Below are positions 1-49,175 of a stretch of 49,175 bases of DNA, one piece after another. The position numbers and the translations under genes are program-made. A model generated the notes under the pieces. The model saw only the letters and a program-made list of their open reading frames with translations. It was not told where the DNA came from and ran no database searches. Position 1 is the first letter of the stretch, and each line of letters opens with the position of its first letter. The DNA comes from Acidimicrobiales bacterium (GTDB lineage: Bacteria; Actinomycetota; Acidimicrobiia; Acidimicrobiales; Acidimicrobilacustridaceae). The stretch is from assembly GCA_026419545.1 (NCBI GenBank), contig JANZZE010000002.1, positions 1 to 49,175 of the forward strand. The letters run 5' to 3'.

Positions 1-478
1 GGCTTGTCGCGGACGCATCGACGACGAGCACAACCGGGGCAGCAAGGAGCGCCGCGATCTCCGCAGTCGACGATGGTGTCCCGTCGCCAGCGCCGTCGAA
101 CAAGCCCATCACGCCTTCGATGACCAGTAACTCGGCGCCCTGGCCCGCCCGGGTGGCTGTGGCGAGTACGCCATCGGTCCCACACATCCACAGGTCGAGG
201 TTGCGCGACGGTCGACCGATCGCGAGCTGGTGGTAGCCGGGATCGATGTAGTCAGGACCGACCTTGGCGGCCGCGACCCTGACGCCGGCACGGCGAAGCG
301 CGGCGAGGATCCCTGTGGTGACCGTGGTCTTGCCCACGCCCGAATGTGTCCCGGCGATGACCACCCGCGCTGGCATGGCCCCGGCCTGGTCGGTTGCCGG
401 CACCGGGGCAAGCGTGTGAGGGTTGTAGTCGGGCCCGGGCAGGTGATCTGGGGTGTCGTCCTGGCCGGCTCCCTGCAT
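1..478 (-). CDS. cobB: Cobyrinic acid a,c-diamide synthase, N-terminal part (partial)
   Basis: Reading the minus strand gives an open frame that runs off the left end of the window. It begins near 478 (ATG) or at a second in-frame ATG at 376. After the second Met comes the P-loop [10 protein letters not shown], then [12 protein letters not shown] and the acidic stretch [14 protein letters not shown]. This is the ATP-dependent amidotransferase N-domain of CobB/CbiA, which amidates the a and c side chains of (hydrogeno)byrinic acid in the cytoplasm. The C-terminal glutaminase domain lies outside the window. The extra 34 residues before Met376 are polar and Pro-rich, so 376 may be the true start; neither ATG has a strong ribosome-binding site. 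The gene is divergent from cobG across a dyad-symmetric spacer. Family assignment is firm. Confidence 0.9.
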
Positions 479-489
479 CGGTGCAACCC

Positions 490-525
490 TAGCAACGTAG
501 GGTAGCGTGCCCTACGTTCGTGCTA
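490..525. promoter_or_regulatory. Dyad-symmetric element between cobB and cobG
   Basis: Perfect 9-bp arms AACGTAGGG (494-502) and CCCTACGTT (510-518) are separated by 7 bp. They are flanked by a second, slightly asymmetric pair, TAGCA (490-494) and TGCTA (521-525). The element lies in the short divergent gap and covers the GTG at 507. It could be an operator controlling both directions. No regulator gene is adjacent and the regulator is unknown. Confidence 0.5.
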
Positions 526-1814
526 CCTTCCGGAGGATGCGTTCTGCAAGCTCGGCGTCCGGCGGTGTGCGTGGTTGGTGCCCGTCTGCCCACGAACCGA
601 TGCCGAGCGGTGACGGTTGGCTCGTGCGAGCACGCGTAGGTTGCCGACCGGTGACACCCGACCAGTGGGCGATGGTCGGCGAGCTTGCCGCACGTATGGG
701 CAACGGGTTGGTAGAGCTGACCAGCCGCGGCAATCTCCAGATCCGAGGGCTTGCCGCCCGCGACACGCAGACTGTGACCAGTGGCCTGATCGAGTGCGGG
801 CTCGTTTGTGCTGATACGGCGGCGGACCGCCGGCGTCTCGTCGTGGTGAACCCGCTAGCCGGCTTGGCGCCCGACGGTGTGCTGACGAGTCACCTGCGAG
901 TCGAGGCGCACGGTCAATCGTCAGTGACCGTGCCGGTGACACAGTCCCCCGAGTCCGGCGAGTTTGTGAAGGGCGAGCTTTGGGCCGGCGAGGCCGACGG
1001 CGGCCGTCACCGGTTAGGAACCGCGTCGGCAGCACCAGGGGTGAACCCGGCCACGATCGCGACTGAGGTCGACGTGCTGGCCGGGGTCGAGGACCTCGTC
1101 GAGCATTTTGGTGACCAATTGCCAGCGAAATGGTGGGCAGTCGTCGATGCGGGCGCCCCATGGCCGATGGCGGTCGCGTCGTGCGATGTCGCACTGTGCC
1201 GGGAGCCAGGCGGGTGGCAGGTGCTCGTCGCCGGGAAGACCTGGCAGCGTGTGGCACATCCGATCCCCGTCGCACGGGAACTCGCTGAACGATGTGCATC
1301 CGATCGCTGCCGCGCATCAGAGCTCACGTGTGAGGCTCCTGAACCAGCGCCGGTGGTCACCGACACCCGGACCGCGTGGTGGGGAGCGCGTCTGTTCGGC
1401 GACGTCACCGTGACCCATGTCGCACCGGTGTTTGGCGTCATGCACGCGGGTGACGCCCAGTTGTTGGCCGAGTTATCGGGCACCCCGGTAACGCTCCGTC
1501 CGACGCCGCAGCGTGGGGTCCTCCTCATCGCTGCCCAGGCGTTCGCGCCGCGTCTGTCTGGGATCGTCGATCAGCTCGCAGCTCGCGGTTGGATCGTGGC
1601 AGGTGACGACCCGCGGCGAATGTGGTCAGCGTGCATCGGGAGCCGAGGTTGTGATTCGGCGCTCATCGACACCTGGGCCGTGGCCGACCAGCTCGCAGTG
1701 GCATCACCGTCGGCCCCCACCCACATCTCCGGTTGCCCCAAGCGTTGTGGCGCACCGCCCGGTGCCCGGGAGTTGATCGCCACTGTCGATGGTCTCGTCG
1801 AGGTCGGAGCGTGA
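507..1814 (+). CDS. cobG: Precorrin-3B synthase (CobG), sulfite/nitrite reductase-like
   Basis: The protein (435 aa if GTG 507 is used) has the ferredoxin-nitrite/sulfite reductase fold. It has an N-terminal half-domain with [12 protein letters not shown] and a C-terminal cluster-binding pattern ACIGSRGC followed by GCPKRC, giving the four cysteines expected for a 4Fe-4S centre. CobG oxidises precorrin-3A to precorrin-3B with O2, so its presence marks the aerobic branch. The start is uncertain: GTG 507 lies inside the palindrome, ATG 537 has a GGAGG directly abutting it, and GTG 567 begins just before the conserved CPSAHEP region. It is the first gene of a tight operon and its end overlaps the cobH frame. 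Sulfite reductase is a possible alternative, but the neighbours argue for CobG. Confidence 0.85.
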
Positions 1815-1878
1815 TCCTACCCATGTGCTTGCCCCCCGCGATCATGGCGTGCCCGTTCGGTCTCGTTGGGTGTGCGCC

Positions 1879-2529
1879 GTGACGACGCGACTCGACTATC
1901 AACGCGATCCCCGAGCGATCTACCGGGAATCGTTCGCAACCATCCGGGGAGAACTGGGTGACCGGCTTGCACCGTTCGGTGACCTCGAGCGGGTCGTCGT
2001 CCGGATGGTGCACGCAGCGGGCGACACGGCAATCGTCGACATGATCGAGGCGAGCGACGGGTTCGTGGCGGCAGCGTCCACCGCGCTGTGCGAAGGTGGC
2101 ACGGTCTGGTGCGACAGCGAAATGGTGGCTCGGGGGATCACCCGTTCCCGGCTCCCCGAAGGCGTGAGCGTCCGTTGCTCGCTCGGGGATCCAGATCTGC
2201 CCGATCTTGCCCGTGCGCTTGAAACCACGCGCTCGGCTGCTGCCGTCGAACGGTGGCTTGGCTCGATCGACGGGGGGTTGGCTGTCATCGGCAATGCTCC
2301 GACGGCGTTGTTCCGGCTGCTGGAATTGGTCCTCGACGGCTCTGCGCGCCCTGCCGCGATCATCGGGGTCCCTGTCGGATTCGTCGGTGCCGCTGAATCG
2401 AAGGTCGCGCTAGCCGAACTGGATCACGGCGTGCCGTATCTCACCCTGCACGGTCGCCGAGGTGGAAGCGCCATCGCGTTCGCCGCCGTGAATGCCCTTG
2501 CCAACGAACACGAGATCTTGCCGCGATGA
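1879..2529 (+). CDS. cobH: Precorrin-8X methylmutase
   Basis: CobH/CbiC moves the C-11 methyl group to C-12, making hydrogenobyrinic acid. Family blocks visible in order are DYQRDPRAIY near the start, RMVHAAGD containing the catalytic His, CDSEMVARGI, VIGNAPTALF and IIGVPVGFVGAAESK. The frame is open from 1789, but the GTG at 1879 places the start a few residues before the conserved DYxxDPxAIY block. That gives 216 aa, normal for the family, and removes an overlap with cobG. The TGA overlaps the ATG of cobI, so the two are probably translationally coupled. Confidence 0.88.
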   Translation: MTTRLDYQRDPRAIYRESFATIRGELGDRLAPFGDLERVVVRMVHAAGDTAIVDMIEASDGFVAAASTALCEGGTVWCDSEMVARGITRSRLPEGVSVRCSLGDPDLPDLARALETTRSAAAVERWLGSIDGGLAVIGNAPTALFRLLELVLDGSARPAAIIGVPVGFVGAAESKVALAELDHGVPYLTLHGRRGGSAIAFAAVNALANEHEILPR

Positions 2530-3311
2530 ACCAGCCTGACCGATCCCCGAAGACCGCCGTGCTCGCACCGCAAACAGGGAGGCTCTTTGGAGTCGGGGTC
2601 GGTCCCGGTGACCCCGACCTGTTGACTCGGCGTGCAGTCCGTGTGATCGAGCAGGCCGAAGTCGTGGCGCACTTCGCCGCCCGGCGGCGGCCCGGCAACT
2701 CGCTGCGGACCATCGAGTCGCTGCTGCGGCCTGAGCAGATCATCGAACGACTCGAGTACCCGGTCACCACCGAAGCGATCCCACCAGAGGCCTACCGCGA
2801 GCTCATCGACACGTTTTATGCCGAAAGCGCTGCCCGGGTCGCCCGCCACCTCGACGCCGGGCGTGATGTCGCAGTGCTCAGCGAAGGTGACCCGTTCTTC
2901 TATGGCAGCTACATGCACTTGCATGTCCGGCTTGCTGGTCGTTACCCCACCGAGGTGGTGCCGGGTGTGACCGCCTTCTCCGCAGCCAGCGCGGCGGCCG
3001 GGATGCCCGTGGCCACAAGTGAAGAACGGTTCACGGTATTGCCAGGCATCCTGCCGCACGGCGAGCTCGTGGAGACGCTGCGCAGCGGCGACGCGGTGGT
3101 GATCATGAAGGTCGGTCGGCACCTGCCTGCGATCACGGAGGCATTGCGAGCCGCGGGCCGCGAACTTGAAGCCGTCTACGTGGAGCGAGCGAGTTTCCCT
3201 GAACAGCGAGTCCTGCCGATAACCGACCATGACGGCAGCGACGCACCGTACTTCTCGCTGGTGTTGGTCCCCGGTCGCCGATTGGTCGCTGTCGACGCGT
3301 TGACGGCATGA
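2526..3311 (+). CDS. cobI: Precorrin-2 C20-methyltransferase
   Basis: This is a tetrapyrrole (corrin) SAM methyltransferase of 261 aa. It opens with LFGVGVGPGDPDLLT, the glycine-rich N-terminal motif of the fold. It continues with LSEGDPFFYGSY, EVVPGVTAFSAASAAAG and VVIMKVGRH, the pattern typical of CobI/CbiL rather than of CobJ or CobM. It methylates C-20 of precorrin-2 to give precorrin-3A. The start overlaps the cobH stop (ATGA), and its own stop overlaps the next start in the same way. Confidence 0.9.
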   Translation: MNQPDRSPKTAVLAPQTGRLFGVGVGPGDPDLLTRRAVRVIEQAEVVAHFAARRRPGNSLRTIESLLRPEQIIERLEYPVTTEAIPPEAYRELIDTFYAESAARVARHLDAGRDVAVLSEGDPFFYGSYMHLHVRLAGRYPTEVVPGVTAFSAASAAAGMPVATSEERFTVLPGILPHGELVETLRSGDAVVIMKVGRHLPAITEALRAAGRELEAVYVERASFPEQRVLPITDHDGSDAPYFSLVLVPGRRLVAVDALTA

Positions 3312-4639
3312 GCGGTCGGGTGAGTGTCGTCGGGCTCGGGCCCGGCCGGGCTGATTGGTGTATTCCCGAGGTCACGGAGCGTTTGCACCAAGCGACCCAT
3401 CTCGTCGGGTACCGCCCCTATCTTGCGATGGTGCCGCCAACCGTGACTGGTGAGCGACGCCCATCAGGGAACCGGGTCGAAGCCGAACGTGCCACGGAAG
3501 CGCTCGACCTCGCGGCCGCCGGCGGTGACGTGGTCGTGGTCTCGTCGGGGGACCCAGGCGTGTTCGCCATGGCAGCTGCCGTCATCGAACAACTCGACGC
3601 TCACCCCGGCCGGTGGGACGACGTCGAGGTCGAAGTCCTGCCGGGGGTCACCGCAGCGCTCGCGCTTGCTGCCCGTGCGGGCGCGCCGCTCGGCCATGAC
3701 TTCTGTGTCATCTCGTTGTCGGACGTATTGAAGCCGTGGTCGGTCATCGAGCGCCGGCTCGACGCCGCAGCTGGCGCCGACTTCGTGCTCGCGTTGTACA
3801 ACCCCCGTTCTCGTCACCGACCGCATCAACTCGCAGACGCGCTCGCCATCATCGCTCGGCATCGCAAACCGGAGACCGTGGTCGTGGTCGGCCGCAACGT
3901 CGGACGCCCCGGTGAGTCGGTCACGGTCACGACCCTCGGAGAACTGGATCCGACCCAGGTCGACATGTCGACCCTGCTCCTCATCGGTTCGACGACGACC
4001 CGCACGGTGGCACGACCTGGCCGACCGGACCTCGTGTACACCCCGCGACGAGTCCTGCACGCGCAACGCGACGTCCACGATGATCGGGGTGCCGTCCCAA
4101 CCGGCTTCTGGCTACTGACGGGAGGTGCACGGTCAGGCAAGAGCGCTGCGGCGGAACAGCTCGCAGCTCGGAGTGGCCGACCGGTGTATGTCATAGCAAC
4201 TGCCGAACCAGTCGACGACGACCTCATGGCGCGCATCGCCTGTCACCGGGCCGCCAGGCCGCAGTCGTGGGTCACGATCGAAGCGCCGCTCGACCTCGTC
4301 GGCGCGGTGGCGCAAGTCCCGGGCGACGCGTGTTTGGTGCTCGACTGTGTCACCGTATGGCTCGGCAACCTCTTCCATCACCGTGGTGAGGACGCCCAGG
4401 GAGCCGATGACGCGGCAGTTGCGCTCGCTTCGGCGCTTGCCGCTCGCTCGGGGCCGTCCTTCGTGGTCACCAACGAAGTCGGGCTCGGGATCGTTCCTGA
4501 CACGGCGCTGGGTCGCCGCTACCGCGACACCCTCGGTCGTGTGAACGCGACGCTGGCACAGGCCGCTGCCCGTGTCCTGTTTCTGTCCGCAGGACGAGCG
4601 GTGGAACTCGGCGCCATCACTGAGCTCGTAGGACGGTGA
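3308..4639 (+). CDS. cobJ: CobJ-CobU fusion: precorrin-3B C17-methyltransferase + adenosylcobinamide kinase/guanylyltransferase
   Basis: One 443-aa frame holds two enzymes. Residues 1-245 are a corrin methyltransferase of CobJ type: VVGLGPGRADW, VVSSGDPGVFAMA, EVLPGVTAALA, FVLALYNPRS and VVVVGRNVGRPGE. It catalyses ring contraction and C17 methylation. After a linker, residues 265-443 are CobU/CobP: P-loop TGGARSGKS at 271-279, His313 in ACHRAARPQSW (the guanylylated His in the family), LDCVTVWLGNL and VTNEVGLGIVP. This half phosphorylates and guanylylates adenosylcobinamide, a step many reactions later. No stop or frameshift lies between the halves. The start overlaps the cobI stop and the end is 10 bp before the next gene. 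Both assignments are firm. Confidence 0.9.
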   Translation: MSGRVSVVGLGPGRADWCIPEVTERLHQATHLVGYRPYLAMVPPTVTGERRPSGNRVEAERATEALDLAAAGGDVVVVSSGDPGVFAMAAAVIEQLDAHPGRWDDVEVEVLPGVTAALALAARAGAPLGHDFCVISLSDVLKPWSVIERRLDAAAGADFVLALYNPRSRHRPHQLADALAIIARHRKPETVVVVGRNVGRPGESVTVTTLGELDPTQVDMSTLLLIGSTTTRTVARPGRPDLVYTPRRVLHAQRDVHDDRGAVPTGFWLLTGGARSGKSAAAEQLAARSGRPVYVIATAEPVDDDLMARIACHRAARPQSWVTIEAPLDLVGAVAQVPGDACLVLDCVTVWLGNLFHHRGEDAQGADDAAVALASALAARSGPSFVVTNEVGLGIVPDTALGRRYRDTLGRVNATLAQAAARVLFLSAGRAVELGAITELVGR

Positions 4640-4649
4640 CATAGGTGGC

Positions 4650-6557
4650 ATGGCGGTGACCGCAAACGAGGAAGGATTCGTTGCCGAGGCAACCGAGCAG
4701 CGTGGTGCCGCGAGCACCTATGCCCGACCGATCCCTCTCATCGGTGACCGGACGACAGCACTCGAGCGGCGCGCCGATCCGGCTGGGTGGGCCTTGAACG
4801 ATGACGAGATCGAAGTCCTCGACCGTACGATCCGGGCCCGACGCGACATCCGGCGCTTCCGGCCCGACGATGTGGCACCGGAACTGGTGCGCGAAGTGCT
4901 CGTCGCCGCCCACAACGCGCCGTCGGTCGGGCTCAGCCAACCCTGGCGGTTTGTGATCGTGCGCGATCTCGCGACCCGCCAAGCCGCGGCCGCGATGGCT
5001 GATCGGAACCGGCTGCGGCAAGCCGCGATGCTCGACCCGGAGTCCGCGCGTCAACTGCTTGCACTCCAACTCGAGGGTCTGCGCGAAGCGCCAGTCGGCA
5101 TCGTCGTCGGTTGCGACCGACGCGCCCCAGCTGCGGGTGTGCTCGGTCGGGCGACGATGCCTGATGCTGACCTGTGGTCTTGTGCTTGTGCGATCCAGAA
5201 TCTCTGGCTCGCAGCGCGGGCGAGAGGGCTTGGCGTGGGTTGGGTGACGTTGTTCGAACCCGCGGAGCTCGCCGCGTTGGTGGGTTTCCCCGAAGGGGTC
5301 GTGCCGCTCGGCTGGTTGTGTCTCGGCTATCCCGATGAGCGCCCACCGGCTCCAGGTCTCGAACGGCGTGGCTGGTCGTCGCGGCTCGGGCTCGACGAGG
5401 TGGTCATGCACGAGCGTTGGCCCGAGCAACGAGAAGTGCTGCCACCGGTGTCGCGTCTGGCGGAGCGCCCGCCAACGGAGGGGACCGACCGTCCCGACAC
5501 AAGCGGTGTCGCCGACCGTCGCAAGCTGACAGTGACGTCGCGTACGCCGACCGAGGTTCGCGACCGTCGCGACGATCATCTGGCGCCCCCGGACGGACTC
5601 GGTCTGCTCGACCAGCAACTCGACCGGGTCGAACGGTTCGTCAGCGCCGACGATCCCCGCGCCGCTGGCGGCGGGGCGCTCGTCGTCGCGATTGGTGACC
5701 ATCCTGTCGCTGACCTAGGAGTGACTGCGTATTCCCGATCGGTAACCGCCGAACTGCTGCGAGCGTCGCTTGCCGGTGAATCGATCGGTGCTCGCATCGC
5801 CCAGGTGTGTGGGCTGCGCTTCGAATGCGTCGATGCCGGGGTCGCGAGCGGTGACCTCGTGACGACCGACGCCCTGACGGAGGCAGCGGCATCGCAGCTC
5901 GTCGACCGAGGCCGAGAGCTCGGCCGCGAGCTAGCGGTCCATGGGCTCGTCGGGGTCGGCGAAGCCGGTGTTGGCAACACGACGATCGCGGCGGCGTTGG
6001 CGGTCGCGATCGGTGGCCTGGCGGTTGAGGAGGCGGTCGGGCTCGGAGCAGGCAGCGACAGTTCGATCGTGGCGACCAAACGCTGGGTGGTGGAACAAGC
6101 GACCGCTCGCGTGGGCCGACGCGATGCGATGGGCCTGTTGTGTGGGCTCGGTGGCCCCGAGATCGCGGTCCTCGTCGGCGTGATCCTCGGCGTGGTCGAT
6201 AGTGCCGCCGTCGCGGTGCTCGACGGGATGGTCACCACCGCCGCTGCGCTGGTGGCAGTCGAACTCCATCCGGGTGCGGTCGAGCACCTGGTGGCCGGGC
6301 AGCGCAGCAACGAACGGGGGCATGCTCGGTTGCTGCGCGACCTCGGCCTCGAATCACTGCTCGACTGGCGCCTCCGGTCGGGCGAGGGCGTAGGTGCTGC
6401 CGTCGCCACGAGGCTGTTGCTCGACGGGCTGCGCCTGCGGCAACTCGCGCCACGGACCGCTCGTTGCGCCGACGGTAGCGCCGAGCCTCGACCCGGGACA
6501 GGACACTGGACCGTCGGCGACAACGCGCCAGACGAACCGCAGCCACGCAGTAGCTGA
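4650..6557 (+). CDS. bluB: BluB-CobT fusion: DMB synthase + nicotinate-nucleotide:DMB phosphoribosyltransferase
   Basis: This 635-aa protein is a second fusion in the operon. About residues 50-270 are a nitroreductase-fold BluB with RARRDIRRF (FMN phosphate binding), NAPSVGLSQPWRFV and GVGWVTLFEP. BluB cannibalises FMNH2 with O2 to make 5,6-dimethylbenzimidazole. After a charged linker, about residues 320-610 resemble CobT: LGVTAYSRS, VGVGEAGVGNTT (family GEMGIGNTT), a degenerate GAGSDSSIVATKR block and SGEGVGAAVA with the conserved catalytic Glu. CobT activates the base to alpha-ribazole phosphate, so the fusion couples lower-ligand synthesis to its activation. The CobT half is slightly short (about 300 versus 350 aa). 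ATG 4650 has an AGGTGG just upstream. Confidence 0.88.
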   Translation: MAVTANEEGFVAEATEQRGAASTYARPIPLIGDRTTALERRADPAGWALNDDEIEVLDRTIRARRDIRRFRPDDVAPELVREVLVAAHNAPSVGLSQPWRFVIVRDLATRQAAAAMADRNRLRQAAMLDPESARQLLALQLEGLREAPVGIVVGCDRRAPAAGVLGRATMPDADLWSCACAIQNLWLAARARGLGVGWVTLFEPAELAALVGFPEGVVPLGWLCLGYPDERPPAPGLERRGWSSRLGLDEVVMHERWPEQREVLPPVSRLAERPPTEGTDRPDTSGVADRRKLTVTSRTPTEVRDRRDDHLAPPDGLGLLDQQLDRVERFVSADDPRAAGGGALVVAIGDHPVADLGVTAYSRSVTAELLRASLAGESIGARIAQVCGLRFECVDAGVASGDLVTTDALTEAAASQLVDRGRELGRELAVHGLVGVGEAGVGNTTIAAALAVAIGGLAVEEAVGLGAGSDSSIVATKRWVVEQATARVGRRDAMGLLCGLGGPEIAVLVGVILGVVDSAAVAVLDGMVTTAAALVAVELHPGAVEHLVAGQRSNERGHARLLRDLGLESLLDWRLRSGEGVGAAVATRLLLDGLRLRQLAPRTARCADGSAEPRPGTGHWTVGDNAPDEPQPRSS

Positions 6558-6715
6558 GAGGAAACTGTTTGCGATCGCAAGAGCGGCCCCGATCAGCGTC
6601 GTCGCGCTTGGCCGGTTGCGTCCGCCTTCCCGGTTGTTGCGGCCAAGGGGTCTTGGGGCCGACCAGTGCCGTTGCGCTTCGCCTATTGCGTCAGTAGGGG
6701 GCTAAGAATGCTGCA

Positions 6716-7114
6716 ATGAGCTTTCTTTCCTTCGCCGGTCGCGCGCGTGCAGCGGCCCTTGTGATCGTCTGCACGGTTCATTTGGTGCTTGTCAGCTGCG
6801 GTGGGGAGTCGAAAGACTCGCAGGCCGAGCATCCGGGACAACGAGTGGCCGAGTCGAAAGGCTGCTTGTCGTGTCACTCGGTTGACGGTTCTCGCCGGGC
6901 AGGCCCCACCTGGCAAGGGCTGTTCGGCGCAGAGGTGAAGCTCACCGATGGAACCACAGTCGTGGCAGACGACGACTATTTGGCCCGAGCTATCAGTTCG
7001 CCGGGAACCGAGATCGTGGCTGGCTACCCGAATGCCATGCCCACGGTTTCGCTCACTGATCAGGAGCGCCAGGAGGTGATCGACTACATCAAGTCGTTGG
7101 GAGGTGACCGTTGA
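6716..7114 (+). CDS. Lipoprotein cytochrome c (single haem)
   Basis: The protein has 132 aa. A hydrophobic N-terminus ends in the lipobox LVSC (Cys28), so it should be a membrane-anchored extracytoplasmic lipoprotein. One haem c motif CLSCH lies at 50-54, followed by GPTWQGL and a likely distal Met108 in YPNAMPT. It resembles the mobile cytochrome c domain found at the end of some CuA oxidase subunits. It probably shuttles electrons to a terminal oxidase. It is first in a run with redox and copper chaperones; its TGA overlaps the TTG start of the next gene. Confidence 0.85.
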   Translation: MSFLSFAGRARAAALVIVCTVHLVLVSCGGESKDSQAEHPGQRVAESKGCLSCHSVDGSRRAGPTWQGLFGAEVKLTDGTTVVADDDYLARAISSPGTEIVAGYPNAMPTVSLTDQERQEVIDYIKSLGGDR

Positions 7115-7653
7115 CGCCGAGGGCGTTGTCTGGGGCGCACTCAGCCTTCGTCGGGTGCTTGGTTCTCGCCAGCGTGATCGCTACGGGCTGCGCCGCGTCA
7201 AGCGCACCGTCGGCGAGCAACAACGGGCTGGTGCTTCCCGATGTCGACGTCGTCGTCTTGGACACCGGTGCGACGGTGCAGCTTCGTGACCTCGTACGCA
7301 AACCAACGCTTCTGAACCTCTGGGCCTCGTATTGCACGCCATGCCGAACGGAAATGCCCATGCTCGAGGCGTTCAGCCAGCAGCACCTCGGTGAAATCGC
7401 GGTGATCGGCGTCACCGATGATCCAGTGTTGGACAAGGCCCGTGAGATCGCGTCCGAGACCGGTGTCACTTATCCGTTGTTCCAGGACGAGGCAGGTGTG
7501 CTCCTGCGGGAATTGCGGGTCAGTTCCTTGCCGGCCACCTACTTGCTCTCAGCGACCGGTCGGGTCGTGTGGTCGAAGGTCGGCGTCCTCAGCGACGCCG
7601 ACCTCGAGTCCGTTGTCAAAACGATCGGGGAGTCACCCAATGTGTCCAGTTGA
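7111..7653 (+). CDS. TlpA/ResA-type thioredoxin-like lipoprotein
   Basis: The 180-aa frame starts with TTG at 7111, overlapping the cytochrome stop by 4 bp. A signal segment ends in the lipobox ATGC (Cys27). The thioredoxin fold carries WASYCTPC at 71-78 and a cis-Pro loop SSLPATYLL. Such proteins reduce extracytoplasmic Cys pairs in apocytochrome c or in the CuA site of cytochrome oxidase. The neighbours (cytochrome c, SCO, PCuAC) fit either role. It could also be called a peroxiredoxin-like AhpC/TSA protein, but the CxxC favours TlpA. Confidence 0.85.
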   Translation: MTPRALSGAHSAFVGCLVLASVIATGCAASSAPSASNNGLVLPDVDVVVLDTGATVQLRDLVRKPTLLNLWASYCTPCRTEMPMLEAFSQQHLGEIAVIGVTDDPVLDKAREIASETGVTYPLFQDEAGVLLRELRVSSLPATYLLSATGRVVWSKVGVLSDADLESVVKTIGESPNVSS

Positions 7654-7662
7654 AGATCGGCC

Positions 7663-8364
7663 ATGGTGATGTTCAGTGCTGCTTGTGATCGTGGGCCTAC
7701 CCGAAGCGGGCGGAACGGGCGTCGGTCGTTGGCCGCCATCGTTCTTGTCACCGTGTTTGTGGTCTCCTGTGGTGGGACCGCCCGCCAGAACGGTTCCATT
7801 GGCGGCTCATCAACCACTGCCACCGAAGCAGCCAACCGGCTGAGCGGAATCGTGCGCCAACAACCACTCGACGTCTTCGATGTGTCGGTAACCGACGCAA
7901 GGACCGGACAGACCATGCCGGTCGCGCCGCCAGCCGGAGAACTCCGACTCGTGTATTTCGGCTATACGAGTTGCCCAGACGTCTGTCCAACCACTTTGGC
8001 TGATGTTCGCCGGGCGTTGCGGACATTGCCAGCCGACGAATCGGGAAAGGTTTCGTTGCTGTTCGTGTCGGTGGACCCAGAGCGTGACACCGCCGAGATT
8101 CTCGACGGCTATGTCTCGTCGTTCGTGACCCCCAATTACCTCGTTCGATTGGAGGATCCCGACGCGCTTGCACAGCTCGAGTCGCGGTTTGGGGCTCGAT
8201 CCGAGCTCGGCCCCCGTCATGAGGACGGGAGTTATGAGGTCGCCCACACCGCACTGCTCTATGCCGTCGACCCGGCAGGGAAGGTCGTGGTCGAGTGGCC
8301 GTTCGGCACGCCGTCCGACGCAATCGCGTCGGATCTGAAGATCTTGTTCAGCCAACTGACGTGA
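7663..8364 (+). CDS. SCO1/SenC copper chaperone lipoprotein
   Basis: The protein has 233 aa, with a signal segment ending in VVSC (lipobox Cys36). The SCO fold has the copper-binding CPDVC (Cys104, Cys108) within FGYTSCPDVCPTTLAD, VDPERDT, and the distal His195 in VAHTALLY. All three copper ligands are therefore present. It should hold Cu on the outer face of the membrane and pass it to the CuA centre of cytochrome oxidase subunit II. It follows the TlpA-like gene by 9 bp and precedes another copper chaperone. Confidence 0.9.
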   Translation: MVMFSAACDRGPTRSGRNGRRSLAAIVLVTVFVVSCGGTARQNGSIGGSSTTATEAANRLSGIVRQQPLDVFDVSVTDARTGQTMPVAPPAGELRLVYFGYTSCPDVCPTTLADVRRALRTLPADESGKVSLLFVSVDPERDTAEILDGYVSSFVTPNYLVRLEDPDALAQLESRFGARSELGPRHEDGSYEVAHTALLYAVDPAGKVVVEWPFGTPSDAIASDLKILFSQLT

Positions 8365-8412
8365 CGCGTCACTTGGTCAATCAACCAAGCAGATGGAGGA
8401 GACAGAACCAAC

Positions 8413-9060
8413 ATGATCCGGAACAAGCGTATTGCCGTGGCATTCGTGGCGGTGTCGCTGGGAGCAGCGACCGCAGCGTGTTCATCTGGTAACAAGCAAG
8501 AAGCCGCGACGAGTGGGACATCGGCGGTTCCAGCGACGACGGCGGCTCGGACCGGTACGACCGTGGCAACCGGCATCGAGGTCACCGATGCCTGGGCCAG
8601 GACCAGTCCGATGAACGCCAAGAACGGTGCCGTCTACATGAAGCTGACGTCGGCGGGCGAGGACAGGCTGGTCGGCGCCTCGGTTGCGCCGACCATCGCA
8701 GCCAAGGTTGAGCTGCACGAGACCGTCATGGCTGATATGAGTGGTTCCTCGACGACCATGGGAATGGGGGCTGACACCTCTACGACCATGGGCATGATGG
8801 CCGAGAACACCTCGAGCACCATGGGGATGGGGAGCTCGATGAACGAAGGCGAGGGTGCAGGTGGCTCGACCATGCAGATGAAACCGGTCGATGCCATCGA
8901 GCTCCCGGCCGGGAAGACAGTGGAGTTGAAGCCGGGTGGCTTGCACGTGATGCTCATCGATCTGACCAAACCCCTTGAGACGGGTTCATCGTTCGAGCTC
9001 ACGTTGCGGTTCGAGAAAGCTGGCACCAAGACGGTGACTGTCACGGTCAAAGAGGGCTAG
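8413..9060 (+). CDS. PCuAC-type copper chaperone with Met-rich insert
   Basis: This is a 215-aa lipoprotein (TAAC lipobox, Cys23). The PCuAC (DUF461) core has VTDAWARTSP, NGAVYMKLTS, His102/Met106 in LHETVM, MKPVDAIELPAGKTVEL and His178/Met180 in GGLHVMLIDL. These are the usual Cu(I) His/Met ligands. Between the first ligand pair and the MKPV strand there is an extra loop (about 107-153) with three copies of a TMGM-type unit, giving 12 Met between 106 and 156. This looks like a multi-copper Cu(I)-binding extension. A GGAGGA lies upstream of the ATG, and a small hairpin (CTTGGT/ACCAAG, 8372-8389) precedes it. It probably delivers Cu to CuA together with SCO. Confidence 0.87.
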   Translation: MIRNKRIAVAFVAVSLGAATAACSSGNKQEAATSGTSAVPATTAARTGTTVATGIEVTDAWARTSPMNAKNGAVYMKLTSAGEDRLVGASVAPTIAAKVELHETVMADMSGSSTTMGMGADTSTTMGMMAENTSSTMGMGSSMNEGEGAGGSTMQMKPVDAIELPAGKTVELKPGGLHVMLIDLTKPLETGSSFELTLRFEKAGTKTVTVTVKEG

Positions 9061-9117
9061 TCCATGCGTCGAGTGGCGTCATGCACCGGTCTGAGTTCGG
9101 ATCGCTAAGGTGAGGGC

Positions 9118-9537
9118 GTGGCGATCGGTTCAGCTACCCGAGAATCAGTCGCCGCGACCTCACCACAGGCGGTGCGCGGTCGGCGTGGCCCCGCATTCTT
9201 GTTGGCCGGTGCAGCGGTCTTGATCGTCCTCGTCGGCGTGACCGCTTTGATCGTTGCGTCGTCGCGCAGCGATCCGGCCGTCTACCGGTTCGTGGTTCCG
9301 CCGGGGACTGGCGCTCGAATCGATGCTGGCGAGACCATTGAGTTGATCCCGACGTCGTTGGACGTCAGGGTCGGCGACGAACTGATCGTCGAGAACCAGG
9401 ACGATCGGAACCATGTGGTTGGGCCTTTTACCGTGGCGGCGGGCGAGACGCTGCAGCACTCCTTCAGCCGCCCTGGCGTCTACGAAGGTTTCTGCACGGT
9501 GCATTCAGCGAACCGGGTGCGTATCACCGTTCGCTGA
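9118..9537 (+). CDS. Membrane-anchored cupredoxin-like protein
   Basis: The 139-aa protein begins with GTG. One transmembrane helix at about 26-48 is followed by a plastocyanin-like beta domain: DVRVGDELIVENQD, His99 in NHVVGPF, then GFCTVHSANR with Cys126 and His129. These match three of the four type-1 copper ligands. The axial Met that normally follows a few residues after the second His is absent (Ala-Asn-Arg-Val instead). It may therefore be an unusual blue copper or stellacyanin-like site, or a copper carrier. It is the last gene of the copper module. Confidence 0.75.
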   Translation: MAIGSATRESVAATSPQAVRGRRGPAFLLAGAAVLIVLVGVTALIVASSRSDPAVYRFVVPPGTGARIDAGETIELIPTSLDVRVGDELIVENQDDRNHVVGPFTVAAGETLQHSFSRPGVYEGFCTVHSANRVRITVR

Positions 9538-9576
9538 ACCAGCCGCGTCTCACCCAACCATGTCCTCTGGGGGCCG

Positions 9577-9635
9577 GTCATCAGCGGCTGACCATGTTCG
9601 CTTGGCCGTCATTAGCGGCTGATCGCGTTCGCTGG
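9577..9635 (+). repeat. Imperfect two-copy direct repeat
   Basis: Two copies of a unit of about 30 bp occur at 9577-9605 and 9608-9635, sharing AGCGGCTGA and GTTCGCT. Each copy contains a weak inverted element (GGTCA ... TGACC in the first). They lie between the convergent cupredoxin and cobK genes and could act as a weak bidirectional stop. Confidence 0.5.
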
Positions 9636-9640
9636 ACTGG

Positions 9641-10387
9641 TCATGCCCGGCGGCAGATCACTGTCGTCAGCCAGCTGAGTGCGAGATCGACGGTCTCGAC
9701 GATCGGGCCGTTCGGTTGCGGTGGGCGCTCGATCATGACGACTGGTAGCTGCAGTTGGCGGGCCGCGACGAGTTTGGCTGCGGTGGCATCGCCGCCGGAG
9801 TTCTTGGTCACGACGACATCCACCGCATGCGATTGCAGCAGTTGGCACTCATCGTCGACGTTGAACGGGCCGCGGCTCAGCACCACGGCAGCTGATGACG
9901 GCAATCCTTCCGGCGGTTCGATCGAGCGGACCACGAGCTGCAGGTCCGTGTCGGAAGCGAAGGGCCCGATGCTTTGGCGGCCAGTGCTGAGGAACACCGT
10001 TCGGGCGCCGAGGGAGTGAACGGCGTCGTGGGCTGCGGCGAGATCGGGAACGGACACCCAGCGGTCGCCGACCGTCGGCAACCAGGGTGGGCGGAGGACG
10101 CGGCAGCGAGGCACACCGACCGCCGCAGCCGCCCGAGCAGCGTTGAACGGCATGCGCGCGGCAAACGGATGGGTGGCGTCGACGAGCGCGTCGATTCCTT
10201 CGTCGGTCAGGTACTGCTCGAGTCCGGCCACGCCACCGAACCCACCTGTGCGGATCCGGCCGGGCCGTGATCGCCGAGTAGAGGTGACACCAGCGAAGGA
10301 ACTGATCACCTCGGTGCCGTGTGCTTCGAGTTCCGTTGCGAGCTCGGTCGCTTCGGTGGTGCCGGCCAGCACGAGGACCCGGGCCAT
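9641..10387 (-). CDS. cobK: Precorrin-6A reductase
   Basis: CobK/CbiJ (248 aa) reduces precorrin-6A with NADPH. It begins MARVLVLAGTTEATELA, the Rossmann-like start of this family. It carries VDATHPFAARM, the family signature for the substrate pocket, then CRVLRPPW, TVFLSTGRQ and VTKNSGGDATAAK. It is the only complete cobalamin gene on the minus strand and stands divergent from the riboswitch-controlled cbtB operon. It converges with the copper module. Confidence 0.9.
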   Translation of the reverse strand: MARVLVLAGTTEATELATELEAHGTEVISSFAGVTSTRRSRPGRIRTGGFGGVAGLEQYLTDEGIDALVDATHPFAARMPFNAARAAAAVGVPRCRVLRPPWLPTVGDRWVSVPDLAAAHDAVHSLGARTVFLSTGRQSIGPFASDTDLQLVVRSIEPPEGLPSSAAVVLSRGPFNVDDECQLLQSHAVDVVVTKNSGGDATAAKLVAARQLQLPVVMIERPPQPNGPIVETVDLALSWLTTVICRRA

Positions 10388-10435
10388 CGCTCAGGAGTGT
10401 AGGAAGTTCGGAGGCACACCCACCTACTCGGTCCC

Positions 10436-10463
10436 TTTGCCTTCGCCCGCATCGTGGTATAGG
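10436..10463 (+). promoter_or_regulatory. Putative promoter of the B12-riboswitch operon
   Basis: TTTGCC (10436-10441) and TATAGG (10458-10463) are separated by 16 bp, directly before the riboswitch aptamer. The -10 is good and the -35 is poor, so this is plausible only by position. Confidence 0.4.
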
Positions 10464-10465
10464 GT

Positions 10466-10626
10466 GCGCCACGCAACGTACGGGAATCCGGTGTGAATCC
10501 GGAGCGGTCCTCGCCACTGTGACAGGGGAGCGACCACTCAATTCGCCACTGGGCTGCGGCCTGGGAAGGCGAGTGGTGGCGATGATCCTGGAGCCAGGAG
10601 ACCGGTTGCGAGTCAGGTCCACGAGA
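10466..10626 (+). promoter_or_regulatory. Cobalamin (adenosylcobalamin) riboswitch
   Basis: The conserved blocks of the B12 aptamer appear in order. These are GGGAATCCGGTGTGAATCC near 10481, the GCCACTGTGA core near 10515, a GCC...GGGAAGGCG arm near 10558-10570, and the B12 box AGCCAGGAGACC at 10592-10603. It lies just ahead of cbtB. It should lower expression of the cobalt-uptake genes, and perhaps of the coupled genes down to cobO, when cobalamin is plentiful. No strong terminator hairpin is seen, so control may be by sequestering the cbtB ribosome-binding site. Confidence 0.93.
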
Positions 10627-10627
10627 G

Positions 10628-10828
10628 ATGGAGAAGCACATGGCGACTGTTGTCACCCCGGTCCCGCCCGTAACCATTCCGCGCTGGTCGTGGGCGGTCG
10701 TTGTGCTCGCGTTGTTCGTGAGCTATCTCGTTCTTCAGGAGAACGGGCTGTTGCTGACCTCGGCCTGGGAGACCCTGCACGAGTTCTTCCATGATGGCCG
10801 CCATGGCCTCGGTTTCCCCTGCCACTGA
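10628..10828 (+). CDS. cbtB: Cobalt transporter subunit CbtB
   Basis: This small membrane protein has one hydrophobic helix (AVVVLALFVSYLVLQ) and a C-terminal metal-binding tail with four His and a Cys (HEFFHDGRHGLGFPCH). That tail is the hallmark of CbtB, the partner of CbtA in B12-riboswitch-regulated cobalt uptake. ATG 10628 gives 66 aa. The in-frame ATG at 10640 has GGAGAA a few bases upstream and is an equally good start. It is the first gene after the riboswitch and lies 14 bp before cbtA. Confidence 0.9.
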   Translation: MEKHMATVVTPVPPVTIPRWSWAVVVLALFVSYLVLQENGLLLTSAWETLHEFFHDGRHGLGFPCH

Positions 10829-10842
10829 CGCGGGAGCCGCAC

Positions 10843-11604
10843 ATGGATCACATCAAGGCGTTCCTTTGGCGCGGGGCGCTCGCAGGAGTCATCGCTGGTG
10901 GGGTTGCGTCGCTCTTCCAATTGACGGTCACTGAACGCGAGATCCGGGCTGCACTCGCGTTCGAGGAGGTCCCGCTTCACGACCACGGGGCGCACCACGC
11001 GGCCGAGGAGATGTTCAGTCGATCGACGCAAGTGGTCGGGGGCATGTTGGCCGTCGTGCTCTATGGGTTGTGCCTCGGTGTCGTCTTCGCCTTCGCACTC
11101 GCGTTAGTTGCGCGACGCATTGACGGTGCCACGTGGTTTGCCCGGGCGATCAAGCTAGCGGCACTGCTGTTCGTAGGTTGGGTACTGATTCCCCAACTCA
11201 AGTACCCGGCAAATCCACCGGCTGTCGGCGATCCGGAGACGGTCGGCCAACGAACTGCGTCCTATGGTGCGCTGCTCGTGATCGGTCTGGTCGTCGTGTT
11301 CGGCGCGCTGTGGCTGTGGCATTGGGCGAGCGAACGCGGTCTTGAAGAGATCACGCGGTTCGTTGTTGTCGCCGGAGTCGCTATCGCCGCCGTCGGGGTT
11401 GCGTACGTGGTGCTTCCGGCTGCACCCGACCAGAACGCCCTGCCCGCCGATCTGATTTGGCGGTTCCGCGTCGAATCACTGGCCACCAACGCGATCTTGT
11501 GGATCGGGATCGCAACGGGGTTCGGATGGCTTGCGCGGGGCCGAGCCGACAGGCAGGTCGATGCGCCGGTCGACATCACTGCGCCAATCTCAAGCATCAC
11601 ATGA
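10843..11604 (+). CDS. cbtA: Cobalt transporter subunit CbtA
   Basis: CbtA (253 aa) is a polytopic membrane protein with about five or six hydrophobic helices. Its N-terminal region is LWRGALAGVIAGGVASLFQ, and a His-rich loop HDHGAHHAAEE after the first helix resembles the cobalt-binding loops of the family. Together with CbtB it is predicted to import Co2+ for corrin synthesis. The ATG follows a GGGAG at good spacing. The stop overlaps a short downstream ORF. Confidence 0.9.
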   Translation: MDHIKAFLWRGALAGVIAGGVASLFQLTVTEREIRAALAFEEVPLHDHGAHHAAEEMFSRSTQVVGGMLAVVLYGLCLGVVFAFALALVARRIDGATWFARAIKLAALLFVGWVLIPQLKYPANPPAVGDPETVGQRTASYGALLVIGLVVVFGALWLWHWASERGLEEITRFVVVAGVAIAAVGVAYVVLPAAPDQNALPADLIWRFRVESLATNAILWIGIATGFGWLARGRADRQVDAPVDITAPISSIT

Positions 11605-11711
11605 GCAGCGGCGGGACCGCACTGTCCGCTCGAGGAAGTCCAGCCGCGCAAGCCGTGTTGGTGATGTTGCTTGTTGGGGCCGGTATCGCGCCGCGTGTGA
11701 CGATGTCATGA
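11601..11711 (+). CDS. Possible 36-aa membrane peptide coupled to cbtA and cobQ
   Basis: A short frame begins with an ATG that overlaps the cbtA stop (ATGA at 11601). It ends with a TGA overlapping the cobQ ATG (ATGA at 11708), so it bridges the gap exactly with a 4-bp overlap at each end. The product has one hydrophobic stretch, AVLVMLLVGAGIA, flanked by polar ends. I do not recognise a family. It may be a real small membrane protein of the cobalt system, or a frame that merely keeps ribosomes moving between the flanking genes. Confidence 0.35.
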   Translation: MSSGGTALSARGSPAAQAVLVMLLVGAGIAPRVTMS

Positions 11712-13225
11712 GCGCATCGGTGCTTGCCGGCGGATTGATGGTGTGCGGCACTACGTCGGATGCCGGCAAGAGCACGCTGGTCGCCGGGTTGTGCCGTTGG
11801 CTGTACCGTCGTGGCGTGCGGGTAGCGCCGTTCAAGGCGCAGAACATGTCCCTCAACGCGGCGGTCACTCCCAGCGGAGGTGAGATCGGGCGGGCGCAGG
11901 CTTTTCAGGCGTTTGCCGCGGGTGTGGCACCAGAGGTGACCATGAACCCGGTGTTGTTGAAACCGGTTGGGGAACGGACCTGTCAGGTGGTCGTGAACGG
12001 CCGGCCGTGGCGGGTGACGTCCGCGGCTGGCTATCACGAGCTCAAAGACGAGCTGTTTCCTGAGGTGGTCGCTGCGTATCGGTCACTTCGCTCCCGGTTC
12101 GACGTGGTGATCTGCGAAGGAGCGGGGAGCCCAGCTGAGATCAACTTGTTTGATCGCGACATCGTGAACCTGCGGCTCGCCGATGCCGTCGGAATCGCCG
12201 CAGTGCTCGTCGGTGACATCAATCCAGGTGGTGTGTTCGCCTCGTTGTATGGGACGGTCGGGCTGTTGCCTCCTGAATGGTCACGCCTGGTGCGTGGATT
12301 CGTGATCAACAAGCTCCGCGGCGATCCAGAGTTGCTGCTCGACGGTTGTGCAAAACTCGAGGGGCTGACCGGTGTGCCGGCCCTCGGTGTGCTGCCGTGG
12401 CTCGAGACCGTATGGCTCGACGCCGAGGATTCGATGAGCATCGATCGGCCGTTGCCCGAGCCACGCCCTGCGCTCGCCGACGAACTCGATGTTGCGGTGA
12501 TCCGCCTGCCACGGATCGCCAATGCGACCGATCTGGATGCTTTGCGCATCGAACCCGGGGTGCGTCTGCGCTGGGTCCATGACGCAGCTGGGTTCGGTCG
12601 GCCGGACTTGGTGATCCTGCCTGGATCGAAATCGACCGTCAACGATCTCGCGTGGCTCCGCACGCGAAAGCTCGACACGGCACTTGCGTCGACCGATGCG
12701 ACGGTGCTCGGCATCTGCGCGGGCTATCAGATGTTGGGCCACTCGATCGATGACCGAGTGGAGTCGGCAAGCGGTTTGGTAAAGGGACTCGGGTTCTTGC
12801 CGGTTGACACTGTCTTCGGCCCCGAGAAAGTGACGCGGCTCCGCACGGGTCACGCCGACGGGGCCCGGGTGTCGGGCTATCAGATCCACCACGGCCGGGT
12901 GCGCCAAACTGGAGGTGATCCGTTCGTCGTGTTCGACGACAGTGACCCAGCTGAGCTCGACGGGGTTCGCGCTGGTCGGTTTGTGGGGACGACCCTGCAT
13001 GGGCTGTTCGATGCTGACGAGTTCCGCCGGAACTTTCTCGGTCAGGTCGCCGCGAGCCGGGGCAAGCGTTGGTACAGCGATGGTCCGAGTCTCGAAGCGC
13101 TGCGAACAGCCGCTGTCGATTCGCTTGCCGACGTCCTCGAGGAACGCCTCGATCTCGATGCGGTGGAGCAATTGATCGCGTGGTCCGACGCTGGCGCGGC
13201 AACCGCTCCGGGAGGGATGCGATGA
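11708..13225 (+). CDS. cobQ: Cobyric acid synthase
   Basis: CobQ/CbiP (505 aa) amidates the b, d, e and g side chains. The N-terminal ATPase domain has GTTSDAGKSTLVAGL and KAQNMSLNAAVT, and later CEGAGSPAEINL and GDINPGGVFAS. The C-terminal class-I glutaminase domain has the nucleophile Cys in GICAGYQMLG and the His in TTLHGLFD. The frame is open further upstream, but ATG 11708 starts right before MVCGTTSDAGKS and gives normal length. Both flanks show ATGA overlaps. Confidence 0.93.
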   Translation: MSASVLAGGLMVCGTTSDAGKSTLVAGLCRWLYRRGVRVAPFKAQNMSLNAAVTPSGGEIGRAQAFQAFAAGVAPEVTMNPVLLKPVGERTCQVVVNGRPWRVTSAAGYHELKDELFPEVVAAYRSLRSRFDVVICEGAGSPAEINLFDRDIVNLRLADAVGIAAVLVGDINPGGVFASLYGTVGLLPPEWSRLVRGFVINKLRGDPELLLDGCAKLEGLTGVPALGVLPWLETVWLDAEDSMSIDRPLPEPRPALADELDVAVIRLPRIANATDLDALRIEPGVRLRWVHDAAGFGRPDLVILPGSKSTVNDLAWLRTRKLDTALASTDATVLGICAGYQMLGHSIDDRVESASGLVKGLGFLPVDTVFGPEKVTRLRTGHADGARVSGYQIHHGRVRQTGGDPFVVFDDSDPAELDGVRAGRFVGTTLHGLFDADEFRRNFLGQVAASRGKRWYSDGPSLEALRTAAVDSLADVLEERLDLDAVEQLIAWSDAGAATAPGGMR

Positions 13226-14010
13226 GTGCTGCGAGTGCCTCCTTTGACGAGATTGTGGCCACCGTGCAATCCCGAGCTCCGTACCTTCGTTGTGCCCACC
13301 TAGATCCCGGCCTGATCGACGACGGCTGGATCCGGGTTTCGGACCTGCTCGGAAATGACAGCCTGCTCGAGTCGCACATCGCTTCGACCGGTGACGCGCG
13401 CGGTGCGCCGGATGCGGCAGTCGCGGCGTCCCTGTTTGTTCAAGCGTTCGCGTTCCGCGTGCCGAGCATGGCAGTGGCGGCGTGGGCACTCGGGTTGCCA
13501 TCGACCACGCTGGAGCCGGACCAGCTGGTGATGCGGATCACCCGCAACCGTCCGGGCGAAGTTGGGGTGTTGTCGACGAGCACTCGATCTCACGATGCCG
13601 GGTCGCTCGCGGCCGCGGTCGTCGACGGCTTGATCGAGCCACTGGTTTGCGCGGTGCGGCGCAAGATCAAGGTCGGCGAACGGTTGCTTTATGGAAACAC
13701 CGTCTCGTCGTTGGCGGTGGTGTTCCGAGCCATGCAGTCCAACGGCCCCGCCGGCGACCGCATGGTGCGTGACCGCGGCGAGCAGATGCTGACGGCACAC
13801 CCTCGCCTGCGCCGGCTCGGTCGGTGGCAGTTGCTCGAGACTCCGGGTGCGATCGGGTGGTACTGGGACCGTGGCAACTGTTGCCTGTGGTACCGGACCG
13901 CTGAAGCGGCGGGCCGGTACTGCGAGGATTGCAGCCTCGTCGACCCGGTCGAGCGTGAGAAGCGACGGCGAGTCGAACTGGCGGCAGGCGCGGGCGCGGC
14001 CGACCGATGA
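13222..14010 (+). CDS. FhuF-like (2Fe-2S) protein within the cobaltochelatase operon
   Basis: This 262-aa protein has a C-terminal motif Cys220-Cys221, Cys234 and Cys237 (CC-x12-C-x2-C). It is close to the CC-x10-C-x2-C pattern that binds the 2Fe-2S cluster in FhuF-type ferric-siderophore reductases. The rest of the protein resembles the FhuF/IucA-C-terminal fold, with R-rich stretches and GRWQLLETPG. It is coupled to cobQ and cobN by ATGA overlaps at both ends, so it is probably part of cobalamin synthesis rather than siderophore use. A role as an electron donor or Co(II) reductase is inference. Real siderophore reduction remains the alternative. Confidence 0.7.
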   Translation: MSAASASFDEIVATVQSRAPYLRCAHLDPGLIDDGWIRVSDLLGNDSLLESHIASTGDARGAPDAAVAASLFVQAFAFRVPSMAVAAWALGLPSTTLEPDQLVMRITRNRPGEVGVLSTSTRSHDAGSLAAAVVDGLIEPLVCAVRRKIKVGERLLYGNTVSSLAVVFRAMQSNGPAGDRMVRDRGEQMLTAHPRLRRLGRWQLLETPGAIGWYWDRGNCCLWYRTAEAAGRYCEDCSLVDPVEREKRRRVELAAGAGAADR

Positions 14011-17000
14011 TTCTTTACGTCACCAACGTCGACACTGAGATCCTGGCCTTACGGGTCGCGATCGAATCGTTACCAGCGGGGTTCGCTGTGGTACGGGCGA
14101 AACAACCATGGAACTTCGATGCGACCCGTGATCTCGATGGCGCTCGCTGTGTGCTGGTGCGGCTGTTGCGGGGCCGTCGTGCTTGGGAAGACGGCTTCGA
14201 CTCGCTGCGCGCTCACTGTGTCCATGCCGGGATACCGTTTCTCGCGTTCGGAGGCGAGGCCGTCCCCGACGCAGAGTTGGCGGCGCTCTCGACGGTGCCC
14301 GCTTCGATCCACACCGAGGCGTTCCGTTACTTGGTCCAGGGAGGGCCGGTCAACTTCGCGAATCTGCTCCGGTTCGTCGCCGACACCGTGCTGTTCGAAG
14401 GCTTTGGGTTCGAGCCGCCGACCGAGGTGCCCGAGCACGGTATCTGGTACGAGACGTCCGGATTTGGAGGCTTGCGTCCGCGGATCGGTGTCGTGTTCTA
14501 TCGAGCTCACCTGGTCGCCGGGAACACCCAGTTTGTCGCCGACTTGTGTGGCGAGCTCGAACGGCGGGGCGCCAACGTGGTTGCCCTCTGGTGCTATTCG
14601 CTGCGGGGCGAAGCGGGCGCACCAGTGCTCGAGATGCTTCGCGAACGGGGCGTTGAGGTCCTCGTCACGACCGTGCTCGCATCCGGTGGGTCGGCCGCTG
14701 GGGCAGGCATCGCCGGTGGCGCTGGAGGTCTCGACGGCGACGAGTGGGACGCCTCGGCCCTAGCAGCCCTCGACATCCCGATCATCCAAGCGCCTTCCTC
14801 AGGCCAGTCATCGCAGGAGTGGTTGGACAGTCCGGCGGGTCTCGGGCCCTATGACGCCACGTCCGGGATCGCTATCCCCGAGTTCGACGGTCGGATCATC
14901 GGCCCGACCTTCGCGTTCAATGAACTGGTCGACGACGGCGACGACCTCGGGAACGAGGTGCATGCGTATCGCACCGTTGGCGACCGAGTAGCGCGCGTTG
15001 CTGGGCTGGCGTTGCGTTACGCCCGCCTCCGTCGCACACCGCCGGCTGAGCGCAAGATTGCGCTGGTGTTGTCGGCCTACCCGACCAAGCGGAGTCGGTT
15101 GGGCAACGCAGTAGGACTCGACACACCGGCATCGGCGATTCGGATCATCGACGCGCTGATCGACGCTGGTTATCGGGTTACGCGTAGGCCAGCGAGTGGC
15201 GACGCGCTGATGGCTGAACTTGCCGACGGTCTCACCTACGAGGCTGAAGCGCTCACACCGAAGCAACTCGCTATCGCGGTCGGCGGGCTCGATGTCGAGT
15301 CGTATCGTTCGTGGTTTGCCACACTGCCCGACGATGCCCGAACAGAGATCGAGCGGGTTTGGGGTCCCCCCCCGGGCCGCCAGCGGGTTCACGACGGCAA
15401 GCTGATGTTCAGCGGGGTCGATCTCGGTAACGTGATCGTTGCGATCCAACCCCCTCGGGGCTACGGCGATGATCCGGTTGCGGTGTATCACTCGCCGAAC
15501 TTGCCGCCGGCTCACCACTATCTCGCCTTCTACCGGTGGCTCGACGAGATGTGGGGCGCCGATGCGATCGTCCATCTCGGCAAACACGGAACGCTTGAAT
15601 GGTTACCCGGCAAGCCGCTTGCCTTGTCGGCCTCGTGTTGGCCTGACGCCGCGCTCGGTGACGTCCCGTTCTTCTATCCGTTCGTGGTGAACGACCCCGG
15701 GGAGGGCAGCCAAGCCAAACGCCGAGCCCACGCGGTGGTCATCGATCACTTGTTGCCACCGATGACTCGGGCCGACACCTACGACGAGTTGGCTGAGATC
15801 GAGCAGCTCTTCGACGAATACAGTCAGATCCAGAGCCTCGACCCCGCGAAGCTGCCGGCGTTGCGCAGCAAGATCTGGCAGACCTTGACCGACGCTTCGA
15901 TCGATCGTGATCTGGGTCTTGATGCGCAACCGGACGGCGATGAGTTCGACGACGTCATCGCCAGCGTCGACGGCTATCTGTGTGGCCTGAAGGACGCGCA
16001 GATCCGGGGCGGCCTCCATGTGCTCGGTGAACCCCCGAGCGGTACGGCATTGATCGAACTCGTCCTCGCCATCACCCGGCTCGGCCATGGTCGGATCCCA
16101 TCATTGCGGGACACCGTCGCAGCCGAACTTGGTGTCGATCGCCACGACCCGTTGGCACTCGATGCGATCGAGGCTCGCGCTCGGGCGATGGTCGAGGCAG
16201 CAGCGGCTCGTGGTTGGCATCCCGACGTTGACGAACCGCCGGTGTTGCAGTGGGTGTGCTCGTGGCTCGTACCGAACTTGCTGCGTGCCACTGATGAGAT
16301 CACCAACCTGTTGGCGGGACTCGACGGTCGGTACGTGCCTGCCGGTCCGAGTGGGACCCTCACCCGCGGCGGTGCCCATGTTTTGCCGACCGGACGGAAC
16401 TTCTATTCACTTGACCCCAAAGCGCTCCCATCGCAGCTGTCGTGGGATGTCGGTGTCCGGCTTGCCGATGCACTTCTCGAGCGCCATCTCGCTGAGACCG
16501 GGAGCTATCCGCGATCGGTGGGGTTGGTGCTGTGGGGAACGGCGCTGATGCGCACCCAAGGCGACGATGTTTCCGAAGCGTTGGCACTGTTGGGCATCCG
16601 GCCGGTGTGGGAAGCCGAATCGCGCCGCGTGGTCGGGCTCGAACCGATTCCCCTCGACGAACTCGGTCGGCCCCGCATCGACGTCACGTTGCGGATCAGT
16701 GGCTTCTTTCGCGACGCGTTCCCGAACTTGGTCCATCTCGTTGACGACGCGGTGCGTCTGGCCGCGTCGCTCGACGAGGATCCGGACGACAACTATGTCC
16801 GGGCCCATGGCGCCGACGATCCCCGCATTTACGGACCAACTCCTGGCGCGTACGGCGTCGGTCTGCTCAGCGCGCTCGAGCAGCGGTCATGGAGAGACGA
16901 TCGTGACCTCGCGGAGATCTATCTGGTGTGGTCGGGTTATAGCTACGGCCGCCATGGTTTTGGCGTTCCTGACCGAGCAGCGATGGAGCGCCGGTTTGCG

Positions 17001-17537
17001 CTCATCGATGTCGCGGTGAAGAACCAGGACAACCGGGAACACGACATCTTCGATTCCGATGACTATTTCCAGGATCACGGCGGCATGATCGCAACGATCC
17101 GTTCTTTAACCGGGGCTGACCCGCGAGCGTGGTTTGGTGATTCGTCCGATCCGTCTCGACCTGTGGTGCGGTCGCTTGCCGAGGAAGCGGCCCGTGTTGT
17201 TCGCACCCGTGTCATCAACCCTCGTTGGATCGAGGCGATGCAGCGGCACGGCTACAAGGGTGCCGCCGAGATGGCTGCGACAGTCGACTTCTTGTTCGGT
17301 TACGACGCGACCGCTCGGGTTGTCGATGACTGGATGTATGAAAAGGTCACCGCGGCTTACGTTGCTGATCCCGGCGTGCGCAAGTTTTTTGGTGAGTCGA
17401 ACCCCTGGGCGTTGCGTTCGATCGCGGAGCGGCTGCTTGAAGCATGGGAGCGGGGCATGTGGAGCGCGTCGGACGAATCACTCGAAGTCTTGCGACATGC
17501 CGTGCTCGAAGCCGAAGGGTGGGAGGAGCAGCGGTGA
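14007..17537 (+). CDS. cobN: Cobaltochelatase large subunit CobN
   Basis: CobN (1176 aa) is the porphyrin/corrin-binding H-subunit that inserts Co2+ into hydrogenobyrinic acid a,c-diamide at the expense of ATP. Family blocks are IALVLSAYPTKRSRLGNAVG, VHLGKHGTLEWLPGK, FVVNDPGEGSQAKRRAHA, REHDIFDSDDYFQDHGGM and NPRWIEAMQRHGYKGAAEM. Length is normal to slightly short. It overlaps the 2Fe-2S protein and the chelatase ATPase subunit by 4 bp each. CobN implies late (aerobic-route) cobalt insertion. Confidence 0.93.
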   Translation: MILYVTNVDTEILALRVAIESLPAGFAVVRAKQPWNFDATRDLDGARCVLVRLLRGRRAWEDGFDSLRAHCVHAGIPFLAFGGEAVPDAELAALSTVPASIHTEAFRYLVQGGPVNFANLLRFVADTVLFEGFGFEPPTEVPEHGIWYETSGFGGLRPRIGVVFYRAHLVAGNTQFVADLCGELERRGANVVALWCYSLRGEAGAPVLEMLRERGVEVLVTTVLASGGSAAGAGIAGGAGGLDGDEWDASALAALDIPIIQAPSSGQSSQEWLDSPAGLGPYDATSGIAIPEFDGRIIGPTFAFNELVDDGDDLGNEVHAYRTVGDRVARVAGLALRYARLRRTPPAERKIALVLSAYPTKRSRLGNAVGLDTPASAIRIIDALIDAGYRVTRRPASGDALMAELADGLTYEAEALTPKQLAIAVGGLDVESYRSWFATLPDDARTEIERVWGPPPGRQRVHDGKLMFSGVDLGNVIVAIQPPRGYGDDPVAVYHSPNLPPAHHYLAFYRWLDEMWGADAIVHLGKHGTLEWLPGKPLALSASCWPDAALGDVPFFYPFVVNDPGEGSQAKRRAHAVVIDHLLPPMTRADTYDELAEIEQLFDEYSQIQSLDPAKLPALRSKIWQTLTDASIDRDLGLDAQPDGDEFDDVIASVDGYLCGLKDAQIRGGLHVLGEPPSGTALIELVLAITRLGHGRIPSLRDTVAAELGVDRHDPLALDAIEARARAMVEAAAARGWHPDVDEPPVLQWVCSWLVPNLLRATDEITNLLAGLDGRYVPAGPSGTLTRGGAHVLPTGRNFYSLDPKALPSQLSWDVGVRLADALLERHLAETGSYPRSVGLVLWGTALMRTQGDDVSEALALLGIRPVWEAESRRVVGLEPIPLDELGRPRIDVTLRISGFFRDAFPNLVHLVDDAVRLAASLDEDPDDNYVRAHGADDPRIYGPTPGAYGVGLLSALEQRSWRDDRDLAEIYLVWSGYSYGRHGFGVPDRAAMERRFALIDVAVKNQDNREHDIFDSDDYFQDHGGMIATIRSLTGADPRAWFGDSSDPSRPVVRSLAEEAARVVRTRVINPRWIEAMQRHGYKGAAEMAATVDFLFGYDATARVVDDWMYEKVTAAYVADPGVRKFFGESNPWALRSIAERLLEAWERGMWSASDESLEVLRHAVLEAEGWEEQR

Positions 17538-19456
17538 CCCAGCGCCTCCCCTTTGCCGCGGTTGTCGGTCAGGAGGCGGCCAAGCGAGCCTTGTTGCTCG
17601 CCGCAGTGGAACCGTTGCTGGGCGGTGTGTTGTTGCGGGGCGACAAGGGTTCTGCCAAGACAACCCTGGCCCGGGGGCTCGCGGAGCTTTTGCCTGGTGA
17701 TGCGCCGTTCGTAGAGCTCCCATTGGGGGCCAGTGAGGACCGGGTGCTCGGCTCGCTGGATCTCACCGAGTTGCTGGCCAATGCGCAGCCCGTGTTCCGG
17801 CCGGGCTTGTTGTCGGCAGCGCATAGTGGAGTCCTGTATGTCGACGAGATCAACTTGCTCGCCGACCATCTGGTCGATGCGCTGCTGGATGTCGCAGTAT
17901 CGGGGATCAATCGGGTCGAGCGTGACGGGGTCTCGCACACCCATCCGGCGCGCTTTGTGCTTGTTGCGTCGATGAACCCGGAGGAGGGTGAACTACGGCC
18001 CCAGCTGCTCGACCGGTTCGGGCTTGCTGTCGATGTCCAGGCGCCGGCCGATGTTGCATCGCGGGTCGAGGCGGTCCGTCGCCAACTCGCAGCTGACTGG
18101 TCAGCTGTTGCCGATGGCTACGACGCTTTGACCGAGGACTTCCGGGCCCAGATCGGACGGGCCCGTGATCTGGGCGTGGCGGTACCTGACCACGTGCTTC
18201 AGGTCGCGAGCGCGCTTGCGCTCGAGGTTGGTGCCGAGGGCCTGCGCGCCGACCTGATGTTGGTTCGCGCAGCACGGGCGAATGCGGCGCTTGATGGCCG
18301 GGACCGCGTGACAACAGACGACGTGCGCCGAGTCGCTGCGCTCGTCCTGGCGCATCGCCGTAGGCGGCGCCCGTTCGATACGCCTGGTATCGAGCAGGAG
18401 GAACTCGACGACGCGTTCGCCCGCGCTCTGGCTACAGATCCGTTGAACGCGAATGGCAAAGCGTCTTATGAGCCCGGTGCTGCCGGTGGTCGACCTCGAG
18501 ATCGCACGGCTCTGGCCTCCGCCTTGGATGGTGCGGGTTCTGGTGACGCCAGCGCTGGTGACGGATCTACGACAGCCCCGAGGCCGGAGCCAGGGTCAGA
18601 CTCCGGTCCGGCGCAAGGGCTGAGCAACGGTGGCTCCGCTCCGGTTGACCGTCTCGATCGTGCATCGGAGGGCCTCGCTGGTCATCTCACGCTGCCGCAG
18701 GTGACGACGGTGGGGCAGCGCGGGCTGAGCGGTCGTGGCGTGACAGTTGATAGCCACCGTGGCCGGAAGATCCGGGCTTCTACTACCGACGTTGGCCCAG
18801 CTGACCCGTTGGCCTCGGCGATCGCGCTGGCTTCTCGGCGCGCGGTCCACGGTGATCCCTCGGCTCATCCCCAACCGGACGATCTGCGCACCGTTGTCAG
18901 GGAACAGCAGAGCGCAACGCTGATCGTCTTCGCGCTTGACGCATCGGGCTCGATGGGCGTCGAACACCGTATGGCCGTCACCAAGGCCGCGGTCTTGGGG
19001 CTGCTCACCGATGCGTACCGGCGCCGCTGCCGAGTCGCGGTTGTTACGTTCCGCGATGACGAGGCAGTGACGGTGTTGCGGCCGACCGGTTCAGTCGAAG
19101 TGGCCAGGGCTCGGCTCGAAGAACTCCGCACTGGAGGGACATCTCCCATCGCGGCGGGACTTCGGGAGGCGGCGAGATTGGTCGATGCCTCGGCGCGCGG
19201 ACAGCACGCCGTGATCGTGCTCGTCACCGATGGACGGGCAACTGGATCCGGGATGGCGTCGCGGGATGCGATCAAGGACGCGATCGACACGGCAGCAGGG
19301 CTCGTGCGACGTGGCATCGGGCTCGTCGTGCTCGACAGCGAGCATGGGCCGGTCCGACTTGGGTTCGCACGCCAGCTCGCGGCTGAATCAGGCGCGACGC
19401 TGCTCGCACTCGACGATCTGGATCCACCATCCGAAGCCGTTGTTCCGCAACGGTGA
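17534..19456 (+). CDS. ChlI/ChlD-type putative cobaltochelatase subunit (AAA+ and VWA)
   Basis: The 640-aa protein begins at GTG 17534, overlapping the cobN stop. The N-terminal AAA+ domain has Walker A GDKGSAKTT, Walker B VLYVDEINLL and VASMNPEEGELRPQLLDRFG. A Gly/Pro/Ser-rich acidic linker (about 310-440) follows, then a C-terminal VWA domain with the MIDAS motif DASGSMG and VTDGRATG. This is a fused I+D subunit of a Mg-chelatase-like complex. In many actinobacteria such a protein replaces CobS and CobT as the ATPase partner of CobN, and the 4-bp coupling to cobN supports that. Mg-chelatase function is unlikely because no bch/chl genes are nearby. Confidence 0.9.
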   Translation: MTQRLPFAAVVGQEAAKRALLLAAVEPLLGGVLLRGDKGSAKTTLARGLAELLPGDAPFVELPLGASEDRVLGSLDLTELLANAQPVFRPGLLSAAHSGVLYVDEINLLADHLVDALLDVAVSGINRVERDGVSHTHPARFVLVASMNPEEGELRPQLLDRFGLAVDVQAPADVASRVEAVRRQLAADWSAVADGYDALTEDFRAQIGRARDLGVAVPDHVLQVASALALEVGAEGLRADLMLVRAARANAALDGRDRVTTDDVRRVAALVLAHRRRRRPFDTPGIEQEELDDAFARALATDPLNANGKASYEPGAAGGRPRDRTALASALDGAGSGDASAGDGSTTAPRPEPGSDSGPAQGLSNGGSAPVDRLDRASEGLAGHLTLPQVTTVGQRGLSGRGVTVDSHRGRKIRASTTDVGPADPLASAIALASRRAVHGDPSAHPQPDDLRTVVREQQSATLIVFALDASGSMGVEHRMAVTKAAVLGLLTDAYRRRCRVAVVTFRDDEAVTVLRPTGSVEVARARLEELRTGGTSPIAAGLREAARLVDASARGQHAVIVLVTDGRATGSGMASRDAIKDAIDTAAGLVRRGIGLVVLDSEHGPVRLGFARQLAAESGATLLALDDLDPPSEAVVPQR

Positions 19457-20055
19457 AACAACACCTGGGAGTCAGGATGCCCGAACGTTCCCCCGACGAC
19501 ATCCCGACCGAGGACCCGCGGCCTGACGGGCTCCGCCGTGTCCCATCCCTCGTTCTCGTCAACACAGGACCGGGAAAAGGGAAGACGTCTGCGGCCATCG
19601 GTGTGGTCGTGCGAGCGGTGGCGCAAGGCTGGCCAGTTGCTGTCGTGCAATTCCTCAAGTCGGGGAAGTGGCGCACCGGCGAGGAGAAGATCTGCCGGCA
19701 ACTCGGTGTCGACTGGTGGGCACAAGGGGAGGGTTTCACCTGGGACTCCGCTGATCTCAGCGTCGACCAAGCGGTCGCTGCTGGGGCATGGCGCCACGCC
19801 CGATCGATCATTACTGGTGGCGAGTACGGCCTCGTCGTGCTCGATGAGATCACGTACCCGATCAACTGGGGATGGATCGACCTCGAGGAGGTCATCGAGA
19901 CGATCAGGACCCGCCCCGAGCGGGTGAACGTCGTGTTGACCGGTCGCAACGCACCCGCTTCGCTGATCGAGATCGCCGACACGGTCTCAGAGATTGCAAA
20001 CGTCAAGCACGCGTACCAATCCGGGATCCGGGCAAAGAAGGGCATCGACTACTGA
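19453..20055 (+). CDS. cobO: Cob(I)yrinic acid a,c-diamide adenosyltransferase
   Basis: CobO/BtuR (200 aa) attaches the 5'-deoxyadenosyl group to Co(I). It has the P-loop NTGPGKGKTSAAIG, QFLKSGKWRTGEE, VVLDEITYPINWGW and NVVLTGRNAP, ending in the typical VKHAYQSGIRAKKGIDY. The first 30 residues are a polar extension. GTG 19453 overlaps the upstream stop. It is the last gene of the riboswitch-headed run, and its last codons and stop are duplicated just downstream (see the 33-bp repeat). Confidence 0.92.
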   Translation: MKQHLGVRMPERSPDDIPTEDPRPDGLRRVPSLVLVNTGPGKGKTSAAIGVVVRAVAQGWPVAVVQFLKSGKWRTGEEKICRQLGVDWWAQGEGFTWDSADLSVDQAVAAGAWRHARSIITGGEYGLVVLDEITYPINWGWIDLEEVIETIRTRPERVNVVLTGRNAPASLIEIADTVSEIANVKHAYQSGIRAKKGIDY

Positions 20056-20108
20056 GGATCGGTGTGTCGGTCGGTCATCGACTACTGAGTATTGGAGTGT
20101 CGGTCGGG
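20043..20108 (+). repeat. 33-bp tandem duplication covering the cobO stop codon
   Basis: Units 20043-20075 and 20076-20108 share CATCGACTACTGAG and GTGTCGGTCGG with a few changes. The period is 11 codons, so the second copy repeats the codons for Ile-Asp-Tyr and the TGA in the same frame (20086-20088). Confidence 0.8.
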
Positions 20109-20161
20109 CATCGGTGGCCCGCGCGGGTAGGTCGCCTGAGCTACGAAGGGATTCGATTTTG

Positions 20162-20719
20162 ATGGGAACGCTCTGGTACCTCGCCAATTGTTCCCTGGAT
20201 GGGTTCACCGAGGACGAGTCCGGGTCTTTCGACTGGTCGGCGCCCGACGAAGAGCTGCACCGCTTCTACAACGATCTGATGGCAGGAATCGGGTTCCAGC
20301 TGCTCGGTCGGCGTATGTACGAGACGATGGCGGTGTGGGAGACCGATCCGTCGTTCGTGGCTCTGTCTCCGGTGCTTGCGGAATTCGCCGCGGCCTGGCA
20401 GGACTCCGACAAGATCGTGTATTCGTCGACCTTGACTGAACCCATCACGGCGCGGACCCGGATCTCCTCCAGCTTTGATGTCAGAGAGATCGAATCGCTC
20501 AAAGCATCGACTGCGGCCGATCTCTTGGTGAGCGGTCCCGAGCTGGCGGGCCATGCGTTGCGCGCTGGGCTCGTCGACCGCATTGGCCTCGTACTTGTGC
20601 CGGTGATCATTGGTGGTGGGAAACCAGCGCTTCCTCCTGGTCTGCGTCTCGAGTTGGAGCTTGTGGACCACCGGCGATTCGGTAACGGCTCGGTGTATGT
20701 CGCCTACCGCCCGCGTTGA
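20162..20719 (+). CDS. Dihydrofolate reductase/RibD C-terminal-like protein
   Basis: This 185-aa protein of the RibD_C/YwjB family starts MGTLWYLANCSLDGF, the usual first strand and SLDG motif. It continues with LGRRMYETM, DKIVYSSTL, LLVSGPELAGHALRAGLVD and PVIIGGGKPALP, all family blocks. Such enzymes are small NADPH-binding reductases of mostly unknown substrate. An AAGGG lies about 11 bp before ATG 20162. It stands alone after the cobalamin operon. Confidence 0.8.
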   Translation: MGTLWYLANCSLDGFTEDESGSFDWSAPDEELHRFYNDLMAGIGFQLLGRRMYETMAVWETDPSFVALSPVLAEFAAAWQDSDKIVYSSTLTEPITARTRISSSFDVREIESLKASTAADLLVSGPELAGHALRAGLVDRIGLVLVPVIIGGGKPALPPGLRLELELVDHRRFGNGSVYVAYRPR

Positions 20720-20907
20720 GCGAGGAGCTTCGCGGTTCCGGTCAGATCGGTTATGTAACTGCGGCGCACGGCGTCCTGTACGCGTTGTGACGTGGCGGAG
20801 TTGTTCGGCTGGCACATCGCTCATGGTGATGAGAATGCGGCCCGCGTCCATTGGTTCGCTGTCGGCATCGCTTGGCTGGGGGGTGGTGTCTGTGCGAGCA
20901 TCCAGCC

Positions 20908-21396
20908 GTGCCTGAGGAGCGGATCGAAGTCCAAAGAGCCATAGCGGCGGACCCGTCGACGATCTTTCGCACGCTGTGCGATCCGCAGGGACATGTCGCG
21001 ATCGACAGCTCAGGGATGCTGATGGCCGCCACCGGGGATCCAGTGACCGCGGTTGGGGACACGTTCACCGTGCACATGGATCGGGAAGCGCTGAACGATT
21101 TCCCCTTGGGGCTTTATGACGTGACGATCCGGATCGTGACCTACGAACAGGATCGTGAGATCTCCTGGGTTGTCGAAGGGCAGCTCAATCTGGGCCACCG
21201 ATATGGTTACCGGCTTGAGCCGATCGATGGGGGCACATTGGTGACCTCGTATTACGACTGGTCCGAGGTGGACCAGTCCTGGAAGGACTCGGGAATCTTC
21301 CCGGTCATCCCCGAATCAGCGTTACGTGCCACACTCGGCATCCTGGCGCGCACCGTTGCACCCGGCCGCCCCCGACCGGACGCGCTCGCGCTTTGA
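20908..21396 (+). CDS. SRPBCC (START/Bet v 1-like) protein
   Basis: This 162-aa frame starts at GTG 20908. It opens with IEVQRAIAADPSTIFRTLCDPQGHVAIDSSG, the beta-strand and helix start of polyketide-cyclase/SRPBCC proteins. It continues with GDTFTVHMDREAL and GTLVTSYYDWSEV. The fold forms a cavity for small hydrophobic ligands. No catalytic residues can be assigned and the substrate is unknown. The 190 bp between it and the previous gene shows no convincing feature. Confidence 0.7.
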   Translation: MPEERIEVQRAIAADPSTIFRTLCDPQGHVAIDSSGMLMAATGDPVTAVGDTFTVHMDREALNDFPLGLYDVTIRIVTYEQDREISWVVEGQLNLGHRYGYRLEPIDGGTLVTSYYDWSEVDQSWKDSGIFPVIPESALRATLGILARTVAPGRPRPDALAL

Positions 21397-21506
21397 CCTG
21401 TTGGCCGTTTCCAGCGGGGGCAGTGGCTGCCGGATTCGTCAGCGACTGCCGGCGCTCGGCGAGATGCACTAGTCAATGCCCAAGGGGAACGCACTGGAGT
21501 GGGACC

Positions 21507-22382
21507 CTACGAGGTCTGTTGGCTGACACGGTTGCGGAAGGCTGCGATATCGACGGTCCGCATCGACGCTGACTGGCTCGCGGTGGCGAGCAACCGACCA
21601 TTCTGGCTCCACAGGTGCGCGGCCCCATGACCGTAATCGCCGACCGCAAGGTGGGGCCGCAGGTCGACCAATACCCATTCGGTCTCGTCGAACGCACCGA
21701 TGCGGATCGAATTGTCGAGGCTGATGCCGAAGGCCATGACCCCGCAGGCCGCCGCGATCGACAGCGGTACGAGGTCGGCGATGTAGGCGATGATTGCGGG
21801 TGTCAGCGGCGCACGGTCACACCGTCGGACCCATAGGCACAAGCGTCCTGGTCCCGGGTCGGGGTGCTGACGGATCTCGGGCTCGCGGAACTCGATGACT
21901 GCCGCGAACCCTGATCCCCCTGACGGAAGGGGAAACGGATTGTCGATGCCGAGGCGGCGGGTCAGAACAGCGAACGGGTTCGAGGGCTCGGACGCATCAG
22001 GTGGATCGACCGTCGGCGCGTTCTCGAACACGCCCTTGAGGCCTTCGGCTCGGTGATGGCCAGTTGCCCCGAGCGAGGCGAACATGACGTCGCCAGCAGC
22101 GTCGGTGCCGGTGACCCGCACCTGGTTGGTGCGGCGGCCAGGCGCCAGTACCTCTGCGGTCACCTTGATGTCCGCGCCTGGAGGAGCAGTTGAAACGAAC
22201 TGGGTCGTCATCCACAACGCCGGTCGTTCGGAGAGCAACTCGGCGGCGGTGATCGACGCGGCGATAGCTGTTCCACCGTAGAGATGGCCATCGAGGCGAG
22301 CGAGGTGGTTCTCCACCCGGAAGTGGTAGTGGCCAGGTTCGTCGCCCGGCCGCAGACCGAGAAACTCAGCATCAGATTGCAT
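21507..22382 (-). CDS. Acyl-CoA thioesterase-like (double hot-dog) protein
   Basis: The 291-aa protein has two hot-dog-like halves. The first holds HLYGGTAIAASITAAELL and TTQFVSTAPPGADIKVTAEVLAPGR. The second holds VRRCDRAPLTPAIIAYIADLVPLSIAAACG and LVDLRPHLAVGDYGHGAAHLWSQNGRLLATA. This matches the TesB-like thioesterase superfamily common in actinobacterial lipid metabolism, which hydrolyses acyl-CoA. The substrate is not predictable. It is transcribed convergently with the SRPBCC gene. Confidence 0.75.
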   Translation of the reverse strand: MQSDAEFLGLRPGDEPGHYHFRVENHLARLDGHLYGGTAIAASITAAELLSERPALWMTTQFVSTAPPGADIKVTAEVLAPGRRTNQVRVTGTDAAGDVMFASLGATGHHRAEGLKGVFENAPTVDPPDASEPSNPFAVLTRRLGIDNPFPLPSGGSGFAAVIEFREPEIRQHPDPGPGRLCLWVRRCDRAPLTPAIIAYIADLVPLSIAAACGVMAFGISLDNSIRIGAFDETEWVLVDLRPHLAVGDYGHGAAHLWSQNGRLLATASQSASMRTVDIAAFRNRVSQQTS

Positions 22383-22456
22383 GGCGCTTGACGCTAACCA
22401 CTCGGGGCATCGACTCCTGAACCGAAGGGCCGCTCAGGATTGGTACGATCCGTGTC

Positions 22457-22669
22457 GTGCCCTTGTACGAATATCGATGCCAGACGTGCGGCGTGACCTT
22501 TGAGCAACGCCGCCCGATGAGCGAGTCCGACGCGGCCGCGGTCTGCCCTGAGGGTCATGTTGGCGCTCGTCGCTTGCTTTCGGTTTTTGCTTCCGTGGGC
22601 GCTTCGGTCAACGAGACCGCGCCGCCGCAAGGACCTTGTGGCAGTTCGTGCGCGTGCTATCCGGGTTGA
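22457..22669 (+). CDS. FmdB-family zinc-ribbon protein
   Basis: This short 70-aa protein starts MPLYEYRCQTCGVTFE, the invariant start of FmdB/CxxC_CxxC_SSSS putative regulators. A second Cys lies in AVCPEGH. The tail PCGSSCACYPG carries three more Cys, a common C-terminal feature of the family. The start is GTG 22457. Its function (regulator, or quality factor in formamidase/nitrile clusters) is not known. Confidence 0.8.
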   Translation: MPLYEYRCQTCGVTFEQRRPMSESDAAAVCPEGHVGARRLLSVFASVGASVNETAPPQGPCGSSCACYPG

Positions 22670-22770
22670 TCTGACCGGGGCAGTGATGTGATCCGGTTGG
22701 CGCGGGCTCGTGCGCATCGCCGGGTTGACCGTTCGCCAGGCGCAACAGGGCGGGCGGTAGCGTCCCTCGG

Positions 22771-23589
22771 GTGAGCTTTCGCGACGACACGACGGTAAGG
22801 CGGGTAGGCGACACGTCCTTCGAGGCAGCCATCGAGCCCGGGTGGGATATCGCGGGGAACGCCAACGGTGGCTACCTGCTGGCGATCATCGCCCGGGCAA
22901 TCACCGAAGCAACCGGCAAGCCACATCCCGTGACCATGACGGCCCACTATCTGGCGCCCGGCAAGGTTGGCCCGGTCGTCATCGAGGTCGAGTCGGTCCG
23001 GATCGGCAACCGCCACGCGACCGCGACAGCCAAGATGCTCGTCGGTGACCAGCCGATCATCGTGGCACTCGGCACGACCACCACCCTTGACGTCGCTCCG
23101 GAGCCGTTGCTGGTGGACGCCTCGCCGCCAGCGCTCCCGTCACCGGAGGATTGCGTCCTAATGCGGCCGATGAAGCCGTCGGGTGACCACGACCGCGTCC
23201 CGTCGTTTGTGGACCAGGTCGACCTTCGGCTTCATCCCGAAGACGCGGGCTTCATCGAGGGCGCCGTGACCGGCAAGGCCCGTGTGCGCGGCTGGTTCCG
23301 CTTTCGCGATGACGAGGAGGTCGATCCGCTGGGCTTGCTCGTTGCAGTCGACGGATTTCCCCCGACGATTTTCAACGCCGCGCTCCCGGTCGGGTGGACG
23401 CCAACCGTCGAGCTCACGGCTCATGTACGCGCAGTGCCGCAGCCGGGTTGGCTCCGGTGCTCGTTCTCAACTCGGTTCGTCACGGGCGGCTATCTCGAGG
23501 AGGACGGTGAAGTGTGGGACGCTTCGGGGCGGCTCATTGCCCAGTCACGTCAGCTCGCACTGGTGCCGCGTGGCGGCACCAGTGCTTAG
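22771..23589 (+). CDS. Thioesterase family protein (double hot-dog)
   Basis: The 272-aa protein starts with GTG. Family signs are GWDIAGNANGGYLLAIIARA in the first half, PHPVTMTAHYLAPGKVGPV, and ELTAHVRAVPQPGWLRC plus GYLEEDGEVWDASGRLIAQSRQL in the second. The ending EVWDASGRLIAQSRQ is typical of acyl-CoA thioesterase (TesB-like, 4HBT_3) proteins. It probably hydrolyses an acyl-CoA. It converges with the TetR gene to its right. Confidence 0.75.
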   Translation: MSFRDDTTVRRVGDTSFEAAIEPGWDIAGNANGGYLLAIIARAITEATGKPHPVTMTAHYLAPGKVGPVVIEVESVRIGNRHATATAKMLVGDQPIIVALGTTTTLDVAPEPLLVDASPPALPSPEDCVLMRPMKPSGDHDRVPSFVDQVDLRLHPEDAGFIEGAVTGKARVRGWFRFRDDEEVDPLGLLVAVDGFPPTIFNAALPVGWTPTVELTAHVRAVPQPGWLRCSFSTRFVTGGYLEEDGEVWDASGRLIAQSRQLALVPRGGTSA

Positions 23590-23648
23590 CGTTGCCGCAG
23601 AAGTTGGAGTTCCAGCGGGGAAGATCGGAGCGGAAAGCAGGAGCAGTG

Positions 23649-24326
23649 TCAAGGCTGCGGCGCGATCAGTGCGGCCTCGAGCACGGCAACTACGTCGCTG
23701 GCATATGAGGCCGCCTCGTCGGATCCAAATTGGAGTACGGCCATCAGCAGCGACAGGCTGATCGCGACAAGACCGTTGGCTGTCGCCACCGGATCGATGT
23801 CGTCGCGTACAACGCCAGCAAGCTGGTCGGCGCGCAGCCGGTCAGCAATACCCTTGCGCAGTTCCCGAAGCGCCGGTATCTCCGCCATACGCATCGTCGC
23901 ATGCGGTTCGAGGCCGGCAAGGACCCGGCGGGCAAGCGGGTGCCGTTCGACCGCCTCGACCAGTGTCAACAGCAGCGACTCGTTCCAGTGCCGATCGGTC
24001 GGTCCGACTTCGGTCAGGGGCACAGCTTCCTCGATCACGCCGGCTGCGTCCTCGTCGAGGGCGGCAAGGAAGAGCGCTTCTTTGTTCGGGAAGTACGCGT
24101 AGGTGATCGTTCCTCCAACGCCGGCGTCACGCGCGATGTCGGCGACTGACGTGGCTCGGAAGCCGTCGCGGGCGAACCGAGCGATGGCTGCGTCGAGGAT
24201 GGCCCTGCGGGTCTGGGCTCCTTTACCTTCGGTCGGACTGGGCTTGGTGGACACGCGGGTCCTCCCGGCACGAGCGTGCGTGCTGGGCTCCGGGCTGCTG
24301 GTCTTGGCCTTGGTCTGCGCAGCCAT
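23649..24326 (-). CDS. TetR/AcrR-family regulator of the adjacent hydrolase-BVMO-SDR operon
   Basis: The 225-aa regulator has an N-terminal HTH: GAQTRRAILDAAIARFARDG, then ATSVADIARDAGV and TYAYFPNKEALFLAAL. It is preceded by a 35-residue basic, disordered tail. ATG 24326 is chosen because the frame upstream of it runs through the palindromic operator and into the divergent gene. The ligand domain gives no clue to the effector. It faces the PF10118-BVMO-SDR operon across a 29-bp operator, so it probably represses both directions. Confidence 0.85.
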   Translation of the reverse strand: MAAQTKAKTSSPEPSTHARAGRTRVSTKPSPTEGKGAQTRRAILDAAIARFARDGFRATSVADIARDAGVGGTITYAYFPNKEALFLAALDEDAAGVIEEAVPLTEVGPTDRHWNESLLLTLVEAVERHPLARRVLAGLEPHATMRMAEIPALRELRKGIADRLRADQLAGVVRDDIDPVATANGLVAISLSLLMAVLQFGSDEAASYASDVVAVLEAALIAPQP

Positions 24327-24343
24327 CGTGACAAAGATAACAC

Positions 24344-24372
24344 AATTGAGTGTTTGAGAGAAATACTCAATT
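24344..24372. promoter_or_regulatory. TetR-type operator in divergent promoter
   Basis: Arms AATTGAGTGTTT (24344-24355) and AAATACTCAATT (24361-24372) match as inverted repeats with one mismatch and a 5-bp spacer. The right half overlaps a plausible promoter for the plus-strand operon: TTGAGA at 24355-24360 and TATCTT at 24377-24382, with a 16-bp spacer. Confidence 0.75.
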
Positions 24373-24436
24373 CGTTTATCTTGGCCTTGATGGCGCTGGT
24401 CCCGGAAACCGGGGCCCTGGATCGAGGGGGATGCCG

Positions 24437-25378
24437 ATGGCCACGACAACCAAGGAGACGTCGCCAACGCCGACAGCGCCTGCTGCTCCGGCCGGAGTAG
24501 ACAAAGGGGCAGACAAAGCGGTGCGTGATGTTCCGACTCGACGGATTTCGTTCGAGGAGTCGCTGCGTTCGGTGCCCAAACATTTCGCGGCGGACGGGGA
24601 TCTGATTGCGAGCCACCTCATCGCCACGCTCTCGTCGCTCTTCCCTGACGGCGAAGATTTCTTCGTACGCTCGGTCCGGCATTACCGCAGCCAGATCTCC
24701 GATCCAGAGCTCAAGCGTCAGGTCACCGGGTTCATCGGTCAGGAGTCGGTTCACGGGCGCGAGCACCGGGCGTTCAACGACCGGCTGGCCGAGCTCGGTT
24801 ATCCCACCAAGCGCTACGAGCAGCTCGTGCGCTGGGCGTTGACCGCTCGGGAGAAGGTTGGACCGCCGCAGGTCAACCTGGCGGTGACGGCCGCTCTCGA
24901 ACATTTCACCGCGACCCTTGCGGAACTCGTCTTGAGCGATGAGGACTTCCGGAATCGCATGGGCCATCCGGCAGTGCGCGATCTGTTCCTGTGGCACGCG
25001 TTGGAGGAAGCCGAACACAAGGCAGTGGCCTTCGACGTCTACCGTGCCATTGGAGGATCCGAGCGGGTGCGGATCTGGACGATGAAGGTCATCCGCAAGG
25101 CGTTTGCGGTGGTGACCGTGCTGATGGTGATCGGATCCCTGTTGCGTGACCGGGCGACCTACCGACCGGGAACTTTGCGAGCGAGCTGGCGCCGGTTCAA
25201 GCAGACGCCGTTCCTGCAGCGGCAGTTGTGGGACCAACTCCGTTCCTATGACCGACGTGGCTTCCATCCCGATGACCGTGACACCACCGAACTGGTGGCA
25301 CAGTGGCGGGAGGCGTTGTTCGGGGCGGAGGGGACGCTCAACGACAAGCTGACCTCGGTCGCAGCGGCGGCAGCGTGA
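24437..25378 (+). CDS. PF10118-type metal-dependent hydrolase
   Basis: This 313-aa protein resembles the metal-dependent hydrolase family PF10118, found in lipid and steroid regions of actinobacteria. Glu/His motifs that could bind a di-metal centre are IGQESVHGREHRAFND and WHALEEAEHKAVAFDVYRA, separated by about 90 residues. One hydrophobic stretch (AVVTVLMVIGSLL) follows. The GAGGGGG before it favours ATG 24437 over ATG 24431. It is first in an operon with a BVMO and an SDR. The reaction is not known. Confidence 0.75.
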   Translation: MATTTKETSPTPTAPAAPAGVDKGADKAVRDVPTRRISFEESLRSVPKHFAADGDLIASHLIATLSSLFPDGEDFFVRSVRHYRSQISDPELKRQVTGFIGQESVHGREHRAFNDRLAELGYPTKRYEQLVRWALTAREKVGPPQVNLAVTAALEHFTATLAELVLSDEDFRNRMGHPAVRDLFLWHALEEAEHKAVAFDVYRAIGGSERVRIWTMKVIRKAFAVVTVLMVIGSLLRDRATYRPGTLRASWRRFKQTPFLQRQLWDQLRSYDRRGFHPDDRDTTELVAQWREALFGAEGTLNDKLTSVAAAAA

Positions 25379-25407
25379 ACGCACGCGTGGACGTGGAAGG
25401 GACACCG

Positions 25408-27039
25408 ATGGACGATGCCCGCGCGCTGACCGAAACGGAACCGGAGCACTTCGACGTCCTCATCGTCGGCGCAGGTCTTTCGGGCATCGGCGCTGCGTAC
25501 CGGATCCAATCGCAATGCCCATGGGCGACCTATGCGATCTTCGAGGCCAGGGATGCGATCGGCGGTACGTGGGACCTCTTCCGGTATCCGGGCATCCGGT
25601 CCGACTCAGACATGCACACGCTGGGCTACCCGTTCCGCCCCTGGCCTGGCGAGAAGTCGATTGCGGACGGTCCGTCGATCCTTCGCTACATCCGGGACAC
25701 CGCGGCCGAATTCGGCATCGATACACATATCCGGTTCAATCACCGCATCCTGCGGGCTGATTGGTCGAGTGCCCAGGCCCAGTGGCGGGTTGAGGCTGAA
25801 CGCACCGACACCGGTGAACGGCTGGTGGTCACGTGCTCATTCCTGTTCTCGTGCTGCGGCTACTACCGCTACGACCGGGGCTACCTGCCTGACTTCCCCG
25901 ACATGGAGAAGTTCGCGGGCACCCTAGTGCATCCGCAGGAATGGCCCGAGGATCTCGACTACGCGGGCAAACGCGTCATCGTGATCGGGAGCGGCGCGAC
26001 GGCGGTGACGCTCGTGCCGGCGATGGCCCAGACCGCTGCCCACGTCACGATGCTGCAACGGTCACCGACCTACATGATCTCGGTCCCGACGGTGAACCCA
26101 CTCGCTGGGTTCATCCGGCGTGTGCTGCCTGAGCGGTTGGCTGGAGCATTGTTGCGTTGGCTTCACGCACTCGGTACTCAGGGCATGTACAATCTGAGCC
26201 GCAAACGTCCGCAGCTCGTCCGTCGCTTGCTCCGGCGAGGTGTCGAACGCCAACTTCCACCCGGCTACGACGTCGAGACTCATTTCAACCCGCGTTATGA
26301 CCCGTGGGACCAGCGTTTGTGCGCGGTGACGGACGGTGATTTGTTCGCAGCGATTCGCAACGGCTCGGCTTCGGTCGTGACCGATCGGATCGACCGCTTC
26401 ACCGAACGCGGCATCCTCCTCGAATCCGGTCGTGAGCTCGAAGCCGACATCATCGTGACCGCGACCGGGCTCGAGTTGTTGTTCATCGGGGGGATGGAGC
26501 TGGCCGTCGACGGCAAAGTAATGGACGTCACTAACAAGCTGGCCTACAAGGGAATGATGCTCGAGGACGTGCCGAACTTCGCGATGGCCGTCGGGTATAC
26601 GAACGCAAGTTGGACCTTGAAAGCTGATCTCACCTCGCAGCTGGTGGCTCGCCTACTCAACGAGATGCGGGAGCGTGGGATGCGCCAAGCCACTCCGGTG
26701 AACCGCGATCCCGACGTGCATCCGCAGCCGCTGCTCTCCCTCACGTCCGGGTATGTGTTGCGCGCCGTTGATCGTTTCCCGAAGCAGGGCAACCGGTTCC
26801 CGTGGCGGGTGTATCAGAGCTACCTGCGCGACTACCGCGCCATGCGGTTGCGTCCGGTTGTCGACGAAGGACTAGAACTCTCCAATCCCGTTCCGGCTGA
26901 GCCGGTCAAGGCCTCGGCCGAGCCTGAAGGTCCTGAGACTGGCACAGCGGTTGTGGCTGAGCCCGCTGTTGAGGAATCGGCAGTGGTGAACCGTGCCGGT
27001 TCCGCAGTCGACGACGAGGATTTCGCGGCAGTCGTCTGA
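25408..27039 (+). CDS. Baeyer-Villiger-type flavin monooxygenase
   Basis: The 543-aa protein has an FAD-binding GAGLSGIGAAYR at the N-terminus and an NADPH-binding GSGATAVTLVPA in the middle. Between them is the BVMO fingerprint FAGTLVHPQEWP (FxGxxxHxxxWP). The substrate-side GGTWDLFRYPGIRSDSD is also typical. It should insert oxygen next to a ketone using NADPH and O2. ATG 25408 has GGAAGG 8 bp upstream; GTG 25375 overlapping the previous stop is an alternative. The C-terminal 60 residues are Ala/Glu/Val-rich and likely disordered. It resembles the BVMO+SDR pairs of mycobacterial mymA-like operons. Confidence 0.9.
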   Translation: MDDARALTETEPEHFDVLIVGAGLSGIGAAYRIQSQCPWATYAIFEARDAIGGTWDLFRYPGIRSDSDMHTLGYPFRPWPGEKSIADGPSILRYIRDTAAEFGIDTHIRFNHRILRADWSSAQAQWRVEAERTDTGERLVVTCSFLFSCCGYYRYDRGYLPDFPDMEKFAGTLVHPQEWPEDLDYAGKRVIVIGSGATAVTLVPAMAQTAAHVTMLQRSPTYMISVPTVNPLAGFIRRVLPERLAGALLRWLHALGTQGMYNLSRKRPQLVRRLLRRGVERQLPPGYDVETHFNPRYDPWDQRLCAVTDGDLFAAIRNGSASVVTDRIDRFTERGILLESGRELEADIIVTATGLELLFIGGMELAVDGKVMDVTNKLAYKGMMLEDVPNFAMAVGYTNASWTLKADLTSQLVARLLNEMRERGMRQATPVNRDPDVHPQPLLSLTSGYVLRAVDRFPKQGNRFPWRVYQSYLRDYRAMRLRPVVDEGLELSNPVPAEPVKASAEPEGPETGTAVVAEPAVEESAVVNRAGSAVDDEDFAAVV

Positions 27040-27063
27040 GCCGAGTCAATTGGGGGGAGCAAT

Positions 27064-27903
27064 ATGGAATGGTTCGAAGGGCGGGTCGCAGCGATTACTG
27101 GCGCGGCGTCAGGTATCGGGCGGGCGCTTGCGGTTGAGTTGGCCAGGCGCCACGCACCGCTTGCGCTGGCCGACATCGATGAGAGCGGCTTGGCTCAAAC
27201 GGTCTCAGCATGCGAGGGGTTCGGGGTGAAGGTGACCGCCCAACAGCTCGACGTTGCCAACCGTGTGGATGTGTTCGCGTGGGCCGATCAGGTGGTCGCT
27301 GACCACGGCAAGGTCAATCTGGCCATCAACAACGCTGGGGTCGCGCTTGGAGCAACGATTGATTCGATGAGCTACGAAGATTTCGTGTGGCTCATGGACA
27401 TCAACTTCTGGGGCGTCGTGCACGGCACCCAGGCGTTCCTGCCCCACCTCAAAGCGGCTGGCGAAGGTCATATCGTCAACGTGTCGAGTGTGTTCGGTCT
27501 GATCAGCATCCCGACCCAGTCGGCCTACAACGCAGCAAAGTTCGGCGTCCGCGGTTTCACCGATGCCCTGCGCATCGAACTCGAGATCGAGCGCTGCGGT
27601 GTGTCATGCACGACGGTTCACCCCGGTGGCATCAAGACCAACATCGCTCGCAATGCGCGCCTGCACCAGAGCGTGGCGCCATTCACCGGCAGCATCGACG
27701 ATGCCCGTCGGGGGTTCGACGCCGTCGCTCGCACAACGCCGGAACGAGCAGCCGAGGTGATCCTTGCTGCAGTGGCCAAGAACAAGCGCCGCGTCCTCGT
27801 CGGGGCAGACGCCAAGTTCATCGACTTCATTTCTCGGCTACCGGCTGGCCTGTATCAGAAGGTCATCGTTACCGGAGCCCGGCTCCGTCAGAAGTATCGT
27901 TGA
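27064..27903 (+). CDS. Short-chain dehydrogenase/reductase
   Basis: This classical SDR has 279 aa. NAD(P)-binding TGAASGIG lies at about 13-20, NNAGVALG near 90, a catalytic Ser in VNVSSVFG, and Tyr-x3-Lys in SAYNAAKFG. It likely oxidises an alcohol to the ketone used by the neighbouring BVMO, or the reverse. A GGGGGGAGC precedes the ATG. It is the last gene of the TetR-controlled unit. Confidence 0.9.
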   Translation: MEWFEGRVAAITGAASGIGRALAVELARRHAPLALADIDESGLAQTVSACEGFGVKVTAQQLDVANRVDVFAWADQVVADHGKVNLAINNAGVALGATIDSMSYEDFVWLMDINFWGVVHGTQAFLPHLKAAGEGHIVNVSSVFGLISIPTQSAYNAAKFGVRGFTDALRIELEIERCGVSCTTVHPGGIKTNIARNARLHQSVAPFTGSIDDARRGFDAVARTTPERAAEVILAAVAKNKRRVLVGADAKFIDFISRLPAGLYQKVIVTGARLRQKYR

Positions 27904-28040
27904 GCGCTTCCGGCCGGTTCGCCGATCGCTGTGAAGTGCACTGCTGAGATGTTCTGGAATTGTCCAGTCTCGTCAGAGGCAACGTCGACACCCGATTGGG
28001 TGATCTGTCAGTGACGAATGTCTGCGGGCTCTGCGCTGTG

Positions 28041-28313
28041 TCAAGAGTCCTTGTCTGGCAGTGCTCTATTGATTTCGCGCTGGATCTCTGATTCGGAAAA
28101 CGGACGTTGGAAGGCGCTCAGGGCATGTATCAGCAGACCAATCCCCCAGGGAACGATGACCCAGATCGGCCAGAAATGGCCGCGAGAAGCGACCGCCCAA
28201 ATGATGACAAGAAAGGCGTTCACCGCTAAATACACGGCCAAGTGTTGCCAGAACGCGCGCTTGTTCTCGAGTCGTCTGATCGCCGCAGCTCGCTCGTCAT
28301 CCGTCGTGCCCAT
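28041..28313 (-). CDS. 2TM-domain membrane protein
   Basis: The 90-aa protein has a charged N-terminal helix (DDERAAAIRRLENKRAFWQHLAVYLAVNAFLVIIW) and a second hydrophobic segment (WPIWVIVPWGIGLLIHAL). Its polar tail is FSESEIQREINRA. This is the two-helix '2TM domain' (PF13239) pattern, also seen linked to histidine kinases. Function is unknown. Confidence 0.75.
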   Translation of the reverse strand: MGTTDDERAAAIRRLENKRAFWQHLAVYLAVNAFLVIIWAVASRGHFWPIWVIVPWGIGLLIHALSAFQRPFSESEIQREINRALPDKDS

Positions 28314-28466
28314 ATGTTTCCGCGGTCTCCCTTACTCAGTGCTGCTCACCGAAGGGCGCAGATGTACTCAATGGGGTCATGGGACCACATTCATCTGGAT
28401 GTCATCAACCAGATGGTGGTGCGATGGGATACACGCCGTATGGAGTCCGTTCCGGGCTTTCTTAGG

Positions 28467-28572
28467 GGTGGCTATTCGGTCGACGGGGAACTGATTCGCG
28501 ACTTGCGGTCTGTTTGCGGTGCATCTCCACGGTCACGGGTGGGTGTTCGGTCGAAAGGGAACTGATTTGCGA
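28467..28572 (+). repeat. Direct repeat in a 315-bp gene-free stretch
   Basis: Two copies of about 35 bp, at 28467-28501 and 28538-28572, share TTCGGTCGA, GGGAACTGATT and GCGA (period about 71). They lie in the gap 28314-28628, which otherwise shows no recognisable gene. A frame through it (ending 28565) has no known motif. Confidence 0.65.
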
Positions 28573-28628
28573 TGGGAAGCACGCTGCTCGATGTGCTTGT
28601 ATCAGTTCAAGCGTTCAGGAGGGTTCAC

Positions 28629-29111
28629 ATGGGCGAGGACCAATCGTTCGGGAACGAATCCCGGAGCGGTGTGCTCCAACCGATGTCGGATGCCCACAAG
28701 ATGGCGTTCACGGCACTCAACCTGTCCACCGCGCCGGTGTGGCTAGCAATGGTTCTCTTCCCCCGAGCGCGGCTGACCGCCTGGCTCGCGCGCCGCGCAA
28801 CCTACGCGCTCGCTGGCCTGGGTCTCACCTACGTAACGCTGCTTGGGGTGGCTGTGGTGGCGAGCGACGAGCGCATTGACATCAGCGACCCGGATTCGCT
28901 GCGGCGGGGTCTTACCAATCCGACAGGCTTTCTTGCTGGCTGGACCCACTACCTCGCCTTCGATCTCATGGTCGGCCGTTGGATTTGGCGGTCGAACCTG
29001 GACGAGGGTCGCACGGCGCGGCTGCCTCTTGTGCTCACCTGGTGGTTCGGGCCCGCTGGACTGACGCTCGAACTCGCCCGCCGGGCACGTCGAGCGCGTC
29101 GGTCGGCTTGA
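28629..29111 (+). CDS. ABA4-like (DUF4281) membrane protein
   Basis: This 160-aa membrane protein has about four hydrophobic helices. FALNLSTAPVWLAMVLFPR-like residues near 18-40 are followed by WTHYLAFDLMVGRWIWR and LTWWFGPAGLTLELARR. WTHYLAFDLMVGRW is the signature of ABA4-like proteins, named after a plant xanthophyll protein. ATG 28629 has a very strong AGGAGGG 6 bp upstream and is preferred over ATG 28572. The bacterial function is unknown. Confidence 0.75.
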   Translation: MGEDQSFGNESRSGVLQPMSDAHKMAFTALNLSTAPVWLAMVLFPRARLTAWLARRATYALAGLGLTYVTLLGVAVVASDERIDISDPDSLRRGLTNPTGFLAGWTHYLAFDLMVGRWIWRSNLDEGRTARLPLVLTWWFGPAGLTLELARRARRARRSA

Positions 29112-29216
29112 GTGTCTCGTCGCCCCGTCGGTTGTGGTCGGCCAATGGGGTTCACGAGGTGCTCGCGATGAAGGGAGTCCTCCAGCCCTTGCCGTCTGTG
29201 CATTCTGGCTAGGGAG

Positions 29217-29618
29217 GAGGCGAGGGAAACCATCGACTTGACGATCGAAGGAGGCGAGATTTGCGATATTGCCGGTGTCGGGTCGGTGGCGGTCTCGGCG
29301 ATCGAGAACCTGCTCGGCGCGGCCACCTTGGCGTTGGTGCTCACTGGAGGTGTTGACGTACTCAACGTTGTCATCTTGGACGGGCTGCCATCGCGCACCA
29401 GCGGACAGCGCTGTCGTGGCGAGAGTGTCGTGGATGGTTGCGACGAAGAACTCGGCTTTGAGATTGACGATTTCACAGGCTGGGATGCGACCTGCGTCAC
29501 CCGTCTTGGTCGACAACACCACGCTCTGAAGACCCACCGGGGCTGGACTCTCTCCCGACCCGATCCCACCTCTGGCAAACGCAAACTCCAACCCCCACCA
29601 GTTCGCGACATCAGTTGA
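29217..29618 (+). pseudogene. Decayed C-terminal fragment of a DUF222/HNH (13E12-type) endonuclease gene
   Basis: The frame reads EICDIAGVGSVAVSAIENLLG followed by LVLTGGVDVLNVV. It ends with VTRLGRQHHALKTHRGWTL. These match the pre-HNH and terminal parts of actinobacterial DUF222/HNH proteins (typically CEIPGVGPVPV...ARxLLG, CRxHHxLKTxxGW). The central HNH Cys/His residues are largely lost and no N-terminal DUF222 domain or good start is present upstream. It is best read as a remnant. Confidence 0.65.
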
Positions 29619-29710
29619 CCCGCGGTCATTGTGATGCGAAGACGCCGCTGACCTGACTGTGACCTCGCGCGGCCGGGGCTGTTGTGCGGTGGTGTCGCCG
29701 ATGCGTGTCT

Positions 29711-29811
29711 TTCGGCCGGGAGGCTGTGTCGTCGATGTTCGCCGACGATCGGGCCGGTGCTGGGCGTTCACGGGGCGTGGGGCGTTCGGCCGGGAGGCAG
29801 TGTCGTCGATG
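29711..29811 (+). repeat. 27-bp direct repeat upstream of LLM oxidoreductase
   Basis: TTCGGCCGGGAGGC-T/A-GTGTCGTCGATG occurs at 29711-29737 and 29785-29811 with one mismatch (period 74). It lies in the spacer after the HNH remnant and before the LLM gene; it may be a remnant of a tandem duplication. Confidence 0.7.
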
Positions 29812-29846
29812 CGGTAGCGGCATGGCGGCTGTGGTTTTGTGGGGTG

Positions 29847-30875
29847 ATGCGCTTCGACTTGATGACAGGTGGCCTCCCGCTGACCCGGATGCAGGACCTT
29901 GCCCGCGACGCCCATGCTGCAGGTTTCGATGGTCTCGTGGTGACTGAGGCCGGCCGAACGGCCTACCTGGGATGCGCCGTAGCCTCGCTCGCTGCGCCCG
30001 TCGACGTGCTCACGGGTATCGCAGTCGCGTTTGCGCGAAGCCCGATGGTGACGGCCGCGACCGCGTGGGAACTCGCCGAAGCTAGTGGCGGACGTTTCCG
30101 GCTTGGTCTCGGTACTCAGGTCCGGGCACACATCGAACGTCGTTACGGGATGTGCTTCGACTCCCCAGGGCCTCGGCTCCGCGAGTACGTGCTGGCCGTC
30201 CGCGCGTGCTTTGCGGCCTTTCGCGGTAGCGCCCCGTTGAACTTCGACGGGCAGTACTGGAAGCTGTCGTTGCTCCCGCCGATGTGGTCACCGGGGCCGA
30301 TCGCATTTCCCGACCCGCCGATCGACGTGGCTGCGGTGAATCCTTGGATGTTGCGAATGGCCGGTCAGGTCGCCGACGGCGTGCACGTTCACCCGCTCAA
30401 CACCCCGACGTATCTGCGAGAGATGGTCCTGCCCTGCTTGGCTCAGGGTGTGGCCGCGGCCGGACGGTCGCTAGGCGAGCTCGAGGTGATCGTCCCGTGC
30501 TTTATTGCACCGGGCGATTCTGAGGAAGATCGCCGCCAGTGGTGGGAGCTAGCACGCGCACAAGTCGCGTTCTACGGATCGACGCCGAATTACGCGTTCA
30601 TCTTCGATCAAATCGGGTTCGATGGCACGACCGCGAAGCTCCGAGAACGACAGAAGGCCGGAGACTTGGCGGGAATGATCTCGGTGATCTCTGACGAATG
30701 TCTGGCTCACTTCGTGGTCGCTGGGACCTGGGACGAGATCGGTTCCGCTCTCGTTGAACGTTACCGGGGCGTTGCCACCCGCGTGGTCGACTACTTCGCC
30801 GCACAGGCCTGGGCCCGTGATCCCGGGTCGCTGAAGCGCTGGGCGAGCGTTGCTGATGCGGTTCATGCAGCTTGA
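29847..30875 (+). CDS. LLM-class (F420-dependent-type) oxidoreductase
   Basis: The 342-aa luciferase-like TIM barrel starts MRFDLMTGGLPLTRMQDLARDA. Family features are HAAGFDGLVVTE, LTGIAVAFARSPM, SGGRFRLGLGTQVRAHIERRYGM and GQVADGVHVHPLNTPTYL. The GLGTQ and ERRYG motifs are typical of the F420-dependent LLM subfamily (TIGR03617-like) common in mycobacteria and Acidimicrobiia. The ATG at 29847 precedes the first conserved strand. The substrate is unknown. Confidence 0.85.
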   Translation: MRFDLMTGGLPLTRMQDLARDAHAAGFDGLVVTEAGRTAYLGCAVASLAAPVDVLTGIAVAFARSPMVTAATAWELAEASGGRFRLGLGTQVRAHIERRYGMCFDSPGPRLREYVLAVRACFAAFRGSAPLNFDGQYWKLSLLPPMWSPGPIAFPDPPIDVAAVNPWMLRMAGQVADGVHVHPLNTPTYLREMVLPCLAQGVAAAGRSLGELEVIVPCFIAPGDSEEDRRQWWELARAQVAFYGSTPNYAFIFDQIGFDGTTAKLRERQKAGDLAGMISVISDECLAHFVVAGTWDEIGSALVERYRGVATRVVDYFAAQAWARDPGSLKRWASVADAVHAA

Positions 30876-31202
30876 ACAGGGCTAGTCCTAATGACCAGGA
30901 CTCGTGCGCTGAGCGGCAGTTGGTGCCGCATCGACGACTCCAGCTCGAACCTCGCCGCCTGCGGCACGCAGACCTTCTCCTGGGCTTCTGGTCACCACGT
31001 GCGACGCCGTGGGGGTTTGTGGTCGGCCTGCGACGTGGTAGGGGCGAGTGATGCGCCAGGTCGGTCCGACGGTCTCGTCATGCGCCAAGCTGGTAGGCCA
31101 ACCCGGGACCGCGTGGGGGTGTGGTCAGCGAGGGGCCCCCTGAGGGTTGGTTGGTCTACCGGGGGCTGCGAAAGGGCTTGTGGCCAACCTTGAAACTTTG
31201 TC
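30876..31202. other. Intergenic stretch, no gene recognised
   Basis: The 327 bp between the convergent LLM and amidohydrolase genes hold a small hairpin, AGTCCT/AGGACT, near 30886-30904. Loosely repeated segments are GTGGGGGTTTGTGGTC near 31011 and GTGGGGGTGTGGTC near 31114. No convincing coding frame is seen. Confidence 0.5.
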
Positions 31203-32390
31203 TCAGGTGGCCGTTCGCGGCGTGGCCAACTGAGCGGCGTTCTCGTACATGACTTTGTCGACTGCGTCCTGGTCAAGTCCGGCCGCAGTGAGATCCTCGA
31301 CATATGAGAGCGGGTCGGGGAGGCCTTCGGCATGCGGGAAGTCGGAACCGAAGATGATGTGGTCGATCCCGATCAACGAAACCAACTCTGACAAGTCGTC
31401 CTCATAGAAGGGCGCGACCCACACATGTCGCCGGAAGGTCTCGCGAGGGTCTTCTGAAAACATCGGGCGGCGCATCTGCCAGACCTTTTTCAGTTTCTGG
31501 AAGAGCGGCCGGACCCACTCGGACCCGTTCTCGATGGTGACGATCCGGATGTTGGGAAACCTGTCGAATACCCCGTCGGCGATGAACGACGCCACCGTAT
31601 CGCTGATCGGCGACATGGTCAGCAGCTGGAACAGTGCTGGCAGCCGGAAGGCCTGGAACTCTGGGTTCACGCCCCATTTCTCGAGCATGAACCCATAGCC
31701 AGCGTCCCCTGCGTGGAATGCAACCGTGATTCCGGCTTCGTTCACCCGCGCCCAGAACGGATCATGCGAGGGATGGCCGAAAGATCGATTTCCAGTCGGG
31801 TCCGCGATCGGTCCGGGGCGCATGTTGATGATTCGAGCGCCTGCGTCGAGGACGAACTCGAGCTCATCGACGGCCCAATCAACGTCGGCCAATGTGAGGT
31901 AGGGCGCTGCGTACAGTCGGTCCTGGAAGTTGAACGTCCAGTCATCGAGCAGCCAGCGGTTGAAAGCTCGGAATGCGGCGAGGATCGCAGGTCGGTCGTG
32001 GCTGAGGGCTCCTTCCATACCGACGCCGAGGGTGGGGAACAGAAAGGCAGCGGTCAGTCCCTGTTCGTCCATCAATCGCACCCGGGCCGCGGGGTCGCGG
32101 TAGGCGGGGCTGATGGGCTCGAGTTCACCGAACGCTGTGTGCAGATCGGTGATCGAGGTTCTGCCCCGGAAGTAATCGATGAGCGCGCCTGGACGGGAAC
32201 AGGGATCGAACGTTGGATTTGGGATGAACCGGTTGACCTTGCCGCCGACTAGGAGGCGCTTCTTACCATCGATGTCAGCCCATCGCATACAGCGACTGCG
32301 CATCGCCGGATCGACGTGTCGGATGAACGCGTCCTCCGCCTCGTAGTAGTGGTTGTCGGCGTCGAAGGCCTTGGTGGGTCGTTCGGCCAT
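31203..32390 (-). CDS. Amidohydrolase-2 family protein
   Basis: This 395-aa metal-dependent TIM-barrel hydrolase (PF04909) begins with FDADNHYYE, a variant of the metal-binding start of this family. It has VRLMDEQGLTAAFLFPTLG, the metal-site ITVAFHAGDAGYG, and IIFGSDFPHAEG near the C-terminus. Members of this actinobacterial subgroup sit in lipid and steroid degradation loci. The precise reaction is unknown. A 12-bp palindrome lies 24 bp upstream of the ATG. Confidence 0.85.
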   Translation of the reverse strand: MAERPTKAFDADNHYYEAEDAFIRHVDPAMRSRCMRWADIDGKKRLLVGGKVNRFIPNPTFDPCSRPGALIDYFRGRTSITDLHTAFGELEPISPAYRDPAARVRLMDEQGLTAAFLFPTLGVGMEGALSHDRPAILAAFRAFNRWLLDDWTFNFQDRLYAAPYLTLADVDWAVDELEFVLDAGARIINMRPGPIADPTGNRSFGHPSHDPFWARVNEAGITVAFHAGDAGYGFMLEKWGVNPEFQAFRLPALFQLLTMSPISDTVASFIADGVFDRFPNIRIVTIENGSEWVRPLFQKLKKVWQMRRPMFSEDPRETFRRHVWVAPFYEDDLSELVSLIGIDHIIFGSDFPHAEGLPDPLSYVEDLTAAGLDQDAVDKVMYENAAQLATPRTAT

Positions 32391-32413
32391 GGCGTCCCCC
32401 TAGCCATTGGAAT

Positions 32414-32425
32414 AGAACCGGTTCT
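32414..32425. promoter_or_regulatory. Palindrome AGAACCGGTTCT upstream of amidohydrolase
   Basis: A perfect 12-bp palindrome lies within TAGAACCGGTTCTC. It matches 7 of the 8 fixed positions of the TnnAACnnGTTnnA motif bound by KstR-type regulators of cholesterol catabolism. It lies 24 bp upstream of the minus-strand start. KstR control is inferred from one site only. Confidence 0.5.
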
Positions 32426-32545
32426 CATACGTTAGTTGACGCTTTCGTCGGCGCCGTACTCGGCTCACCCGACCCTGCAACTCATCGGCCGCCCGTCACG
32501 TTTGAGCAGCACGTCCGGCGCTGGAACGGCGACTGCCTGCGAAGT

Positions 32546-32567
32546 AACCTGACACAAGTGTCAGGTT
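32546..32567. promoter_or_regulatory. 22-bp near-perfect palindrome at the start of the second amidohydrolase
   Basis: Perfect 10-bp arms AACCTGACAC and GTGTCAGGTT flank the 2-bp centre AA. It ends 2 bp before GTG 32570 and includes the alternative GTG at 32558. The dimensions are typical of a TetR-family operator. A repressor bound here would cover the transcription or translation start. Confidence 0.7.
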
Positions 32568-32569
32568 CA

Positions 32570-33787
32570 GTGCCCAAGATCATCAGCGTCGACGATCACG
32601 TCGTCGAACCCCCTCATGTGTGGCAGACCTGGTTGCCGAGCAAGTACCGCGACAAGGGGCCGCGGGTTGAACGGGCCCGATGGGCACCGTTCGAGCACCG
32701 CCCAGGAGCTAAGTACGTCAACACCATGGATCCCGATGGGCTGCCCGGCGACTACTGGATCTTCGAGGACAAGGTTATCTATGTGCACAAACGCTTCGTA
32801 GCCATCCCACTCGAGGCGACTCCCGACGGTGACATCTCCCAGTTCGACCGGACCGTGATGCAGATGACCCCGATCACCTACGACGAGATGCGGCCCGGTT
32901 GCTACGACCGCGATGCCAGGATCGCCGATTTCGAGTTGAACTGGGTCGATGGCTCGTTGCCGTTCCCTACCTTCCCCCGCTTCTGCGGTCAGACGTTTCT
33001 AGAGGCCGACGACAAGGATCTCGCCCTTGCATGCGTGCGGGCCTACAACGACTGGATGATCGAGGAATGGTGCGAGCCATCGGGTGGTATGAACATCCCG
33101 CTGTGCATCATCCCGTTGTGGGACGCGGAACTCGCCGCCGCAGAGGTCGAACGGGTTTCGGCAAAAGGCGCCCACGCAATCTGTTTTTCCGAGATTCCGC
33201 CGCGATTGGGCTTGCCGAGCATCCACACCGACTACTGGGACCCGTTGTTCGCGGTATGCGATGCCAATGCTGTCACGATCTGCATGCACATCGGATCATC
33301 GTCCACGATGCCAGCGGCGTCGCCCGACGCTCCGGAGGCCGTCGGCGGGACTCTTGCCTTCAACAATGCCTTTGCCTCGATGGCCGACTGGCTGTTCTCC
33401 GGCAAGCTCATCCGCTTTCCCGAGCTGAAGTTGGCCTATTCGGAAGGCCAGATCGGTTGGATTCCCTACGCACTCGAGCGTGCGGACACGGTTTGGGAAC
33501 ATCACGATTCGTGGATGCATACCAAGGAACGCATCCCTGAGCCGCCGAGTACGTACTACTGGGGTCGTATCTTCGGGTGCTTCACCGCAGATCACCACGG
33601 CGTTGCGAACCTCGAGGCTGTCGGGCGTCACAACATCTGTTTCGAGACCGACTACCCGCACACCGATACCACCTGGCCCAACTCGAAGGAGTACGTAGAG
33701 AAACTCGTCGCCGATCTCGACGATGACGTCGCCTACGACATCGTGCGAGGCAACGCCATCCGCATGCTTTCGCTCGATCGGGTGTGA
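32570..33787 (+). CDS. Amidohydrolase-2 family protein
   Basis: This second TIM-barrel amidohydrolase (405 aa) starts with PKIISVDDHVVEPPHVW, where DDH is the first metal site. Later come VTICMHIGSSS, SEGQIGWIPYALERAD and ICFETDYPHTDTTWPNS, with EGQIGWI and the ETDYPHTD metal-site Asp diagnostic of this subgroup. GTG 32570 is preferred over GTG 32558 because the latter lies within the palindrome. It is divergent from the other amidohydrolase, and its 3' end is duplicated downstream. Confidence 0.85.
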   Translation: MPKIISVDDHVVEPPHVWQTWLPSKYRDKGPRVERARWAPFEHRPGAKYVNTMDPDGLPGDYWIFEDKVIYVHKRFVAIPLEATPDGDISQFDRTVMQMTPITYDEMRPGCYDRDARIADFELNWVDGSLPFPTFPRFCGQTFLEADDKDLALACVRAYNDWMIEEWCEPSGGMNIPLCIIPLWDAELAAAEVERVSAKGAHAICFSEIPPRLGLPSIHTDYWDPLFAVCDANAVTICMHIGSSSTMPAASPDAPEAVGGTLAFNNAFASMADWLFSGKLIRFPELKLAYSEGQIGWIPYALERADTVWEHHDSWMHTKERIPEPPSTYYWGRIFGCFTADHHGVANLEAVGRHNICFETDYPHTDTTWPNSKEYVEKLVADLDDDVAYDIVRGNAIRMLSLDRV

Positions 33788-33885
33788 GCGCGCGCCGCTC
33801 GTTGGTTTTCGGGTGTGGGGGTCTTGGATGTCGATTGGGTGTGAGCGCGCGCCGCTCGTTGGTTTTCGGGTGCGGGTCTTGGATG
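33774..33885 (+). repeat. 57-bp tandem duplication covering the amidohydrolase stop codon
   Basis: Unit 1 (33774-33830) and unit 2 (33831-33885) share a block beginning GTGTGAGCGCGCGCCGCTCG and are nearly identical over their length. The period of 57 (19 codons) repeats the TGA in frame at 33842-33844; unit 2 has lost 2 bp near its end. Confidence 0.85.
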
Positions 33886-33952
33886 TGGGGCTGGTGTGCC
33901 CGGGTGGTGGCCCACGTCGGTCAGGGCGGCTAGGTCAGGGATAATGGTGTCC

Positions 33953-34810
33953 ATGGGGTCGGGTCTCTTGCCGGTTCGGCGGGTGCGTTTCGAATATCCC
34001 GATGATCTCGATCCGTCTTGGTCACCCCACCTGCCTGAGTTCGCGGCCGCCGCGAATGCCATCTCGCTCGGGATGCCCTACGCCGAGCCCCTGTTCATCA
34101 AGGCGGTCCGGTCCACACTCGGTGAGCTCGATGAGGGTCTCCGCGCGAGGACTGAGACCTACATCCGCCAGGAAGTCGGGCATTACACCCAGCACAAGAA
34201 GCTCAATGAGATCATCGTGGCGCGCTATCCGTCGACACTGCGGCTGCAGGGATGGATGGAGGCAGCGGCCAACTTCATTTGGCGGCGGAGTAAGCGATTC
34301 AACGTTGCCTATGCCGCGGCTGGTGAGACGCTCTCCTATGGCGTCGCCCGCTGGGCTGAGTCACACGCGGCGTGGGTCATGGATCGCGCAGATCCAGTCG
34401 TGGCCAGTCTTTTCATGTGGCACCTGGCTGAGGAAGTCGAACACAAGTCATCGACCTACGATGTGTTCGAAGCGACGGACGGATCGAAGCTGCGCTACGC
34501 CTGGGCGCTCACCGTCGCGTTCTTGTCGCTCTGCATTTTCACGACCCTGGGCACCCTCATGCAGTTGTGGGCCGACCGGCGGTTGCGATACCCGGCGACC
34601 TGGTTTCGCCTGGCGCGACTTGCTTTGAGTGTCGGTTTCACCGTCCTGCCGGTGATGGTCGTGTCGGTGATGCCTGGGCATCACCCGCGCCAGTTCGCCG
34701 ACCCGGTGCTGCTACCCCGTTGGATGCGGGACTACGACCCCGCGACTGGCCGTGTCCCGCTCTGGTGTGGTGCGGGCACACGGTCGAGCAGCGGGGGTGC
34801 GTCTCGCTAG
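33953..34810 (+). CDS. PF10118-type metal-dependent hydrolase
   Basis: This paralogue of the protein at 24437 has 285 aa. The Glu/His motifs are YIRQEVGHYTQHKKLNE and WHLAEEVEHKSSTYDVFEA, with two hydrophobic stretches near the C-terminus (VAFLSLCIFTTLGTLMQLW and LALSVGFTVLPVMVVSV). ATG 33944 and ATG 33953 are both possible. A GATAAT at 33940-33945 would place a transcription start at or near 33953, suggesting a leaderless mRNA. Function is unknown; it is convergent with a BVMO. Confidence 0.75.
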   Translation: MGSGLLPVRRVRFEYPDDLDPSWSPHLPEFAAAANAISLGMPYAEPLFIKAVRSTLGELDEGLRARTETYIRQEVGHYTQHKKLNEIIVARYPSTLRLQGWMEAAANFIWRRSKRFNVAYAAAGETLSYGVARWAESHAAWVMDRADPVVASLFMWHLAEEVEHKSSTYDVFEATDGSKLRYAWALTVAFLSLCIFTTLGTLMQLWADRRLRYPATWFRLARLALSVGFTVLPVMVVSVMPGHHPRQFADPVLLPRWMRDYDPATGRVPLWCGAGTRSSSGGASR

Positions 34811-34875
34811 TGCTGCTCGTCATGATCAGAACCACAGCTCACGCCTGGCTATGACCGCCTGGTTTGGTCGCAGGC

Positions 34876-36792
34876 TCAGCGCCATACGTAGTCAGCGGGA
34901 TCAGGTTCTCTGGTCTGTTGCCAGTACTCGAGGAGCCCGAACGGCCAGTTCTGGGCCGAGCGGCCGTACTCATTGCGGTACCAGCTGTTGACCGTGGCAA
35001 CCCCCCAGGACATCTGCAGGTTGCCCTCGTCGATCCGGCAGTTGTACTCGTCATGGACCTCCGGTCGGCAGTCCAGCGATTGGTACCCACCTTCGAGAAG
35101 CAGTCGGAGGCAGCCGAGCACATACCGCACTTCGCACTCCGAGAAGAAGATGATGCTGCCGTTGATCACGATGTTCGTGTTCGGTCCATACAGGAGGAAC
35201 AAGTTCGGGAATGACGGAACCATGATGCCGAGATAGGCGCGGGCATCACCGTGCCAGCGTTCGTGGAGATCGACGCCGCCACGTCCCACGACTTTCATGG
35301 GGGTGAGGAACTTAGACGCCTGGAAGCCGGTGCCGTAGATGATCACATCTACGTTGTGTTCGGTGCCGTCGGCGGTCCGGATCCCCTGCGGCGTTATCTC
35401 GGTGATGGATTCGACGATCAACCGAACGTTGTCTCGTTTGAGGGTGCGAGCCCAAATGCCGTCGTCTCGAATGACCCGCTTGGCTCCTGGCGGATAGTGG
35501 GGCATGACCTTCTCGAGCAGATCGGGACGATCACCGAACTGCTCGGTGAGATACAGCGCGAGAAATTGGCGGAGCATCTCATTTTGAGAACTGACCGATT
35601 CCTGGCTCGTCCAGGTGGGGTCAACCTTCACGAGAGGGAGCATTCCTTCGGCGTTACGCCAAAACAGCCAGAACCGGTACCACTGCGCATAGGTGGGGAT
35701 GTGGCGGAACAACCAATTCACCTCGTCCGGTACGTCCTGGTAGTACTCCGGCGTAGGTACCAGCCACGGCGGTGTGCGCTGGAACACCAAGAGCTCGCCT
35801 GCAACCTCGGCGACCGGAGGGATGAACTGGGCCGCGCTGGCACCTGTGCCGATGACCGCCACTCGTTTGCCGCGGAGTTCGACGTCGTGGTCCCAGCGAG
35901 CCGAGTGGAACGACGGACCAGCAAAGGACTCCCGGCCGGGGATGTCGGGGTAGCTCGGCCGGTTTAGTTGACCAACGGCGCTGATGACGGCATTAGCTTC
36001 AAGTGTTTGGTCGCCCTCCGGTGTGATCAGGTGGAGGATCCAGACGCTTCGTTCCTCATCCCATTCTGCTGAGGCAACTTCAGTCCGGAACCGGATGTTG
36101 GGTCGCACGCCGAACTCATCAGCGCACCGGCGGAAATAGTCGAGCAGCACATCCTGGGATGAGAAGTATTGAGGCCAGTCGTCGCGTTGGGCGAACGAGT
36201 AGCTGTAGAAGTGGTTGGGAACGTCAACGCGACAGCCGGGATAGGTGTTCTCGAGCCAAGTGCCGCCTACGTCCTCGTTCTTTTCGAGGACCACGTACTG
36301 GATACCCGCCTGTTGCAGGCGATACGCCGCGAGCAGCCCGGACATGCCGGCACCGATGACGGCGACGGTCAGGTCCTCGGCCCTGGGACCGGCGATCTCC
36401 TCGGCCCGCCAGCCGGGAGCGCGCAAATCCTCGCCGGGGATGCCGAGCTCTTCTTGGAACAGGGGCAGGTAGTCGTCGCTGACCTCGGCTGTGCCGACGA
36501 CAAACTCCAGCATCTGCCGCAACTGCTGTTGGTTGGGCGGTGGAGCCATCTGATGACCCCCGTCGCGGAACCGACGGAGCGCGTCAAAGGCAATGGATCG
36601 CGCTTCGGCGAGCTTTTCGTCGGATAGACCGGCACCGGGCAGCAGCGACAGTGCTGCGTCGACCCGGAGATCGTCGCGAAGCAGTGACAGGTCGCCGGTC
36701 GTGTAGGCGAGCGCAGGTAGCAGCGCGGCGATCTCGGCATGTTCAAGTGCTCGACGGATCTCCTCGTCGTCACTCGGCAGCGGTGCGGTCAC
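34876..36792 (-). CDS. HAPMO-like Baeyer-Villiger monooxygenase
   Basis: The protein has 638 aa from GTG 36792; TTG 36873 and GTG 36807 are alternative starts. It has an N-terminal helical extension of about 130 residues starting TAPLPSDDEEIRRALEHAEI, as in 4-hydroxyacetophenone monooxygenase. Then come FAD-binding VIGAGMSGLLAAYR, GGTWLENTYPGCRVD and the fingerprint FAGPSFHSARWDHD (FxGxxxHxxxWD). NADPH-binding VIGTGASAAQFIP and YGTGFQASKFL follow. It oxidises ketones to esters with NADPH and O2; aromatic ketones are the best-known HAPMO substrates. It is distinct from the BVMO at 25408. Confidence 0.88.
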   Translation of the reverse strand: MTAPLPSDDEEIRRALEHAEIAALLPALAYTTGDLSLLRDDLRVDAALSLLPGAGLSDEKLAEARSIAFDALRRFRDGGHQMAPPPNQQQLRQMLEFVVGTAEVSDDYLPLFQEELGIPGEDLRAPGWRAEEIAGPRAEDLTVAVIGAGMSGLLAAYRLQQAGIQYVVLEKNEDVGGTWLENTYPGCRVDVPNHFYSYSFAQRDDWPQYFSSQDVLLDYFRRCADEFGVRPNIRFRTEVASAEWDEERSVWILHLITPEGDQTLEANAVISAVGQLNRPSYPDIPGRESFAGPSFHSARWDHDVELRGKRVAVIGTGASAAQFIPPVAEVAGELLVFQRTPPWLVPTPEYYQDVPDEVNWLFRHIPTYAQWYRFWLFWRNAEGMLPLVKVDPTWTSQESVSSQNEMLRQFLALYLTEQFGDRPDLLEKVMPHYPPGAKRVIRDDGIWARTLKRDNVRLIVESITEITPQGIRTADGTEHNVDVIIYGTGFQASKFLTPMKVVGRGGVDLHERWHGDARAYLGIMVPSFPNLFLLYGPNTNIVINGSIIFFSECEVRYVLGCLRLLLEGGYQSLDCRPEVHDEYNCRIDEGNLQMSWGVATVNSWYRNEYGRSAQNWPFGLLEYWQQTREPDPADYVWR

Positions 36793-36916
36793 GTGATCAA
36801 AGGGCACGCCGCAGTCTCGCGCGGCGCAGGGCGACGCGTTGTGCCGACCCGATGCGTCCGGCTTGAAGCACAATCAAGCAGCCTGACCGTCAACCACCGA
36901 GCGGGCGCTTGTTGCC

Positions 36917-36946
36917 TTTGTGAGCCCCCACGAATGGGAGCACAAA
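36917..36946 (-). terminator. Weak hairpin after the HAD gene
   Basis: On the minus strand TTTGTG and CACAAA, plus inner CCC and GGG, form a stem with an internal mismatch just after the HAD stop codon. There is no clear T-tract, so terminator function is doubtful. Confidence 0.3.
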
Positions 36947-36950
36947 AACG

Positions 36951-37745
36951 CTAGGGAGTGTGTGTCGGGCTGGGCCTGCGTGCCCGCCAGGAGGCACGTG
37001 TGCGCCGGAACCGCAGCGTCTGCCAGCAGCGGGCCGCGGCGATCCCGGAGAGCGCACGGTCTGGGTTCACACATACGGGATTTCCCACGGCTTCGAGCAT
37101 GGGAAGGTCCGTCGCTGCGTCCGAGTACGCATAAGAGACGGCCAGGTCGATGCCGAGAGCGCCGGCGAGCTCAGTCATTGCTCGTGCTTTGTGGGGGCCA
37201 TAGAGCCAGGCGCGGGTCTCTCCCGTGTAGCGACCCTCATCGTCGATGGCCGCCTCACTGGCAAGCGCCCCGTCGAGCCCGAGGAACTCGACGAGCGGCT
37301 CGACGACTTCCCGCGGCTCGGCCGAGACGAGATACACGGGACGGCCGACGCGTTGGTGTAGCCGCATCAATGCGACCGCTTCGTCGTATACGAACGGTGC
37401 CAGGACCTCCGGCAACGAACGGGTGACGATCGCGCGAACCTCCGCGGCGTCCCAGCCGGTGACGATCCGCGTCCCGACCCGGCGGAAGCGTGCCATTTGG
37501 TCCGGGGTGACCGGCAGGTACCGAAATCTGAGGTGGTTCCAGGCGGCGCGGGCGACCAGGCGACGATTGATCAGGCCGGCTTGGTAGAGCGGCCGGGCAA
37601 AGGCCACCATTGCCGGCTTCGCGACCACCGTGCGGTCCACGTCGAAGAACGCTGCGGCTCGGCCTGTGTGCGCGGACTGGGACCACGCCAGTGCGTCTCG
37701 GCACCCCTGGAATATTCCCTCACTAATGAGTGAATAATTACGCAC
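36951..37745 (-). CDS. HAD-IB family phosphatase (SerB-like)
   Basis: The HAD fold is clear: motif I FFDVDRTVV, motif II LVSAEPREVV, and motif IV YSDAATDLPMLEAVGNPVCVNPD, as in subfamily IB phosphatases. A candidate role is removal of phosphate from a small metabolite or lipid precursor. The start is a problem. The only standard in-frame start is GTG 37745. However, a good minus-strand promoter (TTGACG 37762-37757, TAATTA 37740-37735) would begin transcription near 37728, after it. Translation may start at a non-standard codon (ATT 37727 or CTG 37691) or the promoter reading may be wrong. An operator copy lies over this segment. Confidence 0.75.
   Translation of the reverse strand: MRNYSLISEGIFQGCRDALAWSQSAHTGRAAAFFDVDRTVVAKPAMVAFARPLYQAGLINRRLVARAAWNHLRFRYLPVTPDQMARFRRVGTRIVTGWDAAEVRAIVTRSLPEVLAPFVYDEAVALMRLHQRVGRPVYLVSAEPREVVEPLVEFLGLDGALASEAAIDDEGRYTGETRAWLYGPHKARAMTELAGALGIDLAVSYAYSDAATDLPMLEAVGNPVCVNPDRALSGIAAARCWQTLRFRRTRASWRARRPSPTHTP
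37717..37740. promoter_or_regulatory. Shared operator, site A (HAD gene promoter)
   Basis: The site reads CCCTCACTAATGAGTGAATA, with right half TGAGTGAATA at 37727-37736. It overlaps the -10 (TAATTA) and start region of a minus-strand promoter whose -35 is TTGACG (37762-37757, spacer 16). Same motif as sites B, C and D. Confidence 0.7.
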
Positions 37746-37857
37746 CCAGTCGCAGGCGTCAACGGACGACCGGCAGGTTGGTAGCTGGGTCGGGGCTGTG
37801 GTCCGTGGGCTGCCGGCTGCGCCCGGTGTCGGGTCCCGCTGGCTGGCTGGTGCTTGT

Positions 37858-38475
37858 TCAGGATCCGCTCCGTGGGCCGCCGAGCTGGGACATGACCCCG
37901 AGGATGCAGGTCAGGCAAGCGTCGACGGTTGCCTCTCGGTCGAGTTCCCCAGTTACGTTCAGCTCGATCACCCTCAGGACATAGGCAAGGGTGCCGGAGG
38001 TGATGCCGACGAGCGTCAGCGGCGGTATCCCGCCATGGGCAAACAGCTTGGCGAGCTCACGGGCGAGCTCTGATTGCACCGCGACTGCTTCTTGAACGAC
38101 CTCGGTTTCGCGCACCCCGAACGGATCGCGGAACAAGAGGTTGAACGCGTCCGGCTGCTGTTCGAAGAACCCAACCAAGGCGTCGACTAGGCGTTCCACC
38201 CTCCTGGCCGTGTTGACCGGCGCGGAGACCGCGGTCCGGACCACCTCGAGGAGTTCGGCAGTCAGGTCGGCCATGACCGCGGTGAACAGCTCTGGCCGGC
38301 CGTCTGGGTAGTAGTAATACAGGAGGCGCTTGTTCACGCCGGCCCGCTCGGCGATCTCAGCCAGCCCGCTCAAGGCGTAACCGCGCTCGGCGAACACCCT
38401 GCGTGCCTCTGCTCGTAGGAGCTCTTTTCGTGTCTCCGGGTGGAGTCTTGTTCGTGCTTGAGCGGCGTCGTTCAT
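37858..38475 (-). CDS. TetR/AcrR-family regulator of the isoprenoid/ABC cluster
   Basis: The 205-aa regulator has an HTH of ETRKELLRAEARRVFAERGY, LSGLAEIAERAGVNKRLLYYYYPDG. The C-terminal domain resembles TetR proteins with an acyl or aromatic effector, but the effector cannot be named. It is divergent from dxs, and the operator in the shared gap (site B) recurs at three other local promoters. That is the main reason to assign it as their regulator. ATG 38475 is the natural start. Confidence 0.85.
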   Translation of the reverse strand: MNDAAQARTRLHPETRKELLRAEARRVFAERGYALSGLAEIAERAGVNKRLLYYYYPDGRPELFTAVMADLTAELLEVVRTAVSAPVNTARRVERLVDALVGFFEQQPDAFNLLFRDPFGVRETEVVQEAVAVQSELARELAKLFAHGGIPPLTLVGITSGTLAYVLRVIELNVTGELDREATVDACLTCILGVMSQLGGPRSGS

Positions 38476-38551
38476 GTCGCCTCACTTCTCGCCGCGACCC
38501 CGGATGACTTCACCCCCCGGGGTTTCGTTGCGTGTCAGCCAAATCTTTTGC

Positions 38552-38581
38552 TTGACTCACTCACGGATGAGTGAATAATAC
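38552..38581. promoter_or_regulatory. Shared operator, site B, with dxs promoter
   Basis: Perfect arms TCACTCA and TGAGTGA flank CGGA (38557-38574); right half TGAGTGAATA is at 38568-38577. It lies between TTGACT (-35, 38552-38557) and TAATAC (-10, 38576-38581, spacer 18) of a plus-strand promoter for dxs. A repressor here would block RNA polymerase. The TetR gene starts 77 bp to the left. Confidence 0.8.
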
Positions 38582-38674
38582 TGCTCTGACCGGCTAGGTC
38601 AACGTAGCGGGTCACCACCGGGGAAGGGAGCCTCGGGTCGGCTTGGGCCGGCAGCGATTCATCTTGGGGGAAGC

Positions 38675-40459
38675 GTGGAGAACGATACGCGTCTGGGCGC
38701 GCGCGCCTCGACATCGCTTGATCGCCTTGATTTGCCCGCCGCGTTGCGGGACCTGACCTTTGAGGAGCTTGCTCAGCTCGCGGCTGAGATCCGTTCGGTC
38801 ATCGTGGACTCGGTGCTCCGCCACGGCGGCCACCTCGGTTCCAACCTTGGTGCGGTCGAGCTCACGCTGGCCTTGCACCGGGTCTTCTCGTCGCCCCGCG
38901 ACATCCTGCTGTGGGACACCGGTCACCAGGCCTACACCCACAAGCTCGTCACCGGTCGTCGTGCAGGATTTGAGGTGCTCCGACAGGAGGGAGGGCTGTC
39001 GGGCTATCCGTCTCGTGCCGAGAGCGAACACGACTGGGTGGAGAACAGTCACGCGTCGACGATCCTCGCCTATGCGCACGGGCTCCGTGCCGCCGTCAAA
39101 CCGGATCGACGGGTCGTGGCGGTCATCGGCGATGGCTCACTCACTGGCGGCATGGCCTTCGAGGGGCTGAACAACCTCGGCAACAGTGGTGCCGACTGTC
39201 TCGTGGTGCTCAACGACAACGGTCGTTCATACGCGCCGACCGCGTCCAAAGTCGGGCCGGGTCTGTTGCGTCCGGGAGACAAGCCTCCCGAGTTCTTCGA
39301 GACCTTTGGTATCCGCTACCTCGGTGTCGTCGATGGGCATGACCTGCCGGCCCTGGAGGAGGCACTCCGAGCCGCGGCTGAAGAGCACGGTCCTCGTCTC
39401 CTGCATGTCCTCACCCAGAAAGGGCGGGGCTATCCGCCGGCCGAGACCGACCCGGTGAAGCGGCTCCATGACACGTCCCAGGCCAAGCCTGGTTCGTACA
39501 CGGTCACGTTCTCCGAGACCCTCCTCGAGCTCGCGGATCGAGAACAGAGACTGGTCGCGATCACCGCCGCCATGCCTGATTCAACGGGATTGTTGCCCTT
39601 CGCCCGTCGCTTCCCCGACCGCTTCTTCGATGTCGGCATCGCCGAGCAGCATGCGGTCACCGCGGCGGCGGGTATGGCGATGGGGGGACTCATCCCGGTC
39701 GTCGCCATCTATTCCACGTTTCTCACCCGTGCCTTCGACCAGGTGATGTACGACGTGGGGCTGCACCGGCTTCCGGTGATCTTCTGCTTAGACCGTGCGG
39801 GGATCACCGGAGACGACGGCCCATCTCACCATGGCGTGCTCGATCTGATGTTGCTCTCGAAGGTGCCGGGGATGACCGTGCTTGCACCATCGTCGTTGTC
39901 GGAGCTCGACGCCATGCTGCGTTACGCGGTGTCGGTCGCGACTGGGCCGCGCCCGGGTCCGATCTCGATCCGCTGGTCCAAGACCACGCCGTCACTCGAT
40001 CTCGGGCCGGTCGGCGAGGCCTGTAGCGCACGCAGAGTCTTTGAAGGAGACGACGTCTGCATCATCGCGGTCGGTAAGTGTGTGGAAGCCGCGGTGACGG
40101 CGCATGGTCTCCTCGAAGGGTGCGGTATTTCGGCGACCGTGTGGGATGCGCGCTGTGTGCGTCCCCTCGATCCGGGCATGCTCGTCGACGCGGCACGCCA
40201 CCGGTTCGTCGTGACGGTCGAAGATGGCGTACGTGAAGGGGGCGTAGGGTCGGCCATTGCTAGTGAGCTTGCGGAGTTGACTCTTGGCATGGCTGCTCCG
40301 CCCCGAGTACGGGTGCTCGGCACCCCGCTCGAGTTCATCCCGCACGGCAAGCCCGACGCCATCCTCGCCCGACTCGGGCTGGGAGCGCACGGGATCACCG
40401 AGCACGTCCGAGAACTCGTCCGTTCCCGATCCCTGACCACTGCAGGAGCGCTGTCATGA
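38675..40459 (+). CDS. dxs: 1-deoxy-D-xylulose-5-phosphate synthase, shortened form
   Basis: DXS (594 aa) condenses pyruvate and glyceraldehyde-3-phosphate with TPP to start the MEP pathway. Motifs present are HGGHLGSNLGAVELT, WDTGHQAYTHK, SRAESEHDWVENSHAS, GDGSLTGGMAFEGLNN (TPP-binding), FDVGIAEQHAVT and DGPSHHG. After NDNGRSYAPTASKVGP the usual loop of about 40 residues before FFETFGI is missing, so it is shorter than housekeeping DXS (about 630-650 aa). GTG 38675 follows GGGGGAA at good spacing. First gene of a tightly coupled operon behind the site-B promoter. Confidence 0.88.
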   Translation: MENDTRLGARASTSLDRLDLPAALRDLTFEELAQLAAEIRSVIVDSVLRHGGHLGSNLGAVELTLALHRVFSSPRDILLWDTGHQAYTHKLVTGRRAGFEVLRQEGGLSGYPSRAESEHDWVENSHASTILAYAHGLRAAVKPDRRVVAVIGDGSLTGGMAFEGLNNLGNSGADCLVVLNDNGRSYAPTASKVGPGLLRPGDKPPEFFETFGIRYLGVVDGHDLPALEEALRAAAEEHGPRLLHVLTQKGRGYPPAETDPVKRLHDTSQAKPGSYTVTFSETLLELADREQRLVAITAAMPDSTGLLPFARRFPDRFFDVGIAEQHAVTAAAGMAMGGLIPVVAIYSTFLTRAFDQVMYDVGLHRLPVIFCLDRAGITGDDGPSHHGVLDLMLLSKVPGMTVLAPSSLSELDAMLRYAVSVATGPRPGPISIRWSKTTPSLDLGPVGEACSARRVFEGDDVCIIAVGKCVEAAVTAHGLLEGCGISATVWDARCVRPLDPGMLVDAARHRFVVTVEDGVREGGVGSAIASELAELTLGMAAPPRVRVLGTPLEFIPHGKPDAILARLGLGAHGITEHVRELVRSRSLTTAGALS

Positions 40460-41265
40460 CCATTCGCCGTTCGTCGCCTTCTCGGTCGATTCCAGAAGCT
40501 GCTCGCTCCCGCGGTATCGATCCCAGGCGGATCCCCAGCCACGTGGCCTGTGTCATGGACGGAAACGGTCGTTGGGCCCAGCAGCGGGGACTGAAGCGAA
40601 CCGAGGGTCACGCTGCGGGTGAGCAAGCGCTCGTCGACACCGTGCACGCAGCGGTTGACCTCGGCATCGAGTGGCTCACGTTGTATGCCTTCTCGACCGA
40701 GAACTGGAAGCGTCCGCCGAGTGAGGTCCGGTTCCTCATGCGACTCAACGAAATGATTCTCCGCCGGCGCATCGATGAACTCGACGAGCGAGGTGTGCGG
40801 GTCCGCTTCCTCGGTCGGCGCGACCGACGGGTACCGGGTCGGCTCGCTCGTGCCATGGACGACGCGGTAGCCCGGACCGCTGCGAACGACGGCCTCACGT
40901 TGACATTTGCCTTCAACTACGGCGGGCGGGCGGAACTGGTGGACGCGTTCAACCGGATGCTGGCTGACGGAGTGCAACCGGGATCAGTCGATGAGCGACT
41001 GGTCAGTCTCTACCTGTATCAGCCCGACATGCCCGATCCCGACCTCGTGGTGCGCACCTCGGGCGAGTACCGGATCAGCAATTTTCTCTTGTGGGAGCTT
41101 GCCTACTCGGAGCTGGTGTTCACCGATGTGCTCTGGCCCGACTTCGGCGCCGATTGCCTCTACGACGCGGTGCGTGAATACCAGGCACGAGATCGCCGGT
41201 TTGGGGGCATCAAGGCATCGCCGGTGCCTGCGGCTCCGGTGGCGGCTCCGGTGGCAGGTCGATGA
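40456..41265 (+). CDS. uppS: cis-Prenyltransferase (UppS-like)
   Basis: The 269-aa cis-prenyltransferase carries VACVMDGNGRWAQQRGL, with the catalytic Asp of the MDGNGRW motif. It continues with TLYAFSTENWKRP, TFAFNYGGRAELVDA and RTSGEYRISNFLLWELAYSEL. It elongates an allylic diphosphate with isopentenyl diphosphate units in cis. The chain length (short Z-FPP or long undecaprenyl/decaprenyl type) is not certain from motifs. It overlaps the dxs stop (ATGA) and the ABC gene start (ATGA). Confidence 0.88.
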   Translation: MTIRRSSPSRSIPEAARSRGIDPRRIPSHVACVMDGNGRWAQQRGLKRTEGHAAGEQALVDTVHAAVDLGIEWLTLYAFSTENWKRPPSEVRFLMRLNEMILRRRIDELDERGVRVRFLGRRDRRVPGRLARAMDDAVARTAANDGLTLTFAFNYGGRAELVDAFNRMLADGVQPGSVDERLVSLYLYQPDMPDPDLVVRTSGEYRISNFLLWELAYSELVFTDVLWPDFGADCLYDAVREYQARDRRFGGIKASPVPAAPVAAPVAGR

Positions 41266-42230
41266 GCGTTGCCGGAGATGGTCCGGATCGCTCGGTAGTG
41301 GATCAGTCCAGCACGGTGACAGTTGATCCCGATACGCCGAACTTTGCCTTTGACGGGTTCCCAGAGCCGTCTCGGCGTTCCGTTCGTTGGATCCGCCCCC
41401 GCGGCATCGCCGAGCGCCGTCCCCCGTCCCGCTCGGCGTCGGCCATCCGCTCGCCAGCGGTGCCGCCCTCGACGGCTGGGACCTCAGCCGTGTTCGCGCG
41501 CACCGCGGGTGAGCGGGGTCGGCACGTGCCCCGTTCGGCTGGGCAGGAGACCGCCTTGGTCGTGCGAGAGCTCACCAAGGTCTACGGGAGTGGGCCGTTG
41601 GCGGTCAGCGCGGTGCGCCACGTCACCTTCGAGGTGACGCGGGGGGAGGTCGTCCTGATCATGGGACCCTCGGGGAGCGGAAAAACGACCTTGCTGCTCA
41701 TGCTTGGGGCGATGCTCCGTCCCACTGCCGGTTCGGTTGTGATCGATGGAACTGATATCACACAGGTACCGGAGCGCAAACTTCCACGAATCCGTTCCAC
41801 CCACCTGGGATTCGTGTTCCAGGACTTCAACCTGCTGTCGGCACTGAGCGCGGCCGAGAACGTGGCGTTGGCCTGCAATCTCGCCGGGGTTCGGGGACGT
41901 AGGGCGTACGAGCGCGCTCGTCTCTTGCTCGAACGGGTCGATCTCGGGCACCGGATGCGAGCACGTCCCGACCAGCTGTCGGGCGGAGAGAAACAGCGGG
42001 TTGCTCTCGCTCGGGCTCTGGCCAACGACCCACCGGTGTTGCTGGCTGATGAGCCGACCGCAAATTTGGATTCGGCCCACGGCCGTGAGATCGGCGAACT
42101 CCTCCGTCGACTTGCAGACGAAGATCAGCGGACCAGTCTCATCGTGACCCACGACGACCGGTTGGTCCGTTTCGCCGATCGAACGCTGTGGCTCGAAGAT
42201 GGGGTCTTGCACCAGCGAGGGCACCGATGA
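41262..42230 (+). CDS. ABC transporter ATPase (LolD/MacB-type)
   Basis: This 322-aa protein has a Ser/Pro/Arg-rich, probably disordered N-terminal extension of about 95 residues. Then comes a LolD/MacB-type ATPase with ALVVRELTKVYG, Walker A GPSGSGKTT, Q-loop FVFQDFNLL, signature LSGGEKQR, Walker B VLLADEPTANLDS and switch His in VTHDD. Such ATPases pair with FtsX-like permeases; two of these begin at 47497 and 48756. It sits between uppS and ispG with 4-bp overlaps, so it shares their transcription. Confidence 0.88.
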   Translation: MSVAGDGPDRSVVDQSSTVTVDPDTPNFAFDGFPEPSRRSVRWIRPRGIAERRPPSRSASAIRSPAVPPSTAGTSAVFARTAGERGRHVPRSAGQETALVVRELTKVYGSGPLAVSAVRHVTFEVTRGEVVLIMGPSGSGKTTLLLMLGAMLRPTAGSVVIDGTDITQVPERKLPRIRSTHLGFVFQDFNLLSALSAAENVALACNLAGVRGRRAYERARLLLERVDLGHRMRARPDQLSGGEKQRVALARALANDPPVLLADEPTANLDSAHGREIGELLRRLADEDQRTSLIVTHDDRLVRFADRTLWLEDGVLHQRGHR

Positions 42231-43561
42231 CGGTGACCAGTGCACCGGAGGGCGCCGCTCGGTCGCGTTCGTCAGCGAACGACGAGCGCGTACCGGAGCC
42301 AGGGGTCGACCCGTCGCGCAAAGCCACTGCGACGCTGACCCGGCGACGGTGCCGCCAGATCATGGTCGGATCGGTGCCCGTCGGTGGTGACGCGCCGGTC
42401 ACGGTGCAGTCGATGACCACGACCAAGACCCGCGACGTCGAGGCGACGCTGGCCCAGATCTATCAACTCGCGGCGGCGGGCGCCGACATCGTGCGATGCA
42501 CCTGCAATGAGGCAGAAGCTGCGGCCGGGCTTGCCCAGATCGTTCCCCGGTCGCCGGTGCCGATCGTCGCAGACGTGCACAACAACTATCGGATGGCGCT
42601 GGCGGCGATCGAGGCCGGTGTCCATTGCCTCCGGCTCAATCCGGGCAACATTCGAAATCCCCGCCACATCAAGCTCATCGCGGCCGAGTGCCGCGATCGC
42701 CACGTTCCGATCCGGATCGGAGTGAACGCGGGATCACTCGACCCCGACCTCTACCGGCGTGATGGCACGGTCACACCTGAGGCACTGGTTGAATCCGCGT
42801 GCCGAGAGCTGGCGTGGTTCGCGGAGGTGGGCTTCGACACCGTGAAAATTTCGGTGAAGGCCTCTGACGTCCGCTTGATGATCGAGGCCTACCGGCTGTT
42901 GGCTGAGGCGGTCGATCATCCACTCCATCTCGGTGTGACCGAAGCGGGGCCCCCGCCGGAAGGTCTGGTGAAGGCGACGGCAGGTCTCGCGTCGCTGCTT
43001 GCCGACGGCATCGGCGACACGATCCGGTATTCGTTGACGGCGGATCCGGTCGAAGAGGCTCGGGCAGGTCGAGTCTTGCTGGAGGCGCTGGGCCTGCGGG
43101 AGCGGCGTGGTCTCGATCTCATCGCTTGCCCGTCCTGTGGTCGTGCCGAGGTTGACGTGATCGATGTGGCTCGGCGGGCACGAGCGGCGCTTGCGGATCT
43201 CGGAATCCCTGTCCAGGTCGCGGTGATGGGGTGCGTCGTGAATGGGCCGGGCGAAGCGCGGGGGGCGGATCTGGGCATCGCGGCTGGCCGGGGGCGTGGC
43301 CACCTGTTCGTTCGCGGGCAGGTGGTGGCGGTCGTCGAAGAATCCGAGATGGTCGAGGCGCTCGTCGAATGGGCTCGACGGATCCACGACGACGGTATTG
43401 ACATGGCGCTCCGCGACGCAGATACCTCGGCGGCAGGAGAGGCCGAAGTGGATCGCCAGCTGTTGCTCGGGGAGCAAGGCCCCGACGTCAACGGCGCCGC
43501 AGTCCGCATCGGACGGATCAAGCGAAAGCTCGAGGAGTCAGCGCGACGGGGGGCTTCATGA
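42227..43561 (+). CDS. ispG: HMBPP synthase (IspG/GcpE)
   Basis: IspG (444 aa from ATG 42227, which overlaps the ABC stop) reduces MEcPP to HMBPP. Family blocks are VGGDAPVTVQSMTTTKT, VRCTCNE, PIVADVHNNYRMA, CLRLNPGNI, RIGVNAGSL, HLGVTEAG and DTIRYSLTADP. The cluster ligands Cys-Pro-Ser-Cys, the third Cys in GCVVNGPGEA and its Glu are all intact, so it should be active. An N-terminal extension of about 35 residues precedes RRRCRQIMVG. The C-terminal region is longer than in E. coli, as often in actinobacteria. Confidence 0.9.
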   Translation: MTVTSAPEGAARSRSSANDERVPEPGVDPSRKATATLTRRRCRQIMVGSVPVGGDAPVTVQSMTTTKTRDVEATLAQIYQLAAAGADIVRCTCNEAEAAAGLAQIVPRSPVPIVADVHNNYRMALAAIEAGVHCLRLNPGNIRNPRHIKLIAAECRDRHVPIRIGVNAGSLDPDLYRRDGTVTPEALVESACRELAWFAEVGFDTVKISVKASDVRLMIEAYRLLAEAVDHPLHLGVTEAGPPPEGLVKATAGLASLLADGIGDTIRYSLTADPVEEARAGRVLLEALGLRERRGLDLIACPSCGRAEVDVIDVARRARAALADLGIPVQVAVMGCVVNGPGEARGADLGIAAGRGRGHLFVRGQVVAVVEESEMVEALVEWARRIHDDGIDMALRDADTSAAGEAEVDRQLLLGEQGPDVNGAAVRIGRIKRKLEESARRGAS

Positions 43562-43564
43562 CCC

Positions 43565-43728
43565 GTGAACGCGCAGGTCGAGACGGTCAACCGGCGGCGA
43601 TGTGCCCTCGGGAGTGCCCTCAGGAGCACAACATCCTTCAAGCACTTGGTCGAGGCGGTACACCGGCGACGATGTGCTCTCGGAGCACTTGAGGTGGGGA
43701 GTCACAGGCCGTGAACGCGCAGGTCGAG
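43565..43728 (+). repeat. Degenerate tandem repeat, including a copy of the ispH start, with a 49-aa frame
   Basis: A sequence identical at 23 of 24 bp to the first eight codons of ispH (GTG AAC GCG CAG GTC GAG ...) lies at 43565-43588. GTCGAG-led units recur at 43577, 43649 and 43723 (period 72-74). The frame from GTG 43565 stays open to a TGA at 43712-43714, overlapping the ispH GTG. It encodes a 49-aa peptide with two copies of an RRRCALG-type segment. It could be a coupled leader, but repeat-driven chance is more likely. Confidence 0.6.
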
Positions 43729-44742
43729 AAGGTCGTGCTCGCCAACCCGCGAGGGTTCTGGGCCGGCGTGGAGATGGCGATCAAGGCGTTGGCAAGGATG
43801 GTCGAACGCTTCGAGCCGCCCGTGTACTGCTATCACGACATCGTCCACAACGACACGGTGGTCGACCTGTTCGAACGGGCCGGCGTCGTCTTCGTCGACA
43901 CGGTCGAGGACGTGCCGCACGGTGCCCCGTTGATGCTGTCGGCGCATGGAACCGCTCCGGAGGTGGTGGCTGCTGCGAGGGAACGAGCGGGTGTGGTGGT
44001 CGACGCCGCTTGCCCGCTGGTTGCCAAGGTGCACCATGAACTCAAGCGCCGAGTAGCAGAAGGGTTTGCAGTCGTCTACGTCGGTCACGCCGGACACGAC
44101 GAAGCGGTCGGCACGGTCGCGGTGGCGCCGGAGGCGGTTCAGCTCGTTGAGACCCGCGAGGACGTGGACGCGTTGTCAGCGACGGACCGTCCGGTTGCGT
44201 TGCTGTCGCAGACCACCCTGAGCTTTGACGATTGGACCGACGTCTACGACGCTGTGCGGGCCCGATTCCCGGATGTGTGGACTCCGAGCCGCAGTGACCT
44301 CTGTTTCGCCACCACCAATCGGCAGCGAGCGCTGCGCGCGCTGGTGGAGAGGGTTGACGCCGTCGTGGTCATCGGATCGGCGACCTCCTCGAACACCAAT
44401 GCCCTCGAACGGGTGGCGCGGGAGTCGGGATGTGATCAGGTCATCCGCATCGACACGGCCGGCGAACTCCCCGCTGAACTGTCGGGCACGGTCGGGGTCA
44501 CGGCGGGCGCCTCAGTGCCAGAGTCGATCGTTGCCGAGGTTGTCGAACGACTCGCCCCCCGGCGCGGGGTCGAGGTCCTCACAGTGACTGCAGAGGACGA
44601 ATACTTCCCGCTTCCTCGGGAGTTGCGGGCGATGCTCGCTGCTGCGGATCTTGCCGCCGACCGCCGAACGAGCGCGGGCAGCGCGCTGGCCAGACTGGCT
44701 GAACGAGTTGGGCCGAGCGAAACCCTTGACTATTCACCCTAG
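43711..44742 (+). CDS. ispH: HMBPP reductase-like protein (IspH) lacking the first cluster Cys
   Basis: The protein has 343 aa. IspH reduces HMBPP to IPP and DMAPP with a 4Fe-4S cluster held by three Cys. Blocks are ANPRGFWAGVEMAIKAL, YHDIVHNDTVV, DAACPLVAKVHHEL, VGHAGHDEAVGT, LLSQTTLSFDDW, SDLCFATTNRQRA, GSATSSNTNAL and VGVTAGASVPES. Cys101 and Cys198, His, Glu131, Thr and Ser substrate residues are kept. The first Cys, expected at residue 17 in GFCAGV, is Trp (TGG at 43759-43761). Activity is therefore doubtful unless this is a sequencing error (TGC to TGG is one base). It follows ispG in the MEP operon. Confidence 0.85.
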   Translation: MNAQVEKVVLANPRGFWAGVEMAIKALARMVERFEPPVYCYHDIVHNDTVVDLFERAGVVFVDTVEDVPHGAPLMLSAHGTAPEVVAAARERAGVVVDAACPLVAKVHHELKRRVAEGFAVVYVGHAGHDEAVGTVAVAPEAVQLVETREDVDALSATDRPVALLSQTTLSFDDWTDVYDAVRARFPDVWTPSRSDLCFATTNRQRALRALVERVDAVVVIGSATSSNTNALERVARESGCDQVIRIDTAGELPAELSGTVGVTAGASVPESIVAEVVERLAPRRGVEVLTVTAEDEYFPLPRELRAMLAAADLAADRRTSAGSALARLAERVGPSETLDYSP

Positions 44743-44754
44743 AGTGAATAAAAA
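44726..44754 (+). promoter_or_regulatory. Shared operator, site C, with lipase promoter
   Basis: Perfect arms TATTCAC and GTGAATA flank a 6-bp centre (44731-44750); right half AGAGTGAATA differs from the other sites at one base. It lies between TTGACT (44726-44731) and TAAAAA (44749-44754, spacer 17) and overlaps the ispH stop codon. Confidence 0.75.
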
Positions 44755-44815
44755 GACCTGTGGGCGGCGGCTGCCGCTCGCGATAGGGACCAACTGCACC
44801 AAAGGGGAATTGCTC

Positions 44816-45817
44816 ATGAAGCACCGATTTGCTTCCCGTGTACCGGAAGCGTCGCGGCGAAGGCTGAGCTGGATGAAGCCTGGGCGTGGGTTCGGCCTCG
44901 GGCGACGCCGGCTCGTCGCGGCGCTGGGGGTTGCTGCGGCGCTCGCCATTGCAACGGCGGCGCCACCAGCACAGGCCGAGCTGCCAGTCGGCGGACTGAA
45001 CGAGGCCATTTCGGCCACGATGTTCTCGCCAAAACAAGTTCCAGGCGCCAACGACTGGAACTGCAAGCCGACGGCGGTCCATCCACGCCCGGTCGTGCTC
45101 GTCCACGGCACGTTCGAGAACATGGGCTTCAACTGGGCGACGCTGTCGCCGATGCTGAAGAACGCAGGCTATTGCGTCTTCGCTCTGAATTATGGCTACA
45201 ACCTGTTGTCACTCGATCAGCGCTTCAGCGGGCTTGACGACATCGCAAAATCCGCTGATCAGCTCCGGGCCTTTGTTGACAGAGTCTTGGCGGTGACCGG
45301 CGCAACAAAAGTGGATATTGTTGGTCATTCGCAGGGTGGCATGATGCCGAATTACTACATCAAGCGACTCGGTGGCGCCTCCAAGGTCAACATGTTGGTC
45401 GGATTGGCCCCGAGCAACCACGGCACGACGTTGAGCGGCATTCAGACACTCGGTAAGCAATTGGGCCTGTTGACCGGCTTCAACACTCTTGCGATGTTGG
45501 CTGCCCCCAGTCTCGTCCAGCAACAGGTCGGTAGCTCGTTCCAGAACGCACTGTTCGCGGATGGCGACACCGTTCCCGGCGTGAAGTATGTGGTCATCGC
45601 AACGAAGAAGGACCTGATTGTCACGCCCTACACGAACGCCTTCCTGTCGGGCAGCAACGTGCGCAACATCACCATTCAGGACCAGTGCCCGACGAACAAC
45701 GTAGGCCACATCGGGCTCAACTACGACAGCCCGACAATGCAGAACGTGCTGAACGTGCTCGGTCCGAACGTGCCGAACTTCCGGGCGGTCTGCACCAACT
45801 TCGGCCCGCCGATCTGA
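44816..45817 (+). CDS. Secreted class-2 lipase/esterase (alpha/beta hydrolase)
   Basis: The 333-aa protein has a long basic N-terminus, then a signal peptide (RRRLVAALGVAAALAIATA, ending near AQA). The catalytic domain has PVVLVHGTFENMGFNW (HG oxyanion region) and nucleophile VDIVGHSQGGMMPNYY. The acid is probably Asp in ATKKDLIVTP, and His in VGHIGLNYDS. This is the actinobacterial PF01674 lipase type, exported and acting outside the cell. ATG 44816 follows AAAGGGGAA. Its own promoter (site C) carries the shared operator. Not an obvious isoprenoid enzyme. Confidence 0.88.
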   Translation: MKHRFASRVPEASRRRLSWMKPGRGFGLGRRRLVAALGVAAALAIATAAPPAQAELPVGGLNEAISATMFSPKQVPGANDWNCKPTAVHPRPVVLVHGTFENMGFNWATLSPMLKNAGYCVFALNYGYNLLSLDQRFSGLDDIAKSADQLRAFVDRVLAVTGATKVDIVGHSQGGMMPNYYIKRLGGASKVNMLVGLAPSNHGTTLSGIQTLGKQLGLLTGFNTLAMLAAPSLVQQQVGSSFQNALFADGDTVPGVKYVVIATKKDLIVTPYTNAFLSGSNVRNITIQDQCPTNNVGHIGLNYDSPTMQNVLNVLGPNVPNFRAVCTNFGPPI

Positions 45818-45862
45818 TGCGTGGGGGACAACCCCACCGATCAGCTCACCCCGTTCCCAAAC

Positions 45863-45913
45863 CCTGACGGGTGCGCAAGTACCGTCTATTCGACGAAAGG
45901 AGCACCCGTCAGG
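45863..45913. other. Long inverted repeat downstream of lipase
   Basis: Perfect 12-bp arms CCTGACGGGTGC (45863-45874) and GCACCCGTCAGG (45902-45913) flank a 27-nt loop. The right arm includes the GH1 stop region. No T-tract follows. It could stabilise the lipase mRNA 3' end or bind a protein. Confidence 0.6.
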
Positions 45914-47441
45914 CGTGAGCTGGAATTTCGGATCCTCGAGCGCCCGGGTCTTTTTGGCCCGGGCGCTTTGGCAACTCGGAGCGGTCGCCACGGCGCAGCG
46001 CAGCGGTCAGCCGGCGGTAGGCGGCGATGCTGTCGTTGCCCATCGAGTCGAGCTCGAGGAACTTGCAGTCGCCGCTTGTGTTGTCGCGAGTGACGCCGGC
46101 AAGGCCGAAGCAGGATTCGAACTCGCCCCACTGATAGTTGTCGAACAAGGTCCAGTAGAAGTAGGCCCTGACGTCGATACCGGCTTCGAGCGCGTCAGCC
46201 AAGGCCGCGAGATGGTGGGCGAGATAGGAGGGTCTGTCCCAGCCATCGTCCCGCGGATGGGCAACACCGTCGATCACCGCGTTGCACAAGCCGTTCTCCA
46301 TGATCCAGATCGGTACGCCGTCGAGGCGATGAGCTGCGAGGTAGCGCTGGAGGTGTTCAGGTCCCGGCGTTTGTTCCCAGTGCTTGGGATCAGGTCCCCA
46401 GTGTCTTCGCCCGGCGGTCCGCCGTCCGGGTCTGCACAGGTAGTTAGAGAGGTTCGGGTCGTAGTAGTTGACCTGTGTGACGTCGAGACAACGCTCGTGG
46501 TCGCTCGAGTAAATGGCATCCAGCGTGCTCGGTAGTGATCGCCATCGCCTCAGGAAGCAATGCATCCCGGCGTTGATCGTCTGCTGCCAGCGCCTATAGT
46601 GGGCGGGGAGTGGCTCGAGGACGGTGGTATGGAAAGCGCGACGCCGTTCGTCGAGCCAATCGGTCACGTCGTTTCGAGAAATGCCCATCGAACGGGCCGC
46701 GAGGACGTCGACGAGGAGACGGTCGACGTCGTAGACCCAGAACGCATAGGTACTGGTGCCGACCGTGGCAGAGGGCTGAACCCTGTGGATTGCCTCGTAG
46801 GCCAGAGCGTGGGCACAAAGCAGATGGTCAACCATCCGCATCATGAGATCAGGGCGCAGGAGCCGACCGGGCGGGAAATAACCGATCAAGTAGGTGCCGA
46901 TAGCCAGCGCATTTATCTCGTTTATCGTGGTCCACCGCTGACAATATGGTGCGAGATAAGGAACAATTTTCGCAACCCATCTGCTGAAGTGTTTGGGAGC
47001 ATCGGTACGAAGCCAGAAGTCGGTTCCCAGCCACTCAGGATGAGTGAAGTGGTGCAATGCGACGATTGGCTCAAGGTTGTGTTCGATGCATGACGCCAGG
47101 ATGCGGCGGTAATGATCGATCGCGCCATCGTCGATCACCCCGGGTGCTGGTTCGCAGCGCGCCCATTCGACGCTCAGGCGGTAACTGTTGCACCCAGCTT
47201 CGGCAGCGCGGTCAAAGTGCTCGGGGTAGCGGTTCCAGAACTGGTTGCCGACCCCCGCCGGGGTCACGCGACCGTTGCGCTCCCATGAAGCCCAGTTGTT
47301 GGCGGGCTCACCGGGGCTGTTGTAGCCGCCCTCGGATTGGTAGCCGGAGTCGGACACGCCGAAGAGGAATCCGGCGGGCAAGAGCGGTGGCACTTCACGC
47401 GAGAGCGTCTCCTGCTCCTGCGGCTGAAGCTCACTCCCCAT
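45909..47441 (-). CDS. Glycoside hydrolase family 1 protein
   Basis: The GH1 TIM barrel has 510 aa. FLFGVSDSGYQSEGG near the start is the family's substrate-side segment. SYRLSVEWARCEP, ALHHFTHPEWLG and the acid/base Glu175 in TTINEINA follow. The nucleophile is Glu382 in IWIMENG, and YFYWTLFDNYQWGEF is also present. It should be a retaining beta-glycosidase; no signal peptide is seen, so it probably acts in the cytoplasm. The last 20 residues run through the terminator hairpin, beyond the usual family end. It is divergent from an ABC permease across site D. Confidence 0.88.
   Translation of the reverse strand: MGSELQPQEQETLSREVPPLLPAGFLFGVSDSGYQSEGGYNSPGEPANNWASWERNGRVTPAGVGNQFWNRYPEHFDRAAEAGCNSYRLSVEWARCEPAPGVIDDGAIDHYRRILASCIEHNLEPIVALHHFTHPEWLGTDFWLRTDAPKHFSRWVAKIVPYLAPYCQRWTTINEINALAIGTYLIGYFPPGRLLRPDLMMRMVDHLLCAHALAYEAIHRVQPSATVGTSTYAFWVYDVDRLLVDVLAARSMGISRNDVTDWLDERRRAFHTTVLEPLPAHYRRWQQTINAGMHCFLRRWRSLPSTLDAIYSSDHERCLDVTQVNYYDPNLSNYLCRPGRRTAGRRHWGPDPKHWEQTPGPEHLQRYLAAHRLDGVPIWIMENGLCNAVIDGVAHPRDDGWDRPSYLAHHLAALADALEAGIDVRAYFYWTLFDNYQWGEFESCFGLAGVTRDNTSGDCKFLELDSMGNDSIAAYRRLTAALRRGDRSELPKRPGQKDPGARGSEIPAHA
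45939..45967. terminator. Strong GC hairpin, likely bidirectional terminator
   Basis: Perfect 10-bp arms AGCGCCCGGG (45939-45948) and CCCGGGCGCT (45958-45967) flank a loop of TCTTTTTGG. Only a short T-rich tail follows on either strand. It lies between the convergent lipase and GH1 genes, inside the last codons of GH1, and is the best terminator in the region. Confidence 0.75.
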
Positions 47442-47460
47442 CCGACCCCCCGCACCAGCA

Positions 47461-47490
47461 TTGACTCCCTCACTGGTGAGTGAATACTAT
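47461..47490. promoter_or_regulatory. Shared operator, site D, between GH1 and ABC permease
   Basis: CTCAC and GTGAG flank TG, with right half TGAGTGAATA at 47477-47486. It lies between TTGACT (47461-47466) and TACTAT (47485-47490, spacer 18). Transcription should start about 47497, exactly at GTG of the permease, suggesting a leaderless mRNA. The same site may control GH1 in the other direction. Confidence 0.78.
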
Positions 47491-47496
47491 GACCGG

Positions 47497-48753
47497 GTGC
47501 GGGGGAAGGCAACCACGGGACCAGGAGGTGCAGCCAGCGTCGAGACCAGCGCGACTTCGACGGAACGGAAGAGGGCGAGCTCGAGAGCCAGTGCCGACGC
47601 CAGCGCGAGGGAGAGCGCTAGAGCGAGCAGATGGCGGCTGTCGCCGGGGGAGTCCCGGTCGGTCCCAGTTGCTTGGCGGTTCTTGCTGAGCGGGCGAGGC
47701 CGGCTGATTGCGAGCGTCGCAGCGGTCGGGTTGGCTTTGATGTTGTTGGTCCTTCTCGAGGGACTCTCCACTGGTATCGATCGCCGGGTCACCGTTTATG
47801 AGGACCGCTCCGGGGCGGAGCTGTTCGTCGCCCAACCCGGCACTCGGAGCTTTCTGGGCTCGACGAGTGCGATCCCGAGTCAGGTGGTCGATCAAGTGCG
47901 AGCCCTTCCTTCAGTTACGTGGGTTTCGCGTGTCCGGGGGTTTTTCTCGGTCCAGTTGATCGAGGGCCGGCGAGTACCGGCCTACGTGGTGGGTTACGAC
48001 GCCGGATCGCCCGGAGGACCGTGGTCATTGGTGCAGGGGAGGGAACCCGCCGCCGACGATGAGGTGGTCGTGGCCAGCGGGTTGGCGAACCGAGCGGGCC
48101 TCGCGGTCGGGCAGACAATTGCCCTTTTCGGCCGCCCCTTCACGGTCGTTGGTGTCGCCGGCGACGCCGACATGTTCATGGCTTCGTTCGTTTTCATGAC
48201 CCACGCTGCAACCGACGCGTTGCTCGGCTCGTCAGGAACGACGAGCTTCGTCCTCGTCGGTACCGACGAGCCGGAGACGGCCATCCGCAACATCCGGGGC
48301 CTCGGGTTGCACGCGTTGACGACGAGTGAGATCCGCACGAACGACCTTGCGCTGAAGGGCCAGGCCTACACCGCTGGGCTCAGGCTCATCCTTGCGGTCG
48401 CGTTCTCGGTCGGGACGCTGGTGATCGCCTTGACGATCTACTCGACGGTAATGGATCGCCGACGCGAGTACGGCGTGGTCAAGGCGCTTGGAGCGAGCGG
48501 GATGCAACTCGGTCGTCTTGTGCTTGCGCAGACACTGGCGCTTGCGCTGGCGGGGCTCCTCGTGGGGTTGGTGTTGGCGGCGACCGGGGCGGCGGTGATC
48601 GGCTGGGTCCGACCGCAGTTCGCCATCGTCGTCACCCCTCAGGCGGTGAAGCAGGTCGTGGCCATGGCCCTGGCGATGGGCGTTGTGGCTGCGGTAGTGC
48701 CGCTTCGCCGGCTCGTTGACCTGCCCCCGGCTGTTGCGTTCGCAGGTGGCTGA
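47497..48753 (+). CDS. FtsX-like ABC transporter permease
   Basis: This MacB/FtsX-type permease has 418 aa from GTG 47497. A Ser/Ala/Arg-rich tail of about 45 residues precedes VAWRFLLSGRGRLIASVAAVGLALMLLVLL (first helix). Then a large extracytoplasmic domain (GAELFVAQPGTRSFLGST, GRRVPAYVVGYD) and three C-terminal helices follow, with the FtsX signature VMDRRREYGVVKALGAS. It probably partners the ATPase at 41262 to move lipids or lipoproteins across the membrane. The next gene begins 2 bp after its stop. Confidence 0.85.
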   Translation: MRGKATTGPGGAASVETSATSTERKRASSRASADASARESARASRWRLSPGESRSVPVAWRFLLSGRGRLIASVAAVGLALMLLVLLEGLSTGIDRRVTVYEDRSGAELFVAQPGTRSFLGSTSAIPSQVVDQVRALPSVTWVSRVRGFFSVQLIEGRRVPAYVVGYDAGSPGGPWSLVQGREPAADDEVVVASGLANRAGLAVGQTIALFGRPFTVVGVAGDADMFMASFVFMTHAATDALLGSSGTTSFVLVGTDEPETAIRNIRGLGLHALTTSEIRTNDLALKGQAYTAGLRLILAVAFSVGTLVIALTIYSTVMDRRREYGVVKALGASGMQLGRLVLAQTLALALAGLLVGLVLAATGAAVIGWVRPQFAIVVTPQAVKQVVAMALAMGVVAAVVPLRRLVDLPPAVAFAGG

Positions 48754-48755
48754 CC

Positions 48756-49156
48756 ATGCGACAGTTGTCCCGGACTGTCCGTCGTACCGTGCGAGTGGTT
48801 CGTCTGCGGCTCTCACGACGCCGTTGGCTGACCACGCGGCGCTCCCGGCGTGTCGGCTCGGTCGGGTTGGTTGGCCCGGTTGGTTCGGTCGGGCCCGCGG
48901 GGTCCTCCCGGCGTGTCGGTTCCGTCGGGTTGGTTGCTTCGGCTCGGCCCGTCCGGTCGGTTGGGGCCGTGCCTTTGGCTCGCCGCAACTTGTTCGAAGA
49001 TCGGCGCCGGAGCGCTCTGGCACTCGCTGGCGTCGCGAGCGGCTTGGTCATGGTGCTAGTGATGACCGGCGTCTACGCCGGCTTCCTGCGCCAAGAAACC
49101 AGCTACATCGACAGCATCGGCGCAGATCTCGTCATCTCACAGTCCGGTGTCAGGAC
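48756..49156 (+). CDS. Second FtsX-like permease, N-terminal part (partial)
   Basis: The frame runs off the contig end. An Arg/Gly/Val-rich basic tail of about 70 residues precedes PLARRNLFEDRRRSALALAG and a hydrophobic helix (VASGLVMVLVMTGVYAGF). IGADLVISQSGV follows, the start of the periplasmic domain of MacB/FtsX permeases. It forms a pair with the previous permease. The tail contains an in-frame duplicated segment. The last genomic base is near 49156, where adapter sequence begins. Confidence 0.75.
48842..48937 (+). repeat. In-frame 63-bp duplication in the permease N-terminal tail
   Basis: CTCCCGGCGTGTCGG followed by GTCGGGTTGGTTG occurs from 48842 and again from 48905 (period 63, 21 codons). 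It encodes two RRVGSVGLV units in the cytoplasmic tail. Confidence 0.75.
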
Positions 49157-49175
49157 CTGTCTCTTATACACATCT
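49157..49175. other. Nextera/Tn5 mosaic-end adapter (artefact)
   Basis: The last 19 bases, CTGTCTCTTATACACATCT, are exactly the reverse complement of the 19-bp Tn5 mosaic end used in Nextera libraries. They abut a coding frame at the contig end and should be trimmed. They are not a natural mobile element. Confidence 0.97.

Follow-up and report, generated by a model that had tools for sequence, protein, structure and literature searches.

A FhuF-like [2Fe-2S] protein linked to cobalamin genes in Actinobacteria is a candidate corrinoid reductase

Background

What is the function of a FhuF-like protein that is encoded within an operon of cobalamin synthesis? The question is raised by a contig of an Acidimicrobiales bacterium (GCA_026419545.1, JANZZE010000002.1; the stretch of 49,175 nucleotides that was analysed is called the window), on which a gene of this type stands between cobQ and cobN. 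To our knowledge, the only known role of the FhuF family is the release of iron from siderophores. In the aerobic pathway, cobalt is inserted by CobN, the step that follows is the reduction of Co(II) to Co(I) (PMC7242693), and Co(I) is required for CobO; the reductase known to supply it is a flavoprotein, CobR (PMC7242693, PMC4083273). The literature that we searched names no agreed protein for the reduction of cobalt ahead of CobO in Actinobacteria, and searches on FhuF or iron reductase with cobalamin, riboswitch and BtuF found no link between FhuF and B12. A preliminary description of the locus proposed the FhuF-like protein as a candidate corrin reductase, and the analysis below follows up this proposal.

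Results

The fhuF-like gene is part of a riboswitch-headed cobalamin operon

The operon of the window consists of a cobalamin riboswitch followed by cbtA, cobQ, the fhuF-like gene, cobN, chlDI and cobO (Table 1). The overlaps of the fhuF-like gene with both neighbours, which the preliminary description had reported, are correct: an ATGA of 4 bp is shared with cobQ (13222-13225) and another with cobN (14007-14010). GTGA overlaps are present at the cobN/chlDI and chlDI/cobO junctions, and the GTG start of chlDI was assigned from its overlap with cobN; for cobQ, the longest open reading frame starts at 11531. Pfam and NCBIfam matches identify further B12 genes upstream (CobG-like, cobH, cobI, cobJ-cobU, bluB-cobT and cobK, in addition to cbtA), and judged by gene content this set is that of the aerobic pathway. 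As the same gene is found in the cob loci of many other genomes, the arrangement is not due to chance.

Table 1. Features of the window operon, with positions in the window
Feature	Position	Strand	Evidence
Cobalamin riboswitch aptamer RF00174, heads the operon	10438..10624	+	106.2 bits, gathering threshold 31.5
CbtA, probable cobalt transporter subunit	10843..11604	+	PF09490, E 4e-49
CobQ, cobyric acid synthase	11708..13225	+	NF001989 585.6 bits, TIGR00313; start inferred
FhuF-like [2Fe-2S] protein, candidate corrinoid reductase	13222..14010	+	ORF of 262 aa; FhuF fold 7qp5; profile match 7qp5; ATGA overlaps
Cluster motif CC-x12-C-x2-C (Cys220, 221, 234, 237)	13879..13932	+	sequence; alignment on CC-x10-C-x2-C of E. 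coli FhuF
CobN, cobaltochelatase large subunit	14007..17537	+	TIGR02257 1169 bits
ChlD/ChlI-type chelatase ATPase subunit	17534..19456	+	TIGR02442 best hit, 565.7 bits, below cut-off
CobO, cob(I)yrinic acid a,c-diamide adenosyltransferase	19453..20055	+	PF02572, E 1e-60; NF004637

Several other features of the cluster were observed. BluB-CobT (4650-6557) and CobJ-CobU (3308-4639) are apparently fused proteins, a block of thioredoxin-like, SCO1 and PCu(A)C copper-chaperone genes lies amid the cob cluster (7111-9060), and a gene for a RibD_C-domain reductase is found downstream of cobO (20156-20719).

The window protein has the fold of FhuF

On its own, the window protein gives marginal profile scores: PF11575 (FhuF_C) scores 19.1 bits in hmmscan (cut-off 20.5) and 22.4 bits in a profile search of the whole genome, where the window protein is the only match. 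There is no match to the FhuF domain PF06276, for which two relatives (L018 and L207) are above the cut-off, and the equivalog profile of siderophore-iron reductase FhuF, TIGR03951, is not reached (18.8 bits, cut-off 63.85). The assignment is therefore decided by structure. From 26 sequences AlphaFold gave a model (pLDDT 94.2, pTM 0.91) that has E. coli FhuF (7qp5) as its best PDB match (Foldseek E 9e-6; VIA Z 19.2, 219 residues aligned, rmsd 3.1), followed by siderophore (NIS) synthetases with lower Z and partial overlap. The family profile also matches 7qp5 (E 2e-8), and in this match the cysteines are aligned. By its model, the window protein thus belongs to the FhuF fold, and both fold and profile agree with the original FhuF-like assignment.

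The CC-x12-C-x2-C motif described earlier is present as C220 C221 - x12 - C234 - x2 - C237. The four cysteines are invariant in 26 aligned relatives, together with Arg79 and Arg217, and are probably the ligands of a predicted [2Fe-2S] cluster; the spacing between the two pairs ranges from x9 to x16 among these relatives. Residue 137 (13630-13632) is Leu in the window protein and His in 25 of the 26 aligned rows. The flavin-reductase domain PF01613 is not among the Pfam hits of the window protein, which has the FhuF fold instead, and neither a flavin nor an NADH domain was recognised. The likeness to E. coli FhuF (7qp5; PMC8068687) extends over the 219 aligned residues and includes the four-cysteine ligand pattern that opens with vicinal cysteines; the differences are an identity of only about 16%, a spacing of x10 in the E. 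coli protein versus x12, an operon of cob rather than siderophore genes and a substrate that is probably a corrinoid.

Linkage to cobN is kept through several gene orders

To gather relatives, the order, the class and the phylum were searched and 85,000 species genomes were scanned; a contig scan with the window protein alone as query found nothing, and a scan seeded by an alignment was successful. In 19 of the 24 tree rows from cobN loci the fhuF-like gene is immediately upstream of cobN, and in 16 of these 19 a cobN start codon overlaps its stop by 4 bp. The preceding gene is cobQ, cbtA or cobO, or else the gene leads the operon behind a riboswitch. The orders read are cobQ-fhuF-cobN (window, L025, L037, L039, L040, L042, L044, L045, L202), cbtA-fhuF-cobN (L016, L020, L029, L032, L038), cobO-fhuF-cobN (L034, L036), riboswitch-fhuF-cobN-chlDI (L201, L206), cobN-chlDI-fhuF-cbtA (L024) and cobQ-fhuF at a contig end or apart from cobN (L015, L043), indicating that the linkage of fhuF to cob genes was kept through rearrangement. 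The riboswitch at L206 is of the AdoCbl-II type, and the genome (G661, 94% complete) has only two TP_methylase genes; from its gene content, this organism may insert cobalt into metal-free corrinoids that it scavenges.

In a sample of 198 genomes of the order, relatives (E < 1e-3) are present in 13 and CobN in 67. CobN is found in 7 of the 13 genomes with the fhuF-like gene, compared with 67 of 198 overall; this correlation is not strong and the case therefore rests on physical linkage. Sixty of the 67 cobN-bearing genomes have no match to the FhuF-like protein. In the FhuF-less cobN loci of the order, cobQ runs straight into cobN in 27 of the 32 that were read (with a simple gene caller), so that the fhuF-like gene looks like an insertion into an older cobQ-cobN pair. 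Neither a flavin reductase nor any other candidate replacement recurs in the FhuF-less cobN loci that were read. The FhuF-like protein is thus optional and not indispensable.

Relatives occur in corrinoid salvagers and in B12 importer operons

The expectation that orthologues always sit in cobN operons does not hold: some are found with cobB, cobQ and cbiZ or with a BtuF-like gene, and a few elsewhere. Five draft genomes with relatives (G795, G860, G116, G147 and G350; completeness 92-97%) have CobO, no match to CobN and only two to three TP_methylase genes each, too few for synthesis of the corrin ring. CbiX has no match in the first four of these drafts; G350 has CbiX-family proteins, which, judged by family, could be sirohaem chelatases. 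In G795 and G860 the fhuF-like gene is between cobB and cobQ, in a locus that also contains bluB-cobT, cobD/C-like, cobS and cobU genes, a CbiZ/CbiS-like hydrolase gene and cobO. In G116 and G147 it follows a BtuF-like gene and is beside cobB; this BtuF assignment is weak (26.6 bits, partly from inspection of the sequence). In G350, which is outside the class, a cobalamin riboswitch is followed by fhuF, cobB (4-bp overlap) and cobO. Where CobN and CbiX are missing, the gene cannot serve cobalt insertion, yet reduction of cobalt is still needed for CobO.

A further setting is import. In G358, also outside the class, a riboswitch is followed by genes for a BtuF-like protein, a FecCD permease and an ATPase and then by fhuF; G566 and G269 have the same order, with the genes touching. 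In G503, which is of the same genus and has a PPE-like gene and is thus probably a mycobacterium, the riboswitch, the BtuF-like gene and the FecCD gene are followed by a gene for a single ATPase-FhuF fusion protein (L196, 8111-9865; 585 aa, ABC_tran 31-177, FhuF_C 549-569). In G289 a riboswitch is directly upstream of fhuF. Other FhuF loci (e.g. L026, L131, L194, L197, L199 and L240-L245) have no cobalamin riboswitch and may encode ordinary siderophore FhuF.

Exceptions and phylogeny

A few relatives are outside cob loci (L203-L205, L017 and L022). Those of L203, L204 and L205 (genomes G692, G764 and G746, with CobO and no match to CobN) are beside ImuB/DnaE2-like genes; the idea that these large neighbours are B12 enzymes was rejected, as on inspection they resemble polymerase genes of the ImuB/DnaE2 type. 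Likewise, coupling of a FhuF of G400 to a B12-dependent ribonucleotide reductase was considered and rejected, as the pair is NrdA-like plus a class I beta subunit; as evidence for a corrinoid link this locus is weak. Within the group of relatives to which the window gene belongs, siderophore genes are not the main setting, a possibility that the preliminary description had raised.

In a first tree, 34 rows formed a group (support 90/85) of 23 rows from cobN loci, six salvage or BtuF-like rows and five others. When nine sequences were added, the 34-row group was not recovered as one clade, and a single origin of the corrinoid-linked rows is thus not supported. The riboswitch-linked rows are scattered and require at least five changes, indicating that either recruitment or loss was repeated.

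The source genome has one Flavin_Reduct protein, which is not beside cob genes and has 1wgb as its nearest match, with the CobR chain (3cb0/4ira) fifteenth. By best hit it is not CobR-like, which answers the earlier question of a genuine cobR elsewhere in the genome to the extent that a 91% complete assembly permits: absence of CobR is not proven.

Discussion

The idea of a corrin reductase gains support from the salvagers that lack CobN and from the orders riboswitch-fhuF-cobB-cobO and riboswitch-btuFCD-fhuF, loci that the preliminary description did not cover. It is quite likely that the FhuF-like protein acts on corrinoids in some redox role, and on balance probable, from gene context, that it reduces corrin cobalt, with the Co(I) step preferred. 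The window protein would then probably combine a known fold with a new class of substrate or a new role. Because of the CobN-less salvagers and the riboswitch contexts, we favour an electron donor to corrinoid cobalt over a partner of the chelatase or a siderophore reductase.

We propose that an electron-transfer protein of the FhuF family has switched from ferric siderophores to corrinoids and that its cluster hands single electrons to the corrin-bound cobalt. The product of CobN, cob(II)yrinic acid a,c-diamide, would most likely be reduced to the Co(I) form, either free or on CobO, and then adenosylated by CobO before CobQ acts; in salvaging relatives, the same reduction would act on imported or remodelled corrinoids, and Co(III) may also be taken to Co(II). 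Every context would be accounted for: the reduction would follow CobN in producers, precede CobO in salvagers and come after uptake where the gene goes with import. Substrate, redox step and electron source are what we infer here. E. coli FhuF acts on metal chelates by transfer of one electron and has a potential of -0.36 V at pH 7.4 (PMC8068687), and the free Co(II)/Co(I) couple, at about -450 mV, is below it (PMC4083273), so that the Co(I) step would need the help of the adenosyltransferase, which by holding the corrinoid four-coordinate would ease the reduction. A recent study of M. smegmatis argues that a dedicated cobalt reductase enzyme is unnecessary (PMC8088520), which counts against the proposal. 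Further points against it are the many cobN-bearing genomes that lack the gene, the relatives outside cob loci, Leu137 of the window protein and the failure of the corrinoid-linked rows to form one clade in the larger tree.

The main variant of the proposal is a reduction of Co(III) to Co(II). If this were the role of the protein in place of the Co(I) step, it would remove or reduce the upper ligand of corrinoids in the manner of CblC, which is thermodynamically easier for a cluster of -0.36 V (PMC8068687) and fits both the btuFCD-fhuF import operons and the ATPase fusion. We consider this unlikely, if the best placed of the alternatives, since the commonest position, before cobN, and the order fhuF-cobB-cobO point to biosynthetic adenosylation via Co(II) to Co(I), which is also the step that follows insertion in the aerobic pathway (PMC7242693).

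Unlikely as well, and next in line, is a protein that serves cobalt itself and, alongside CbtA, provides CobN with Co(II) by reducing Co(III), whether free or bound to a siderophore. The nearest neighbours in many loci are indeed cobN and cbtA, and metal chelates are substrates of FhuF (PMC8068687), but where a genome has a match to neither CobN nor CbiX, relatives are still found beside cobB, cobQ, cbiZ, cobO or a BtuF-like gene, and their partners under cobalamin riboswitches elsewhere are btuFCD or cobB-cobO.

The window also encodes CobG-like and BluB-CobT proteins, both of which require electrons, and the FhuF-like protein could donate electrons to CobG or another redox enzyme of the B12 pathway, or provide reduced flavin for BluB. 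This is improbable: the gene is coupled to cobQ and cobN and to neither cobG nor bluB, in G350 it is coupled to cobB-cobO, and in the salvagers that have it, the methylase genes do not suffice to build the ring. That it is an ordinary ferric-siderophore reductase in an incidental position, as fold and motif might suggest, is very improbable, given that no siderophore genes were recognised around the window gene, that the linkage to cob genes recurs across many genomes, gene orders and cobalamin riboswitches, and that the TIGR03951 score is far below its cut-off.

Iron-sulphur clusters are also a feature of PduS, which is RnfC-like with FMN. Corrin reduction, the role proposed here, is what PduS performs for the pdu microcompartment (PMC2982820), and it differs from the window protein in its unrelated family and its physiological setting. 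CobR of Brucella reduces Co(II) to Co(I) ahead of CobO (PMC4083273), which for the window protein is a proposal only, and is an FAD protein of the flavin-reductase fold, whereas the window protein is an iron-sulphur protein of the FhuF fold. Importers of the BtuFCD type are known from mycobacteria (homologues of MSMEG_4560-4558), and in several Actinobacteria a FhuF gene or a fused FhuF domain closes the riboswitch-led btuF-C-D operon; the part of the mycobacterial work consulted mentions no FhuF component (PMC8088520), and the window operon is biosynthetic.

We give an even chance to the wider reading that [2Fe-2S] proteins of the FhuF family are general, hitherto unrecognised corrinoid reductases of Actinobacteria that were recruited more than once: ahead of cobN in de novo producers, alongside cobB-cobO or cbiZ in salvagers, and at the end of riboswitch-controlled operons for B12 import, either as a separate gene or as a fused domain. 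If true, a corrinoid reductase of the FhuF type would give the reduction step ahead of CobO a gene in Actinobacteria, and the range of FhuF would extend from iron to cobalt chelates.
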